From the NCBI RefSeq assembly GCF_019320115.1, contig NC_089583.1, positions 77,935,739 to 77,999,738 of the forward strand: a DNA stretch of 64,000 nt, in the 5' to 3' direction. Positions 1 to 64,000 of this stretch are shown here, one piece after another (position 1 is the stretch's first letter; each line of letters begins with the position of its first letter). This DNA comes from Miscanthus floridulus (taxonomy: Eukaryota; Streptophyta; Magnoliopsida; Poales; Poaceae). Below the pieces are notes generated by a model. It was not told where the DNA came from. It was given only the letters and a program-made list of their open reading frames with translations, and did no database searches. Position numbers and translations under genes: made by a program.

Positions 1-175
1 CAAAGTTGCTATATAAGTCATACAGCTCTCGGTATGAAGCTACTGCTTCCTAATAGTCTACATTCTAGATGGCAGTAGCTAGATAATATGTATAGTCTTT
101 GCTGCAGCAAAACCAAGACAGCCACATCAAAGGTTGCTACCAAAATACTTTTGCTCCGCAGCACACACGCTGATC

Positions 176-319
176 AAACATGTTGGTTGCAGCCCAAATG
201 CATATTACCATGAACAAAATATGCTGGCTCCACGAAATCCTTCCAACCATCACTAGTCAATGACATCACTATTGTGGTCCAGGTTTGCTGAAACATGAAG
301 ATCCATCTCCAGTTGCCAT
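176..319 (-). CDS. possible exon with a B3-like motif
   Basis: Read on the minus strand, a pyrimidine-rich tract ending in GATGTAG looks like a 3' splice site and is followed by an open frame of about 47 codons ending at a stop near 176. It contains the strings DGNWRW and SDGWKDFVE. These resemble the W-rich strand and the WKEFVE segment of plant B3 DNA-binding domains (REM type), but the match is short and the flanking B3 strands are not clear. If real, it would be a late exon of a minus-strand gene whose earlier exons lie at 1.7 kb and near 2.9-3.3 kb. It could equally be a pseudogene fragment or chance. Confidence 0.22.
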
Positions 320-910
320 CTACATCAAAAAGAAATAATCTGAATAATTTACATTTGGCACATGAACTATGAAAGATGGAAACAAGAGTTATATTCATGT
401 TTGGTGCATATACAGTAAATCAATACTTGTAGGAACATAAAAAATTTAGAATGGTCTAGTTGTAGGTTGGTAGCCATATCACCTGTGATGTAACAATTAT
501 TGTGATTCAAAAGGGCTAGTTAATTCTGGTGGTATGCCTATTTGAACCATTTGACAAATGAGCTGCAAGCAAAGTACCAATGTGATTCATACATATTTTG
601 AGCATAAGGCTGCAACCAGATAATTGACCAAAGTAGAATTGTACCTTAAGTACAGCCTGCTAAAACACTAACTAACAAGCATTCTAACGTTAACTAAAGC
701 AGTAAAAAATTAACATGATATTAGCAGTAACAATTTTCTATAGACCAGATAAACAACTAATAATGACAAGCAGTTTATCACACAAAAGCAGTCCATAAAA
801 TGTCATCACACCCTACTAATTTTGCAACAGCTAAAGTCTCAAATTTTTATGAGAATAAAAAATCAGTTATAGTGATGTAAGGCAAGATATCATAGGAAAA
901 ACTTATTTGG
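320..910. other. AT-rich non-coding stretch
   Basis: There is no open frame with recognisable protein similarity and no terminal-repeat structure. Base composition and the exon-like islands on either side are compatible with intron sequence of a minus-strand gene, but nothing here proves it. Confidence 0.3.
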
Positions 911-1022
911 CCTGTTCGCTGGTTGGTTTCTGGCTGATAAGCCCGGCTGGTGCTGGTTTGTTGTGAGAGGAAAACACTGTTGGCTGGCTGATAAGCCCTG
1001 ACTGAAACCAACAAGCGAACAT
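911..1022. mobile_element. small foldback MITE
   Basis: The left arm begins CCTGTTCGCTGGTTGG and the right arm, reverse-complemented, begins GCATGTTCGCTTGTTGG. Both arms continue into GGCTGATAAGCC-type sequence, so the 112-bp unit is almost entirely an inverted repeat. This CCTGTTCGC foldback type is common in grass introns and gene flanks and is usually grouped with hAT-like MITEs. That grouping is from memory. Clean target-site duplications were not found. Confidence 0.6.
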
Positions 1023-1313
1023 GCTGGCTATTTAAAATGTCTATCATTTAAGTGAGGTCTGGAAGGAGAGGGCAGCAGCACCTGGACAAATCTGAGATCG
1101 ACGATTGGAGCTCAAGCAACTGAAGTAAAATCAACGCTTCCCCTTTCCCACCTGTACAAGTAGCACAATTTGCTTCAGATAGTCAGATTAACACCGCCAT
1201 GTTTCATGCAGCGTGCAGCATGAACCAGATGCAATGGCCAGATTCAACGCATACATTATTCACTTAAAGAACCACAAAACCGGTCGTTAGAACATAAGTT
1301 GATATTTAATTTT

Positions 1314-1880
1314 GTCCCAAAACAAATTTAAGACCACTATATGCCATAAACTACTTGAACTCAGGAAGCAAAAATTAGGTTGTGCACTTACAGTTTAAGA
1401 ATTTGTCAGCCCCAATTACTAATATATGTACACGAAACCAAATGTTAAATAATTGACCCTTTTAACTAGATTGAGTTATGCTTGCTTGTACTTGATGGAT
1501 TTTCCACTAAACCAAATGTCTAATAATTGACCCTTTTAACTAGATGGAAAAATGAATCTGTGCATCAAGTAAACTCCACAAGCGCTACTAAAACCAAAAT
1601 TTTCCATTGAATTGGCTGATCAGAGAATCAATGAAACTACATGGAACTACTATTTAAAATTACCTCATAGAAGTTACAGCTTGGGACTAGTTGTCTTCTA
1701 AGATCAGTGGCAGAACTTTGAGTTGGAACAATCCAAGTTTCTGTAAGCTGCAGACACAACACATATAACAAATTAAGACCTCCATATGCCACACAGTACT
1801 TCAACTCAGGAAGCAAAATAGGTTCTCCACTTACAATTTTAGGATTTGTCATCTCAATTACTAATATATGGACACGAAGA
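1314..1880. repeat. local segmental duplication (two paralogous segments)
   Basis: The segment at about 1325-1440 and the segment at about 1770-1880 share long stretches, including ACTTGAACTCAGGAAGCAAAA versus ACTTCAACTCAGGAAGCAAAA and the shared string ATTACTAATATATG. A second short pair lies at about 1430-1480 and 1503-1552, sharing TAATTGACCCTTTTAACTAG. The copies are diverged but collinear, so this looks like an old local duplication inside an intron or exon-intron region. Confidence 0.6.
1664..1747 (-). CDS. possible internal exon, 28 codons
   Basis: On the minus strand the sequence TTGTGTCTGCAG looks like a 3' splice site. It is followed by an 84-base open stretch that ends at CTATGAG followed by GTAATT, a plausible 5' splice site. 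Eighty-four bases is exactly 28 codons, so the exon would keep phase. The peptide contains WIVPTQSS and DLRRQLVPSCNFYE, which I do not recognise. It is the best exon-like island of the first 3 kb, but transcript evidence is lacking. An alternative acceptor lies seven bases further in. Confidence 0.3.
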
Positions 1881-1882
1881 TT

Positions 1883-1902
1883 CCCCCCCCCCCCCCCCCC
1901 CC
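1883..1902. repeat. poly-C tract (20 C)
   Basis: Twenty consecutive C residues lie just outside the second copy of the local duplication. The glycine run seen when this is translated on the minus strand is an artefact of the homopolymer. Confidence 0.9.
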
Positions 1903-2850
1903 ACTTTTGCTACTCAATGATAAAGCTGTTAAGTTAATAGCAACACCTAGCAGTATCAATGTAATTAGAGAAAAATAATTAACGAATGAACTACTCAACC
2001 CAGATAAGCAAGGACCATGTATTGAAGGGGAGATGCTCACCACTCATGCTGCACCACATGCCATCAGTGCAGAACCAGTGTTGTGCCATGGCACATCAAG
2101 AAGCTGCCATGTTACCACAACACATCTGGGAGCTGCCAACCAAGCTGCCCTGCTACTGCAGATCTGTTAGAGAAGCTCAAATTGATGTTCAAATACAGAT
2201 TTATACCTAGAATCTAGCATATACTTAACTGAACAATAAAACACAAATCGGTTTTAGAATGCAGATTTGTAATCTAAGAATTATTGTGCAGATTTGTTTC
2301 TAAGAATAATAAGAACAATGTGACTAGGAACCACCTCAAAAGCAACCAGTGAAGAAATATATGGCCTGAAGCTAAGACTAATTAACAATCTAATTCATTA
2401 TAAACTCGATCCACCAAATATAGCCTGAGTAGTTAAAAGAGGCAAGAACAAGAAAGTTCAGTTTAGGCATCAAAATAGTTAAAAAGATGAGATTAGGCAA
2501 TAAACTACCTTATGGCAAGGATGCCCTCGTTAACTAACAGCAACCAATCTGATGCAGATAAATACTGCTGGTTACTGCACGTTCTGGATTGCATCCAGGC
2601 ATTGAATTTTGGCTGATGATTCATGAAAAGAATTCCCCCTACTCTCATGTTCACAAATAAATTATAATGGCACAGCTAGTACGGAATTATTTTAATTTTA
2701 ATTTTGGATCCATTTTATCTTTCGCATGCTAAATGTTGAACTGTCAAAAGAATAAAAGCAGAAATCACCCAGGGTTGCCACCCCACTACAGAACATACTT
2801 TACAAAGTAAAAAAAAAGTCCATAAAAGCAATAACGAGGTGGTAGATCTT
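1903..2850. other. AT-rich stretch without recognised gene
   Basis: Short open frames here have no recognisable domain. The composition is intron-like. No terminal inverted repeats or LTR ends were seen. Confidence 0.3.
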
Positions 2851-2852
2851 AC

Positions 2853-3300
2853 CCTCAATCTTGCGGAAATACGATATTGGCAGATGGCAAAGCCAAATGA
2901 TACTCAGAAACCACATAGATCTTCAATTTTTCTGGGGTATGATTTGGGGAAAAGTTGGGATTAGTCGATTGGAAGAGTGAGAGGTTAGATTGCTGGTACC
3001 TACGATGTCGATGGACCTACAGCAGCAGTGGCACATGGATGAGTCGAGGCGGAGGCGCTGCCTGTCGGCAGACCACAAATCAGCATAGGGTTACAGGCTC
3101 ACAGCAGTTTTTGCGGCAGTGGTACGGTGGAATGACCTTGCCGTGAGGGGCCCTGGCGGCGGCGCGTAGGATCTCTGGTGGCGGAGGTATGGGTGGTGCA
3201 CACCGGCGAGGGAGTGGATCGCGGCGACCGGCGATGGAGAAACTGGTGGTGGGCAGCGACGAATGGAATGCGAAGGAGAGAGAGGCTGCGAGATTTGGGG
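2853..3300 (-). other. possible 5' exon/leader of a minus-strand gene
   Basis: On the minus strand, GATTGAGG followed by GTAAGATC resembles a good 5' splice site at about 2852. Upstream of it the sequence turns GC-rich, with CTCTCTCTCC and CCGCCACC-type runs typical of grass 5' leaders. Element 1 begins only a few bases further upstream, at 3306, so the retrotransposon sits in what would be the promoter or leader. No reading frame could be chosen with confidence, and the supposed gene may be dead. Confidence 0.25.
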
Positions 3301-3305
3301 GAAAA

Positions 3306-3775
3306 TGTGGGGTACCACCCCGGATACCCACGGCAGACCACATGGGCTACACTCCTAGGGTGGCCTAGCCCACAAGACGAAGCCTTGCGGAGCACGGCGC
3401 TGCTCGGCGCGCCCCGCAAGACACCGGAAAGATATCCTGAAGATACTACGAGATCTGTTAGGATACGTATGATCTCATGATTCTTGTAATCTGTTATTAC
3501 TTTCCGGTTATCTTCTAGATACAACCAACTTGTAACCCTGCCCCCCAGACTATATAAGGCGGGCAGGGACCCCCTCCAAACACACACAATATCATACGAA
3601 GCTAATACAATCCAACAGACCACAGGAGTAGGGTATTACGTCACACTGACGGTCCGAACCTGTCTAACTCTTGCGTCTCTGTTGCCTTCTTGTTCTCGAT
3701 TACACGCATCTCTGCCAATCAATCTACCTTCGTGGGATACCCCTTGGAGGATTGCCGACTGATATTCTGTCGACA
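3306..3775 (+). repeat. 5' LTR of Element 1
   Basis: This 470-bp copy matches 12838-13306. It begins TGTGGGGTACC and ends CTGTCGACA. A TATATAAG box lies at 3551-3558, about where a transcription start in the LTR would need it. The two LTRs differ at many scattered positions by eye, so the insertion is not recent. Confidence 0.9.
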
Positions 3776-3777
3776 GT

Positions 3778-3795
3778 TGGCGCGCAAGGTAGGGG
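3778..3795 (+). promoter_or_regulatory. primer-binding site of Element 1
   Basis: TGGCGCGCAAGGTAGGGG starts two bases inside the LTR end, the position of a tRNA primer-binding site. The small LTR element at 38915-38933 has the closely related TGGCACGCCAGGTAGGGG, which supports a shared priming tRNA. I do not assign the tRNA. Confidence 0.65.
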
Positions 3796-3812
3796 ATGTG
3801 CATGCTGTTTTC

Positions 3813-6240
3813 ATGTCGAACAAGATGATACTTTTCACAGGCTCTTTGTCCCTCCCATAGCCCGACCAGATCTTCACGGTTGGATCGATCTCCTGCATCA
3901 TCAACGCTAACGGAGTCGGAGAGCTCATCGACCCGGTGCAGATCGATTCTGCGTGATCACCTGAACACCTGCGACTGCAGATCCAATTTCGGAACCGCCT
4001 CCGAGGTCGTCTTCGTCGACAATTCGCCATCTGCTCCCCCGCTACCCGAGGAGGCAAATCAACAACGACGATCTGATCGCATCCATTGATCAGGTTGGCC
4101 GAAAAGCTCGTCGATTGCCTCTCCATCGCGGAATCGGCTCTGACCACCCTCCAATTCAGATCTATCGGAGGCTAATCAGCAAACTCCAAGGGTTACGACC
4201 CTACCCTTCAGGCTCACCAACGTCGCCGCCACCTATCAAGATGCCCTAAGGGGCAAATTCGCCGACCAGGTTGGTGATATCCATCCTCTCGCCGACCAGA
4301 TCGCCGACCAGCTCTCGCTGACTATCAACATGCTACATGTCGGCCGATGCCCCGAAACATCCCTCTAAACCATCCTGGAGGAAAGTCCAGACTTAGAGTC
4401 CTAGGAATCTACGGAGACTGTCGCTGAAACCACCACCATACAACCTCCTTTCCCTCCCTTCCATGGAGGCGGAATTTTCAATGTCAGCCACGACAGCCCC
4501 CCATGGGATGGGGAAACCGAGGAGGACCGCGCCGCTCGCGTCAACAGGAACGTCAACCGTGTGCAGCGTCGAGCAAATGAGGCTGCCCTTGTGCTAGCCA
4601 AGGCTGCTCACAATGATCAGATTGACTCGTAAGGAAGGCCACACCCACTCCAACGCAACCTTGACAACGAATTTGTCCGTGTTGACGGCCACGATGTCTA
4701 CAAGACCCCAAGCGCCAACTTGGCCGTGGCCGCCAACGAGCTCGCCCGGGTCCCGCAAACACAGGAGGTCGCCAAGGTCGCTGCCATGCTTAAAGCGGTG
4801 CACTGCCAGGTCAACGAGATCCGCTAGGATCAGAGACCTTCCTACTCGACGAGCTCGATTCGCCGATCCGCCGAGCCAAGATCTAATCGCCGCCCCAGCC
4901 GAAGTCGTTTCGTCGACTAGCACCGCGACGATGGACAACCTCTCTAGGGGGGAGCTAGGGGCAACCGCATCGACCACCCTCGCCAACACGACTAGGAAGT
5001 CGACCAGGATGTCCGAGCATACATCAACAATCTCCGAGACGCGCGACGTCATATCGACGAACATTGTTTCTCTCGCCATGAAGAAGTACGTCATCGTCAA
5101 GAATACGAACAAGAGTTCGGTAATCTGGACTTAGCCCTCCAGCCACTCAACGTCGGCAACGCCGCAGATCTCGACGGTGATGATCCCGAAGGGCGCTGAG
5201 CATTCACAAGGGCACTTCGAACACTCCAGTGGCCCCGTGGTTTCAAAATCACCAGGGTCGAGCCCTACGAGGGACGGATGAACCCCACACAGTGGCTACA
5301 AGCTTATGCCACTGTTGTGCACTGTCGCCGGGGGAGACACCAGCAGTCATGGCGAACTATCTTCCTGTCATGCTCACGCTAACTGCAATGAACTGGTTCA
5401 CAAGCCTTGCCATCGGATCCTAGGAAGAGCTGAAGAAAGGTCTTCATCGACAACAACATGGCTATGTGTACTCGGCTAGGCACCAAGCACGATCTGAGCC
5501 GCATCTACCAGAAGCCATCCGAAGTCCTCTGTAGCTATATCTGATGCTTTTCTGAGATGAGGAATTCTATTCCTAACATCACGAAAGCTGAGGTCATCAC
5601 CACCTTCGTCCGAGGACTCCACCGCAACCTCCGCTCCAAGTTCAATCACAAGCTGCCAAAAGGGATTGACGAGATGATTACGACCGTCGATCAATACGCC
5701 GACGCCAAAGAGGCCGAAGTACGTTTCAATGAGGATGCAGGCACTCATCACCTAACTCACTGCAGCGACGAGCGACCCGACGACTGATGCCACAGCGACC
5801 GCCACTACGACGACCGGAGTCACCATCGGGACAGTGACCGTGATCGGCCAGAAGGATCTAAATCTGGCTAATATCACCGCCGCCGACAAGACCACATCGT
5901 TGCCACCATTGATGAATCTCGTGCCAAGCGCAACTACGACGAGCAGTACAAGAAGATCCTCGAAGGCCCATGCCCCCTCCACAAGAACAGCAAGCACAAG
6001 ATGAAGGGCTGCCTCGGCTTGGCTAAGGAGTTCCAGGCTAAAAAGTCGAACGACGACAACAACAATGGAGCAAGAGGTCGTCGACCACCTGGGGACAACA
6101 ACAACACCTTCTAGGATCATGACAAAGTGGTTCGCCACCATCTTCGGGGGCCTTGCCCCCGCCGAGAGCAGAAGAGATAGGAAGCTCACCGCCTACCGGG
6201 TGCTCGCCGTCAACGTGGAAGACGTCGTCGCCAACCCCAG
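3813..6240 (+). pseudogene. gag of Element 1 (capsid/nucleocapsid), decayed
   Basis: Gag forms the retrotransposon particle and packages its RNA. An ATG at 3813 opens a frame that soon meets stops. Recognisable Gag blocks appear in shifting frames: PPFPPFHGGG near 4441-4475, then EPYEGRMNPTQWL near 5255-5300, GTKHDLSRIYQKP near 5478-5520, SEMRNSIPNITKAEVIT near 5550-5600, and TTVDQYADAKEAEVRFNED near 5680-5735. The core belongs to the retrotransposon Gag family. A possible nucleocapsid segment with PCPLHKNSKHKM near 5970 follows. Numerous in-frame stops, many of them TAG, and several indels make it non-functional. Confidence 0.85.
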
Positions 6241-6279
6241 GTATCGCCCCTAGGTCCGAGGTCCCCATCACCTTCAGCA

Positions 6280-6775
6280 GGGCCGACCAGTGGGCGGACA
6301 TCCCTTACATAGGGCATTTCCCCCTTGTTCTTGATGCAACCATCAGGTAAGTGCTTTTCAGGAAAGTACTCATCGACGGCGGAAGTGCTCTAAACCTCCT
6401 CTTTGCCGGAGCCCAAAAGGAGCTGGGCCTTGGGATAGGAGACCTTGCACCCTCCGACTCCTTCTAGGGTGTGGTACTTGGTAGGGCATCCAAACTGCTT
6501 GGAGAGATCACCCTCCTAGTACAGTTCGGCATGGCTAGTAACTATCGCGTCGAGCACATCAACTTCTACGTCGTCGACTTCAACACCGCCTACCATGCCA
6601 TACTTGGTCGGCCAGCTCTGGCCAAGTTTATGGTCATACCGCACTACGCCTATCTGGTGCTAAAGATGCCTTTGCCTATAGGAGTTCTGGCCCTGCGGGC
6701 CAACCTCTCCATCGCCTATGCCTTTGAGACTGAGAGTCTCGCCCTCGCCGAAGCCACCGACCTCTCCATCTAGAT
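6280..6775 (+). pseudogene. aspartic protease domain of Element 1
   Basis: The protease cleaves the Gag-Pol polyprotein. The catalytic-site motif appears as VLIDGGSALN near 6368-6395, the DGGS form usual in Tat elements instead of DTGA or DSGA. After a TAG stop near 6466, the second half reads through the ORF at 6471-6773 with AYHAILGRPALAKF near 6590-6630 and AYLVLKMPLP near 6648-6675, a hallmark C-terminal block. The stop and an upstream frame change break it. Confidence 0.85.
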
Positions 6776-7020
6776 GGCTAGCATGGTCACCGATGACCTT
6801 GAGATCTCAATGTCGGACCCTCCGCGTGCCTCCGCCAAGTCCAAGGAAACACAGGAGGTTGGCGTGCTCACCTCAACCCAAAATAGGAAAGCGTGCTCAT
6901 CTCTTTCCTACATGCCAATGCCGACATGTTTGCTTGGAAACCTAGAGACATACCGGAGGTAACATGGGAGAAGATCAACACTCCTTGAATGTCTCGCCGA
7001 CTGCCAAACCGATCAAGCTA
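6776..7020 (+). pseudogene. truncated pre-RT segment of pol, ending at deletion joint
   Basis: After the protease the sequence reads as the linker that normally leads into the reverse transcriptase. It contains fragments resembling NADMFAWKP near 6918-6945 and EHSLNVSPTAKPIKL near 6975-7020. The reverse transcriptase palm with its YVDD-type motif does not follow. Within about 20 bases the text becomes the integrase zinc-binding region. This marks an internal deletion that removed RT, RNase H and the integrase N-terminus. Confidence 0.7.
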
Positions 7021-7034
7021 GAAACTCCGACAAT

Positions 7035-8010
7035 TCATCGATGGCCCATGGCCATCGTCGATGCAGAAGACCTCGTCCGATGTTGTGAAGGATGTCAATT
7101 TTTCGCCAAACAGATACACGTGACGGCACAGGAATTATAGACCATCCCAGCTTCTTGGCCTTTTGCATGCTAGGGACTGGACATGATAAGGCCTTCCAAG
7201 CCAGCGCCAGGCGGTTTTTGGTACGTGTACATCGCTATTCACAAGTTTTCCAAGTGGATCGAATACAAACCGCTTGTTTCGGCTACTGCAAAGAAAGTAG
7301 TCGAGCTCTTCGAAGATATCATCCACAGATTCGGTCTTCCGAACAGCATTATCACCTGACCTCGGAACTACATTCACTGGTCATCATTTTTGGGACTTCT
7401 GCGAATACCGATGCATCTCCGTCAAATGTCTCTATTTCCCATCCTATAGCCAATGGCCAGGTCGAACGGACGAACGGCATGATCCTTGATGCCCTAAAAA
7501 AGAGGCTATATCAGAAAGAGGAAAAGCATCTGGGTAGATGGCTCAAAGAGATCCCAGCTGTGGTCTAGGGGACTGCGCACTCAAGCTAGTCGTAGCACCG
7601 GTGTGTCTCCGTACTTTTTGGTCTACTGACTCAGAAGCCATACTTCCAGCGAACATTGCCTTCCGAGCACCTAGGGTGGAACATTATAATGAAGAGCAAG
7701 CCACAACTGTTCGGACAGAGGACATTGATAGGGCCGAAGAAGAACGCCTGATCACTTGCATCCGCACAGCCAAATACCTAGAAGGCTTGCGAAGATACTA
7801 CAACCGCAACATCAAAGGTCGTTCATTTGCTGTCGGCGACCTCGTTCTCCACATAAAACAGAAAACCGAAGGGATGCACAAGCTCTCCTCCCCCTAGGAA
7901 GGGCCTTATGTGGTTAAAGAGGTTACCCGACCAGGGTCTTACCGGCTATGTGACTTGGATGGAATCGATATCCCCAATTCATGGCACATCGAGCACCTTA
8001 TACATTTCTA
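7035..8010 (+). pseudogene. integrase of Element 1, N-terminally truncated
   Basis: Integrase inserts the cDNA into the genome. The zinc-binding remnant reads DLVRCCEGCQFFAKQ near 7066-7110. The catalytic core follows in shifting frames, with HKFSKWIEYKP-like sequence near 7235-7275, FGLPNSIIT near 7333-7360, and the block around the catalytic Glu, ANGQVERTNGMILDALKK, near 7447-7500. The C-terminal part runs through the frame at 7538-7897 (EQATTVRTEDIDRAEEERL, near 7695-7755) to about 8010. A TAG replaces a Trp-like codon at 7566, and other stops and frame changes are present. No chromodomain follows, as expected for a Tat element. Confidence 0.85.
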
Positions 8011-8640
8011 TCCTTGAAAAGCTCCAGATATGTATTCTCCACTCCATAATGAATGAAGTTTTTGTCACCATAATTTGTCTCCATTATTTTTCCATTACAG
8101 TTTAATCTCCATTTGTGGTCGCTAGCTCTACGCTACTCCTTAACAAACTCCAATAAGTGATCTCCATAAACGCTCCACCACGTTTCTCCATATCTCCAAG
8201 ATATTTCGCCAACCGCTGAGCAGCACACGTTCCGCTCTATGTTCTTAAGAAAAAACCTAATCTCCGATCTCTCCCTACACGTGCGATGGGCTCCGCGCTC
8301 TGCGTTATAGGTGGTCGGTTGTGATTCCTTGGTCATGTCTGTTCCTCCTACACGTGCACGGGCTCCGCGCTCGATGTTATGGAATATGGGCTAGCCAAGG
8401 CCAAGAGCTCAGTAACGAACTAACTACTCGGACGCTACTTATACCATGTATAATCGCGTTAGACACTACAATGATTTTTCACCGAAACACTGACAAACTG
8501 CATAAACATGCACATGCCACTTTACAACATTTATACACATACATTAATATTTGTTTGCGCCATCGTGCGTTTTAACTATCCTCTCTAGCTGTTACAGATT
8601 ACTCTCCGAGCAGGTCATTATGTTTGGCCCTCCCCGTCCA
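8011..8640. other. spacer between pol and antisense ORF of Element 1
   Basis: No reading frame of substance was found. The segment reappears in reverse orientation at about 63370-64000, sharing strings such as CCAAGGCCAAGAGCTCAGTA (with one or two changes). It is therefore a conserved non-coding part of this retrotransposon family. It contains a short duplicated motif around the string CACGTGC..GGGCTCCGCGCTC at 8278-8302 and 8350-8374. Confidence 0.7.
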
Positions 8641-8649
8641 CCTCGCCGA

Positions 8650-11600
8650 ACAAGTCGATGTCTCCTGGTCAGCCTCTTCGCCGCATCCTCCACCTCATCT
8701 TCCAGCTCCTTGCTGCTTCGTCGCACCAGTCCCTCTGGCGAGTCCGACCCCCATCGCTCGCAGATCGATGGTAGGGTAATGAGACTGGACTACCGCCAGG
8801 GCATGGGTCATGGTGGAGACAGTGGCATCGCGGTTGAAGGTTTTGAAGTTCTCCCACACCGCCTTGAACCTGTCGATGATGGTGTCCGGACGAGGCGGTC
8901 CTATCGTTGGGCTGAGGAGCTGCCTCCATGTCGATGTAGTCAAGCACCGACCTAACACTAGCCACCACGGCATCGAGCTTTCGCATCTGGGTTTGCGCCT
9001 CTAGCTCCAGCATGTCGAATTGGACCTTGATCCTTTGACGGTATTCTGCAAGCACCGAGAAGATCCTTCAAGCGAATAAGTCACTTAAGTAACAACTCCG
9101 ACCATGAACTACTCATCTTTTAGCTCCTCGGTCGGTTTCTCTGTGCGCCTAGACACCTTCTCCTCCTCTTGGAGTTGACCGATGACCTGACGTAACTAGC
9201 CGAGCTCCGCATCTTGCTCTACAAAAGTGACGATCGTCAGCAACATTAAAGCTGTTCGGCAATACAGAACAAGTTCACCGATCCATAGTACCTTTTTCTG
9301 CTTGGAGAGGCTTCTTAGCTGCTCGGAGCTACCCTGTAACTGCTCAAACACGGTCGCCTAGTTGCCCGGATAAGGCCCCCTTTTGGTATTCCAGATCCCG
9401 CGCGTTAGATTCGGCAAGATCCCGCTCGCGCTGGGCCCTCTGGACATTTTTCTCCATAAGCTTCAATGCCTCTTTCAACTTTGTGTTCTCCTCAGCGAGG
9501 GGCTCCATCCTCTTGATCAGTTGTCACCATTGTTCGGCAGTTCGTGCCATGCCTTACAAAAGCAACAAGATTATGAACTCCAATCTCCAACATCAAAGAC
9601 GAACATTGATGATGCAATACTAACCTTGATCTGCTTCATGGCTGTGGAAAGGGTGGACTCTAGCCTCTTCATCTCCCTGGTGGTGTCCTCCTCTTCCACG
9701 ACCACCACTTAATCACCCCACTTGTGGAGGATTCAGACGACTTGAGATCATACTTCCTCATGCTCAATCTCTTCCCCCTCGTCCTCCTCCGCAGCTGGTG
9801 GCACCACCTGGGGGCTCGGGGCCGCACAGCGTGTCCGACCATGCCCTCTGACGTTTTAGGGAGTGTTGCCTACTCCTCTAGCACCACCGGCTTCTTCACT
9901 CTAGACTCTAGCATGGCGGCGGCAACTCCAGCGTCCACCTCCGAAGACCCGGTGGCTCTCGCCGTTGCCCCTGGCGTCGCCGTCGACTGCTGACGACGCC
10001 TAGCCGTTCTCTACTGCCAAGTCCATCCGCAGCGGTGGTTGACTCCTCCGCAGGCCACCGAGTGCCCAGGGATTCCGGGATGGGGTCTGCCCACATTGTC
10101 TCCGCGCCGAGACTGGCCCCCGGTTATTCGCTAGTTTGGATGGATAGATTCAGATCCTTCGTATGCCTCACTCTACATTAGATTAGCTCGTCAATCGCCA
10201 CAACTATAAGGATCTAACAACAAACTTAATTCAAGGCAAGGATACTTACACGTTGGTCTCCCGGTACATGGTTTTGAACCGGCGCTGCCTCCCTGAACTC
10301 CCAGGCATGGCTCTAGGATCAACCCGCGTGCCCTGGGCTAGAGGTCTCGTGGCCCTAGCCATCGGCCTCTCCTCTGCCTGTCGCTCGGGGACTTCCTTCG
10401 CCTATTGCTCGGGGACTTCTTTCGCCTGTTGCTCAGGGACTCCCTCCCCTCCTTTCGATGGCACCTCGGCGCGTGTGTTGCGTGGCAGCACCTCAACGCT
10501 CAGAGGAGGAGCTACTGGAGCCCCTGTCGTCGTCCGACCACTCGGACATCGCCGCACTCTGCATTCGAGTGGTCTGGTCACCGCCAAGTGAGATGTCGCC
10601 CGGCTTGTGGGGAGCTACACCCGCTATCTTCCTCTTCTTCCGGGTCGGCTCATCTATCGCCGCCCTTTTCCTCTAGACTTTCTCTAACACTGGGGGGGAC
10701 TCTCTGTCCGATCAGCGCCTATGCCTCCGGACTCCGGCAAGGCGCTGATGGCACCCTCCTCAGGCTGAGTTGTTGGCCTGGGCATTCACTGCCTTTGGCC
10801 AATCACTCCTCGGCACGCCCTGAGAAGTACGCCGCTCATTCCTACGAATAGATCTTTCCACAAGTAAATCAATTCACTGCTCAGCAACGATACAGGATAA
10901 AAAGCATTAGGAACAAAATAGTTGAGATTTTACCTAAGGAGGGGGGTTCGTGCAGTTGAAGGCTCTTGTCTACCCTTGCACGCTGAACGACGCGTTCGGA
11001 GTAAATAGTTCATCTGCTCAGCATATTACATCGTCTCTCGATAGCCTCTCTATCCCCTCCCAGGTGCCATCAGTGTCCCCCTTGAATCAAAGCCTGTGTG
11101 GGCCCTCTCCTTGTAGGGTTGGACGCAGGCACACTATGAAGCTCGCCGCCACCAGTCTACCGTTCATCTTCACGCCCTTTATCAGGCCGAGAAGCTCCTT
11201 CACCTGATCTATATCACCACTGCTCGGCTTCTCCGACCAGCTCTTCTGGTTTTCTGGGACAGTGGTCGACGTCGCAGCAGATGGCAGGATGGCTCTACTT
11301 CATGTAGAACCACCTAGCATTACACCCTTTCAGTGAGGTCTTCAGTGGTACAGTGATGTACTCGCCTGCCATCCCATCGTGGAGTTGCAGATACATGCCA
11401 CCAACCACCCTAGAACCGCCGCTGCCCTTCTTCTTCAGCCAGAATAGGTGACAGAAGAGATTGAAGTGGGGAAGAATCCTGAGATATGCCTCACAGAAAT
11501 GGATAAAAATCGAGATGTGCAAGATGGTGTTTGGGTGGAGATTGCACAGACTAACTCTCCAGAACTCCAACAGATCCCGCAAGAAAGGATGAACAGGAAC

Positions 11601-11850
11601 TCTCAATCCACGCTAGAAGTAATCTTCAAAACTACAGCTTCGTCGGTATGAGGCATTGGGCAGGGCTCACCATTGGCCGGCCGCCATCAGGCGGTGACAC
11701 GGTCCGGAAGAACGCCCGCCTCCACCATCCTGGCTGGCTCCGACTCATTATCACGGCTGGCTCCGACAGCCGCCTTCTTTGGGTTTCCAACTCCCCTCTT
11801 CTGGGCCATCTCTCAGGTCTCGTTTGGGATTGGCGGCGGAAGCGCATGTG
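8650..11850 (-). pseudogene. antisense additional ORF (aORF) of Element 1, decayed
   Basis: Between pol and the 3' LTR the minus strand carries a long broken frame. Its N-terminal part, at 11295-11606, reads FLRDLLEFWRVSLCNLHPNT and WLKKKGSGGSRVVGG. This matches the plant 'putative gypsy type transposon' domain (Pfam PF04195, also called Transposase_28). The C-terminal part, at 8669-9055, is helical and charged, with FDMLELEAQTQMRKLDAVVA, and a related copy occurs on the plus strand at 62750-63357. Antisense extra ORFs are known from Tat-lineage elements and their function is unknown. Stops and frame shifts run throughout. Confidence 0.75.
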
Positions 11851-12280
11851 AATACGAATCGGGAAACACGAGGGCTGAGGAGGAAGACGAAGTGGCGAAG
11901 TGGCAAAGGTGGGAGCGCAGGAGTGCGGTGGCGCAGTTATAAAGCACTCCCCCCACTTTTCGTATTCTAAGAGTTTTTGGGAAACCGCTCCATGATTTGC
12001 GCCTCTCCGAATTCTCCGAAACGGCTTGGTGGGCCGTTACCTGGGCTTCTGCGCAATTGTAGCCCATTTCGCCCATTTTTCGCCGCAATGTGTTACTGCT
12101 CACTGAATATTCGCCGACTTCTCTGCAATCCATTAAGGCTCAATACCTCCTACTGTATAGCCATTACTTTAGTTTTTTCTCCATGATTTGTTTTCTCTAA
12201 GATTTCTACTTGAGGCTCGGGGATTGCGTCATTAATACGACTTGGTTCCTCACCACACTGGAAACTTTCTTCTGTTCACT
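11851..12280. other. 3' non-coding region of Element 1
   Basis: Non-coding sequence lies between the aORF start and the repeat block. No motif recognised apart from general retroelement context. Confidence 0.4.
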
Positions 12281-12287
12281 GTTGTTT

Positions 12288-12505
12288 CTGACCCTGGCAC
12301 CACGTGACCACGTCACCTACTGTCAGGCTCAGGGAACTAAGTGGGCACACTTCACCTTGCAGTGAATGTGCTTTTCTCATTTTGGGGCTACGCCCAGGGA
12401 CTGGTTGCCTGCTCGGCTGGGCACCACGTGACTGCGTCACCTACTGTCAGGCTCAGGGACTAAGTGGATACACTTCACCTTGCGGTGAGTGTGTCTGCTT
12501 TAATC
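12288..12505 (+). repeat. two-copy tandem repeat in Element 1 3' region
   Basis: The unit GGCACCACGTGAC...GTCACCTACTGTCAGGCTCAG...CACTTCACCTTGC occurs at about 12295-12375 and again at about 12418-12495. A third homologous unit is found at about 40801-40875 inside the small LTR element at 38.5-41.5 kb, linking the two elements as one lineage. Confidence 0.75.
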
Positions 12506-12657
12506 TGAAAGACTCTGTGCCTCCTGAAGTTGAAGAAGACTATCTCCCTTTCTCGTGGTCGGACTCTAAGTGGGCACACTTGATCTACTGCGAGGAAATT
12601 TTTGAATTTGAACTTGAGCTCCTTACATTCTTATGGCAAGCCTTACTTAGGATACAC

Positions 12658-12738
12658 TGCTCGGCGATGGTTCACACTGCTCGGCAACGGTTCACAACTG
12701 CTCGACAACGGTTCACAACTGCTCGGCAACTCATAACG
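12658..12738 (+). repeat. short tandem repeat, about 20 bp unit
   Basis: CTGCTCGGCAACGGTTCACAA-type units occur about four times in a row just upstream of the 3' LTR. Confidence 0.75.
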
Positions 12739-12837
12739 GTGGTTGGACCATGAGTCTGACTGCCCGGCTTTGTTCGCACCTGCTCGAACAAGCTCAAGAC
12801 GGCGTTGCACAACGGATACAAGGCGCTCGGGACTAGC

Positions 12838-13306
12838 TGTGGGGGTACGACCCCGGATACCCATGGCAGACCACATGGGCTACACCCCTAGGGATGGCCC
12901 AGCCCACAAGATAAAGCCTTACGTTGCACGGCGCTGTTCGGCGTGCCCCGCAAGACACCGGGAAGATATCCTAAAGGTACTACGAGATCTGTTAGGATAC
13001 GTATGATCCCATGATTTCTGTAATCTGTTATTACTTTTCTGGTTATCTCCTAAATCTAACCAACTTGTAACCCTGCACCCCAGAACTATATAAGGTGGGC
13101 AGGGACCCCCTCCAAACACACGCAATATCATACGAAGCCAATACAATTCAACAGACCACATGAGTAGGGTATTACGTCGTGCTGACAGTCCTGATCCTGT
13201 CTAACTCTTATGTCTCTGTTGCCATCTTATTCTCGATTACACGCATCTCTGTCAATCAATCTACCTTTGTGAAATATCCATCAAAGGCAACGATATTCTG
13301 TCAACA
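12838..13306 (+). repeat. 3' LTR of Element 1
   Basis: This 469-bp copy of the LTR at 3306 starts TGTGGGGGTACG and ends CTGTCAACA. The sequence just before it, GCTCGGGACTAGC, is in the polypurine-tract position and also precedes the 3' LTR at 41139 as CAGGGACTAGC. A TATATAAG box is preserved near 13087. Confidence 0.9.
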
Positions 13307-13544
13307 AAAAAAGGAATGTAAGATTTGGGCGAGGGAGTCACGGGCAGGGCCCGGAGGCACCCTCTATTCGCGCTCTTTTTTCCCCTTGTTTCTCTGCCGT
13401 GTGGGACTTGCGACTGCTTTTCACGGCGCGATGATGTTTGCGCTCGTGCCAGCGCGCAGCGCTAGCCGCGAAAAATCTTCCCCATCGGTGCACACGGGAT
13501 TCCCGGACGGGTTTCTGACTCCGTCAGGCACGCTTGACCTTTCC

Positions 13545-13645
13545 TGACCTGGGTAGCTCAGCCGCAGGGAGTAGCAGGCACCGACGGGAGAAAACTTGGC
13601 TGGGGTAGTGCCTCAGGTTCGAAATCCTAGTGTTTTTTTTCTTTC
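13545..13645 (+). mobile_element. possible tRNA-derived SINE fragment
   Basis: TGGGTAGCTCAGCCGCAGG at about 13550 resembles an RNA polymerase III A box, and GGTTCGAAATCC at about 13618 resembles a B box. A T-rich run follows immediately. The A-B spacing of about 65 bp is long and no tRNA cloverleaf can be drawn, so this would be a SINE or a degenerate tRNA relic, not a tRNA gene. Confidence 0.3.
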
Positions 13646-14160
13646 GTAAAGATAAGTGACTTTTTTTGAGCAAATCGAAAAGATAAGTGATGAGTTAGGC
13701 TCCTAAGGGATTGGGTTGCGAAATAGCAGAGTTCGTTAAAAAGATCGAAATGATTGTGAAAAGATAAATGCTGCATTTGGGATTTTAGCACTTATTGTGT
13801 TACTGCTGGAGTTGGGCCAGGCTGTCCGAAATGATGGGCTCTGGAGTTGCTTTGACGAAGTTGTGCTCCAGTGTTCGGTGTTCGCCTGCTGCGAAGTGTC
13901 CGAATGTACCTTGCGGTCTTCTTCGTTTTTTCTTTTTTTCTCATATCTTCAGGGGAGAAAGTGGAAACTTAAAGCATAATTATGATTTAGGATCCCCGAA
14001 TAGCTTTTATAGAGTGGAACAGTTTACTGAAGGTGGAAACAAGCACATATTGCAAGTTTAGGGGAGATTGCATGTAATCGCAAGATTAGATGAATTATTT
14101 TGCAAATCATGTAAGACTATGACAAGACAAAAATTCTAGAAAAGCTGTCATTTTAGCATA
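13646..14160. other. no feature recognised
   Basis: AT-rich sequence with a T-rich run. Neither reading frames nor terminal repeats were recognisable. Confidence 0.3.
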
Positions 14161-14162
14161 AG

Positions 14163-14491
14163 GAGGGTGTTTGTTTCCCCCTCCTAAACTTTAGTCGTTA
14201 TCCCATCGGATATTTAGACAAAATGCATGAAGTATTAAATAGACTATTTACGAAACTAAATGCACATATTAGAACTATTTTGCGAGACGAATATTTAAGT
14301 CTAATTAGTCCATGATTTGACAATGTTGTGCTATAGTAAACATGTGCTAATGACGGATTAATTAGGCTATAAATTCGTCTCGCGGATTACTGACGGATTC
14401 TGTAATTTGTTTTTTTATTAGTATCCGAACTCCACATGCAACACCCCATGTGACACCTCCTAAACTTTAATCCCTGGAGCCAAACACCCCC
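14163..14491. mobile_element. MITE of about 330 bp with GGGTGTTTG termini
   Basis: The left end reads GAGGGTGTTTG and the right end CAAACACCCCC, followed inward by CCTCCTAAACTTTA on the left and TCCTAAACTTTAAT on the right. The interior carries the palindromic pair TTTGCGAGACGAATATTTAA and TATAAATTCGTCTCGCGGA around TTAGTCCATGATTTGACAATG. This is a very abundant grass MITE type. The exact superfamily and the target duplication could not be settled. Confidence 0.8.
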
Positions 14492-16440
14492 AAAACACTG
14501 AGATTAGAAAAATCTTACTCATGACCATCTAGTTCAATGTTGAGGATAGAAATTTCGAAGTATTAAAGGAGAATAAGTTACTGACCTCTTGTTAATCCTG
14601 CAGGGTTAGATGAAGATTAAGCAAAATGATTGAAACTGCAATGTGCTTAATATAATTGCGGAATATGAAAACAGGTTTGCACAAACAAAAAACTGACGAA
14701 GTGAAAGAATTTTTAAAGTGCCACTGATACTTAGTCATATAGAGGACGGAGGCTTAAGAGCAAAGCGCCGAGAGCAGCTCATGAGCTTTTTGGGAGGGGT
14801 AAAAAAAAGCTAGTATTTTCCTATTTTTTTCTGTCTTTGGACGATTGTGCGGCTAACTACTACTGCATGGAGCAATATTATAACACAAGTTCAGACTTGG
14901 CAAACGAAAGGAAAGCAGAGAAACTATGCACTGACTGATAACAGACAGTGCAACTAACCCAGACAACTTACTGAAACAAAACAGGTCCTAACCAAAAAGG
15001 AGTGAAAGAGCTTGCTGCTGACCCAAAAGAAAAAATGCAAAGTCTATTTAAAATGAACTTCTGTGTCTTGGAAGGGCTTGTCATCAATCTGGGAAATTAC
15101 ATAGTTCGGAAAAGTGCATTTACTTTGAAGCCATATTACCTGTAGCTATTATTGTTGACAGTTTGAAAACAGAAACAAGTTTTGCAGTTGCAGAGAAAAA
15201 CAAGTTGAGCTTCCAGGTTAATATAAAAGTTTGTACGGACTCTGACACAGCAACAATGCTGGGGTTTCCAGCTTACAAGTTTCAGCGGCAAACAACAGAG
15301 CTAAGCAAGAATCTTCCGGTCAACCAGCTAGCATCCAACCAAAAGATAGCGATGAGTTTAGGCAATTGAAGCCAACTGAAAAGAAAAGAAAAAACTAAGT
15401 AACTGAAGAACTGCCTCTAACAGACTACACTTTCCACCTCAGTCTCATAATCAGTTAAAAGTCCATTTAGTTTAGACTGGAAAGGGTGTTGGTGTTTTTC
15501 TTCCTGTAATCATATGCAAGAAATTTACCTCAAAAAATTGTGCAAAAGCTCCTAACTTAAGAAAAGACAACATTTCAAATAGCTGAGAATCCGTATAACA
15601 AATGAACTTTCTGCAATAATATGATACTATTTCGCCATAAAACACTTGAATCAGAGAAGAAGGGTATAGTTCAACAACCTATTACTTTTCACTTATCAAG
15701 TGAAAAGCTCAGTTTTTCATCCCAAGATGCAAAGTTCAACATTTGTGGGGTTTTTTCCTCCATGAGAGACTATGTGAAATACATGGATATTAAAAAGTTC
15801 AAATGTGCAGACAATTTTATGCATATGCATCTTGCTACAAAGCAATGAATTTTCATAATTTCTTTAAACATAGCACGGCACCACACAAAGAATCAGGACT
15901 AGCAAAAAAGAAATACTCCAATGGCATAGAAATTGCTGAGCTACAGGGAGACTGATGCTGCATGCATGTTTCATTCTAAAATTCAACACCTTCCCTGAAG
16001 GGGAACGAAGGGAGGAGGGGAGGAGTATGTCAGTTGTACTTTTACTCTCGTAGCACTGGGTTAGTGGTCTCAGACTTGTCCTCTCAAATCTCTACAAAAA
16101 CGACCGACCAGTATCAGTCACTTTCCCAATGATATTGACCCCCCAACCTTACTAGAAAAGAAAGTATTCTTGACACTCTTCTATACCACTAGCGACTCAA
16201 CTTTGTCAAACAGTCTGACATTTTCCTACAAATTTGTAACTCCGTGGCCTGCAGAAGCTAGTACAAGGAAACACAAAATGGACAAATCTGTTCTGTACGA
16301 CGCCCCACGCTGCAGCACTTGGCCACTTGGTTAGGTGGTGGGTTAGTTACGAAACTCCTGCAGATTTGCATCACCAATGCTTATGCTGAATAAGAAAAAA
16401 GTATGCAGACTAACAACCACCAAAGAACATCCCCATCCTA
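14492..16440. other. AT-rich stretch without recognised gene
   Basis: Open frames of 68 and 75 codons at 15163-15369 and 15621-15848 show no known domain and have no splice context that would recommend them. The stretch may be intron or old transposon sequence. Confidence 0.3.
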
Positions 16441-17346
16441 GATCCCAGGAAGCACAAGATGACATCAGGAATACTTCGATTGCATTTCGTTGAACATCTC
16501 GGTCGCGCATAACACGAGCAACATCTCGACCGCCAGCTGTAAGAGAGATGGAGGGTGGGAGATTGGGGAAAGGAGGGTCACATATGGTATCCTTCTAGGA
16601 GGCGGAGGTCACGCCATCGCCATGCTCGCGAGTAGGCGACTTGCTCCAGGCGAGGCGCAACCAAGTTTCGCCGGACCTTTGGTTGGGCTGTCGAATGTAG
16701 CTTTTCTAGGCCGGGGTCGCCCAAGCGCCGCGAAGGGAGTGCTCGCCCAGCGTGCGAAGAGGTGCTCGCCTGATGCCGAGCGCCCAAGCTCGCCCGAGCG
16801 CCAGCGAAGGGTGCTCGTCGATGCTCGAGGCCGAAGGTAGTGCGAAGGGGTGCTCGCCTAGGCCGGCCCTCGCCCAAGCGCGAAAACGCCGTTACCGGCG
16901 GCGGCGAAGTCTGTCCAAGCAACCGGCCAATCGGCGAAGGGTCGTCCGAGCGCGAAGCGGTGCCCCAGCCAACCGGTGAAGGGTGTTCGCCTAGGCCGAG
17001 CGAAGTACCTGCCCGTATGAAGTGTTGGCTCTCTCAAAGGGCTCGTCTCTTCGCTCTCCCGAAAGAAAATCACGAGCACGAACGGTAGGCGCCAATGTTG
17101 GTGTGGCTAACAAAATCTGAGATAGCAAAGAGTTAAGCAAAGGAGAGAGGGAGCCCAGCAAGTCAACAGCCAGCCCTTCTCCACCTCCCTACCTCTCCCT
17201 CTTATAGGGGAGGTGGGAGAGGAAGTTCTCTTTATGCCCCTTGGTGGGGTTTGTATTTACAGAAGTACCACTAAGAGCTACAAACAGAGCCAGAGAGGGG
17301 TTACTATTTACAAAAATGACACCAAAGGCTACAAACGCCCCCCCCC

Positions 17347-19347
17347 TGAAAGCTCTAGTTTGGTTTTGGTTAATTGATGAAACCCTAAGTGCTAACCTAG
17401 TTTATCAAGATGATTATGAGATAGGTAGCACTACTCCAAGTGATGAAGCAATGACGAAGATCATGACAAAGGTGATAGCATGGTGATGATCAAATGCTTG
17501 AACTTGGAAAAGAAGAAAGAGAAAAATAAAAGGCTCAAGGCAAAGGTATAAAATGTAGGAGCCATTTTGTTTTAGTGATCAAGACACTTAGTGGGTGTGA
17601 TCACATTTAGGATAGATAGCCGTACTATTAAGAGGAGTGAAACTCGTATCGGAATGCGGTTATCAAAGTGCCACTAGATACTCTAACTCATTGCATATGC
17701 ATTTAGGATCTAGTGGAGTGCTAACACCCTTGAAAATATTTGTGAAAATATGCTAACACATGTGCACAAGGTGTTTGCAGGGTTGAGATGGGTTTGGGTC
17801 CCTCTCTCCCTCCCGCCGAGCTTGCAAGGCGGGATTCGGCGCTTTCGGGAAAATGAAATGTCTATTTTTTATTGCGCCGGATGCAAAATTCTTGGTGGTT
17901 GGCACATTTGAGCAAGGGTGAAGAAGTTAGAGTTGAAATGGAGTTGGTCGAAATGATGCTGGCGTCGGTCTACTGACCGGACGCTGGGTCACTCAGCGAC
18001 CGGACGCTGAAAGGCTGCGTCCGGTCGAGCTGGCAGAGAGGTCGCCAGTTTCGGTGTTACACCGGACGCTGGACCTGAGATGCACCGGACGCTGGTTTCT
18101 GCGTCCGGTCAAACTGACAGGTCTGCACAGTCGCTGGGGTTGAGCACCGGACGCTGGTCTGCGTCCGATCAAGGTGGACCGGACGCGTCCGGTCGAAAAA
18201 ACATGCCTCGGGGAGCTTACTGGAAACGACCGGACGCTGGGGCTTTAGCGTCCGGTCAGTTTTGACCGGAGCGTCCGGTCAGCTTCGTAGCCGTTGAAAT
18301 CTGACGAACAGCGTTTGAAGCCAGTGACGCGTGGCGTCCATCGGGCGACCGGACGCTGAGGGCCAGCGTCCGGTCAGTATGACCGGAGCGTCCGGTCAGA
18401 GCGTGTTTTGCCCAGTGAAGGGGTATAACGGCTCTATTTGATGGGGGGCTCTATTTATAGCCCCATGGCCGGCTCAAAGGATAACTCTTGCACATTTTCA
18501 TTGACATAACAACCTTGTGAGCTTAGCCAAAGCCCTCCCACTCATCTCCATCATTGATCCATCGTCATTGTGAGATTGGGAGAGAATCCAAGTGCATTGC
18601 TTGAGTGATTGCATCTAGAGGCACTTGGTATTCGTGTTGCGCTGCGGAATTCGCTTGTTTCTCTTGGTGGTTGCCACCACCTAGACGGTTGGAGCAGCGA
18701 TGAAGGATCGGCACGAGTTGGTGATTGTTCGTGGCCGCCTTCGGTGATTGTGAGGGGAGTTGTACCTTCCCCGGCGGAGTGCCGAAAGGTAACTCTAGTA
18801 AATTGCTCGTGTTATTGAGTTACCTCACTTGTGGGTTGGTTCTTGCGGTGTCCTATCGTGTGGACGAGGTTTGTGAAACACCTCTTAGCCGCCGAACCAC
18901 CAAGTGTTGGTCGACACAACGGGGACTAGCGTGTTGGCAAGCACGTGAACCTCGGGAGAAAAATCGGTTGTCTCTTGTCATTTGCATTCTCCCGGTGATT
19001 GGCTTGATCTTCATCTTGTGATTGGTTCATCCCCTACACGGCGGTATAATCACCCTACTTACTTATTTACATTTTTGCAAACTAGTTGATACAAGCTCTT
19101 TAGTGTAATTAGAATTGAGAGCTTGCTTTATTATTTACATTCATCTAGTTGAGCTCTTTGGAGTAGCATGTTTGTGTGCCTAAGTAATCATTGCAACTAG
19201 AATTGTTGGATAGGTGGCTTGCAACCCTTGTAGAGCTAGAGCAAGTTTGCATTACGCTATTTGTCATACTAATCAAATTGCTCTAGTTAATTTGTAGATT
19301 TTTAAATAGGCTATTCACCCCCCCTCTAGCCATATTATGACCTTTCA
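17347..19347 (+). mobile_element. solo LTR of a Sirevirus-type Ty1/copia element
   Basis: The 2001-bp unit starts TGAAAGCTCTAG and ends GACCTTTCA, with terminal inverted TGAAAG/CTTTCA. The CACCCCCCCTCTAG stretch just before the end is the characteristic Sirevirus LTR tail. It is flanked by CCCCC on both sides (17342-17346 and 19348-19352), a perfect 5-bp target duplication within a C run of the host LTR. No internal domain or second LTR is present, so it is a solo LTR left by LTR-LTR recombination. Confidence 0.85.
17973..18405 (+). promoter_or_regulatory. cluster of ACCGGACGC / GCGTCCGGT motifs in the solo LTR
   Basis: About eight direct ACCGGACGC copies and seven reverse GCGTCCGGTC copies lie within 430 bp, several of them as near palindromes such as GACCGGACGCGTCCGGTC at 18178 and GACCGGAGCGTCCGGTC at 18264 and 18381. 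Repeated palindromic motifs of this kind have been described in Sirevirus LTRs as putative cis-regulatory units; that is from memory. Confidence 0.75.
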
Positions 19348-19421
19348 CCCCCCCAAACATTGTTTTGTTAGTCACAAGCTATGTAAATGCGCCTTAAACA
19401 TGATAGTGGGGGTTCCCAACA

Positions 19422-20210
19422 TGTGGTTTGTGTGCTTTTACAATGTGTCATATTTGTGTGATTGTCAGAATGTGTATTTCACATGTTAAGTAAATATTTA
19501 TTTCAAAACTGAATATGTTACAATAGGTAAAACATGTATCACAAACCATGTGTTCCTCTATTCAAAACTATGTACTCTACCACTGGAAGTGTTACAATAG
19601 AGAATCAATGTAACACTTGAGAAACGTTACAGTGCACAAGTGAATGTGTTACAAATCATGTGTTCTAACACAACGCGGAAGTGTTATTAGAGCTAAAATA
19701 AAGTGTTACAATATAAATCACTGCAACACTAAATAAATGTTCCAATAGATAAGTAAATATGTTACAGTGTGGGAACGCTTTTTTTTATACAAAAGAGCAC
19801 ATATCTTGTGTTCCAATAGATCAATCTATAGTTACATGGACAATTGGAAACAAAAATAATGTGTTACTAAGATAGATATTTAATAACACTTCTTTTTGCC
19901 TATAGTAACACAAGTTGGTGTTACTATATCCCTGTCAGTGTATCATTTGGTGCTATGTGGCACTATTTGAACTTGAACTAATGCGAGCAAGCTGCTAATG
20001 TTCATTGTAAAGTCTATAGTAACATGGTCAATTGGAACACAAAAACAATGTGTTACTAAGAGAGATAAAAACACCTTTTTTAACCTATAGTAACACAAGT
20101 TGGTGTTACTATATCCCTATGTTGTAGTAATGCTAGTGTATCATTTGGAGCTACGCGGCACCATTGGGACTTGAACTAGTGTGACCAAGTTGCTAATTTT
20201 CATCGTAAAA
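19422..20210. repeat. GTGTTAC-rich region with a 185-bp tandem duplication
   Basis: The motif GTGTTAC or its complement GTAACAC, with close variants, occurs about fourteen times. A block including CCTATAGTAACACAAGTTGGTGTTACTATAT, itself an inverted repeat, is present near 19900 and again near 20085. This gives a tandem duplication with a 185-bp period spanning about 19835-20205. Such dense short motifs resemble CACTA subterminal repeats, but no CACTA terminus was located. Confidence 0.65.
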
Positions 20211-20886
20211 CGAAACGGTGCATGCGTGGAGTCCAGTGGATAAAACTGTGACATTATGCATCATAAGCTGTCCAAGTTATTGATGTGCACCATATGATTC
20301 AATGATACCTTTGTGGTTCCCATCGAATTATTTGTTGGCACTATGCATGACTTGGACACCGTGTGAACATGCTTGATGATAATCACCGTATGATCCGGTG
20401 GTGTGCCTTAGTGGACATGGAGGATCATCTAGATCATATTACGAAGCTATTGTGAGGGTTTCAAGGGCATTTGCAAGTCACGATCAAGGATTGGCTTAGT
20501 GAGAGTGATCTTTGTGTCCAACCTTTAGGTCTCGACTTGGAGTTTTTTCATGTGAAGGTTAAAAACGTGTTGCTCTAGGTGTTTGCTAGCACCTAAATGG
20601 TCTAGTGGAGGACTAGGTGACCTTCCATTGGTGGAGTTCTTGGTCCAAGGCTCCTCACTTTGTACTTGTTTTGAGACCCGCTAAACCGGAGTGGAGAATG
20701 GATTCTTTTAGTGGATCCTGAGCATTTATGACTCAAGTGAAGTTAACTTTTAGTAAGTGCTCCAATGTGTATTAGAGGGTTAGGGCAACAACTTGATACC
20801 ACGGCAAAATCCGATTATCACTTGTCCATCTCTTTAATTATTATTCATTTACTTTCTTGCAATCTTTGTGTGCCTTCGAGATGTTA
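20211..20886. other. degenerate repeat sequence, unclassified
   Basis: No coding potential. The general texture is that of an old LTR region, but no ends were found. Confidence 0.3.
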
Positions 20887-21090
20887 GGGCCTGTTTGGCA
20901 GGGCTCCTTCCCGGCCCCGGCTCTGGCTCTTCTAGAGGAGCCCTGCCAAACGTTTTCATGGAGGAGCCATTTTTCAGTAAAAGCAGAGGAGCCAGAGCCG
21001 TTTTGGAGAAGCCTGAAATTGTGGCTCCTCCAAAACGGCTCTGGCTCCTCTAGAGAAGCCCCTCAGGAGGAGCCATGCCAAGCACCCCCT
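20887..21090. mobile_element. foldback MITE of about 205 bp
   Basis: The left end GGGCCTGTTTGGCAGGGCTC pairs with the right end, reverse-complemented GGGGGTGCTTGGCATGGCTC. Inner arms GGAGCCAGAGCCGTTTTGGA and CCAAAACGGCTCTGGCTCC form a second inverted repeat. The whole unit is a hairpin, typical of the hAT-like GGGCCTGTTTGG MITEs in grasses. Confidence 0.75.
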
Positions 21091-21344
21091 TAATTGACAG
21101 GTAGACTTGGCTTTGCCTTAGTGTGATTCACTAGCTAGGTTTTTCAATTCGCTAGTGTGATAAAATTGGAATATGGCTTAGCTTGATGGAGCTAAGACTC
21201 TTCTTAGTATGTCTTGTTTAATTCTATGTCTTGTCATGCAAGGGTTGAATTACATATGTTAATGTTGTTAAGCTTTTTTTTAAAGCTCAAGTCAGCCGAG
21301 CCCACCCGGCCCCCTCTTGGACTATTTAGTCGTTATAGCAATAC
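21091..21344. other. unclassified repeat-like sequence
   Basis: No open frame. A CCCACCCGGCCCCCTCTTGGAC stretch resembles the tail of a Sirevirus LTR but no partner end is visible. Confidence 0.3.
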
Positions 21345-21850
21345 AACATATGTGTTCCTATAACACTTCATTATTGAACACCTTCTAGTATGCCAACATT
21401 CTACACCATTCAACGTCGTAGGTCTAACCGTCATTTTATGGACCTTACCTTTTTAGTCAATGTGGAACCTTCTTGTCATGTGTGATAGAAAATGCGAAAT
21501 GCTTGGCATTATATCATCCACCCCCACTTTAATTCTATGGTTAACATCTCTGTTGATGCCCCCATCTATTTGCACCATCAATCCCAAATATCAAAAGGTT
21601 TCTTTCTTGGGCATTAATTGACCTTCGAAACATAACTAGTATCTTGGTATCTCCCTCCATAGTTCAAGTAGAGATGGAGTAATGCTAAAGTATAAAATCT
21701 TTGGTCTCTGGTCTGCCACCACAAATCTAGGCTTCCACCCAACTTTCATTAAATAGCACTACATAGTCAGTAAAAGAACATACACCAAGGGACATCTACT
21801 TTGTATGTCCCTTGTGATGACTTTATCCATCACCAAGGCCGATAGATAGG
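21345..21850 (-). mobile_element. L1-type LINE fragment (C-terminal reverse transcriptase)
   Basis: Read on the minus strand in changing frames, peptide pieces such as FADYVVLFNES, the LNYGGRYQ region, DVNHRIKVGV and VECWHTRR follow the order of the C-terminal RT half and downstream part of plant L1 ORF2. FADYVV corresponds to the catalytic FADD block with the second Asp lost. Neither the 5' half nor a poly-A tail is present, so this is a dead fragment. Confidence 0.65.
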
Positions 21851-22669
21851 ACTCAATGTATCCATAGCGCAGTCATATTTTAAGCATGACGTCATCTATG
21901 TAAAAAATCACATAGATGACCCGATAACCAAGTGGTATAGGGAAAATTAAATTGGAGTTGGATGATTTGGTTGCACCAAACAGAATAGTTGAGCATCTCA
22001 GATAAACAAAGAATGAGTTCTTAGTTCATCTTAGTCTTGGCTTAATCATATCGAAAGGAACAATGTCCAAAAACCAGACAACAAACCAATATGCATAATG
22101 TACAAGCCAACCAAAAATGTCACCTGAACTTTTTTGTGTTCAGAAGCCTTGTAGGATCTTCTACTGAGAAATGGAGCTACCATAGGTGCAGTGATCTGAA
22201 TGCAGACTAAACCATTTTTTATGTAAATGAGATGATTCCAGTTACTTTCACGAGCATAGACTGCACCAAGCACCTTCCCTTTTTGTTCTGCTAAAGAATT
22301 AGTCACTACTTAACTCTCACTATAGAATAATCTCATGTATTGCTATAGTTTGCGAGAGGAAATAATGTGAACACTGGTTAATTTTGATTGAAACTGTTAG
22401 ATATTGCAATAAGAAACTTCATCTGTTAGATATTGTCAAGAGAATTTGTAAAGCAATAACAGCAACCATCATATGCGGCAAATTTTACCTCGATTCAGTA
22501 TGTGCTACCCAAATACATAGGTAACATACCACAATATCACATACAATTAAAATTTAGACCAAACAGAGATGATCATTATGTGCAATTCATAACTGCCATT
22601 TAATTTATCTTGACCAAGGCAAAATATTTTCTCTTGTTAGCTGAAACTTCTGTATAACAAACTAATGAG
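21851..22669 (-). other. AT-rich stretch with one exon-like island (22046-22306)
   Basis: On the minus strand, TTCTTTAGCAG at about 22285 resembles a 3' splice site and is followed by an open frame containing GKVLGAVYARESNWNHLIY and a later KASEHKKVQ before GTGACA at about 22120. I recognise no domain. The copia element at 22670 lies next to it. It could be an exon of a disrupted host gene or chance. Confidence 0.2.
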
Positions 22670-23066
22670 TGTCAGTCCTGACAACGGCGATGTACACCGG
22701 CGGCGAGGACAAGAGCTCAGTGAAGAACTCAACACAACACAAACACACACGATCACTTGGACTCGAGAGTTTGGTGCTGTGAACAACTGAGCAGCGTTTT
22801 ATGTATATTGCTTCTCCTTTTATTCTGTGAATACAAAGAGCAGGAACGCTCAATGGCCAGCCGCGCATCGCGCTACGAGCACGTCCATCCCCATGCCCAC
22901 GATGCCGCTGAAACGCCGGTCATCCCATGGTCATGTGCGAGCTATTCTCGCCATGCCCTCCTACGCGCACGGCAGCCACATGTTGGTGCTCGTGCGCATG
23001 CAAACTAACTGAACAGATAAACATGCATGCATCTACCAACTAAAATGTGCACAAGGTTTACTAACA
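22670..23066 (-). repeat. 3' LTR of the copia element
   Basis: The copy begins TGTCAGTCCTGAC in plus orientation and ends TTTACTAACA. It matches 27525-27921 closely, with only scattered differences by eye, so the insertion is younger than the gypsy Element 1. The purine-rich GGCTTAGGAGGAGA on the minus strand just inside it is the polypurine tract. Confidence 0.9.
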
Positions 23067-23078
23067 AATCTCCTCCTA

Positions 23079-23460
23079 AGCCTTGCGCACACTCTGTACA
23101 TCAATGACCCCAAGCCTAGAATGAAGTTCACAGAACTGCTCACGTCCCAAGGCCTTTGTCAAAATGTCAGCCAACTGATCTTTAGTCCCAATGGACTCAA
23201 CTGTAACCCTGTTCTCATCGACGCATTCATGGATGAAATGGTATCTAACATCAATGTGCTTGCTGCGATCATGGAAAATTGGGTTCTTGCTCAGTTGGAT
23301 GGCCGACTGACTATCAATCTTCAGGTTGATGATGCCGGGCTTCTTGTCTTGGAGCTCTGCCAGAAACCGCGCCAACCAAATTCCCTGGCAGGCTACAGTA
23401 GTTGCTGCGATGTACTCAGCCTCACATGAAGATAGTGCCACCACCTTCTGCTTTTGAGAC
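23079..23460 (-). pseudogene. RNase H domain of the copia element
   Basis: RNase H degrades the RNA template during reverse transcription. The frame reads VVALSSCEAEYIAATTVACQ near 23390-23450, then KIDSQSAIQLSKNP and HIDVRYHFIHECV, ending with a stop at about 23076. This is the standard C-terminal copia block and is almost intact. A TAG separates it from the RT segment at 23463. Confidence 0.9.
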
Positions 23461-23462
23461 TG

Positions 23463-24480
23463 CTAGGTGATTACGTTTCTGCCGAGGAAGAATAGGACGC
23501 CAGAAGTACTCTTCCTTGTATCAATGTCTCCGACAAGGTCACTGTCACTATAACCTTCCAGCTGTGCCTCCTCCTTCCTCTGATAATGGCAACCAAAATG
23601 AAGAGTCCGTGCAATGTACCTCAGTACACTCTTCACTACCACCATATGTTTAGTGGTAGGATTCTCCATGAATCTGCTTATGTAACCCACTGAATATGCC
23701 AAATTTGGCCTTGAGTTCACCAAATAGCGTAGAGAACCAACAATGGACCTGTACTGAGTAGCATCAATAGCAGGGGCAGAGCTCGACTTACTCAGCTTCA
23801 ACCTGGGCTCCATTGGTGTGTTGCTTGGATTGCAGCCTGACAGACTAGCACCTTCTAAGATCTTTGCTGCATATGCTCTCTGGCTTATAGTGATCCCCAT
23901 CTTAGATTGTACCACCTCCAAGCCAAGGTAGTACTTCAGCAGCCCCTAGATCACTCATCTAGAACATGCTCTTCATCTCCACCTTGAACTTGTCAATGTC
24001 GGAGTGGTTGCCACCAGCGATCACAAGATCATCGACGTAGACTCCAACCACGAGACGTCGTGCTCCTTGGCCACGTAGGTACACAGCATGCTCAAAGGTG
24101 CTCCTAGAGAACCCAAGCTTGAGCAGTGAGGCGTCCAGCTTGGCATACCAGGCGTGTGGGGCTTGGCTAAGACCGTAGAGCACCTTGGTCAGGTGGAGCA
24201 CCTTGTGTTCATGCCCCTTGAACACGAACCTGGGGGGCTGCTCGACTTAGACATCCTCCAGCAGCTCGCCATTGAGAAATGCCGACTTGACATCCATGTG
24301 GTGCACTGACCAGCCCTCGCTCGTGGTGTAGGCCAGCAGCAACCGCACAGACTCCAGCCGCACCACCGGTGCGAAGACCTCATTGAAATCGATCCCTTGG
24401 CATTGCACGTACCCATTTGCGACTGAGCCTGGCTTTGAACTTGGCGACGAGCCCAGCTTCATCACGCTTCGTCTTGTAGA
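23463..24480 (-). pseudogene. reverse transcriptase of the copia element
   Basis: Copia RT blocks in order: GIDFNEVFAPVVRLESVR near 24345-24400, HHMDVKSAFLNGEL near 24255-24300, LYGLSQAPHAWYAKLD near 24130-24180, the catalytic YVDDLVIAG near 24010-24045, and KMGITISQRAYAAKIL near 23860-23905. Downstream RT/connection sequence runs to GRNVIT at 23463. A stop near 24247, a frame change near 23950 and the terminal TAG break the frame. The YVDD site itself is intact. Confidence 0.92.
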
Positions 24481-24889
24481 CCCACTTGAGGCCGATCGGA
24501 CGCACTCCTAGTGGTGGATCAACGAGCCTCCAAGTGTTGTTTGCCAATAGAGGTGAACTCAGTCGACCATGGCGTGGCGCCAGTTCTCGTGCTCCATGGC
24601 CTCCTTGAACGACGCCGGCTCAGCTTCACTTGCCAGTAGCAACTGCTCCTCCAGCTCCCGTGCGGCAAGCCCCGGCGGTGTGGCCTGACCCATTATGTTG
24701 TCGACGGTGCGGTACCAGAGGGGAACATCATCGTCGTGGTACGCGTCTAGGTGCTGTGACGCCCCGGCACCAGGTGGCGACACGAACTCAATCGCGCCCG
24801 TGTCCTGGTGTTCGTGGGTGCCCGGCGTCGCGCTCCCGGTGCCATGCACCGGCGAAGCAGTGAACTGACGATGCTGGCGAGGCTGGAGT

Positions 24890-25990
24890 AGCAGCAGCCT
24901 CGGCCGATGTACTCACGCTCATCGTCGTTGTAGTGGTGACCGACCTGCACGACGTCAGGTTCTCGATGACGAAGTCTGCCAGCCTCGCCTCGCTGGCCCT
25001 CGGTCCAGGACCACTGCGTCGCCTCTTTGAACACGATTTCGCGGCTGATGTGCACGCGCCGTGACACCGGGGCGTACACTTGATATGCCTTGGAGCCCGG
25101 TTCATAACCAACGAAGATGGTGCGCTTGCTCCTGTCATCGAGTTTCTTCAGGTTGGGCGTTGTCACCTTCATGTGCGCGATGCAGCCGAACGTGCGTAGG
25201 TGCTCAAGACCAAGGGCGCTGCCAGTCCAGAGCTCGTAGGGGGTCTTGCCACCCACGCTCTTGGATGATGAATGGTTGAGTAGGTACATAGCCATGGTGA
25301 CCGCCTCGCCCTAGAATTCACCTGGGACTCCCTTCGCCTTCAGCATGCTCCGGGCGATCCCGACCACGGACTGGTTGCGGCGCTCGACGACACCATTTTG
25401 TTGGGGAGAGTAGGGTGCCATCATCTCATGACGTAGTCCCAGGTTGGCGCAATGCTGCTCGAAGTCCTTCGCTAGGAACTTACCTCCTTGGTCCGTCCGG
25501 AGGGCACGAACATGCTTGCTGGACTTGCGCTCCGCGGCCGCCTGAATGCACTTGATGGCCGCGGGCATTGCATCCTTGCTAGGAAGCAGAGCCAGCCACA
25601 TGTACCGTGAGTAGTCATCGACGAGAAGGAGAAAGTACCGATTTCCACTCGGTGTCGACGGCATAATGGGCCCGCAGAGGTCGTCGTGGAGCAACTGCAG
25701 CACCTTCAATGAGCGCCCCAAAGCACGTTGAGGGAACGGCGCCCACCGGTGCTTGCCAGCGAGGCAGGCGTCACACAACTGCTCCACTTGGGTCAGTAGG
25801 GGCATGCCACGGACAAGGCCATCCCTGCCCATCTTACGCAGTGCGACGAAGTGCAGGTGCCCGAAACCGGGCGTGCCACACCCAGGCTTCCTCGTCGCCC
25901 CATGCCGCCAGGCAGACCAGCCGTGCAATGTCGACGTCGAGCACGTAGAGCCGGCCTGGGTTGTGGTGGATCTTGGCTAGGAGGAGTCGC
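24890..25990 (-). pseudogene. integrase of the copia element
   Basis: The pre-integrase zinc region has ARFGHLHF-like sequence split by a frameshift near 25870 and CDACLAGKHR near 25760-25790. The core shows LLHDDLCGPI, LLVDDYSRYMW, LRTDQGGKF and PYSPQQNGVVERRNQ, which carry the DDE residues. The frame continues after a TAG near 25312 with AMYLLNHSSSKSVGGKTPYE and RTIFVGYEPGSKAYQVY. Catalytic residues are present but stops and frameshifts break the protein. Confidence 0.9.
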
Positions 25991-26049
25991 TCCTCATCAT
26001 GAACGCGTATCACGCCATCTTCCACCAGCACCTAGTACCCGATTTCGTC

Positions 26050-26335
26050 GAGCTAGCCGTCGGAGATGATATTGGCGGTGAGGCGGGGCAGGTAGTAGAC
26101 GTTGGCGATGGTGCAGTGCTCGCCGTTCTTGCAGGCGAGCAGGACGGTGCCGATCCGTTCGATGCGAGCGAAGGTGCCATCCCCGATCCGATCAGAGCCT
26201 GTAACACCGGCGTCGAGGCTGGAGAACGCCGCCAGCGCGCCCGTCATGTGGTTGGACACGCCCATGTCCAGGAACCATCGCATCGGGTCCTGGTCGCCGG
26301 ACTCGTCGAAGGCAGCCAAGACCTTGTTCTCGGTG
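26050..26335 (-). pseudogene. aspartic protease of the copia element
   Basis: The copia protease signature around WFLD-x-G-x-SNHMTG is found near 26240-26285. The active-site triplet, normally Asp-Ser/Thr-Gly, reads Asp-Met-Gly here, so the catalytic site is altered. It continues to NVYYLPRLTANIIS near 26060-26100, the usual end of the domain. Confidence 0.8.
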
Positions 26336-26399
26336 AAGTGGAGCTGGCCGTTGGCAGAGATCGACAGCGGAATCGACGTACGTACACCCGGCGGCGGCG

Positions 26400-27483
26400 A
26401 CTCGTTTATGAGAGAATCCCCTCCTGCACATCACTCACCGCAAGGAGTAAAGTGGGCTCATCGTCTTGGGCCACATGGGCCTGCTCCAACTTCTTCTTGC
26501 TTCTGCAGTCTTTGGCCCAGTGGCCTTCTTGCCATAGGTCTTGCATGCGTCATCAGCGACGGTCTGGCCCGAGCTCCCGCTGGCTCACAAGTCGTTGTCG
26601 GTGGCGCGTCCGCGTCCTCTGCCCCGATGCTTGCCGCGACCGCCAGAGCTCGACCGCCACGGCCGGACTCCTTCTTCTTGTAGCGCTCCAGCCATTGTTC
26701 CTCCATGAGTAGCAACTTGCCACCAACGACCTGCGGCGGAGACGGTCCACCATCGGACGCAGCCTTGAGCCTCCCGGTGACCTCCTCGATGTAGAGCGTG
26801 TTGATGTCGAGGAGAGTCTCGATGGAGATGACGAGCTGCTTGTACCGCGGTCACGCCACGTGGAGGTACTTTGCCACCACCTTCGGCTCCGGCTCCAGGT
26901 CACCGAGGATCGCTAGCCGCTGAACAATGTTGGACAGGCACAGGGCAAAGTCCTCGACGGACTCCCTGTCGCGGAACGCGATCTGCTCGTACTCGGCGTG
27001 GAGACTCTGCGTCGTCGACTTCCTCACGCGCTCGTCCCCGATGTGCATCGACCTGATGGCCTCCCACGCCTCCTTGGCCGACGGGTTGGTCGCTAGGGTG
27101 GGCACCATCTCCTGGGGCACGCCGGAGCAGATCGCATCCAGTGCGGAACGGTCATCGTGGAAGTCAACGTGGTCGTCCTCGGCTGCTTCCTAGAGATGAC
27201 GAGCCTGCATCTTCAGCTTCATCAGCAGCGACCACGAATCATAGTTCGTCTTGGTCAGCAGTGGCAAGTTGCCTGAGGCTCCCGTCTCCCGGATCACGAG
27301 CTCGACCATGACCTCCCGTGGGCGCTGTGTTCTCGGACGGTGGGCGGCACGGGTCCGCGAGCAGCGCGACGGCGAGCGGCTTGAAGATGGCGTGTGCGGT
27401 GGAGTCTTGCTGCCGGAGCCGCTACCCTTCTCCTTCCCGCCCGCCAGCGGCGGCGAGTGGCCTCGACCCTTCGTTGACACCAT
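26400..27483 (-). pseudogene. gag of the copia element
   Basis: An ATG at 27483 starts a proline/serine-rich N-terminus. LLTKTNYDSWSLLMKLKMQA near 27195-27255 is the conserved N-terminal Gag block of copia elements. RVRKSTTQSLHAEYEQIAF and SVEDFALCLSNIVQRLAILG follow near 26910-27030 (UBN2-type Gag). A CCHC zinc-knuckle remnant with GHWAKDCRSKK near 26480-26520 needs a frameshift. A TAG near 27193 and other breaks inactivate it. Confidence 0.85.
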
Positions 27484-27524
27484 GGCGGCGCGCTAGTCCC
27501 TCTCGACCCGGCTTTGATGCCAAT

Positions 27525-27925
27525 TGTCAGTCCTGACGACAGCGATGTACATCGGCGGCGAGGATAAGAGCTCGGTGAAGAACTCAACACAACACAAACA
27601 CACACGATCACTTGGACTCGAGAGTTTGGTGCTGCGAACAACTGAGCAGCGTTTTCTGTATATTGCATCTCCTTTTATTCTGTGAATACAAAGAGCAGGA
27701 ACGCTCAGCGGCCAGCCGCGCGTCGCGCTACGAGCACGTCCATCCCCATGCCCACGATGCCGCTGAAACACCGGTCATCCCAGGGTCATGTGCGAGCTAT
27801 TCTCGCCATGCCCTCCTACGCACACGGAAGCCACAGGTTGGTGCTCGTGCGCATGCAAACTAACTGAACAAATAAACATGCATGCATCTATCAACTAAAA
27901 TGTGCACAAGGTTTACTAACAAGCA
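27525..27925 (-). repeat. 5' LTR of the copia element
   Basis: The plus-strand copy begins TGTCAGTCCTGAC and runs to about 27921-27925. On the minus strand the LTR end is followed by the primer-binding-like TTGGCATCAAAGC, similar to the 3' end complement of initiator tRNA-Met. Confidence 0.9.
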
Positions 27926-27930
27926 ATGAG

Positions 27931-28790
27931 CAATAATATAAACTCAATGTGCCAAGCATACAGCAACACAACTACAGCTTTGCACTTATTACATCAGACA
28001 CAACTTCAAAGGTTTACACGATCAGTGTAAAATAAACAAATATATTATGAGTCTGGCTGAAACTTTTGTAATAAACTAATGAGTTACAACAGCTTTAATT
28101 TGTGGTAGTTCACACTTCAAAGATTGGAGAGGGAGATGATGCAGAAGCAGAACCGAAGGATATAACAAATGATACAGAAGCACTGAAGACATAACTACCG
28201 TTTTTTAGATAATAGATAGAAAACATAAATACATGCTAGTAAGTTCGGTATTAGTACATAGGAAGTGGGAAATCAATCAATGGGTTCAACGAGCATTCTA
28301 TTCTGCATACAATAAAACGACCATGTGTTGCACTGTGCTATTATATAGATTTTCCACATGGGAGATCATATACTTGACTGACTAAAAACGGCCATAAATT
28401 AAGCAAGTTATGGGGGGCAAGAGGTAGATAACCTTGGACCCAAGGGTAACTAAGCCTATACTATCTCGTATTGACACCGATTCAGGAAAATTAAGAACGA
28501 CCACGCACGCAAAGGCTAAAGGGAACACCAGATCAACAACTGCATGAATGAAACATCGAATTAACAGCAAGAAAACACTTAGCTAACTCATATCACAAGT
28601 AGGAGTACCATGAGATGCAAAATCCCCAATCACACTCAAGAGACGAAATCAATTAACCATCCATGATATAACTCCAGAAAAAAGGCAATCAACAATATAA
28701 GCACAATACTACTAGCTGCAGGCCAGATACGAGGAGGCATGCACACGCTTTAGCAGAAGCTATAGGACTAGAGAGAGAGAGGAAGAAGCA
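27931..28790. other. AT-rich stretch without recognised gene
   Basis: No domain. The string AACTAATGAG at 28075 resembles the left copia flank AACTAATGAG at 22660, suggesting a short local repeat in the target DNA. Confidence 0.3.
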
Positions 28791-28796
28791 CGAACT

Positions 28797-30045
28797 CACC
28801 GGCTGGATGGAGAAGAAACATTAGTTTCCAGATCTAGAAGCAGCCGCCGCCGGCCGCCGCTGGAGGTAGGTGCCGTGCCGGCTGCCGGGGCCGGCCCGTT
28901 CCACTTGCATCCAAGCAGATCTGCCTTCGACCACCAAGTTCATGGCTGCTTCGCCCACCTATCTCTCAACAGTCACAGAAGCACATGAGATGAGCACAAC
29001 AAAAGGGGGAAAGGATCCAATAGTTTTTGTGTGAAATCTTTACGGAAAGGAAGAGGAAACGAGTAGATAAGTGAGAGAGAGGGAGGGAGGGAGGAGGCGG
29101 CCTAGCAAGGACTAGTCAAACAGTGCTTTCCGTTAAGCAGACTCCTGGGGAGGTGAGCAAAGACAGGTGTTAAGTTAACCAAACCATCACGCGTCCCTTC
29201 CACCAAGGTTGAAGCCTGCTAAAATCCCATCTTCGGAAGACACAAAGATGGCAACGAGAGCCTCACCGATAAAAGAAAAGAAACGTTGTCAGCGCAAGGA
29301 TCCATGGCGTACATGCGTTCAGCGACTTCCATGAGATTTTAAGAGTACCTTATTCCAAAGAGCAGAGGTCATCGGAATCCGAGCGGGAGACAAGATAAGG
29401 TTTCAGGTAGGGACACGAGCAGGCCGGTAGTGCCACCACGGCGACCGATGTGAGAGGAGAACGGCTGCGCCTGCACGACGACGACGCATCATCGGCGCGC
29501 AGCGATGGATGGAAGTGGGACGGGGGAGATGGATGCATACGGCGGAACAAGTCCCTAGGAGGAGAGAGAGCTGACAGAAAGAGAAGTGAGCACGCAACAG
29601 CAGCTGCGCCTCGGCAGTCGGCATCCATCCATCCGTCGTATATCTCGCCAGGAGCAGCCGTATATGATGCAGTCTGGCCGATGCGTGCTCACTCTCTTCT
29701 GTCAGCCGCACCGTCTAGCTCCTGGCTCCAGCCAGCGCCCCCATCCCCATCCCGTCGTCGACCACCGCTGCAAAGTACTACAATACAAAGCAGACGCAAC
29801 AAGAAGAACTGGACACGAAGAGAGAGAGAGAGAGAGAGAGAGCGCGCGGGCGCAAGGGGATAGAAGAACCAAACCATGGTACACAAGCTTATCTTCTTCG
29901 TCGTCTTTCCCGAATTGGGGAAGAAGAAGGCGGCAGCCGGCCGTCCAGATCTGGGAGGGCTATCCTACTGGCTGGCTGGGCTTCTTCACCCGTTCTGGTC
30001 CTGGTGGTACCGTATACCCCGTGCAAGAGGGCTTATATAGAGGAG
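28797..30045 (-). promoter_or_regulatory. possible promoter and 5' region of a minus-strand gene
   Basis: On the minus strand a TATATAAG box lies at about 30035-30042 in a GC-rich setting, followed downstream by CT-rich leader sequence. An ATG near 29877 in the context ACCATGG opens a short frame of about 60 codons. Far downstream, CAGCCG followed by GTGAGTTC at about 28797 looks like a 5' splice site. No coding domain is recognisable, so this may be a promoter relic. The CT-rich leader includes an (AG)n microsatellite. Confidence 0.25.
29819..29842. repeat. (AG)n microsatellite
   Basis: Uninterrupted AG dinucleotides over about 24 bp. Confidence 0.9.
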
Positions 30046-30114
30046 ACGGTCCCCTAATCACCTTGTTCTTGCTATTGCTATTGGTGCCGCATAGCCCTAC
30101 AGTTAGTTGCTAGG

Positions 30115-31004
30115 GTTGGAATTGGGAGAAAGTAGGGTTTCATGAGGAATTGAGGATGGGATGGGATTCTGTTGATTTTTATTTCATTTAAGAATATACT
30201 CGGCCTAAGGTACTGATTATTGCTAGGTGTGCTAGGTAGGGTGACTCTTTTCAGATATGGTTGCGAGGAAATTCTATGACAAAATGGTCCAATGGAAATT
30301 TGCACACTTTCGAAGTGTGAAGTCATGCTATCGAAATCATTCCCACACTCACTAGCTTTCTAACAAATTATTTGATACGGTCGAAACATCATATATTCGT
30401 TTCAAGTCTATAAAGGCTATACACTTCTATAAAGGCTATACACTACGACTGGCTAAAATATGTTAAGTTGTGTTATGCACGTTATTTTTCTGTTGATAAA
30501 TTTTTATTTAGTAGCAGGTGCTTAGATTTTTTATACTACTGATATAGTTTTCTAAATGGTAGACATATGACACCTTTGTCACTTTTATTGAAGTAAAACT
30601 GTGCATATTTTTTTCATAATCCAATAAGCGGTCGACACAGGTTTTTCCCCGCGGTCCCATCATACATGTCAATTGTTGGTTAAAGTTAAAAAACAATTAA
30701 ATTAAAAATCAAGTTTAGTGAATTTAGTGTTTTTTCCCTCTGTGGTACCAAGTCTAGATTCTAAGATGGTCCCTAAATAATTACATATTCTTACCTGTGT
30801 TACAGTTACACATGCGGATGGGGTTCTGTTCTTTTTTTTTTCTCAGGCCCGGCTCAGCCCCAGGGCTGTTGTGCCTGCTGGGGTTCTGCTACATGTACCA
30901 ACGGTACAACGCGTCTATGAATGCACACTTCCACAGTGATACGAGTGTCCTTGTTTTTCAATATGATTGAGATGGATAATAATTTAGAAGTAACTTACCT
31001 TATA
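30115..31004. other. no feature recognised
   Basis: AT-rich. It contains a two-copy direct repeat CTATAAAGGCTATACACT at about 30409-30446. No gene or terminal repeat was seen. Confidence 0.35.
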
Positions 31005-31340
31005 CACTAGTAGAGAAATGACCTTTGATCCTAGCTCGAAATTTGGCTTTAGTCCCGGTATTTTTCACGTCCGGAACTAGAGAGACCTTTAGTCCCAGTT
31101 TGTAGCTCCAACCGGGACTAAAGGTCCCTACCCAACAGCTACTGCGGACAGACTTTTGCTGCAGGGGACATTTAGTCCAGATTGGAGTTACCAAACGGGA
31201 CTAAAGGTTAACTTTTACTCCTGGTTGGTCCCTCCAACTGGGAGTAAAAGTCTACTCCCGGCTAGAGGCTCCGTCCGGGACTAGAAAGGGACCTTTAGTT
31301 CCGGTTTCTGTCTCCAACCAGAACTAAAGGTCCCCTCCTA
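31005..31340 (+). repeat. left terminus and subterminal repeats of the CACTA element
   Basis: CACTAGTAGAGAAATGACC is followed by about six arms of TTTAGTCCCGGT or CCGGGACTAAAG-type units in both orientations, forming hairpins. Such units are the transposase-binding sites in CACTA elements. Confidence 0.85.
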
Positions 31341-31781
31341 TATAGCCATTCTTCCTCTCCGAGCCCGAGCCACTTCGAGCTCAGTGTTCTTGCTTCATCG
31401 CCGACCTCTCTTCTTCCTCATCGCCGGTAATCACAAGATTTCTTTAATTCCTCCATCGATTCTTCGGTTCTAAAGGTTATCAACTTTATACTCTCATGTT
31501 TCATCAGTAGCATATCTCATTTTGTGGAATAGATATATGTGGTTTTTTATGGTGGATTTTTTTTATTTGTAAGCCATTTAAGCTCAAAATCACTTTAAAG
31601 TTTGCATATTTGGATGAAGGAAGGTTAAAGTAGTTATTCAAAACTAGTATTCAGGTTTCATTTATAGCATGCATAGCACACTTCATGGTTTAGAGATATA
31701 GAGAATTTTAGAGTTTTTTTAATTTTATTTGTTTATAAAATGAAAAATTTATATTATATTAAAAATGAGTATAGAGAGTAG

Positions 31782-32305
31782 ATGTCAACTGCTTCCGGGT
31801 CCTCGGCCTCTCATCGGGTTCCAAAGCGACTGAGGCCGGACCTCCCTCTCATTGCATGTGGCAAGTGTGAGGAGAAGATTGTGATGGAGTACCGGATGAG
31901 GAAGGAGTGTCCCAACAAGGACCGTATCTTCTACAAGTGTCCGGATCGCAATGTGAGTTATTTTATCGCATTTGATAATTATGGTTAATTTATACTTATT
32001 TTCATGATGATTGTGATTAAAGTTCTAATTTTTTGTTTTAATTTCAGTGGGATGGCACTGGATGTTTAGGCTGGTACTGGGAGGAAGAGTATGTTGAATA
32101 CGTGCAAAACTCTATTGCACATGCGGCTACGGCGGCTAATAAGGCAGTGATCCTACGGAAAAAGCCCATAGATGTTGAACAAACGCATGATTTGTCTGTT
32201 TTAGTTGGGATTGGTCGCGAAAACCTTATACTACTGAAGTGCATTTTAGCTTTAGTTTTTTTAGTGGTAGTTGGGATTGTCTACATTATAGCGAGACTTT
32301 CATAA
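31782..32305 (+). CDS. GRF-type zinc-finger protein with C-terminal membrane segment, two exons
   Basis: Exon 1 is 31782-31952 and exon 2 is 32048-32305. The intron of 95 bases starts GTGAGT and ends TTAATTTCAG. Splicing joins Asn57 to Trp58 in frame and gives a 142-residue protein. Residues about 24-72 have the GRF zinc-finger pattern: LIACGKCEE, then RIFYKCPDRN, then WDGTGCLGWYWEEE. GRF modules are usually nucleic-acid binding. The last 25 or so residues, ILLKCILALVFLVVVGIVY, are a strong membrane helix. No stop or frameshift interrupts it, unlike its decayed neighbours. Similar small GRF-plus-membrane proteins are common in grass genomes, often inside CACTA elements, and their function is unknown to me. 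Confidence 0.7.
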
Positions 32306-32394
32306 ATTAATACCTTGTGTGGTGGCATGCATGTCGTATAATTAACTAATTATATTCTAGGTTTTAATATGGTATGTATGTCATGTAATGCAGA

Positions 32395-32580
32395 TGAGCC
32401 GGTATTGGATGTACAATGCTGATCGCCGCTCCTAAGAGTTCATTAAGGGCATGCATTCTTTCTTACGTGTGGCCGAGGCAAACAAACACGATGGTTTCAT
32501 GTGCTGCCCATGTGCCATATGTAAAAATTTGAAGGAATATGCTAGCTCAAGAAGTCTTCATTCACACTTGTTTAAGTCGG
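32395..32580 (+). pseudogene. CACTA transposase N-terminal fragment (transposase-associated domain)
   Basis: From ATG at about 32395 the frame reads MSRYWMYNADRRS, a stop, then FIKGMHSFLRVAEANKHDGF and CCPCAICKNLKEYA with a following LHSHLF. This is the Cys/His-containing transposase-associated domain that precedes TNP2 transposase. The text then changes frame and domain within a few bases at about 32575-32585, so the catalytic part has been deleted. Confidence 0.75.
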
Positions 32581-32880
32581 GTGCCATATGACATCACCGC
32601 ACCGTTTACATCATGTGAGCTACATATTCCAAAAGGGAATGCCACAACCATGGTGGCTCTCAGTGTTTTCTCTCCTCTAGATCCTACCAAGACACCAAGA
32701 ATCCATGGGGCAATAATACCACCTAGATATGTTAGCGTCTCAGTGGATAGAGTTAACAAAGGTTTTAGTGATCTAGCTCTTGACATTCCAGGAGGTGATG
32801 GGGAGAAGACTCTAGGAGAAGTAGAGAAGACATTCATACTATAGCGCAAGCGCTACATCATTATTCCTAGGGTCTCTAGT
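32581..32880 (+). pseudogene. DUF8039-like domain of the CACTA ORF
   Basis: VPYDITAPFTSCELHIPKGN, then PLDPTKTPRIHGAIIPP, then VSVDRVNKGFSDLALDIPGG and GEKTLGEVEKTFIL follow the order of the domain found in grass CACTA-encoded proteins next to Ulp1-like proteases. A TAG at about 32842 interrupts where the family has Trp (FILWRKRYI). The role of the domain is unknown. The family name is from memory. Confidence 0.6.
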
Positions 32881-33079
32881 CCACCACCGCTTCCTCAACT
32901 GCCAGACAATAGGTGCGGACAAAAGTGAACAAAATAATTTTTTCACTAATTTTCTATTGACATACATGATTAATAATAACAATTTCTTATACCTAATTAT
33001 TTTTTTGTACTCACACAGCAGGGCCTCCGCCAACCTAAGTCCAATTATTCAATTTTTAGATCATCATAGTGCTCCGGGC

Positions 33080-34300
33080 AATGATTATGCAACGCCGCCA
33101 CCGCCGCCACCGCCAAGGAGGTCTCCAACGGCTGCCCCGCCTCCCTTGATGACCAAGAAGTAGTCAACTCCTAAGAGGTCCATCCCGCAAATGAAGCCGT
33201 TGGCCCACCAGCCGGCAAAGAAGAAAATCTCCTCTAATCCAGTTATTCCCCAAAAACTGTCTTACGAGAAAAGTGAAAAGGAATTAAATGTTGTAGTACA
33301 AAAAGATGTGAACAGTTTCTTCGAAAAAGTAAGAAAGCAACGAGAAGCGAGGGAGAACCCGGAGAAACCGTACTTCGACCTACCTCTAGATCTTCTAAGA
33401 AAGAAGATGGACCAGAAAAAGCGGGAATCTCAAAAGACCCTGCCAAAATCGGACTACGATCGCTCTCTCACCAAGTCATTTGAGGCGGCGCAGAAAAAGA
33501 CTAGAGCAGGAAAATGTGTTGCACAACTCAGACAATAATCGCAACAATCAGTCCCCCCTCTTGTCATTCGTAATGAATATGGTTTCAAACTTAGACTTAC
33601 TGGACGTCGATTTTGAGGACCTGGTTTGGTTTTACGAGGATACTGGTTTGGACCTTGCCCAAGTGCTCGCTGAAGGACCATCTGCTCTGAAAGTGGATCC
33701 TTGGAAGAAATTTGAACATGAAAAGAGTCTATACAACCCTGAGGCCTTAGGTGAACTGGGTATGCAAATGTACCTACTAAACAAATGGCACATGACGATG
33801 TGTGAACGGGGAGAGACGACCTTTGTTTCTATCAAAGTCAGAAACCAACATTACTTCCGTGGCGATGACGTTATATATATCAAGTTTTTAGAATTACACC
33901 AACTATGCCACCTGGACTCTCTCGACAAAAGTCTCATTAGCTGCTATTGTCTATAAGTGTGATTATTTTCTACTATTAAAGTGTATATATATAAAGCTAC
34001 ATGTATATATATAAATTATATATCCTCACACTATATTTTTATATATGCAAATATGAGATGACAGAACTCAGAAAGAGAAAGGATAATGATGTTGGTTTCG
34101 TTGATCCAAATGTCGTATTCAAACACCCTAATCCCCTGCCTGGATGGAAAGTTGAACTCGAGAAAAATCTCATGAGGTTCTTAGTGAACCAACAAAACAA
34201 GGACATACTCTTCCCCTACAACTTCAAGTGAGTGTTTAATAATTAATGTCGATCATATGAACATTTGTTCAATTATTTGCTTACTAGCTAAGCTATCTCC

Positions 34301-34337
<37 letters not shown>

Positions 34338-34860
34338 ACTCTAGTTAATGTCGATCATATTTGTGTATAAAAACATATGCAACAATCACTGGATATTGAT
34401 GGTCATCGATATGTCCAATAGTCGATTGAGCATCTTAAACTCGTTAAGAAAAGAGCAAACAGAGTACCAAGACATGATAGATATTATCCAAGGGTAATTT
34501 GGTCTCTCTAGCAACAATATATACCCCGATCTCTTAACTGAAATAATTATTAAAGGCCAAATTAATTTTTTTATTGGGCGCAGTGTTTGGAAAAGTTTCA
34601 TTGAGGAACACCACATGAAACATTGCAAAGCGCCACTGGATGTAATCGCACACAAAGTAAGTACTAGCTACATTTATATATATATAATTCAATGAACACA
34701 ATGCATGCTTTCAATTCACCGGATCTTTTTTCTCGTAAAAGTGGGTTATGAGGTAAGAACAGGGGACCAACTACTGCAGATACTATGTTTGCGAGTTCAT
34801 CATGGCGTACTAAAAAAGAACTCCTGAAGAGATCCTCAAAGTACGTTATATAAATATATT
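33080..34860 (+). pseudogene. Ulp1-like (C48) cysteine protease gene of the CACTA element, multi-exon, decayed
   Basis: After a proline-rich start (PPPPPPPRRSPTAAPPP) and a lysine-rich linker, exon-like blocks are spread over 1.8 kb. They include LLNKWHMTMCERGETTFVSI and HLDSLDKSLISCYCL (33780-33955), TELRKRKDNDVGFVDPN (34060-34110), FPYNF before GTGAGT (34228), HWILMVIDMSNSRLSILNSL (34387-34445), KSFIEEHHMKHCKAPL (34590-34640) before GTAAGT, and TNYCRYYVCEFIMAY (34766-34812). This is the Ulp1/SENP order. The catalytic His (34387) and Cys (34775) codons are present, but the Gly normally after the Cys is Arg. Ulp1 proteases remove SUMO-like modifiers, and transposon copies are common in grasses. 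A frameshift near 33535, stops and a damaged acceptor before HWIL inactivate it. Confidence 0.75.
34305..34333. repeat. (TA)n microsatellite
   Basis: About fourteen TA units inside an intron of the Ulp1-like gene. Confidence 0.9.
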
Positions 34861-35341
34861 TATATATTCATAATTTCTTTTATTGCTCATATATATTAAT
34901 ACTTTTTTCTTTAACTTTTATTGAAGACTCTATGGCTGAAGGAAAAAGTCATATGACGTGACCAACTGAAAGCAATTTAAGAGACCATAGCAGGATTTCT
35001 TAATGACTAGGTCTTAAACCCTGTCGGTGAGTTCTACGATGACATGAACGAAACATGGAAGTCAAACCAGATGGAGTGAATTTGTTATCCCAAGGATATG
35101 ATAGAATATACGATGCAAGCTTTATTTGTAATATATATATACATATTATATGTACATAAAATAACGTACAATGTATATGCATATAATATATACGTTAGTT
35201 TCATACTTTAGTTTGTACAAAATATTCGAACATTATAAGCGTGTAGAATACGTATATTATTAGCAGCGTAGAATGCGTATTCGAAAAGCTATTCGAAAAC
35301 CAAAACGAATCATCAATTGAAAATAGAAAAAAAAAAGAAAA
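34861..35341. other. 3' non-coding part of the CACTA element
   Basis: AT-rich. A few codons after the catalytic Cys region may belong to the last protease exon (YDDMNETWKS-like, near 35035-35065). Otherwise no feature was seen. Confidence 0.4.
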
Positions 35342-35581
35342 CATTTAGTCCCGGTTGGTAATACCAACCGGGACTAAAGGACCGGCCCATGTGGCCAGGC
35401 CGGGAGGCCTCTTTAGCCCCGGTTGGTATTACCAACCGGGACTAAAGGTGGACCTTTAGTCTCGGGCAAGAAACAGGGACTAAAGGAGGGGCTCTTTAAT
35501 CTTGGATTTGTGCTCCCGATTAGGAAATCGGGACTGAAGAGGTTTCCCAACCGAAAATACAGCTTGTTTCCTGTACTAATG
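35342..35581 (+). repeat. right terminus and subterminal repeats of the CACTA element
   Basis: Two large palindromes built from CCCGGTTGGTAATACCAACC and CCCCGGTTGGTATTACCAAC arms (about 35347-35380 and 35414-35447) are followed by degraded units and the end CTGTACTAATG. Confidence 0.85.
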
Positions 35582-35589
35582 TCCGTCGA

Positions 35590-36235
35590 AGCAAACATGT
35601 GATCAATTCTGGTCATTGCGGGTGTTTGTTGGTCACGTATATTTCTTCCCCCGTAGATCAATCCGTGCAAGCTCTAGGTTGTCAATGGTGAATCTAAATC
35701 TGTTGAGCATGGCCACGTTTAGGCGTGAGTTGTTTTTGTCTTGGGCGCAAAGAATTAAATTGAAGTCCCCAAGCATCAGCCACGCAGGAAGGACGTGCTG
35801 TCGCAAGTCCGACCGATCTTCCATGAACAAGATTTTATCTGCATCTGATTGTGGCCCGTATACTCCAGTTAATGACCATTCTTTATTTTCCGCCAACATT
35901 TATGATAGATGCTGTGATAGTATTGGCCGTTTGGTAATAAGTCTGTTGGACCCTGAAGAAACGTTCTGATGCTACGATTAGAATGCCCCCGGACGCCCCT
36001 ACTGACGGCAGAGAAACAGCGTTCCTTGCCATGTCCGTTTCAACAGTTCCGATAAAAGGTTTTGTGTCCAAGCTGTAATATCTTCGTTTCCTGAAGACAC
36101 ACAAGCGTGGCTCCAGAGGCTTCGAACCAATGCGCGCTTTGCTCCATCGTTCAAACCTCTCACGTTCCAGCAAAGAATATTGCAGTGCTACCCAAACTAA
36201 TGCAGTGGTAAAAGGGGGAAATTTCATGCAACACT
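35590..36235 (-). mobile_element. L1-type LINE fragment (endonuclease domain)
   Basis: On the minus strand, SVGASGGILIVASERFFRVQ near 35945-36010 is followed, after a frame change near 35890, by WSLTGVYGPQSDADKILF, PAWLMLGDFNLILCAQDKNN and LELARIDLRGKKYT, then TRIDHMFAST. This is the apurinic-type endonuclease region at the start of L1 ORF2. GDFN carries a catalytic Asp/Asn pair. The RT is absent and the fragment stops at the CACTA boundary. Confidence 0.8.
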
Positions 36236-36516
36236 CTCTACCCATTTATACTAGTAAATCACCTCGCTTCCATAATTTTAACTAATGAACCTATTAAACC
36301 ATGGAATTTAAGCCTCCATCTATCAACATACATTGAAAAGCAAGATTCTAGATAATTACTATATACATTACGATGAATAAACACGGTATAAATCCATTTG
36401 AGTATATATAAGCATGTTTTGACTAAACAATCGATCACGTATAAACACAAAGCATCTTAGATACATCCATATATGCAACATTGATTTAGAAGGAGCGTGG
36501 AGCACTGGAGCATACC
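36236..36516. other. no feature recognised
   Basis: AT-rich sequence between the LINE fragment and the LTR of the large gypsy element. Confidence 0.4.
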
Positions 36517-38011
36517 TGTTGGTGTGAAAAGTGACCAACTAGTAAATATTTATAGTTTTGTCGTACGTTGTGATCGGATGTGGCCTAGCACTCAATGACA
36601 CAGGGTTTATACTGGTTCAGGCTACGTGCCCTACGTCCAGTTTGAGTCGGTCGGTGACTTTATTCCTGAGCCCAGGTGCTCAAAGTTTGCTGTGGGGTTA
36701 CAAACAAGAGAGAGTAAGATGGGGGTATCAGAGGTCCGATCGGACTCCGGACCGAAGGGCCAAGAGTGACGGGAGCTCCGACGTGCGCTAAGTGTTCGAA
36801 CATATGCTTTGTTTGGCTTTAGAGTTCTAGAGCCAAGCAGAGAAAATCGGAGTGATCCGTTTGTTGTTTGTTGGAATCGTTTATGTGAATCGATTGTGTT
36901 CTTTTTGGAGAGAGCGCATCCCCTTTTATAGATGAAGGGGGCGGCTTTACAAGAGAGAGAGTGTGAGAGAAAGAGAGTGTGTGTGCTACCTAGTCTTGTC
37001 GCCCACGCTGTCGGGTACAAGGTGGTTTGTCGGCGCCCATAATATTGTTGACGCCCAGATATATGTGGTAGGCTCCATCATCCTCTTCTAGTATGGCAAA
37101 TATCGGCGCCTACCATACTGTAGGACAAATGTCGACGCCCACAACATTGTTCGCGTTCTGATATGTCTGAAAGGTTGCAGAGCACCCTTCTGATATGGCC
37201 TGACAGTACTGGCCTACAGGTGTGTAGGGTACGGCCCTCGGTATTGCGGTTGACTTGAGCGCCCTGTCTTACTTGCTCCGCCTGTTTCTCTGGGTCCTTA
37301 TCGAGTGGGCGTCCCCATTCGGTTGTTTCCCAGTTGGCTCCGACTGCGCCGGTCAAAAAAGAGTTGTAAGCAGAGGCTCGGTGTACCCCCGATCGGAGAA
37401 GCAGGCCGGAGTCGGAACGGAGCGTCGTCCCTCCTTGGCTAGGCCTTCCGATCGAAGAAGCAGGCCGGAGTCGAAAGCGAGCGTCGTCCTCTCCTTGGCC
37501 AGGCCTTCTCGTCGGAGAGGCGGGCTCGAGTCAGAAGCGAACGTCGTCCTCTCCTTGGCCAGGCCTTCCGGTCGGAGAGGCGGGCCAGAGTCAAAAACGA
37601 GCGTCGTCCCTCATTGGCAGGCCTTCCGGTCGATGAGATGGGCCAGAGTCAGAAGTGAGTGTCATCCTCTCCTTGGCCAGGCCTTCCGGTCGGTGAGGCG
37701 GGTCGGAGTCAAAAGCGAGCGTCGTCCTCTCCTTGGCCAGGCCTTCTAGTCGCTGAGGCGGGCCAGAGTCGGAAGCGAGCGTCGTCCTCTCCTTGGCCAG
37801 GCCTTCTGGTCGCTGAGGCGGGCCAGAGTCGGAAGCAAGCGTCGTCCCTCCTTGGCTAGGCCTTTCGATCGAACACTAGATCGCCTTCTGGCCTGTCATT
37901 AGGTATTTTGGGCCGGCCCAGGAGTTACGCGTCGTTCGCAACGTCGTCTACTGGGCTGAGCTTTCGCTGGGAAGCAGGTCCATGAGGGACCCCGGGTTTA
38001 TGAACCCAACA
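36517..38011 (-). repeat. 3' LTR of Element 3
   Basis: The plus-strand text begins TGTTGGTGTGAAAAG and ends TGAACCCAACA, giving inverted termini TGTTGG/CCAACA over 1495 bp. The next bases to the right, read on the minus strand, are AGGGGCTCC, a polypurine tract. The outer third contains ACACAGGGTTTATACTGGTTC, a recurrent motif of grass gypsy LTRs. The partner LTR is absent. Confidence 0.7.
37394..37869. repeat. 60-bp minisatellite, eight units, inside the LTR
   Basis: Eight tandem units of 57-60 bp share CGTCGTCCTCTCCTTGGCCA and GGCCTTCCGGTCGG(A/T)GAGG. Most units are exactly 60 bp, so an open frame runs through them on the plus strand from about 37255. The repeat protein this would make is almost certainly not real. 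Confidence 0.9.
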
Positions 38012-38012
38012 G

Positions 38013-38335
38013 GAGCCCCTGAGGCCTCGGGCGATTCGGGTAGAATCGTCTGGGGGATTTTTTTGTCTTGACAGCGGGTGTGTGCGAGTTTACCCACGGG
38101 TGTAGCCCCTGAGCCCCCGGGTGATTCGGGTAGAATCATCTAAGGGATTTTTTGTTTTGCCATCAGGGGAATTCTTGTTTTGACAGCGGGAGCGCGCGAG
38201 CATACCCGCGGGTGTAGCCCTTGAGCCCCCGGGTGATTCAAGTAGAATCGTCTAGGGGGTTTTCATTTTGACAACAGGGGGCGCGTGAGCGCATCCTGTG
38301 GGTGTCGCCCCCTAAGCCTCCATCTGATTGGTGAG
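38013..38335. repeat. tandem repeat of about 90-110 bp units
   Basis: Units start with AGCCCCTGAGCCCCCGGG-type sequence at about 38013, 38104, 38216 and (degraded) 38305. Each continues with GATTCGGGTAGAATCGTCTA and TTTTGACAGCGGG. It lies just inside the LTR in the 3' non-coding region. Confidence 0.8.
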
Positions 38336-38528
38336 TCGGTTGGAGACTGAGCATCTTGGTACTCTTTCCTAGGGCCGCAGACTGCTGTTCAGGGGTGTTC
38401 GCCCAGTGTTTGTCCCGCCCGTGACCTGCGCGGTCGGTTGATTTCCTGAGTCAGTGTCGGGCGACCTGAGCCCCTGAGCCCCATTGGGCTCGGTAGGGGT
38501 CCGTCGTTCGTGACGGGGTCAGCATAGC

Positions 38529-38914
38529 TATGGGGGATATACCCTCGGATACCACAAGATGGTACATGGGCCGCACCATCCAAGGTGGCCCGGTCCGTAA
38601 GATCGAGGCGTGCACGGCAAGATTACAAGTTGTACTAGATATTGTAATAGTACCAAATAGGATACTTTACTTGTAACCCTCCTCCTTTAGAGTATACAAG
38701 GAGAGGCTGGGGTCCCCCTCAGAGATGACCTCAATCAATACAGAATAATGAGACACAGGACATAGGTATTATGCCAACACGGCGGCCGAACCTGTATAAA
38801 TCTTGTGTCTTGTACCTCTGTAACCATCTGGTTCCTGATTACACGCACCGTCTACCAATAATCTACCATCATGGGCATACCCCTAGATGAACTGCCGACC
38901 ATATTTCGTCGACA
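38529..38914 (+). repeat. 5' LTR of the small nested element
   Basis: The copy begins TATGGGGGATATAC and ends TTTCGTCGACA. It is nearly identical to the copy at 41139, so this is one of the younger insertions in the window. Confidence 0.9.
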
Positions 38915-38933
38915 GTGGCACGCCAGGTAGGGG
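38915..38933 (+). promoter_or_regulatory. primer-binding site of the small nested element
   Basis: GTGGCACGCCAGGTAGGGG follows the LTR end directly and matches the Element 1 site with few changes. Confidence 0.65.
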
Positions 38934-39419
38934 ACCCCTTTAGGGGTCGTGCGTGCTAATCCTTTGGCAAGCCAGATGGGAAATTTCTCTTAACATCTGC
39001 TAAAAATTGGCCACACACGGCGGCACGAGGAGACAGAACTTGACGCCACATGCACATGTCCATGGTGGACCGGTGGTTACTGCGTCGACGATCAACAGCA
39101 CGGCTTCAGATCTCGTGGCCACTTAACGGTGGACAGCCAGATCGGTGCAGCCATCTTCGGCCTCACGGTGTTCGTGCAAGCGACGGACTCCTATTCCTGT
39201 ACGGTTCGATCATGCATGCATGAAGATTTCAATCCGGAAAGAAGAAGATTCAATAAGCCAATAAGTGAGGATGACGTACATCTTACATGCAAGATGATTA
39301 GCAAGACAACGAGCTGGAACCGAGCAACTATGTGAGCCGTACAAGCTATCTGGTGAGCCATGTCGAGAGCCATCAAGCCGCTGAGCGAGCCGCATCGAGC
39401 CATCTAGCGAGCCATGTCG

Positions 39420-39720
39420 AGCCAAGCGGGCCGATTAAGCAAGCCATCTGAGCTCACGTTGACCACGGACCACGTCGACCACGTCCCAAGCGGCTCCGCT
39501 GATCTCACGTCGACCACATCCCAAATGGCTACTCCGAGCTCCGACCATGTCGACCACGGACCAGGTCGACCATGTCCCGAGTAGCTCCACCGAGCTCACA
39601 TCGACCACGTCCCAAGCGGCTCCGCCGAGCTCCAACCACGTCGACCATAGACCATGCCAACCACGTCCCGAGTGGCTCCACCTAACTCCGACCACGTTGA
39701 CCACCAGACCACATCGCAAT
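39420..39720 (+). repeat. degenerate tandem repeats in the small nested element
   Basis: Repeated GTCGACCACGTCCCAAGCGG and GCTCCGCCGAGCTC blocks occur about five times with varied spacing. Confidence 0.7.
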
Positions 39721-40396
39721 GATGATCGCCGTGAAGAACGGCGCTACGACAACCGCGACCACCGTCATGACGATAGGTCGGAAAGCTCGAGGACCGGACA
39801 ACTTCATCACCGCCGACCAGATTTCTATCCAAAGATAAGTACACTTCTAATATTTATATTTAATATAATTTTTCATTATGACGTTTCTCCACAAACGTCC
39901 TCGTCATGATTATTCTTCAAATAACGTTTGTCCATGTATACCATCTTAAAGATAACATACAGCTATACTTAATGCAAATCCCCGACTAGTCACGTTGACG
40001 CTTGATGTCTCCAGAAACGGCCCTGTCTACCGACTCTCTCTACACATGTATGAGCGTCCGCCCTCTGTGTTACGGGTCATCGGCAGCGGCTCCTTAGCGA
40101 TGCCTTCCTACACGCACATGGGCTCCACGCTCCATGCTACAGTGAAGCTAGATAGGGCTGGAGGCTCGGCTACATACTAACTGGTCGGACGATTTATATT
40201 AAGTATAAACACAAACTTCACATTAACACCGATGTTTACAAAGCGCCATCTACTTTATCACATCATGCTCATTTACAAGTGACTGCTGAGCGTCATACAC
40301 TATTTCTTCATCGCTGATTTTTCTCCATAATTTATTATTTTATATACATCATGTACTACCATTCTACATATTTATATTGCAGGAATTTTGAGCTAT

Positions 40397-40620
40397 GCTC
40401 GGGGACTTCGTCGCGCGCTTCTCGACCTACGCTTGAGGACTGCCTCGATCACTCTCCGACCACAGCTCAGGGACTTCGTCGCTCGCTTCTCAACGGGGAC
40501 TGCCTCGATCACTCTTCGATCATAGCTCGAGGACTTCGTCGCTCGCTCCTCGACCTATGCTCGGGGACTGCCTCGACCACTCTCCGACCATGGTTCGAGG
40601 ACTTTGCGTCTCGACTACAT
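40397..40620 (+). repeat. tandem repeat of 60-68 bp units
   Basis: Units starting GCTCGGGGACTTCGTCGC occur at about 40397, 40465 and 40525, with a partial unit at 40593. They share GGACTGCCTCGATCACTCT. Confidence 0.85.
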
Positions 40621-41138
40621 GCGACTGGCAACTCACATACAGTTGGGATATTTTTTCTCCTTTAGACCTTGCTATAAGGCTCATACCTCACCTTCCAGCA
40701 AGCTCGGGGACTACATCGGTACGATGCACCTGTCGGTGCATCTCGTATCGCCTGTACGACGATTGGATTCTCAACTTAACTAGAAATTCTTTTTAGACCC
40801 TGGCACCACGTGCCTATGTCACCTACTATCAGGCTCGGGGACTAAGTGGGCACACTTCACCTTGCGGTGAATGTGTTTGTTTTATCGACCCCTACGCCTC
40901 TGATGATCAAAGATGCTATGCTTCAAGACACCCTTATGTTTCTTCACAGAAACCCAAGTGGGCACACTTCCAAGGTCGGAAATCTTTTTCTTTCTTCTTA
41001 AGAGCACCATACATTCTTCGAACAACCTACTTCTCCAATGACAACGGTGGTTGGAGATGTCAAGAACTCAAGCCTCACTCTTCAGGGGAAGGTTAAAATA
41101 GTGTGTCGCATCAGAATACATGGCGCTCAGGGACTAGC

Positions 41139-41525
41139 TATGGGGGATATACCCCCGGGTACCACAAGATGGTACATGGGCCACACCATCCGAGGTGGCC
41201 CGGCCTGTAAGATCGAGGCATGCACGGCAAGATTACAAGTTATACTAGATATTGTAATAGTACCAAATAGGATACTTTACTTGTAACCCTCCTCCTCCAG
41301 AGTATACAAGGAGAGGCAGGGGTACCCCTCAGAGATGACCTCAATCAATATAGAATAATGAGACACAGGACGTAGGTATTACGCCAACACGGTGGCCAAA
41401 CCTGTATAAATCTTGTGTCTTGTGCCTCTATAACCATCTGGTTCCTGATTACACGCACCGTCTACCGACAATCTACCATCATGGGCATACCCCTAGATGG
41501 ACTTGCCGACCATATTTCGTCGACA
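41139..41525 (+). repeat. 3' LTR of the small nested element
   Basis: The copy is preceded by CAGGGACTAGC, the polypurine-tract position, and followed by the target duplication ATAGC. Confidence 0.9.
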
Positions 41526-41530
41526 ATAGC

Positions 41531-42540
41531 CCTCATGTGGCATTCCACTGCTCCTTAACCCGCATCCCGGTAGATGCTCAGGGTCATTCTAGAGACTGAC
41601 TCAGGTGGCCCGTTGGCCTTCCCTCGATGGAGATTCTATGGGCATGGCTCGAGGTTAGGATCGAACGAGAAGGTTGAGATGACCCTGTCTGCTTTAGAGC
41701 AGATTGGGTGAGGACCGCTGTGGCTCATCTACGTTTTCTCCCTAGCTCTGTTTGACGCGAGGCGGCCTCGAGCCCTTCATGGGCCGGCCTTTGAACCCCG
41801 GTTGGTCGTTGCTCATGTTGAATGAGGCAACTACCGCTTCTTGACGCAACACGAAGCATTGTGATGCATCAATTGCATATGCGATGCTTTGGATGTATGG
41901 GATGAATGAATGTGTGAATGCGTGTATGAGAATGAATGAATGAATGATCATGTATTAGAAAAATAGAGTAAGGGGGATTGGTAGAGTTACCTTGTCGACT
42001 CGAGTGACAGGCTCGAGGAATTTTTATCGGATATGTTCGAATGGGATCTGTGTTCATCATTCATGACGAAGTTAGCATGGCCCACATGGGGAGTCCCTCA
42101 ACTCCTTACCTATCTCTCAGCATTCGCTTGAGCCATTCGATCGACTCATGAAGCCCATTGGTCTCTCATTGGTGGAGATTCCATTGTTGGGCCCTTCCAG
42201 GTCCTGCCTAGGAAGGTGGAGGGCCGCCTGCGAGCGGTTGCACCTTGTTTCCCATGCTCGGCATGCGGTAGTGGTAGGCCATGCCCTGGCCACATCCCAT
42301 CTAACCAAGCGTCGTCTCATTGGGAAGGGCACATCCCATCAGTCAGGATGCGTCCCATTGTGTTCCTATCTGCATTGAATAGGGGAAGGGAGAGGTTTTT
42401 TCACCCCAACCCTTCGCCTTTCTCCAACTATTGCGTCTCCTCCTTAAATAGGGGAAGGGAGAGGGTTTTCATCCTATTCCTTTGCCTATTCCCCAACTAC
42501 CGCCTCTCCTCCTTCCTTCTCGCCAAGAGCGTTCGTGTGT
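41531..42540. other. 3' non-coding region of Element 3, continued
   Basis: This continues Element 3 after the nested insertion. It contains an AATG-type microsatellite at about 41904-41950. A tandem duplication lies at about 42376-42510, with GAATAGGGGAAGGGAGAGG and TAAATAGGGGAAGGGAGAGG as unit starts. No reading frame is supported. Confidence 0.55.
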
Positions 42541-42544
42541 CGTG

Positions 42545-43268
42545 ATGGTTTCTAGGAGAAAAAGGGTAGAGCGAGGGAGAGAAGAATTCATAGATCTGTT
42601 TGCGAGTCTAAAGCAAGATGTCAAGCTAGAGGCCATCCAATGTGGATGAGACAGTGCTGGCAGCCTTCGCCAAGAAGGGGCTACTTCCACTAAAGGAGGT
42701 GGCACACTGGAGGGCTCCTGTAGGGGAGGCTTTTCCGCGACCTTGGGCCAACGAGGTTGTCTCCTTCCTTGCCTTCCATGAACACGGGCTAGGATATCCT
42801 ATGCATTGGTTCCTGCGTGGGCTCCTCAATGAGTGGGGCCTAGAGCTACATCACCTCAATCCGACTAGGGTGCTGCACGTCATCGGCTTCGTGACCATCT
42901 ACAAGGCCTTCCTTGGGATAGAGCCGCACGTGGACTTCTTCTGGTGGATCTTCAGCGAGCGAGCCTTGTTGAAGGGGAAGCTGCCTAGGACTACGCCGGT
43001 TGGGGGCTTTGCCCTATAGAAGAAGCCTAGTTTGTTGGGCTCCTACCCCGCGTACACCCCCTACGACTCCAATCGAGGGTGCCATGGGGAGTGGTTCTAC
43101 ATCCGAAACCTAGAGGAGGCACCATTCTCGCCGTTCACCGGTAGAAGGCCAGAGAGGCAGGAGAGCTAGTCATGGGCCCCTCTAGCTGACAGAATAAGCT
43201 GGGTATCATTGTGGTGGAGCTCCAAAAGCTGTTGTAGTCATGCAGCATGGCCTCGATAGGCTGCGGGT
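42545..43268 (+). pseudogene. additional ORF of Element 3, N-terminal part
   Basis: The ORF lies on the strand opposite to gag-pol. An ATG at 42545 opens a short charged start (REEFIDLFASLKQDVKLEAI). After a +1 change near 42640, the frame at 42642-43019 shows LLPLKEVAHWRAPVGEAFPR, VVSFLAFHEHGLGYPMHWFL and LLNEWGLELHHLNPTRVLHV, then ALLKGKLPRTTPVGGFAL. This is the plant 'putative gypsy type transposon' domain (PF04195). It continues past a TAG to EEAPFSPFTGRRPERQE near 43110-43160 and is then cut by the nested chromovirus at 43269. Its function is unknown. Confidence 0.75.
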
Positions 43269-45263
43269 TGCCCGACGCACTCGCCTGCTCCAATTGCTTC
43301 TCCTTCGCCTTCACCGCGCGTAGCGCCGAGCCACAGCCGCCCTCCATTTCCGACCGAGCATCGCCGTCGTCGTGCATGCTCGCCACTACAAAAACACATT
43401 GCCCAATTCGTCAACAGCTTCGTCATGATCCCCTCTACCACCTCCACCGTTCAATCGAGTCAATTGAGTCTTGGTAAGCGGGTTTTCGTCAATTCTTCCA
43501 CCGCCACCATGGCGGGACCTCACCGGAGCTGGCGCTCCATGTGGCCCACCACCACCGCAGCCTTACCATCCCTTCTACCCCCTACACTAGCTACTGTGAG
43601 CACTGTTGAAGCTCGTAGGGTCACCATTTAGGGCTGCGACGCCGTCGTCTCACCAGAGCCGGTCGAGCCGTGGCCGAGCGCCGCCATGGCCATCACCACC
43701 CCCTCTTGCTGTGGTGATAGCCAAAATTGATGGCACCGCTTGATGCACATTGATGAGGCGAGCACTGAAGTGCCGCTGGACTCGCCGAAGAGGCCACCGG
43801 CGACGAGCTACGCCGCCATCTGTTCCTCCTCCCCTGCCTGTCTCACTGTCTCGCGAGCCCCTTTTGTCAGTCACCGATGTGGAGGCGGGAGCCAGCCTAG
43901 GCTGCGTCGTGGCTGGGCTGCGCTTGCGCGTGTTTGTGGGCCACCGAGTCTGACCGGGCCGGCCCAACAGTAGTCAGTAGTGTTTCAAAAATTGTTTTGT
44001 TTTATTTCTTTTCACAGATTTGTGTATAGATTCAAAAATGTGTATCTCCTAGTTGGCAGCTTCAAATGATGTGGTTCTAATATTGCTGAATTCATAATAA
44101 TGTCTAGTTTTTATTAAAAATATAATTTATGCTATGTTCTATTATGAAAATTGGAGTTGCTAATTATCTCTTTTAATCATGAAAGAAATAGGGGTAATTA
44201 TATCTTTTTCTATGTAGCTCCAAATGGCATGAAATTTTTATGGTGTATTGCTCATATCATGAATAGCTTGTAGTTAAATTTTCATATATTTTGGACACTG
44301 TATGTAGGAGATAGAAAATTATCTTATTTGCATGGGTGGATCTTGTGTGAATTTTTATAATTTTTCTATAGATCCAGTAAAGGTAAAAATTGATGAGTGC
44401 TGTTCTTATGCTAGAATGATGCTAGGAAAAATGAGAAATCTATTGCTTGACACTTTTCAATAGGGTTTGCTAATTATGCTAAAAATAGACGTGCCACCTG
44501 TTATTTTGGATACAGCAAGTTCTGCTTGTCCAATGGCTTTGAAATTTTTATGGTAGTCTATGTGAAGCAAGAGATAGCTACTGTAATTTTTGTAGATTTT
44601 TCTGAATAGTTTTACTATATATTGCTTTAATCACCTAATTAACTAAATAAATTTGAAAAGGATATTAAATAATTTATTTAGAAGCTGGCACTATACTTTC
44701 TAAGGTTTCTCTGGTATGCAAAACATATTGGTAAACTTGGTTTGGTCCGATTATGCTTTTGCATCATCATTAAATAATTAAGTTAGTAACCCTGTCATTT
44801 CTGGACAGATTCTAGGTTTACTAGAATTTGATTTGGTTAACGTAAGAATCATGCTTTGATGTTACAAATGATTTGTAGAGAATTTCATAAGCTTTCCAGA
44901 ATGTCCTCATGCAAGTCATTGGAATTGTAGAACTCTTGTTATGATTAAATTAAGGGACTACTTATGTGCATATGAAACTTTAAATGTAATTTAAGTGTGC
45001 CTTTACTATTTCTAAGTTTGTGGTAATGTTCCTAGGTGTTAGGCCTTTAACTGAAGATGAGCTTCTTTATCTTAGGTTATGCAAGTTAGGTAAGTTGATC
45101 TTGTTCTTCAAGTTAAGTTAGATACATGTTTTAAAGTGAATTGAATAGAGCTATTCTTAATCGGTAAATGAGTGTCCAGTGATGTTTTCGTTAAACACTC
45201 ACTGTGATTCATTTATCATGAGCATCATGTCATTCCTTATGCATCCATGATATTTATCTTGTG

Positions 45264-45480
45264 CACCAGCATGCAATAGGTGTATCGGAAGGAGTGACCC
45301 TACTGGAATTCGAGGAACCGAGCGAGCAGCAGCAGCCGAATCCGGAGGTTCAGGAGGTGCAGCTCTCAGGAGAAGTGCTAGACGAGGTTGCCGTTGAGTG
45401 CCCGGATCACCGTCCGTGCAACTTTATGAAAGGCAAGCCCCAAAGCATATTAAGCCTCCTAATTTCCGAAATGCAGTTAC
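45264..45480 (+). other. conserved short reading frame inside the LTR
   Basis: The frame reads LEFEEPSEQQQPNPEVQEV and VECPDHRPCNF without an ATG in its open part. The same frame exists in the 3' LTR near 55283-55500, where one CAG codon (45351) has become TAG (55362). It may be an upstream coding remnant or simply LTR sequence. No domain recognised. Confidence 0.35.
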
Positions 45481-46451
45481 AGTATTATTGTTATATATAT
45501 ATATATATTGTTGCATTAAGTTTAGGTGTTGGATGCAAACATTTGCTGCATTGGTTATCCAATCCTTGTCTAGATATGGTTACCCTGAATCCTATGTAGC
45601 TCAGGCTTGTGTAGTGCTTAGCCCTGCTTTAACATGGTAGAAGTCAGGTGATTTCCTGTCACCTGTGAGATATAGGAAGATACATATGGCATGGTTGGCT
45701 ATATTTGCTATCGTGGAAAAGAACCAGTCTTAATTTGAAATGAAGATCGAACGGAGGCTTGTCGGTTTGCAGTGACTCCGTCTGTGTTGCTTAAGGACTG
45801 AATCTTGGAGCCTTTCCTATTCATGTTGAATGCATGCCTCGCTCTTAGTTGGCCGTGTCCGAAGACCGACCGCGAAGCCGAGTAGCTCACCTCAGGCCGG
45901 GAGTCGATAAGTATAAAGTGCACCTCAGAAAGGAGCCATAGGCGTGAGTCCAAGGGTAGGTGATTTAAAAGTCCTGATCGTCCTGGCAGAAGGGTAATCC
46001 CTGAGAGTGCTGGCGCTGATCGAACCCACGAATTTGGTTCCTGAGTTGTTCCAAAGGTGACCCACGGCTACCCTTGCAAAGTATGCTAGGGTGAGAGTTA
46101 GGAATACCCCCTCAGCTGAGTTGTAATTCGATTCGAGTCGCCGTCTCTCCTGGTTAGTGAGAACTTGACGGGCTTATCTCCAAAGTAGATACACTAAATA
46201 ACCTAATGGTTCAGAAATGATGATATGATGATGATAGCCTTATTATACCTGCTATGGTTAATATTGTTTGCTCCTAATAAGTGAGTGCTCTAGTATAGGT
46301 GCTAATCTAGTGGACAGGTAAATGATGATAACTTGGTACTAAGATAAATTGGTTACTATATTCATAAAGCTCTTTTATGCAACTGTGTCAAGCTAGCCCA
46401 CCTCATAAGCCTTGCATGATCCTTGGTGTCTTTTATTTCTGGTTTTGATGG

Positions 46452-46506
46452 GTAAGTCTAGCTGAGTACCTTCTCGTACTTAGGGTTTATCTCCCACCTG
46501 TTGCAG
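46452..46506 (+). promoter_or_regulatory. hairpin with intron-like borders in the LTR (5' copy)
   Basis: GGTAAGTCTAGCTGAGTACC is followed by TTCTCGTACTTAGG, and then by CCTGTTGCAG directly before ATGACC. The GTAAGT and TTGCAG borders look like splice sites 55 bases apart. Between them CTGAGTAC and GTACTYAG form an 8-bp stem with a 6-base loop. The 3' LTR copy at 56462-56516 has the stem without mismatch. At 55 bases an intron would be unusually short for a plant, so a structural or regulatory role is as likely. Confidence 0.45.
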
Positions 46507-46939
46507 ATGACCAGTTCTACTTTGGTTGGTGCAAGTACTGCCTTCTCCTCGCTAGGGATGAAGACTAGACTGTTGGGCGTGGTCTCTCCTAGTTCTCGTA
46601 CCTGATGATGCTTTTGCTGGACATGACTCAGATCTGGCAATGTATTTGAAAACGATGAAGTTATGTACTAAACTATGTTGCTTCCGCACATTCGAACTTG
46701 GTTTGTAATATTTTAATTGAACTCTGATGGATGTAATCTGAATGCTACTTGTGAAATGTTGTAACAAATGATGTGTTGTGTTGAATCACTACGGTCTTGG
46801 TTTGTATGTCGAGAGTTGGTTGAAATCCTTCGTGATTTCTGGACTACCGGGATTATGGGAGCTTAAGTACAGGAATTTGATCGCTTCGGTGATTGCTTTT
46901 GTACTTACGTTCTTGTGATTTGGTCGGTTCTGTTACAGC

Positions 46940-46951
46940 TGGCATCAGAGC
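46940..46951 (+). promoter_or_regulatory. primer-binding site of the chromovirus
   Basis: TGGCATCAGAGC lies two bases after the LTR end and matches the usual initiator tRNA-Met site TGGTATCAGAGC except at one base. Confidence 0.9.
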
Positions 46952-47683
46952 AAGATTCAACATTAAACATGTCATTTGTGTATTTAAAACAAAAGTATTT
47001 GCGAAAATCCTAAATTAAATACTAAGTATTGCTAGTGGTCATATCCCTTATGCCCAAATAAGGACTCTTAGGTGGCTTATTAAAGTACTAACTTGGGGGT
47101 TCCTGCTTATTTCTGTTTCGTCGTCCATACGGCGTGCTATTGTATGGATGCCATCCACTTGGGTGGTAATGTATGGATCAAAATACCTCTATGCTATGGT
47201 AAGTGGGAGTTGTGAGAGCATGACCGTCCAACTATCGGTCTAGGGGAGAGTAGTTGTGGTTGCTCGCATACTTACATGTTCAATCATGTATCTATGAGAG
47301 TACTTAAAATGTGGGTATCTCTGACGGGTAGCTGTGATACTAGAGTATATGCATCGGGGGATGTATGTATGAAAGTATTTAGTTTACATGCCTTTTTGGG
47401 AAATTATTGGGCTGAAATGAAATTTTCTGCAGGTACACTAACAACGTATCGTTGTAGATTGACTAGCTACCGTATACGAGAGAACGTATGTATGCCACCA
47501 TATATTTCGCTAGCCTTTAAATTTTTCTAGGTTTGTGAGGACATACGGATCGTGCATGCATCATGTTCAAGCATACATGGCATTTCTTGCATTACTCCCT
47601 CCTTTAAAATATGATTGTCTCGACTAATTAAATTTTGTGTCCCTTAAATGATTCTCCCCTTACGTCGCAACTTTTTGCTACAG
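46952..47683 (+). other. untranslated leader of the chromovirus
   Basis: AT-rich leader of about 730 bp without a sustained frame. It ends in CTTTTTGCTACAG directly before the ATG of the first ORF, which looks like a 3' splice site and could mark a spliced leader. Confidence 0.5.
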
Positions 47684-48262
47684 ATGGCGCGCATGAAACT
47701 CACTGCTCGCAAGTCCGTGGGAGGCAGGGCACCTCATCACTAGTTAGCTCCTTGTGAGCCCCGTCCTGAGCCTACTAAGGCGGAAAGGCTGAGGGTAGAG
47801 CTGGCTCGGGTGACTACTGAGAGGAATGCGGCTCAGCACCGTTTGGAGCAAGTAATGCAGGAACAGGACCAAGAGACCCTAGAGGTTCAGAGGTTGATAG
47901 TTGCTCACCGCAACTGTGAATGCATGTTGATTCATGTGATGAACCAATGGAATGAAGCCTGGCACGAAGAGAATGTGTTGAGAGCGCGACAGGTGGAGCT
48001 AGAGCAGCAGTTGGTAGTTGCCGAAGAGTACAATGACCATCTCCATGAGGAGGTTCACCTATTACACAATCAACTTCACCCTCTCCTGCCACCTGATGAT
48101 GAGGATGAGATGGGCTCTGGTGTCATCATGGCTGAAGGTGATGATGGCATTGAGGTCAATGGACCTAAGGACGTTCCACCTGATGAGGAGGAAGATGAGG
48201 AGTTAGAGCCTGCTAGTGATGAAGATGGAGGAGAGATCTTCGACACTGACTCCGAGGACTGA
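47684..48262 (+). pseudogene. chromovirus ORF with a histone H3-like N-terminus, coiled coil and acidic tail
   Basis: The ATG at 47684 gives MARMKLTARKSVGGRAPHH, then TAG (47741), then LAPCEPRPEP. Histone H3 begins MARTKQTARKSTGGKAPR. Of the first 21 mature residues 14 are identical, including Lys4, Arg8, Lys9 and Ser10. K14 is Arg, and R17/K18 are both His. No histone fold follows. Residues about 35-130 are a heptad-rich helical region (ERLRVELARVTTERNAAQHR through VELEQQLVVAEEYNDHLHEE). The last 60 or so residues are very acidic (PPDEEEDEELEPASDEDGGE). The ORF is 192 residues and open apart from the one TAG, which stands where H3 has Gln19 and fits a CAG transition. It precedes gag by 420 bp. 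The function is unknown; an H3-tail mimic is an inference from the match. Confidence 0.8.
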
Positions 48263-48684
48263 TGCGTAGTTTAGCTTACTACTTAGCTAATGCGCTAGAG
48301 CTAGTCTTTTGTTGATCCTCATGCATGAACGAGTAGCTTTGTATCAAGTTAATCGTTGGGATGTAATATCGAACCCTATGTTACCCTTGATGTAAGTTTG
48401 GAACCTCTATGGCTTGGATGTAACCTATCAAACATGTTATGCTCCACATATGTGAGCTTTTGATGAATTTCATCTTTGTAGTCTATAGATCTCGTTGTTG
48501 GTTAAGTTCATCGTATTTATGTGTCAATTGATGCGCTTGATGAGTTGTGTGATTGTGATGAATGATTGTGCCTCTATTGATTATATAAATGCATTCTCTC
48601 CAATGGACTCAGTTTGGCATAATTATACAATTCATCTACAAAAATTTCCACATCGTCAGTGCTCATTGGCTATACATTTCATAG

Positions 48685-49740
48685 ATGGCTTATAACCTTC
48701 GTCGTGGTCGTAGCATGGGAGATGAGGAACAACCACCTCCTCCACCGCCCACACCAGCTGAGCTAATGTAGATAGTTGTTGAAAGTCAGTGCATGCTAGC
48801 TGAGGCTATGCGCCATATGGCTAACCGTGATGACTGACATGTCCGCCAGGGACCCGAGTCAAACCAGTACAGCAGCTTTAAGGACTTCATGGACACAAAG
48901 CCTCCTATCTTTAGAGAGGCAGAAGAGCCATTACAAGCTAATGAATGGTTGAGCATGATAGAGCAAAGGTTTGGATTGCTCCGATTGACAGAAGGTATGA
49001 AGGCCTCGTATGTAGGACACCAGCTCCAAGGCCCTGCAGGCATCTAGTGGACCCATCATAGGACCACCTTCCCTGCAAACATTGAGATAGTTTGGGACCA
49101 GTTCTAGACAGCTTTCCAGGGACATTTTATCCCTCCTGGTCTCATGGCCATTAAGCATACCGAGTTTATGAAGCTAACCCAAGGCAACAAGAGTCTTAAT
49201 GAATACCTCCAGGCGTTCAACAACCTAGCAAGGTATGCTCCCGAGTTCGTGGATACTGATGCCAAGAAAATAGCTATCTTCAAGAGGGGGCTTTCCCCTA
49301 AACTGATGAAGTCTATGGGCAACTACAAGTGTGTCACCTTCAATGAGTTTATCAGTGACACCTTGACTCAGGAGAATAATGATAAGGTGTATGCTGCTTC
49401 CAAGACCCGTAAAAGAAACTTTGAGGTAGGTGCTTCTCAGTCTAAAGCACTAGTGGTATCCAAGACCCAGTATCGTCCACCCAATGCTAATGTCTAGTAC
49501 CGCCCACCTTAGAAGAAGAATCAAGCTAAAACTAGTTTCCGCAAGGGGTACACAATTTCCTTGCCAAAGAATACCTCTAGGCAGGGCAGCTCCAATGTTC
49601 CACCAGCAAACAGGCCATGCTAGAACTGTAACCAGCCTGGTCACTAGGCTAATAAGTGCCCCTATCCTTCCAAGCAGAATGCTCAGGGAAACATCCATTA
49701 GGGGCATGTTCACTATACTACTGAGGAGGAAATTCCTGCT
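48685..49740 (+). pseudogene. gag of the chromovirus
   Basis: The ATG at 48685 gives MAYNLRRGRSMGDEEQPPP. The capsid domain follows: FKDFMDTKPPIFREAEEPLQ, EWLSMIEQRFGLLRLTEGMK, then FMKLTQGNKSLNEYLQAFNN and RGLSPKLMKSMG, the order of the plant retrotransposon Gag family. The CCHC zinc knuckle (C-x2-C-x4-H-x4-C) is at about 49618-49660 with its Cys and His residues in place. TAG codons stand at two positions in and beside the knuckle (49621, 49645). Ten stops in this one frame (nine TAG, one TGA) inactivate it, while the frame itself has not shifted. Confidence 0.92.
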
Positions 49741-50190
49741 GGTGAAGTGGTCACCGCTGGTAAGTTCCTTGTTAATGATCACTCTGCAGTTGTGCTCTTT
49801 GATTCGGGTGCTTTGCATTCCTTTGTGAGTTCTACTTTTGCGTCTATGCATAAGATGAATGTGATTACAATTGTCAAGGGTGGTTACTGTATTAGTGCTG
49901 CTAGAAATAATATCCTGACTAACCAAGTAGTTAAAGATGTAAAGATTGAGATTGGGGATCGAGAGTTCCTTATGGATCTTGTAGTTCTACCGGGGGTAGG
50001 AATCGATGTAATCCTAGGAATGAAGTGGATGAGCGGGAATGGAGTGTTGATCGATACATCAACCCGTGTGGTAATGTTGAGGGATCCTGTGGATAAGAAG
50101 GGTTTTCTAGTGTAGTTACCTCGTGATATCTCTATCCACAATACAGCCAATGCTACCCTAGCCAAAGCCATTGAGGATATACCGGTTAGT
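49741..50190 (+). pseudogene. aspartic protease of the chromovirus
   Basis: VLFDSGALHSFVSSTFA has the catalytic Asp-Ser-Gly at 49801. VGIDVILGMKWM near 50002-50037 is the second conserved block and VLIDTSTRVVMLRD follows. The frame is continuous with gag. One TAG at 50113 and a shifted patch at about 50190-50230 follow. Confidence 0.92.
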
Positions 50191-50205
50191 CTGTGAGTTT
50201 CCTAG

Positions 50206-50985
50206 ATGTCTTCCCTGATGACTTGCCTAGGATTGCCTCCAAACCGTGATATAGAATTCAAGATAGAACTCATTCCAGGTACTGGCTCCTATTTCTCGAA
50301 GGCCTATAGAATGCCGCCCAATGAGTTGGCTGAGCTGAAGAGTCAGTTAAATGAGCTATTAAAGAAAGGTTTGATTCGGCCTAGTTCTTCTCCTTGGGGT
50401 TGTCCAGCTATCTTTGTGAAGAAGAAGGATGAGTCTCTGCGCATGTGCGTGGATTATCGCCCCCTTAATGCTGTTACCATCAAGAACAAATACCCTCTTC
50501 CTCGCATCAATATTCTGTTTGATCAACTCTCCAAAGCTAAGGTATTCTCCAAGATCGATTTGAGGTCTGGCTACCATTAGATCAAAATTCATCCTGAAGA
50601 TATACCTAAGACAGCTTTCTCTACTCGTTATGGCTTGTTCGAATACCTCGTCATGTCCTTTGGGTTGACAAATGCTCCGGCACACTTTATGTACCTGATG
50701 AATTCAGTATTCATGCCAGAATTAGGACAAGTTTGTCAGTCATGTTCATTGATGATATCCTTGTATATTCTCAGAATGAAGAAGAGCATACTGAACATCT
50801 GAGAATTGTTTTAACTCGGTTACGTGACAACTAGCTTTATGCTAAGTTCAGCAAGTGTGAATTCTGGTTGAACAAGATACCTTTTCTAGGTCATGTGTTA
50901 TCTGGTGAAGGAATTTTGGTTGACCCTACTAAGGTGCAAGAAGTCCTTGAGTGAAAGACACCTACTATGGTCACAGAAGTCTGAA
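50206..50985 (+). pseudogene. reverse transcriptase of the chromovirus
   Basis: RT blocks in order: [60 protein letters not shown], and [11 protein letters not shown] with a TAG at 50578. [20 protein letters not shown] follows and, after a frameshift near 50730, the FIDDIL catalytic motif and [20 protein letters not shown]. The two aspartates of the catalytic pair are encoded (near 50743-50748) but in the second frame. Stops at 50832, 50952 and 50982 follow. Confidence 0.92.
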
Positions 50986-51560
50986 GTTTCCTGGGTTTGG
51001 CTGGCTACTATCGTCGCTTTATCCCGGATTTCTCAAAAATTGTCAAGCCCATGACTCGATTACTTCAAAAGGATGAGAAGTTTGTGTGGACTCCGAGGTG
51101 TGAAGAGGCTTTCCACACTTCGTGGACCTTATTAACCTCTGCTCCTGTATTGGCACAACCTAACATCGAGAAGCCTTTTGATGTCTACTGTGATGCATGT
51201 GGCACCGGTTTGGGGTGTGTTCTTATGTAGGAGGGCCGAGTCATTGCTTATGTTTCGTGCCAGCTTCGAAAACATGAAGTCAACTATCCTACCCATGACT
51301 TAGAGCTAGCCGCGGTTGTTCATGCCCTGAAGATTTGGAGACATTACTTGCTGGGTAATGTGTGCAACATCTATACTGACCATAAAAGTCTCAAGTACAT
51401 CTTTACTCAACCCGAGTTGAACATGCGTCAATGACGATGGTTAGAATTAATCAAAGACTACAACCTTTAAGTGCACTACCATCCTGGTAAGGCAAATGTG
51501 GTTGCTGATGCCTTAAGCAGAAAGACCCATTGCAATTCCTTAGTTAGTGAAGACTTTCAT
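50986..51560 (+). pseudogene. RNase H region of the chromovirus
   Basis: The RT thumb end ([20 protein letters not shown]) is followed by RNase H blocks: [18 protein letters not shown] with TAG at 51228, [40 protein letters not shown] and KANVVADALSRK. The catalytic aspartates of DACGTG and TDHKSL are present. Stops at 51432 and 51468 are consistent with transitions at CG and CAA sites. Confidence 0.9.
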
Positions 51561-53065
51561 CTGGCACACCTCCTTCATCCTGTAGTACTCCACAATATCA
51601 CTGTGGATTGCTCTCTTAGAAGTCGAATTATCGAACTCCAGAAGACTGATGTAGGTGTGTTTCATATCAAGCGGAAGATGAAAGATCAGGAGACCAAGCA
51701 CTTTAGGGTCGATGACAAAGGAATTCTCTAGTTTAATGATAGGCTTGTAGTACCCAAAGACAAAGAACTTAGAAATCAAATTATGGCTGAAGCCTATTCT
51801 TCTAAATTGTCTATCCATCCTGGTAGCAGTAAAATGTATCAAGATCTCAAGCTGTATTATTGGTGGACCAAGATGAAGAAAGAAATCGTAGCCTACGTGG
51901 CAAGGTGCGATAACTGTTGCAGAGTCAAGGCTATTCACATGAGGCCTAGATTATTGCAGCCACTCTCTATTCCTGGCTAGAAGTGGGAAGAAATTAGCAT
52001 GTATTTCATTGTTGGATTACCCACTACCAAAAAGGGTTGTGATTCTATCTGGGTTATCGTAGATCATCTAACTAAATCTGCTCACTTTATTTCGGTCAAG
52101 TCTACCTATCACCCTCACAATTATGCTGAGATTTATTTTCAACAAGTGGTACGTCTTCATGGTGTACCCAAATCCATTGTTTCAGATAGAGGACCGCAAT
52201 TCACGGCTCACTTTTGGGAGTGCTTACATTAGAATCTTAGCACTCATCTAATCCACAGTTCTGCCTATCATCCGCAAGCATCAGGACAGACTGAGCGTGT
52301 TAATCAAATTCTTGAAGACATGCTTAGAGCTTGTCTTATCTCTTGCAAAGGCTCTTGGGAGGACTGGTTGCCTCTCGCTGAATTCTCTTATAACTATAGT
52401 TATCAAGAGAGTATCAAAATGGCTCCTTTTGAAGCTCATTATGGCCGCAAGTGTAGAACTCCTTTGAACTGGGTGGAACCCGGGGAAAAAAGATTCTATG
52501 GTATTGATTTTGTAAAAGAAGCCAAAGAGCAAGTCCGAACTATACAGAAGAATATGACTGCCGCTCAGGCTAGACAAAAGAGCTATGCTGACAAGAGAAG
52601 AAAACCTATTAAGTTTGAAGTAGGTGACCATGTTTATCTGAAGGTATCCCCTATGAAAGGAGTAAAACGTTTTGGAATCAAAAGGAAGCTTGAGCCTCGA
52701 TATGTTGGACCTTGCCGTATTATCGAGAAAAGTGGAAGAGTAGCATATAAGCTCGATCTACCATGTGAGATGGGAGCTATATTCCTGGTATTCCATGTGT
52801 CCCAGCTGAAGAAGTGTCTCTGTATTCCTGAGGAAAGAATAGCAACAAGGAAAATCAACTTGAAATCTGATCTTTCTTATGAGGAGAAGCCCGTGCAAGT
52901 TCTAGATACTAAAGAAAGAGTGACTCGTACGCAAGTAGTTAAGTTATACAAGGTAGTTTGGAGTAATCATAGTGAACGGGATGCAACCTGGGAGCGGGAA
53001 GATTATTTAAAGGAAAACTATCCGGCTTTCTATACTGATTGGTACGCTTTCCAAATCTCGGTATG
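51561..53065 (+). pseudogene. integrase with C-terminal chromodomain of the chromovirus
   Basis: The zinc-binding part reads HPGSSKMYQDLKLYYWW and RCDNCCRVKA. In the core the first catalytic Asp, expected in MDFIVGLP, is Tyr (MYFIVGLP, codon 52002). VDHLTKSAHF, SDRGPQFTAHFWE and the ASGQTERVNQ block with the catalytic Glu are intact. The GPF/Y-type region (RYVGPCRIIEKSGRVAYKL) follows. The C-terminus (VVKLYKVVWSNHSERDATWE and EREDYLKENYPAFY) is a chromodomain of the plant chromovirus type. The last 745 bases, 52320-53066, are uninterrupted. TAGs at 51729, 51978 and 52230 stand where Trp or Gln is expected. Chromodomains in this position are thought to guide insertion to heterochromatin. Confidence 0.92.
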
Positions 53066-53076
53066 AGATTTTTCTA

Positions 53077-53088
53077 AGGGGGGAGGGC
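53077..53088 (+). promoter_or_regulatory. polypurine tract of the chromovirus
   Basis: AGGGGGGAGGGC directly before the 3' LTR primes plus-strand DNA synthesis. Confidence 0.85.
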
Positions 53089-56000
53089 TGTAACACCCTA
53101 GGTGTTTGGCTTCCACAAAATTTCATTTCATTTCATAAACATATGCATCATCCATGCACCATGCCATTATCACTGAAACATGCATATGCAACATTCGCAA
53201 TTCTATTGTTTCATACTTAATTTGCTTGTGAATGGTAGTAGTGAAACATGTGAATGCAACATGAGTTTCTCATACCTTGAAACATGGCAACATAGTAGGA
53301 ATGTGCAAGTTAAGCTTGCAACAAAAGTAATGAAACATGTGAAACATGGAATTGCAACAATTGAGTGAATTGATTGTTTTGTGCTTCATCACATGTGATC
53401 ATTAGAAATTGGTATAACAATTGTGTAAAGTGGTTGATCATGGTCTAATACACCTTAACTACACTTAGGGTAATTGTTTGGACATTGTTCATGTGGACCA
53501 AAATGACCAAATTGCCCTTTAGGAGAGGTTTGACTTGAATTGACCCTTAGAGTGCCACTGTTTGATTGATTCAAAAGACCAACTTAGAGACTTTGCATGG
53601 CTGTGCACTCTTTACCAAAGTTGTAGATAATTTACCAAGGAACAAAAGTTGTTTTATGATCATCTCATGAAAATGGCTAGAACATGCTCAAACATGGCCC
53701 ACAAGTCAGAATTCTATGCTGATTTCACACTTGGAAAAAATTGCTAAGTCATAATCCATTTTCAGTTTGATTGAGACACCTTTGGCTTGATACCACTCAG
53801 GATACAAGGTGAATTAGCTGTTGATGTCTAAATCAAAGTTGTAGCCCTACCATAGCTCTACAACTTTCATATACATTATTTCCACTAAATCATCATGGTT
53901 TAAGAGATTCATCACGCTTAAGTTCGTCTATCAGTCATCGTCTTTGAACACTGAAACGAAAAATTCAGACAACGGGCAGAGTTCACCGTGGCCGACCGGC
54001 GCAGGAGCTGCTCGCCGCGTGGCATGCATGCTCTACCGATGCCACCACGTCGCGCGTCCGCGTTCCAGAAGAAGGCCAACGCCTGCCCGACGCACTCGCC
54101 TGCTCCAATTGCTTCTCCTTCGCCTTCACCACGCGCAGCGCTGAGCCACAGCCGCCCTCCATTTCTGATCGAGCATCGCCGTCGTCATGTGCGCTCGCCA
54201 CTACAAAAACGTGTTGCCCAGTTCGTCAACAGCTTCGCCGTGATCCCCTCTACCACCTCCACCGTTCAATCGAGTCAATTGAGTCTTGGTAAGCGAGTTT
54301 TCGTCAATTCTTCCACCGCCGCCATGGCAGGACCTCGCCAGAGCTGGCGCTCCATGTGGCCCACCACCACCGCAGCCTTACCGTCCCATCTACCCCTTGC
54401 ACTAGCTACTGTGAGCGCTGCTGAAGCTTGTAGGGTCACCATTTAGGGCTGCGACGCCGTCGTCTCGCCGGAGCCGGCCAAGCCATGGCCGAGCACCGCC
54501 ATGGCCGTCACCACCCCTCTTGCTGTGGTGATAGCCAAAATTGATGGCACCGCTTGATGCGCATTGATGAGGTGAGCACCAAAGTACCGCTGGACTCGCC
54601 GGAGAGGCCACCAGTGACGAGCTACGCTGCCGTCCGTTCCTCCTCCCCTGGCTATCTCACTGTCTCGCGGGCCCCTTTTGTCAGTCGCCGATGCGGAGGC
54701 GGGAGCCAGCCTAGGCCGCGTCGTGGCTGGGCTACGCTTGCGCGTGTTTGTGGGCCACCGATTATGCTTTTGCATCATCATTAAATAATTAAGTTAGTAA
54801 CCCTGTCATTTCTGGACAGATTCTAGGTTTACTAGAATTCGATTTGGTTAACGTAAGAATCATGCTTTGATGTTACAAATGATTTGTAGAGAATTTCATA
54901 AGCTTTCCAGAATGTCCTCATGCAAGTCATTGGAATTGTAGAACTCTTGTTATGATTAAATTAAGGGACTACTTGTGTGCATATAAAACTTTAAATGTAA
55001 TTTAAGTGTGCCTTTACTATTTCTAAGTTTGTGGTAATGTTCCTAGGTGTTAGGCCTTTAACTGAAGATGAGCTTCTTTATCTTAGGTTATGCAAGTTAG
55101 GTAAGTTGATCTTGTTCTTCAAGTTAAGTTAGATACATGTTTTAAAGTGAATTGAATAGAGCTATTCTTAATCGGTAAATGAGTGTCCAGTGATGTTTTC
55201 GTTAAACACTCACTGTGATTCATTTATCATGAGCATCATGTCATTCCTTATGCATCCATGATATTTATCTTGTGCATCGGCATGCAATAGGTGTATCGGA
55301 AGGAGTGACCCTACTGAAATTCGAGGAACCGAGCGAGCAGCAGCAGCCGAATCTGGAGGTTTAGGAGGTGCAGCCCTCAGGAGAAGTGCCAGACGAGGTT
55401 GTCGTTGAGTGCCCGGATCACCGTCCGTGCAACTTTGTGAAAGGCAAGCCCCGGAGCATATTAAGCCTCCTAATTTCTAAAATGCAGTTACAGTATTATT
55501 GTTATATATATATATATTGTTGCATTAAGTTTAGGTGTTGGATGCAAACATTTGCTGCATTGGTTATCCAATCCTTGTCCAGATATGGTTACCCTGAATC
55601 CTATGTAGCTCAGGCTCGTGTAGTGCTTAGCCCTGCTTTAACATTGTAGAAGTCAGGTGATTTCCTGTCACCTGTGAGATATAGGAAGATACATATGGCA
55701 TGGTTGGCTATATTTGCTATCGTAGAAAAGAACCAGTCTTAATTTGAAATGAAGACCGGACGGAGGCTTGCCGGTTTGCAGTGACTCCGTCTGTGTCACT
55801 TAAGGACTGAATCTTGGAGCCTTTCCTGTTCATGTTGAATGCATGCCTCGCTCTTAGTTGGCCGTGTTCGATGACCGACCGCGAAGCCGAGTAGCTCACC
55901 TCAGGCCGGGAGTCGATAAGTATAAAGTGCGCCTCAGAAGGGAGCCGTAGGCGTGAGTCCAAGAGCTGGTGATTTAAAAGTCCTGATTGTCCTGGCAGAA

Positions 56001-56948
56001 GGGTAATCCCTGAGAGTGCTGGCGCTGATCAAACCCACGAATTTGGTTCCTGAGTTGTTCCAAAGGTGACCCACGGCTACCCTTATAAAGTATGCCAGGG
56101 TGAGAGTTAGGAATACCCCCTCAGCTGAGTTGTAATTCGATTCGAGTCGCCGTCTCTCCCGGTTAGTGAGAACTTGATGGGCTTATCTCCAAAGTAGATA
56201 CACTAAATAACCTAATGGTTCAGAAATGATGATATGATGATGACAGCCTTATTATACCTGCTATGGTTAATATTGTTTGCTCCTAATAAGTGAGTGCTCT
56301 AGTACATGTGCTAATCTAGTGGACAGGTAAATGATGATAACTTGATGCTAAGATAAATTGGTTACTATATTCATAAAGCTCTTTTATGCAACTGTGTCAA
56401 GCTAGCCCACCTCATAAGCCTTGCATGATCCTTGGTGTCTTTTATGTCTTGTTTTGACAGGGTAAGTCTAGCTGAGTACCTTCTCGTACTCAGGGTTTAT
56501 CTGCCACCTATTGCAGATGACCAGTTCTACTTTGGTTGCTGCAAGTACTACCTTCTCCCTAGCTGGGGATGAAGACTAGACCGTTGGGCATGGTCTCTCC
56601 TAGTTCTCGTACCTGATGATGCTTTTGCGGGACATGACTCAGATCTGGCAATGTATTTGAAAATGATGAAGTTATGTACTAAACTATGTTGCTTCCGCAC
56701 ATTCGAACTTGGTTTGTAATATTTTAATTGAACTCTAATGGATGTAATTCGAATGCTACTTGTGAACTATTGTAATGAATGATGTGTTGTGTTGAATCAC
56801 TATGGTCTTGGTTTGTATGTCGAGAGTTGGTTGAAATCCTTCATGATTTCCGGACTACCGGGATTATGGGAGCTTAAGTACAGGAATTTGATCGCTTCGG
56901 TGATTGATTTTGTACTTACATTCTTGTGATTTGGTCGGTTCTATTACA
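53089..56948 (+). repeat. 3' LTR of the chromovirus, internally deleted
   Basis: The copy starts TGTAACACCCTAGG and ends GGTTCTATTACA. Relative to the 5' LTR about 803 bp are missing at 54760. The deletion borders share CCGA (GCCACCGA and GTCCGATTATG in the other copy), which suggests slippage or end-joining. The hairpin at 56472-56493 is perfect. The host sequence of Element 3 resumes at 56949. Confidence 0.92.
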
Positions 56949-57920
56949 TTGAGTGCCAGCTAGAGTTCGCCCACCATGAGTCCCAAGATCGGGTGGCCGC
57001 GGCATTAGAAGCATGGGTGGCGGAACTACTCGTGGTGGAGCGGGTGACTACCGCTGAGCGAGGACTTGATGCGGTGAAGGTCCACCAGGCGAAGACCGAG
57101 GCGGTGCTCCAAAAGTCCCTGGCAGAGACCGAGGTGGTGCTCTAGGAGTCCCTGGAGGATCTAGAGTCAGAGTGGAAGGCCCGGTTGGAGGTTGACTAGG
57201 AAGTGCTCGTGCTCCGAGGCTAGGTGCTTGGGATGGAGGAGTTGGACACTCGGTTGCATGAGCAGGTGACTCAGCAGAAGGAAGGACTCTCAATCTTCGA
57301 GAACACCCACCTCGGTATGTACCTGTTCTACTTTTGGTTGATGTCTTGGCTTTTCCTTTCCCTTGCTTCTGAGCTTGTCATCCTTCGTCTAGAACTAGGC
57401 GGAAGGGTTGGGTTGCTGGAGTGGGTCCTAGAGATGGCTCAAGCGATGATTGGTCGGAATGCAGAGGCACTGTCCAAGTCCCTTGAAGAGCGATGTGCTC
57501 TCAAGGGGGAGCTCCACCAGATCCACAATGTCACCTAGGTCATCGTCTCGGTGGTGTTTGGGTCAGCGCCGAGCACTAGCACACTCACTATCTGACTGGC
57601 GGAGGTCCCAGACGAAGTTTGGGCACTTATCTCTGACGGGATGTTCTATGAGATGTCGAGGGTGCTGACTTTGGTGGCGACGCACCACCTGGACCTGGAC
57701 TTTGCCGCCATCTGCAGCAGGTATGCCGATGACTGGAGCCTGGATGCCATCCATGCACTCGGGGAGAGCTTGTTGCCATGCGCATAGATGGTGGCCAAGC
57801 AAGTCTCCACGCAGTGGGTGATGGATGCTTGCCTGCATGAGCGTAGCCGATGGTGAGCATCCAGAAGACATTGTCTAGCCTACGGATGGAGTGGAGCCTA
57901 GGTCGGAAGCGAACATCATG
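56949..57920 (+). pseudogene. additional ORF of Element 3, C-terminal part
   Basis: This continues the ORF cut at 43269. It is strongly helical and charged: ECQLEFAHHESQDRVAAALE, ERGLDAVKVHQAKTEAVLQK, then, after a few stops, NAEALSKSLEERCALKGELH and VATHHLDLDFAAICSRYADD. A long coiled coil is likely for the first 100 residues. TAG stops near 57142, 57196 and 57220 break it. It agrees in type with the C-terminal half of the Tat-lineage additional ORF. Confidence 0.65.
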
Positions 57921-58590
57921 TCCGCCTCCGACCGAGCTGAACATTGTCCCAGTCAGAGACTGAGCAACCCTTATCTTCGCCGGTCGAGCCAGTAGCCGAT
58001 GCCACCGGGCAGCCGCTAGTAGTATTTAGAGTAGAAAAAACAGTCAATATATGTAAGGGATAAGTTTGTGGGGGAGCCCCCTATGTAAACATTTTTGTAT
58101 CCATGAATACTTTGACTTTGTTTTGTGATGGAATCACTTCATAAGGGGAAGCTTGTCCCATCCATTCCTTATTTTTACCCTAGCATAACTTTGTTTTTTT
58201 ATTCTTTCTTTTTTGCACCTGCCCATTTGAACCATAGGCTACAACCTTAAGAACCCAGGCATGGCCCGCGAGGCTCAGCTGCTCGTAATCCATAGGTCAT
58301 GGCGGGGTGTGATCGGTTAGGAATGTTTAAAGCAAAGTTACATAAAGTAATTAAAGGAATGGACTACCCTTTCATTCAGGTAAAAAGGTATTTACCATAT
58401 GATAGTAAAAAAGAGAGGTGGTATCACACCCTCGTAGAGCCCCCAAGCGACCAGGGCCTGAAAGTGTTCGGGCTGGGGTGCTTGTAGGAGCAAGCATTGA
58501 CTGAAAGAAAATGGTAAGACCGAATTTTTAAGGGAAGAAATGATGTAGCTGTTCGATGTTCCAAGTGTTGGTGAGAACGTTGCCGTTGTC
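57921..58590. other. spacer between additional ORF and pol of Element 3
   Basis: Non-coding. Short frames such as 58299-58487 show no known domain. T-rich around 58190. Confidence 0.45.
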
Positions 58591-59720
58591 ATCCTTCAGT
58601 CGGTTGGCACTCGGTCGGATTACCTCGGTCACCGTATAGGGTCCTTCCCATGGTGGAGAGAGTTTGTGTTTCTCTTTGGTCGATTAGGTCCTTCGAAGCA
58701 CGAGGTCTCCAACCTCGAGGATTCTCCCTCTGATTTCTCTTTCATGGTACCTATGGAGAGTTTGCTGGTAGCGAGCAGAGCATATGACGGCCATCTCATG
58801 AGCCTCCTCAAGCAGGTCGACCTGCGTCTTGCTGAGCCTCCGTGGCTTGGTCATGGTTGAAGGCTTTCACCCTTGGGGCGCCATGATTGAGGTCGGAGGG
58901 CAGCACTGCTTCAACTCTGTAGGCTAGGAAGGTGGGTGTGAACCCCATGGATCAGTTCGGGGTAGTTCTTAGGCTCTAGAGGATCACTAGGACCTCTACA
59001 ACCCATCGCTCGATGTACTTGTTGAGTCAGTCGAAGATTCATGGCTTAAGTCCTTAGAAGACCATGCCATTAGCTCGTTCGACCTGACTGTTAGTACGTG
59101 GATGTCTGATCAAGGCCTAGTCGATCCTGATGTCGTATCCATCATAGAAGTCCAAGAACTTCTTCCTGGTGAAGTTAGTTCCATGATCAGTGATGATACA
59201 GTTAGGAATGCTGAACCGGTAGATGATGTTAAGGAAGAATTTAATCGCCTCTTCTAAGCGGATGTTGGTGATGGGCTTGGCCTCTATCCACTTGGTGAAT
59301 TTGTTGACCGCTATGAGCAGGTGAGTGAAGCTGCCTAGACCCTTTTTGAGGGGCCCTACCATGTCGAGGCCCTAGACCATGAATGGCCTAGGTGATGGGG
59401 ATGGTTTGAAGCTCGTATGCCGGCAAGTGCATTTGCCGAGCAGTAGAACTGGCACCCTTCACACCTGTAGATGACCTCCTCTGCATCTCATAGCATGGTG
59501 GGCCAGTAAAAACCTTGACTGAAAGGCTTTTCTGACTAGGCGACCCCGGGGCCACGTGGTGTCCATAGATTCTGGCATGGACCTCATGTAGGAGCCGATT
59601 GCCTTGGTCGGTAGGGACGCACTTCATGAGTACTCCCTGATGGACTTCATTTGTAAAGTTCATTTCTGAATGTGATGAACATCTTGGCACATTGAGCGAT
59701 TCAGTCGTGCTTTAGTCCTT
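58591..59720 (-). pseudogene. integrase of Element 3
   Basis: Minus strand, right to left: a zinc-binding remnant with IYGHHVAP near 59560, then LPAYELQTIP near 59400-59430. The core reads LDMVGPLKKGLGSFTHLLIA, VNKFTKWIEAKPITNIRLEE, SIPNCIITDHGTNFTRKKF (59150-59200) and the Glu block NSQVERANG near 59085. RTTPN-S-GFTPTFLAYR and later VTEVIRPS at the left end complete the C-terminal part. The three catalytic acidic residues are recognisable. TAG stops replace Trp at several places (for example near 59383 and 59372) and other breaks exist. Confidence 0.85.
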
Positions 59721-59739
59721 TCTGGTGGGAGAACCTCCT

Positions 59740-60420
59740 CAAGGAGGTAGGTGAGTAGCGGTGCTCGCCAGTCGGCTTGATTGAGTGCTACCACGACGAC
59801 GTCAGTGGGCGACGTCGTCATGGGAGCACTGGGGTCGGAACCCCCAAGCGCCGGGTTGGCATTCGGTGTGTGTCTGGATCAGACCTTCTAGGATGTGGGT
59901 AGATGGTTTGTGAAGGTCATTGATGAGAACCCATTCGGAGACGGAACCCGCCTGACAGCCAATTTTGCGAGAAAATAGGCGGCATCGTTGTCCTTTCAGG
60001 GGACATGGTGTAGCTTGATCCCTGAGAATTTGTCCTTGAGCTTGCGCACCTCCTAGCAGTATGCTATCATGAGGGGGCTTTTGCAAGAGGACTCCTTCAT
60101 GACCTAGTCGATGACCAGCTCTGAGTCACCATGAATGTAGAGCCACGTAGCATCGAGCTCGATGGTGAATGCATAGTCTATTGATGAGGGCCTCATATTC
60201 TGTGGTGTTGTTTGAGGTCGAAAAGTGGAGGTGGATTGCATAGTAAAGCCTACTCCCATCTGGGGAGATCAGAACCACTCCAGCCCCTGAGCCGAGCGTT
60301 ATTATAGACCCATCGAAGTACATCAGTCCAGTACTCGTCGGTGACGTCTGGGGTTACGAGCTAGACCTCCGTCCATTCGGCGACAAAGTCTACGAGAGTC
60401 TGAGATTTAATAGCTCAGAC
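59740..60420 (-). pseudogene. RNase H of Element 3
   Basis: Minus strand: AIKSQTLVDFVAEWTEV near 60365-60415 is the connection segment before RNase H. MYFDGSIITLGSGAGVVLIS with the catalytic Asp of YFDGS lies near 60265-60323, and HFSTSNNTTEYEALINRLCI near 60180-60235 has the catalytic Glu. The rest, with YCQEVRKLKDKFSGIKLHHV-like pieces near 60000-60060, is shifted in frame. Confidence 0.85.
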
Positions 60421-60479
60421 GAGTTGATGATGGTAGTGGCAAGCTCATAATGCTCAGCGGTCGCATGTGTAGACATGCG

Positions 60480-60900
60480 AAAAGGTGCTACCCATAGTGA
60501 TGATGCCGTTCGATCTTGGCATTTTCAACTTCAGGTAGGTGTAGTTGGGGACCGCCATGAACTTGGTATAGCATGGCTGCCCCAAGATGGCATGCTAAGA
60601 CCTCAGGAAGTCCACCACCTCAAAGGTAAGTACCTATGAGCAGAAGTTGGCTCGGTCGCCAAATGTGATGGGTAGGTCGATCTACCAGAGCGGGTATGCC
60701 TGCATCCCTGAGATCACATCGTGGAAGGGAGAGCTCGCTAGGCGGAGCTCCGACCGAGGGATGCGAATGGCGTTGAGGGTGTCGACATAGAGAATGTTGA
60801 GGCCACTACCTCCGTTCATTAGCACCTTGGTGAGGCGCTTCCTGCGAAACAATGGGGTTGATGATGAGCTGGGTAGCAACCTAGTCTGGTGACATAGGGA
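60480..60900 (-). pseudogene. aspartic protease of Element 3
   Basis: Minus strand: KRLTKVLMNGGSGLNILYVD near 60783-60840. The catalytic position, usually Asp-Gly-Gly-Ser in this lineage, is Asn-Gly-Gly-Ser, so the active site is lost. The C-terminal block (TFEVVDF, HAILGQPCYTKFMAVPNYTY, LKLKMP) lies near 60520-60630. The reverse transcriptase that should follow is absent. Confidence 0.8.
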
Positions 60901-62500
60901 AGGATGGTCCCTCTGATCAAAAGTGATCGGAGATTCTGACCAGCGAAGGAAGGTGGGATGGCCATTTCGGCGATTGATGCCTCTCTATAGCGCACTTTGT
61001 GCTGGCACTTGGAGTAGATGGTATCGGATCCCCCAAAGATCATGATGCATTCCTCAAGGTTGGGAAAGCCATCCCCATCCTTGCCCGTCGCGCCTCCTTG
61101 CCCTTTCCTTCTTTTGGCTCGCTGGACTATCGTAGGAAGCACTTGAGGAGCTCATAGTCCTTTGTAGAGGTGCTTGACGAGGTAAGCGTGGTTGGTGCAT
61201 AGGCTATCCATGAGCTTGTCGAAGTGGTCAGGCTAGCCCTGCTAGGGCTACTTGTCCACGCAATCAGCCACTGATGAACAACGCGGAGTTGGCCAGTCAG
61301 CGCTGATCCTTCTTGTTCTTTTTGCCCCTCTGTGTGGAGGGGCCCTCGTCTTGGTCCTCACGCTTGGCCTTGCCCTTGTCCTAGCCTTCACTAAAAACTT
61401 CTCTGACCGCCTCCTCGCTGGAGGCATGGTTCGTGGCGACATTGAGTAGGTCACACGTGGTTCAGGGCCTTTAGATAGCCAAGCTTGTGGATCAGGGACT
61501 CACATGTTGTCTCAGAAAGGAACACACTGATGACGTCCACATCGACTGACATCAGGAAGGGAGTTGAACCGCTTCGAGAACCTATGGATGTAGTCCTATA
61601 GGGACTCGTTGGGCTCCTGCTGGCAGCTCTTGAGGTCCTAGGAGTTCCCCAGGTGGACATATGTCCCCTAGGAAATTCCCAACGAAGACCCTCTTGTGGT
61701 TCGCCTAGTCGCGGATGCTATCATGTAGGAGGAATTCGAGCCACTGCTTGAACATGTTTCCCCACACAAATGGGGACTGTATTGAATGATGAAGTGGTCA
61801 TCATTCACTCCTCGGGCTCGACAGGTGAGCCAAAAGTCTTCGAGCCAAATACCGGGATTCGTCTCTCCGGTATATTTGGCGATGTTGGTAGGCAGTCGGA
61901 AGCACTGAGGGAATGGCGCTCTCTGGATGCATCAGCCAAAGGCCCGTGGTCCCGAGCCATTCGAGCTAGGACTCTGGTCGTTGGGTCGGCGACCATGCCT
62001 AGAGGCACGTTTCACCGCTCCCCTCGATGGTCTAGCCAGGGCTCATGTCGCCAGCTCTTACCGCCCTTCGATGTACGTCATCATCATGCTGGGCTTGACG
62101 CTGGTTGTTGATGACACTACGAGCGTCTTGGTTTGGCCCAAGCCTCTCGCGCATAGGGGGTCGGTGTGGAGCGGGCGCCGGGTTAGGCCGTGGTGCAGCT
62201 GTGCCTCCTATTCCATGCCCGGCGACTATAGTGGTGAGCAGATGGAGGGATTCATCTGGTGCATCCCTGCTCCCCTGGTGGGGAGAGAGGCCACGAGTCG
62301 GTGTCGCGATGAGGAGCTCTCCGCCTATTGAACGGCGGCGGTTTCCACTAGCGCCCAAAGATTCTAGTGGATTACCTGCTCCTAGGGGTCGACAAGCTCT
62401 AGAAGGTCATGTAGAAGCATCGCCATAGCGGTGATGTTCTGGCCAACTCGAGTGAATTATGGGGATCATTCCCATGTCCATGATGTCACGTTGGACCTGG
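60901..62500 (-). pseudogene. gag of Element 3
   Basis: Minus strand and decayed. GNSWDLKS-type and NESL-DYIHRFSKRFNSLPD sequence near 61535-61640 is the Gag core end. NHAYLVKHLYKGL near 61165-61200 resembles the nucleocapsid segment. KDGDGFPNLEECIMIFGGSD and KCQHKVRYREASIAE near 60975-61085 lead into the protease. The N-terminal half up to about 62.5 kb is fragmentary (HRPPMRERLGPNQDARSVIN, near 62095-62155). Stops and shifts are frequent. Confidence 0.7.
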
Positions 62501-62679
62501 TAGGCATGACCCCGGGCACTGCTCGCTAGGTTACGCGCGCATGGCGCAGCGTGCTACGCCGAGCGCACCGACGCAGGTGGCAGCTGGTTCTGCCACATTT
62601 GTTGTAGCTCCTCGCCATGCTCCTGTGCACACGCGAGGGCCTCCACACGAGGGTCAGGAGGGGTGTGGGTCTATAGAGA

Positions 62680-64000
62680 CTCCGCTACCATCGGTGAATT
62701 TGCTTTGCATTGTTGAACAGCCTTATTGTTGCTGACGACCGTTATGTTTGTAGAGCAAGATGCGGACCTCAATCAGTTGCATCAAGTCATCAGTCAACTT
62801 CAAGAGGAGGAGAAGAAGGCGTCTTGGTGAGTGGAGAAACTATCCAAGGAGTTGAAAGGTGAGTAGGTCATGGTCAAAGTTGTTGCTGAAGTGACTTCTT
62901 CACTTGACGGGTCTTCTCGGTGTTTGCAGAATACCGCCAGAGGACCAGGGCATAGTTCGACATGCTAGAGCTAGAGGCCAGAACCCAAAGGGGGAAACTT
63001 GATGCTATGGTTGCTGGGGTCAAGCCTATGCTCGACTACGTTGACATGGATGTAGCTCCTTAGCCCGATGACAGGACACTACATTCGAACACCATCATTG
63101 ATAGATGCAAGGTGGTGTGGGAGAACTTCAAGAGCTTCAACCAAGATGCCACTATCTCCGCCATGACCCATGCCCTAGCGGTAGTCTGGTCTCATTACCC
63201 TGCCATCAATCTTCAAGCGATAGGGGCTAGATTTGCTAGAGGGATGGGTGCGATGAAGCAGCAGCAGCTGGAGGATGAGGTGCATGATGCGGAGAAGAAG
63301 CTGGCCGGCGGCATCGATCTGTTCGGTGAGGTGGACGGAGATGGCCAAACACAATGACCTGCTCAGAAAGTATCTTGTAAAGAACATCTAGAGAGGATAG
63401 TTAAATGTGCTAGGGCGTAGACAAATATTTATGTATGTGTATAAATGTTGTAAAGTGACATGTGCTTGTTTATGCAGTTTGCCAGCACTTTCGGTGAAAA
63501 ATTGATGTAGTGTTAAGCCTAACGCAATTATACGTAGTATAAGTAGCGTCCGAGTAGTTAGTTCATTACTGAGCTCTTGGCCTTGGCTAGCCCGTATTCC
63601 ATAACATCGAGCACGGAGCCTGTGCACATGTAGGAGGAATAGACGTGACCGAGGAATCACAGCCGACCACCCATAACGCGGAGCGTGGAGCCCGTAGCAC
63701 ATGTAGGGAGAGATCGGAGACTGGATTTTCTCCAAAGAATACAGAGCGGAACATGTGCTGCTCGATGGTTGGCAAAATATCTTAGAGATATTTTAGTATG
63801 GAGAAACATGGCAGAGCTTTTATGAAGATCACGTATATTTGTTAGAGTTTGTTAAGGAGTAGCTTAGACCTGGCAACCGCAAATGTAGATTAAACCAGTA
63901 GTGGAGAAATAATGGAGACAAATTATGGCGACAAAAACTTCATTTATTATGGAGTGGAGAGTACATATCTGGAGCATTTCAAGGATAGAAACGTATAAGG
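62680..64000 (-). mobile_element. partial Tat-type element of the Element 1 family
   Basis: From about 62680 the plus strand is collinear with the reverse complement of Element 1 from about 9300 down to about 8000. First comes the additional ORF C-terminal part (plus-strand frame near 62755-63357, with VWENFKSFNQDATISAMTHA and QQLEDEVHDAEKKLAGGIDL), then the spacer. Pol of this copy would lie beyond the window end. The left boundary abuts gag of Element 3 without LTR ends, so it is a truncation or recombination joint. It is clearly diverged from Element 1, so not a recent duplicate. Confidence 0.8.
62755..63357 (+). pseudogene. additional ORF fragment of the terminal Tat copy
   Basis: Helical, charged sequence with LHQVISQLQEEEKKAS near 62775-62820. 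Beyond several stops lies the open frame 63112-63357 (VVWENFKSFNQDATISAMTH, IGARFARGMGAMKQQQLEDE). It matches the minus-strand frame at 8669-9270 in Element 1 and is more open here than there. No catalytic motif was seen. Confidence 0.65.

Follow-up and report, generated by a model that had tools for sequence, protein, structure and literature searches.

An additional open reading frame, ORF0, has been described in Retrosat2, RIRE3, RIRE8 and other Tekay (Del) retrotransposons of grasses (Gao 2012, PMC3485330), and the extra ORF at the 5' end of sunflower Tekay elements is predicted to encode a nuclear protein combining disorder with helices (PMC11728184). The ORF0s described in the accessible text of Gao 2012 are ~10-34% alike between families and are predicted to encode enzymes, whereas the ORF0 reported here consists of a histone H3 tail followed by a helix. 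The word "histone" is absent from that text where it deals with ORF0, and is likewise unused in the available portions of the sunflower report, of Vicient and Casacuberta 2020 (PMC7264820) and of a review of gene capture in plants (PMC13317346).

The present ORF0 lies in a window of 64 kb, by which we mean the whole stretch of DNA that was analysed, and a sequence-only reading had drawn attention to it as a possible mimic of the H3 tail. The H3 resemblance itself is not new: Steinbauerova et al. in 2011 reportedly found that part of the extra ORFs of Poaceae chromoviruses are partially similar to the histone H3 gene, and the abstract is said to give the similarity and a likely transduction and to be silent on the tail, its lysines, selection and mimicry. 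Those ORFs probably belong to the same family or a sister family and show the same H3 similarity as the window ORF0, and the novelty hoped for in the sequence-only reading is correspondingly lower. Beyond this resemblance, the papers listed in searches of open-licence literature included no further report, and none of their titles dealt with a plant retrotransposon that mimics histones. We tentatively propose, with a little less than even confidence, that the ORF0 tail, a near-copy of the H3 tail apparently kept by selection, works as a histone mimic that engages readers or writers of H3K4 and H3K9.

The host element and the structure of ORF0

The window element is oriented on the forward (+) strand throughout, and comparison of the window with itself by blastn delineates a 5' LTR at 43269-46937 and a 3' LTR of ~3.86 kb at 53089-56948 (TGTAACACCC...TTACA), which pair in two segments, 44747-46937 with 54758-56948 (96.5% over 2193 columns) and 43269-43947 with 54084-54761 (92.2% over 679 columns). 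The 5' LTR is without its start, roughly the first kilobase, and has ~800 extra bases at 43948-44746 that are missing from the 3' LTR. From its sequence, TGGCATCAGAGC at 46940-46951 is a likely primer binding site, presumably of the initiator tRNA-Met type, and AAGGGGGGAGGGC at 53076-53088 is a likely polypurine tract. ORF0 (192 codons plus stop; 47684-48262) is situated between the truncated 5' LTR, which ends at 46937, and gag-pol, which starts at ATG 48685 with a gag fragment (48685-49494; Pfam Retrotrans_gag, E=1.3e-9 in 49144-49494). A reverse transcriptase fragment (50206-50577; Pfam RVT_1, E=9.8e-6, under the curated cut-off) and a chromodomain closing the integrase (52899-53027; Pfam Chromo, E=3.4e-4, also under the curated cut-off) follow, so that gag and reverse transcriptase of Ty3/gypsy type are recognisable.

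The chromodomain sequence ERDATWERE carries a Tekay-like TWExE motif, described for Tekay chromodomains in PMC3350952. LTRs of more than 3 kb, a Retrosat2-like LTR start (TGTAACACCC in the window element, TGTCACACCC in Retrosat2) and an extra ORF upstream of gag are all present, as in the Tekay-type chromoviruses related to Retrosat2, and the anatomy fits that of a Tekay (Del/Retrosat2-type) chromovirus with an ORF0. Elsewhere in the window, direct repeats of ~390-434 bases and 90-95% identity form three additional pairs (22670-23067 with 27525-27922, 38525-38914 with 41135-41525, and 3306-3734 with 12838-13271) that are probably LTRs of other elements; a 1.3 kb repeat is found as inverted copies with 82% identity at 7996-9282 and 62690-64000, and related units, ~83-86% alike, form a tandem array at 37389-37872.

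The H3-like tail, a Met followed by residues 1-21, occupies 47684-47749. As the sequence-only reading had counted, 14 of the 21 post-Met residues are identical to H3 (A1, R2, K4, T6, A7, R8, K9, S10, G12, G13, A15, P16, L20 and A21). When the window was searched with whole H3 by tblastn, the ORF0 tail was the sole match with E<0.1 (E=0.005; next 0.65), and when PDB chain sequences were searched by phmmer with the database relative P0013, H3 tails ranked first (best E=3e-4) with Met aligned to Met. Alignment, tblastn and PDB search alike thus place the N-terminal tail sequence of H3 in ORF0, and judged by the PDB search and by its recurrence in every copy sampled, the likeness exceeds chance. 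The match was claimed to stop exactly at the end of the H3 tail and to pass straight into a coiled coil; instead it ends at A21, within the H3 tail, and the predicted helix begins only at residue 32. A feature on which that reading was silent is the premature stop, as codon 20 of the window ORF0 (47741-47743) is TAG. The frame opened by ATG 47684 begins with MARMKLTARKSVGGRAPHH, the stop and LAPCEPRPEPTK (LAPCEPRP being the residues after the stop in the window copy) and closes with a stop at 48260-48262. Since ATG 47684 would yield a peptide of only 19 residues, the window copy of ORF0 is dead.

Beyond the tail, alignment reveals a Pro/Arg/Glu-rich linker, predicted to be unstructured (47750-47776), a predicted helix of 100 residues that is likely a coiled coil (47777-48076), and an acidic C-terminal part predicted to be disordered (48077-48259; pLDDT ~50). 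The prediction derives from an AlphaFold2 model of P0013 built with 30 sequences (mean pLDDT 77.1, pTM 0.41), in which residues 1-31 are unstructured, residues 32-131 form the helix with pLDDT ~98 over most of its length, and the C-terminal part is again unstructured; we infer that the helix may form an oligomeric coiled coil. Pfam assigns ORF0 to no family above its cut-offs and finds no histone domain, and a histone fold is absent by the same evidence, with one helix predicted. This bears out the view that an H3 tail is fused to a non-histone module, and the missing fold together with the fused module rules out a histone pseudogene. The pairing of a basic tail with an acidic disordered end in one protein also brings to mind a histone chaperone, in which the tail would fold onto, or be masked by, the acidic end while ORF0 handled real histones; given that Pfam has no match above cut-off and no globular chaperone fold is predicted, we regard this as very unlikely.

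Conservation of the tail and selection

The genome searched for further copies is assembled into 2420 contigs totalling 2.68 Gb; apparently 19 of the contigs are chromosome-sized. ORF0 queries returned 9,836, 10,420 and 10,923 first-look candidates; the 150 scored for each query all matched, and from these candidates the copies likely number in the thousands. A total of 78 ORF0 loci were read, 77 of them distinct (L005 is the same as L004 and was dropped), which with 20 short pieces elsewhere gives 97 copies, the window included; 66 of the 97 were recovered by queries devoid of the tail (6 + 40 + 20) and 30 by a query containing it. The identical ORF0 copies of L004 and L005 (C4 ~55.30 and 55.32 Mb) are 13.7 kb apart and perhaps reflect a tandem or duplicated insertion.

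The sequence-only reading had allowed for a one-off resemblance, which is ruled out by the presence of the H3-like tail in all 97 genomic copies, including two with partial deletions (L107 is missing 12 tail codons and L129 residues 18-23). K4 is retained in 97/97 copies and K9 in all 96 that can be scored, where it is never Arg. Among the 77 distinct loci, K4 (77/77), K9 (76/76), L20 (77/77) and A21 (77/77) do not vary, and P16 (75/76), S10 (72/76) and T6 (72/76) seldom do; R8 is kept in 65/76, the rest having His, and R2 in 55/77, the rest having Cys or His. The position of K14 is occupied by Arg in 72/76 and by Lys in 3, that of K18 by His in 76/77, that of T11 by Ala in 52 and Thr in 18, and that of Q5 by Leu in 50 and Arg in 19. 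The 20 short pieces agree, with K4, K9 and R14 each in 20/20.

Relatives in public protein clusters present the same picture. A search with ORF0, its stop entered as X, gave 219 relatives at E<=1e-3; among the best 120 of these, 31 extend upstream of residue 31 and all 31 have the H3-like tail, the other 89 having later in-frame starts and being uninformative on this point. Searching with the tail region gave 40 proteins, 14 of them new, with the tail present. K4 is found in 45/45 and K9 in 44/45 of the database relatives, the exception being P0092 with Asn at 9. Searches of viral contigs and genome contigs yielded no ORF0 relatives, and where such a tail was sought in longer proteins (218-693 aa), none of 160 candidates reached E<=1.

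Changes were assigned to individual sites by parsimony along a FastTree phylogeny of ORF0. Fourfold sites lying outside CG and CHG contexts provided the neutral reference, which comprises few positions (36 A/T and 11 C/G), and the mapped events are incompletely independent. Outside methylation contexts, residues 1-21 have accumulated 12.5 amino-acid-changing events where 50.8 are expected and 28.5 silent events where 28.8 are expected (binomial p=3e-5). The codons contribute unevenly, residue 5 accounting for 7 of the 12.5 amino-acid changes and codons 11 and 19 for 14 of the 28.5 silent ones. With codons 5, 11 and 19 removed the counts become 5.5 vs 48.8 and 13.5 vs 24.4 (p 0.001-0.002), and with codons 11 and 19 alone removed p=0.03. 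The H3-like tail is thus apparently retained by selection, with the strength of the test depending on which codons are included.

Individual columns largely conform to this. The expectation that Lys4 would be constrained is borne out by 0 amino-acid changes against 4.6 expected; the companion expectation for Lys9 and Arg8 is borne out for K9 (0 vs 4.1) and fails for Arg8, whose column is unconstrained in this test. Arg2 is lost in 22/77 copies and Arg8 in 11/76, to Cys or His, matching CpG decay. The coil and the acidic part are under constraint similar to that of the tail, which therefore does not stand out within ORF0; on these rates the entire ORF0, tail included, resembles a gene that is being maintained. 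A chance resemblance, or a useless relic carried along by hitch-hiking, would suit the stop-broken window copy, the weakening of the test to p=0.03 once codons 11 and 19 are dropped, and the neutral rate of amino-acid changes within methylation contexts (162 vs 168.3), which is like that of dead copies losing CpGs. We nonetheless consider it highly improbable, as the tail is in 97/97 copies and amino-acid-changing and silent rates differ in every version of the test.

A different role for the tail would be that of a basic stretch serving nuclear import or nucleic acid binding, its H3 origin being irrelevant to present use. The tail is rich in Arg and Lys, and the replacement of K14 and K18, now mostly Arg and His, keeps the charge wholly or partly; other Tekay 5' extra ORFs are moreover predicted to be nuclear (PMC11728184). 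That no Lys-to-Arg change has occurred at K4 or K9 has p ~0.11 by arithmetic from site rates, and this alone is compatible with a mere requirement for positive charge. However, K4 and K9 are Lys wherever they can be scored and never Arg, and the uncharged residues A7, S10, G13, P16, L20 and A21 show few or zero changes outside methylation contexts, and we rate the basic-stretch explanation as rather unlikely.

The leader and the origin of the tail

Conserved islands resembling splice signals punctuate the leader upstream of ORF0, which is ~745 bases long and was aligned from 37 flanked copies. The first contains a GTAAGT (47199-47204) that resembles a 5' splice donor and is invariant in the 37 copies, gaps uncounted; the second contains an acceptor-like TTTTCTGCAG (47423-47432), which is not invariant, its CAG varying; and a third conserved block (47640-47683) ends in TTTTTGCTACAG, resembles a 3' splice site and abuts the ATG. 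Changes per A/T site are 0.50 in the interval -530..-470, 0.36 in -275..-190 and 0.12 in the last 44 bases, against 1.42 in the upper leader (-720..-530) and 0.93 and 0.61 in the stretches between islands; the C/G sites of the 44-base block are less constrained (0.86 vs 2.02). These islands suggest that ORF0 may be made from spliced RNA. We know of no precedent for such splice-signal-like islands in Tekay elements.

The block at 47640-47683 also holds a TAA and, 36 bases upstream of ORF0, an in-frame ATG at 47648, both of them invariant. That conservation spans a stop codon as well as an upstream ATG agrees with a 3' splice site. When the 36 bases preceding ATG 47684 are analysed as coding sequence, amino-acid-changing transitions number 4 (24.6 expected) and silent ones 20 (18.7 expected), a paucity of amino-acid changes such as translation from the upstream ATG would give, and a stop lies directly before the second ATG in 11/77 copies. 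The codon pattern before ATG 47684 is therefore compatible with initiation at the upstream ATG, in which case the tail would be buried.

In the intron-bearing H3 genes of this genome the first coding exon has 24 codons, and A21, where the ORF0 match ends, lies two codons before the end of that exon. In L071-L073 the first H3 coding exon directly follows an acceptor-like cag abutting the ATG, and DNA similarity between ORF0 and H3 genes begins at the ATG base (86% over 51 bases by blastn in the best pairs, with L069/L070). Blastn of the leader against H3 loci gave no convincing match (best E=0.005 over 23 bases, in one copy and one gene). The simplest reading of these sequences is that the first coding exon of H3 was captured from a host gene. 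Ranked by identity across 66 bases, the closest H3 gene is intron-bearing (H3.3-type) for 57 of 77 copies and intronless for 3, with a tie for 17. Codon identity is 10/17 with L069/L070 (6.5-6.7 expected, p 0.05-0.07) and 7/17 with the best intronless H3 genes (~3.2-3.6 expected, p 0.02-0.04), and as both counts are weak, codon choice settles neither the donor H3 gene nor descent itself. Four host H3 genes, L060-L063 (C16:87331879, C15:2561175, C17:76135952 and C2:28696265), have a stop or a lost start and are likely pseudogenes.

Possible functions and comparison with known systems

Silencing of plant transposons proceeds largely through H3K9 methylation. The features kept in the ORF0 tail (K4, K9, S10 and their spacing) characterise an H3 tail that can be methylated, and two acetylation sites are gone. 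Its probable use would be as a decoy against silencing that engages readers or writers of H3K4 and H3K9. In such a scheme a host H3 gene would have contributed its first coding exon, by capture, to become the tail of ORF0; removal of Met, which a start with MA favours, would leave Ala1 free as in H3; the coiled coil would display the tail in several copies; and host enzymes would methylate its K9, and K4 also. Lacking the acetyl sites K14 and K18, the mimic would be methylatable and not acetylatable, and as a decoy it could hold methylating enzymes or readers and so weaken silencing during the life cycle of the element. The mimic reading is weakened by the uneven codons and by the upstream frame. 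Counting against it too is residue 5, a position of H3 that is contacted by chromodomains; in ORF0 it is mostly Leu or Arg and shows the clearest amino-acid excess in the tail (7 vs 1.1 expected), a variation that may mark two subfamilies or a change driven by a partner.

The partner of the tail could alternatively reside in the element itself, with the methylated tail serving as a ligand of the integrase chromodomain and tethering ORF0 to integrase, thereby guiding or restraining the integration complex. Besides the H3-like tail, the window element also encodes a chromodomain for which that of Clr4 ranks first among PDB sequences (1g6z, E=2e-4), and for plant type II chromodomains the partner is described as unidentified in the accessible text of PMC6317226 and PMC3350952. 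The same sources report that most of the aromatic cage is absent from type II chromodomains, and other Tekay elements are described with a chromodomain and, in the available text, without mention of an H3-like ORF0 (PMC3485330, PMC11728184). We accordingly find a role as ligand of the element's own chromodomain doubtful. A fuller version of the mimic proposal, in which a captured H3.3 exon is still spliced to the leader and supplies a multivalent, non-acetylatable tail that is methylated by the host and acts both as type II chromodomain ligand and as decoy for H3K9 readers, strikes us as distinctly improbable.

If the histone-mimic reading holds, the retention of an H3 tail by an ORF0 family for which a single genome gives about ten thousand first-look candidates (150 scored per query) points to mimicry of the very substrate of silencing. 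Its copies would also constitute a natural experiment on the important positions of H3, in which K4 and K9 are kept and K14 and K18 are dispensable, and would offer a candidate ligand for type II chromodomains, for which PMC3350952 and PMC6317226 leave the partner unnamed.

Like ORF0, influenza NS1 (ARSK; PMC10208167) and the disputed ORF8 of SARS-CoV-2 (PMC10833455) are non-histone proteins of a parasite with a motif of the H3 tail. The motifs described for these viral mimics comprise 4-6 residues, whereas the likeness of ORF0 covers 21 colinear residues from Met1 and is located in a transposon. Capture and amplification of H3 by a mobile element has a parallel in a fungal hAT transposon (PMC6710886), where the H3 copies are borne on a DNA transposon and, with the exception of the original, are inactivated by RIP. 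In contrast to the fungal case, ORF0 has the H3 tail alone, as part of a fused ORF that has been retained.
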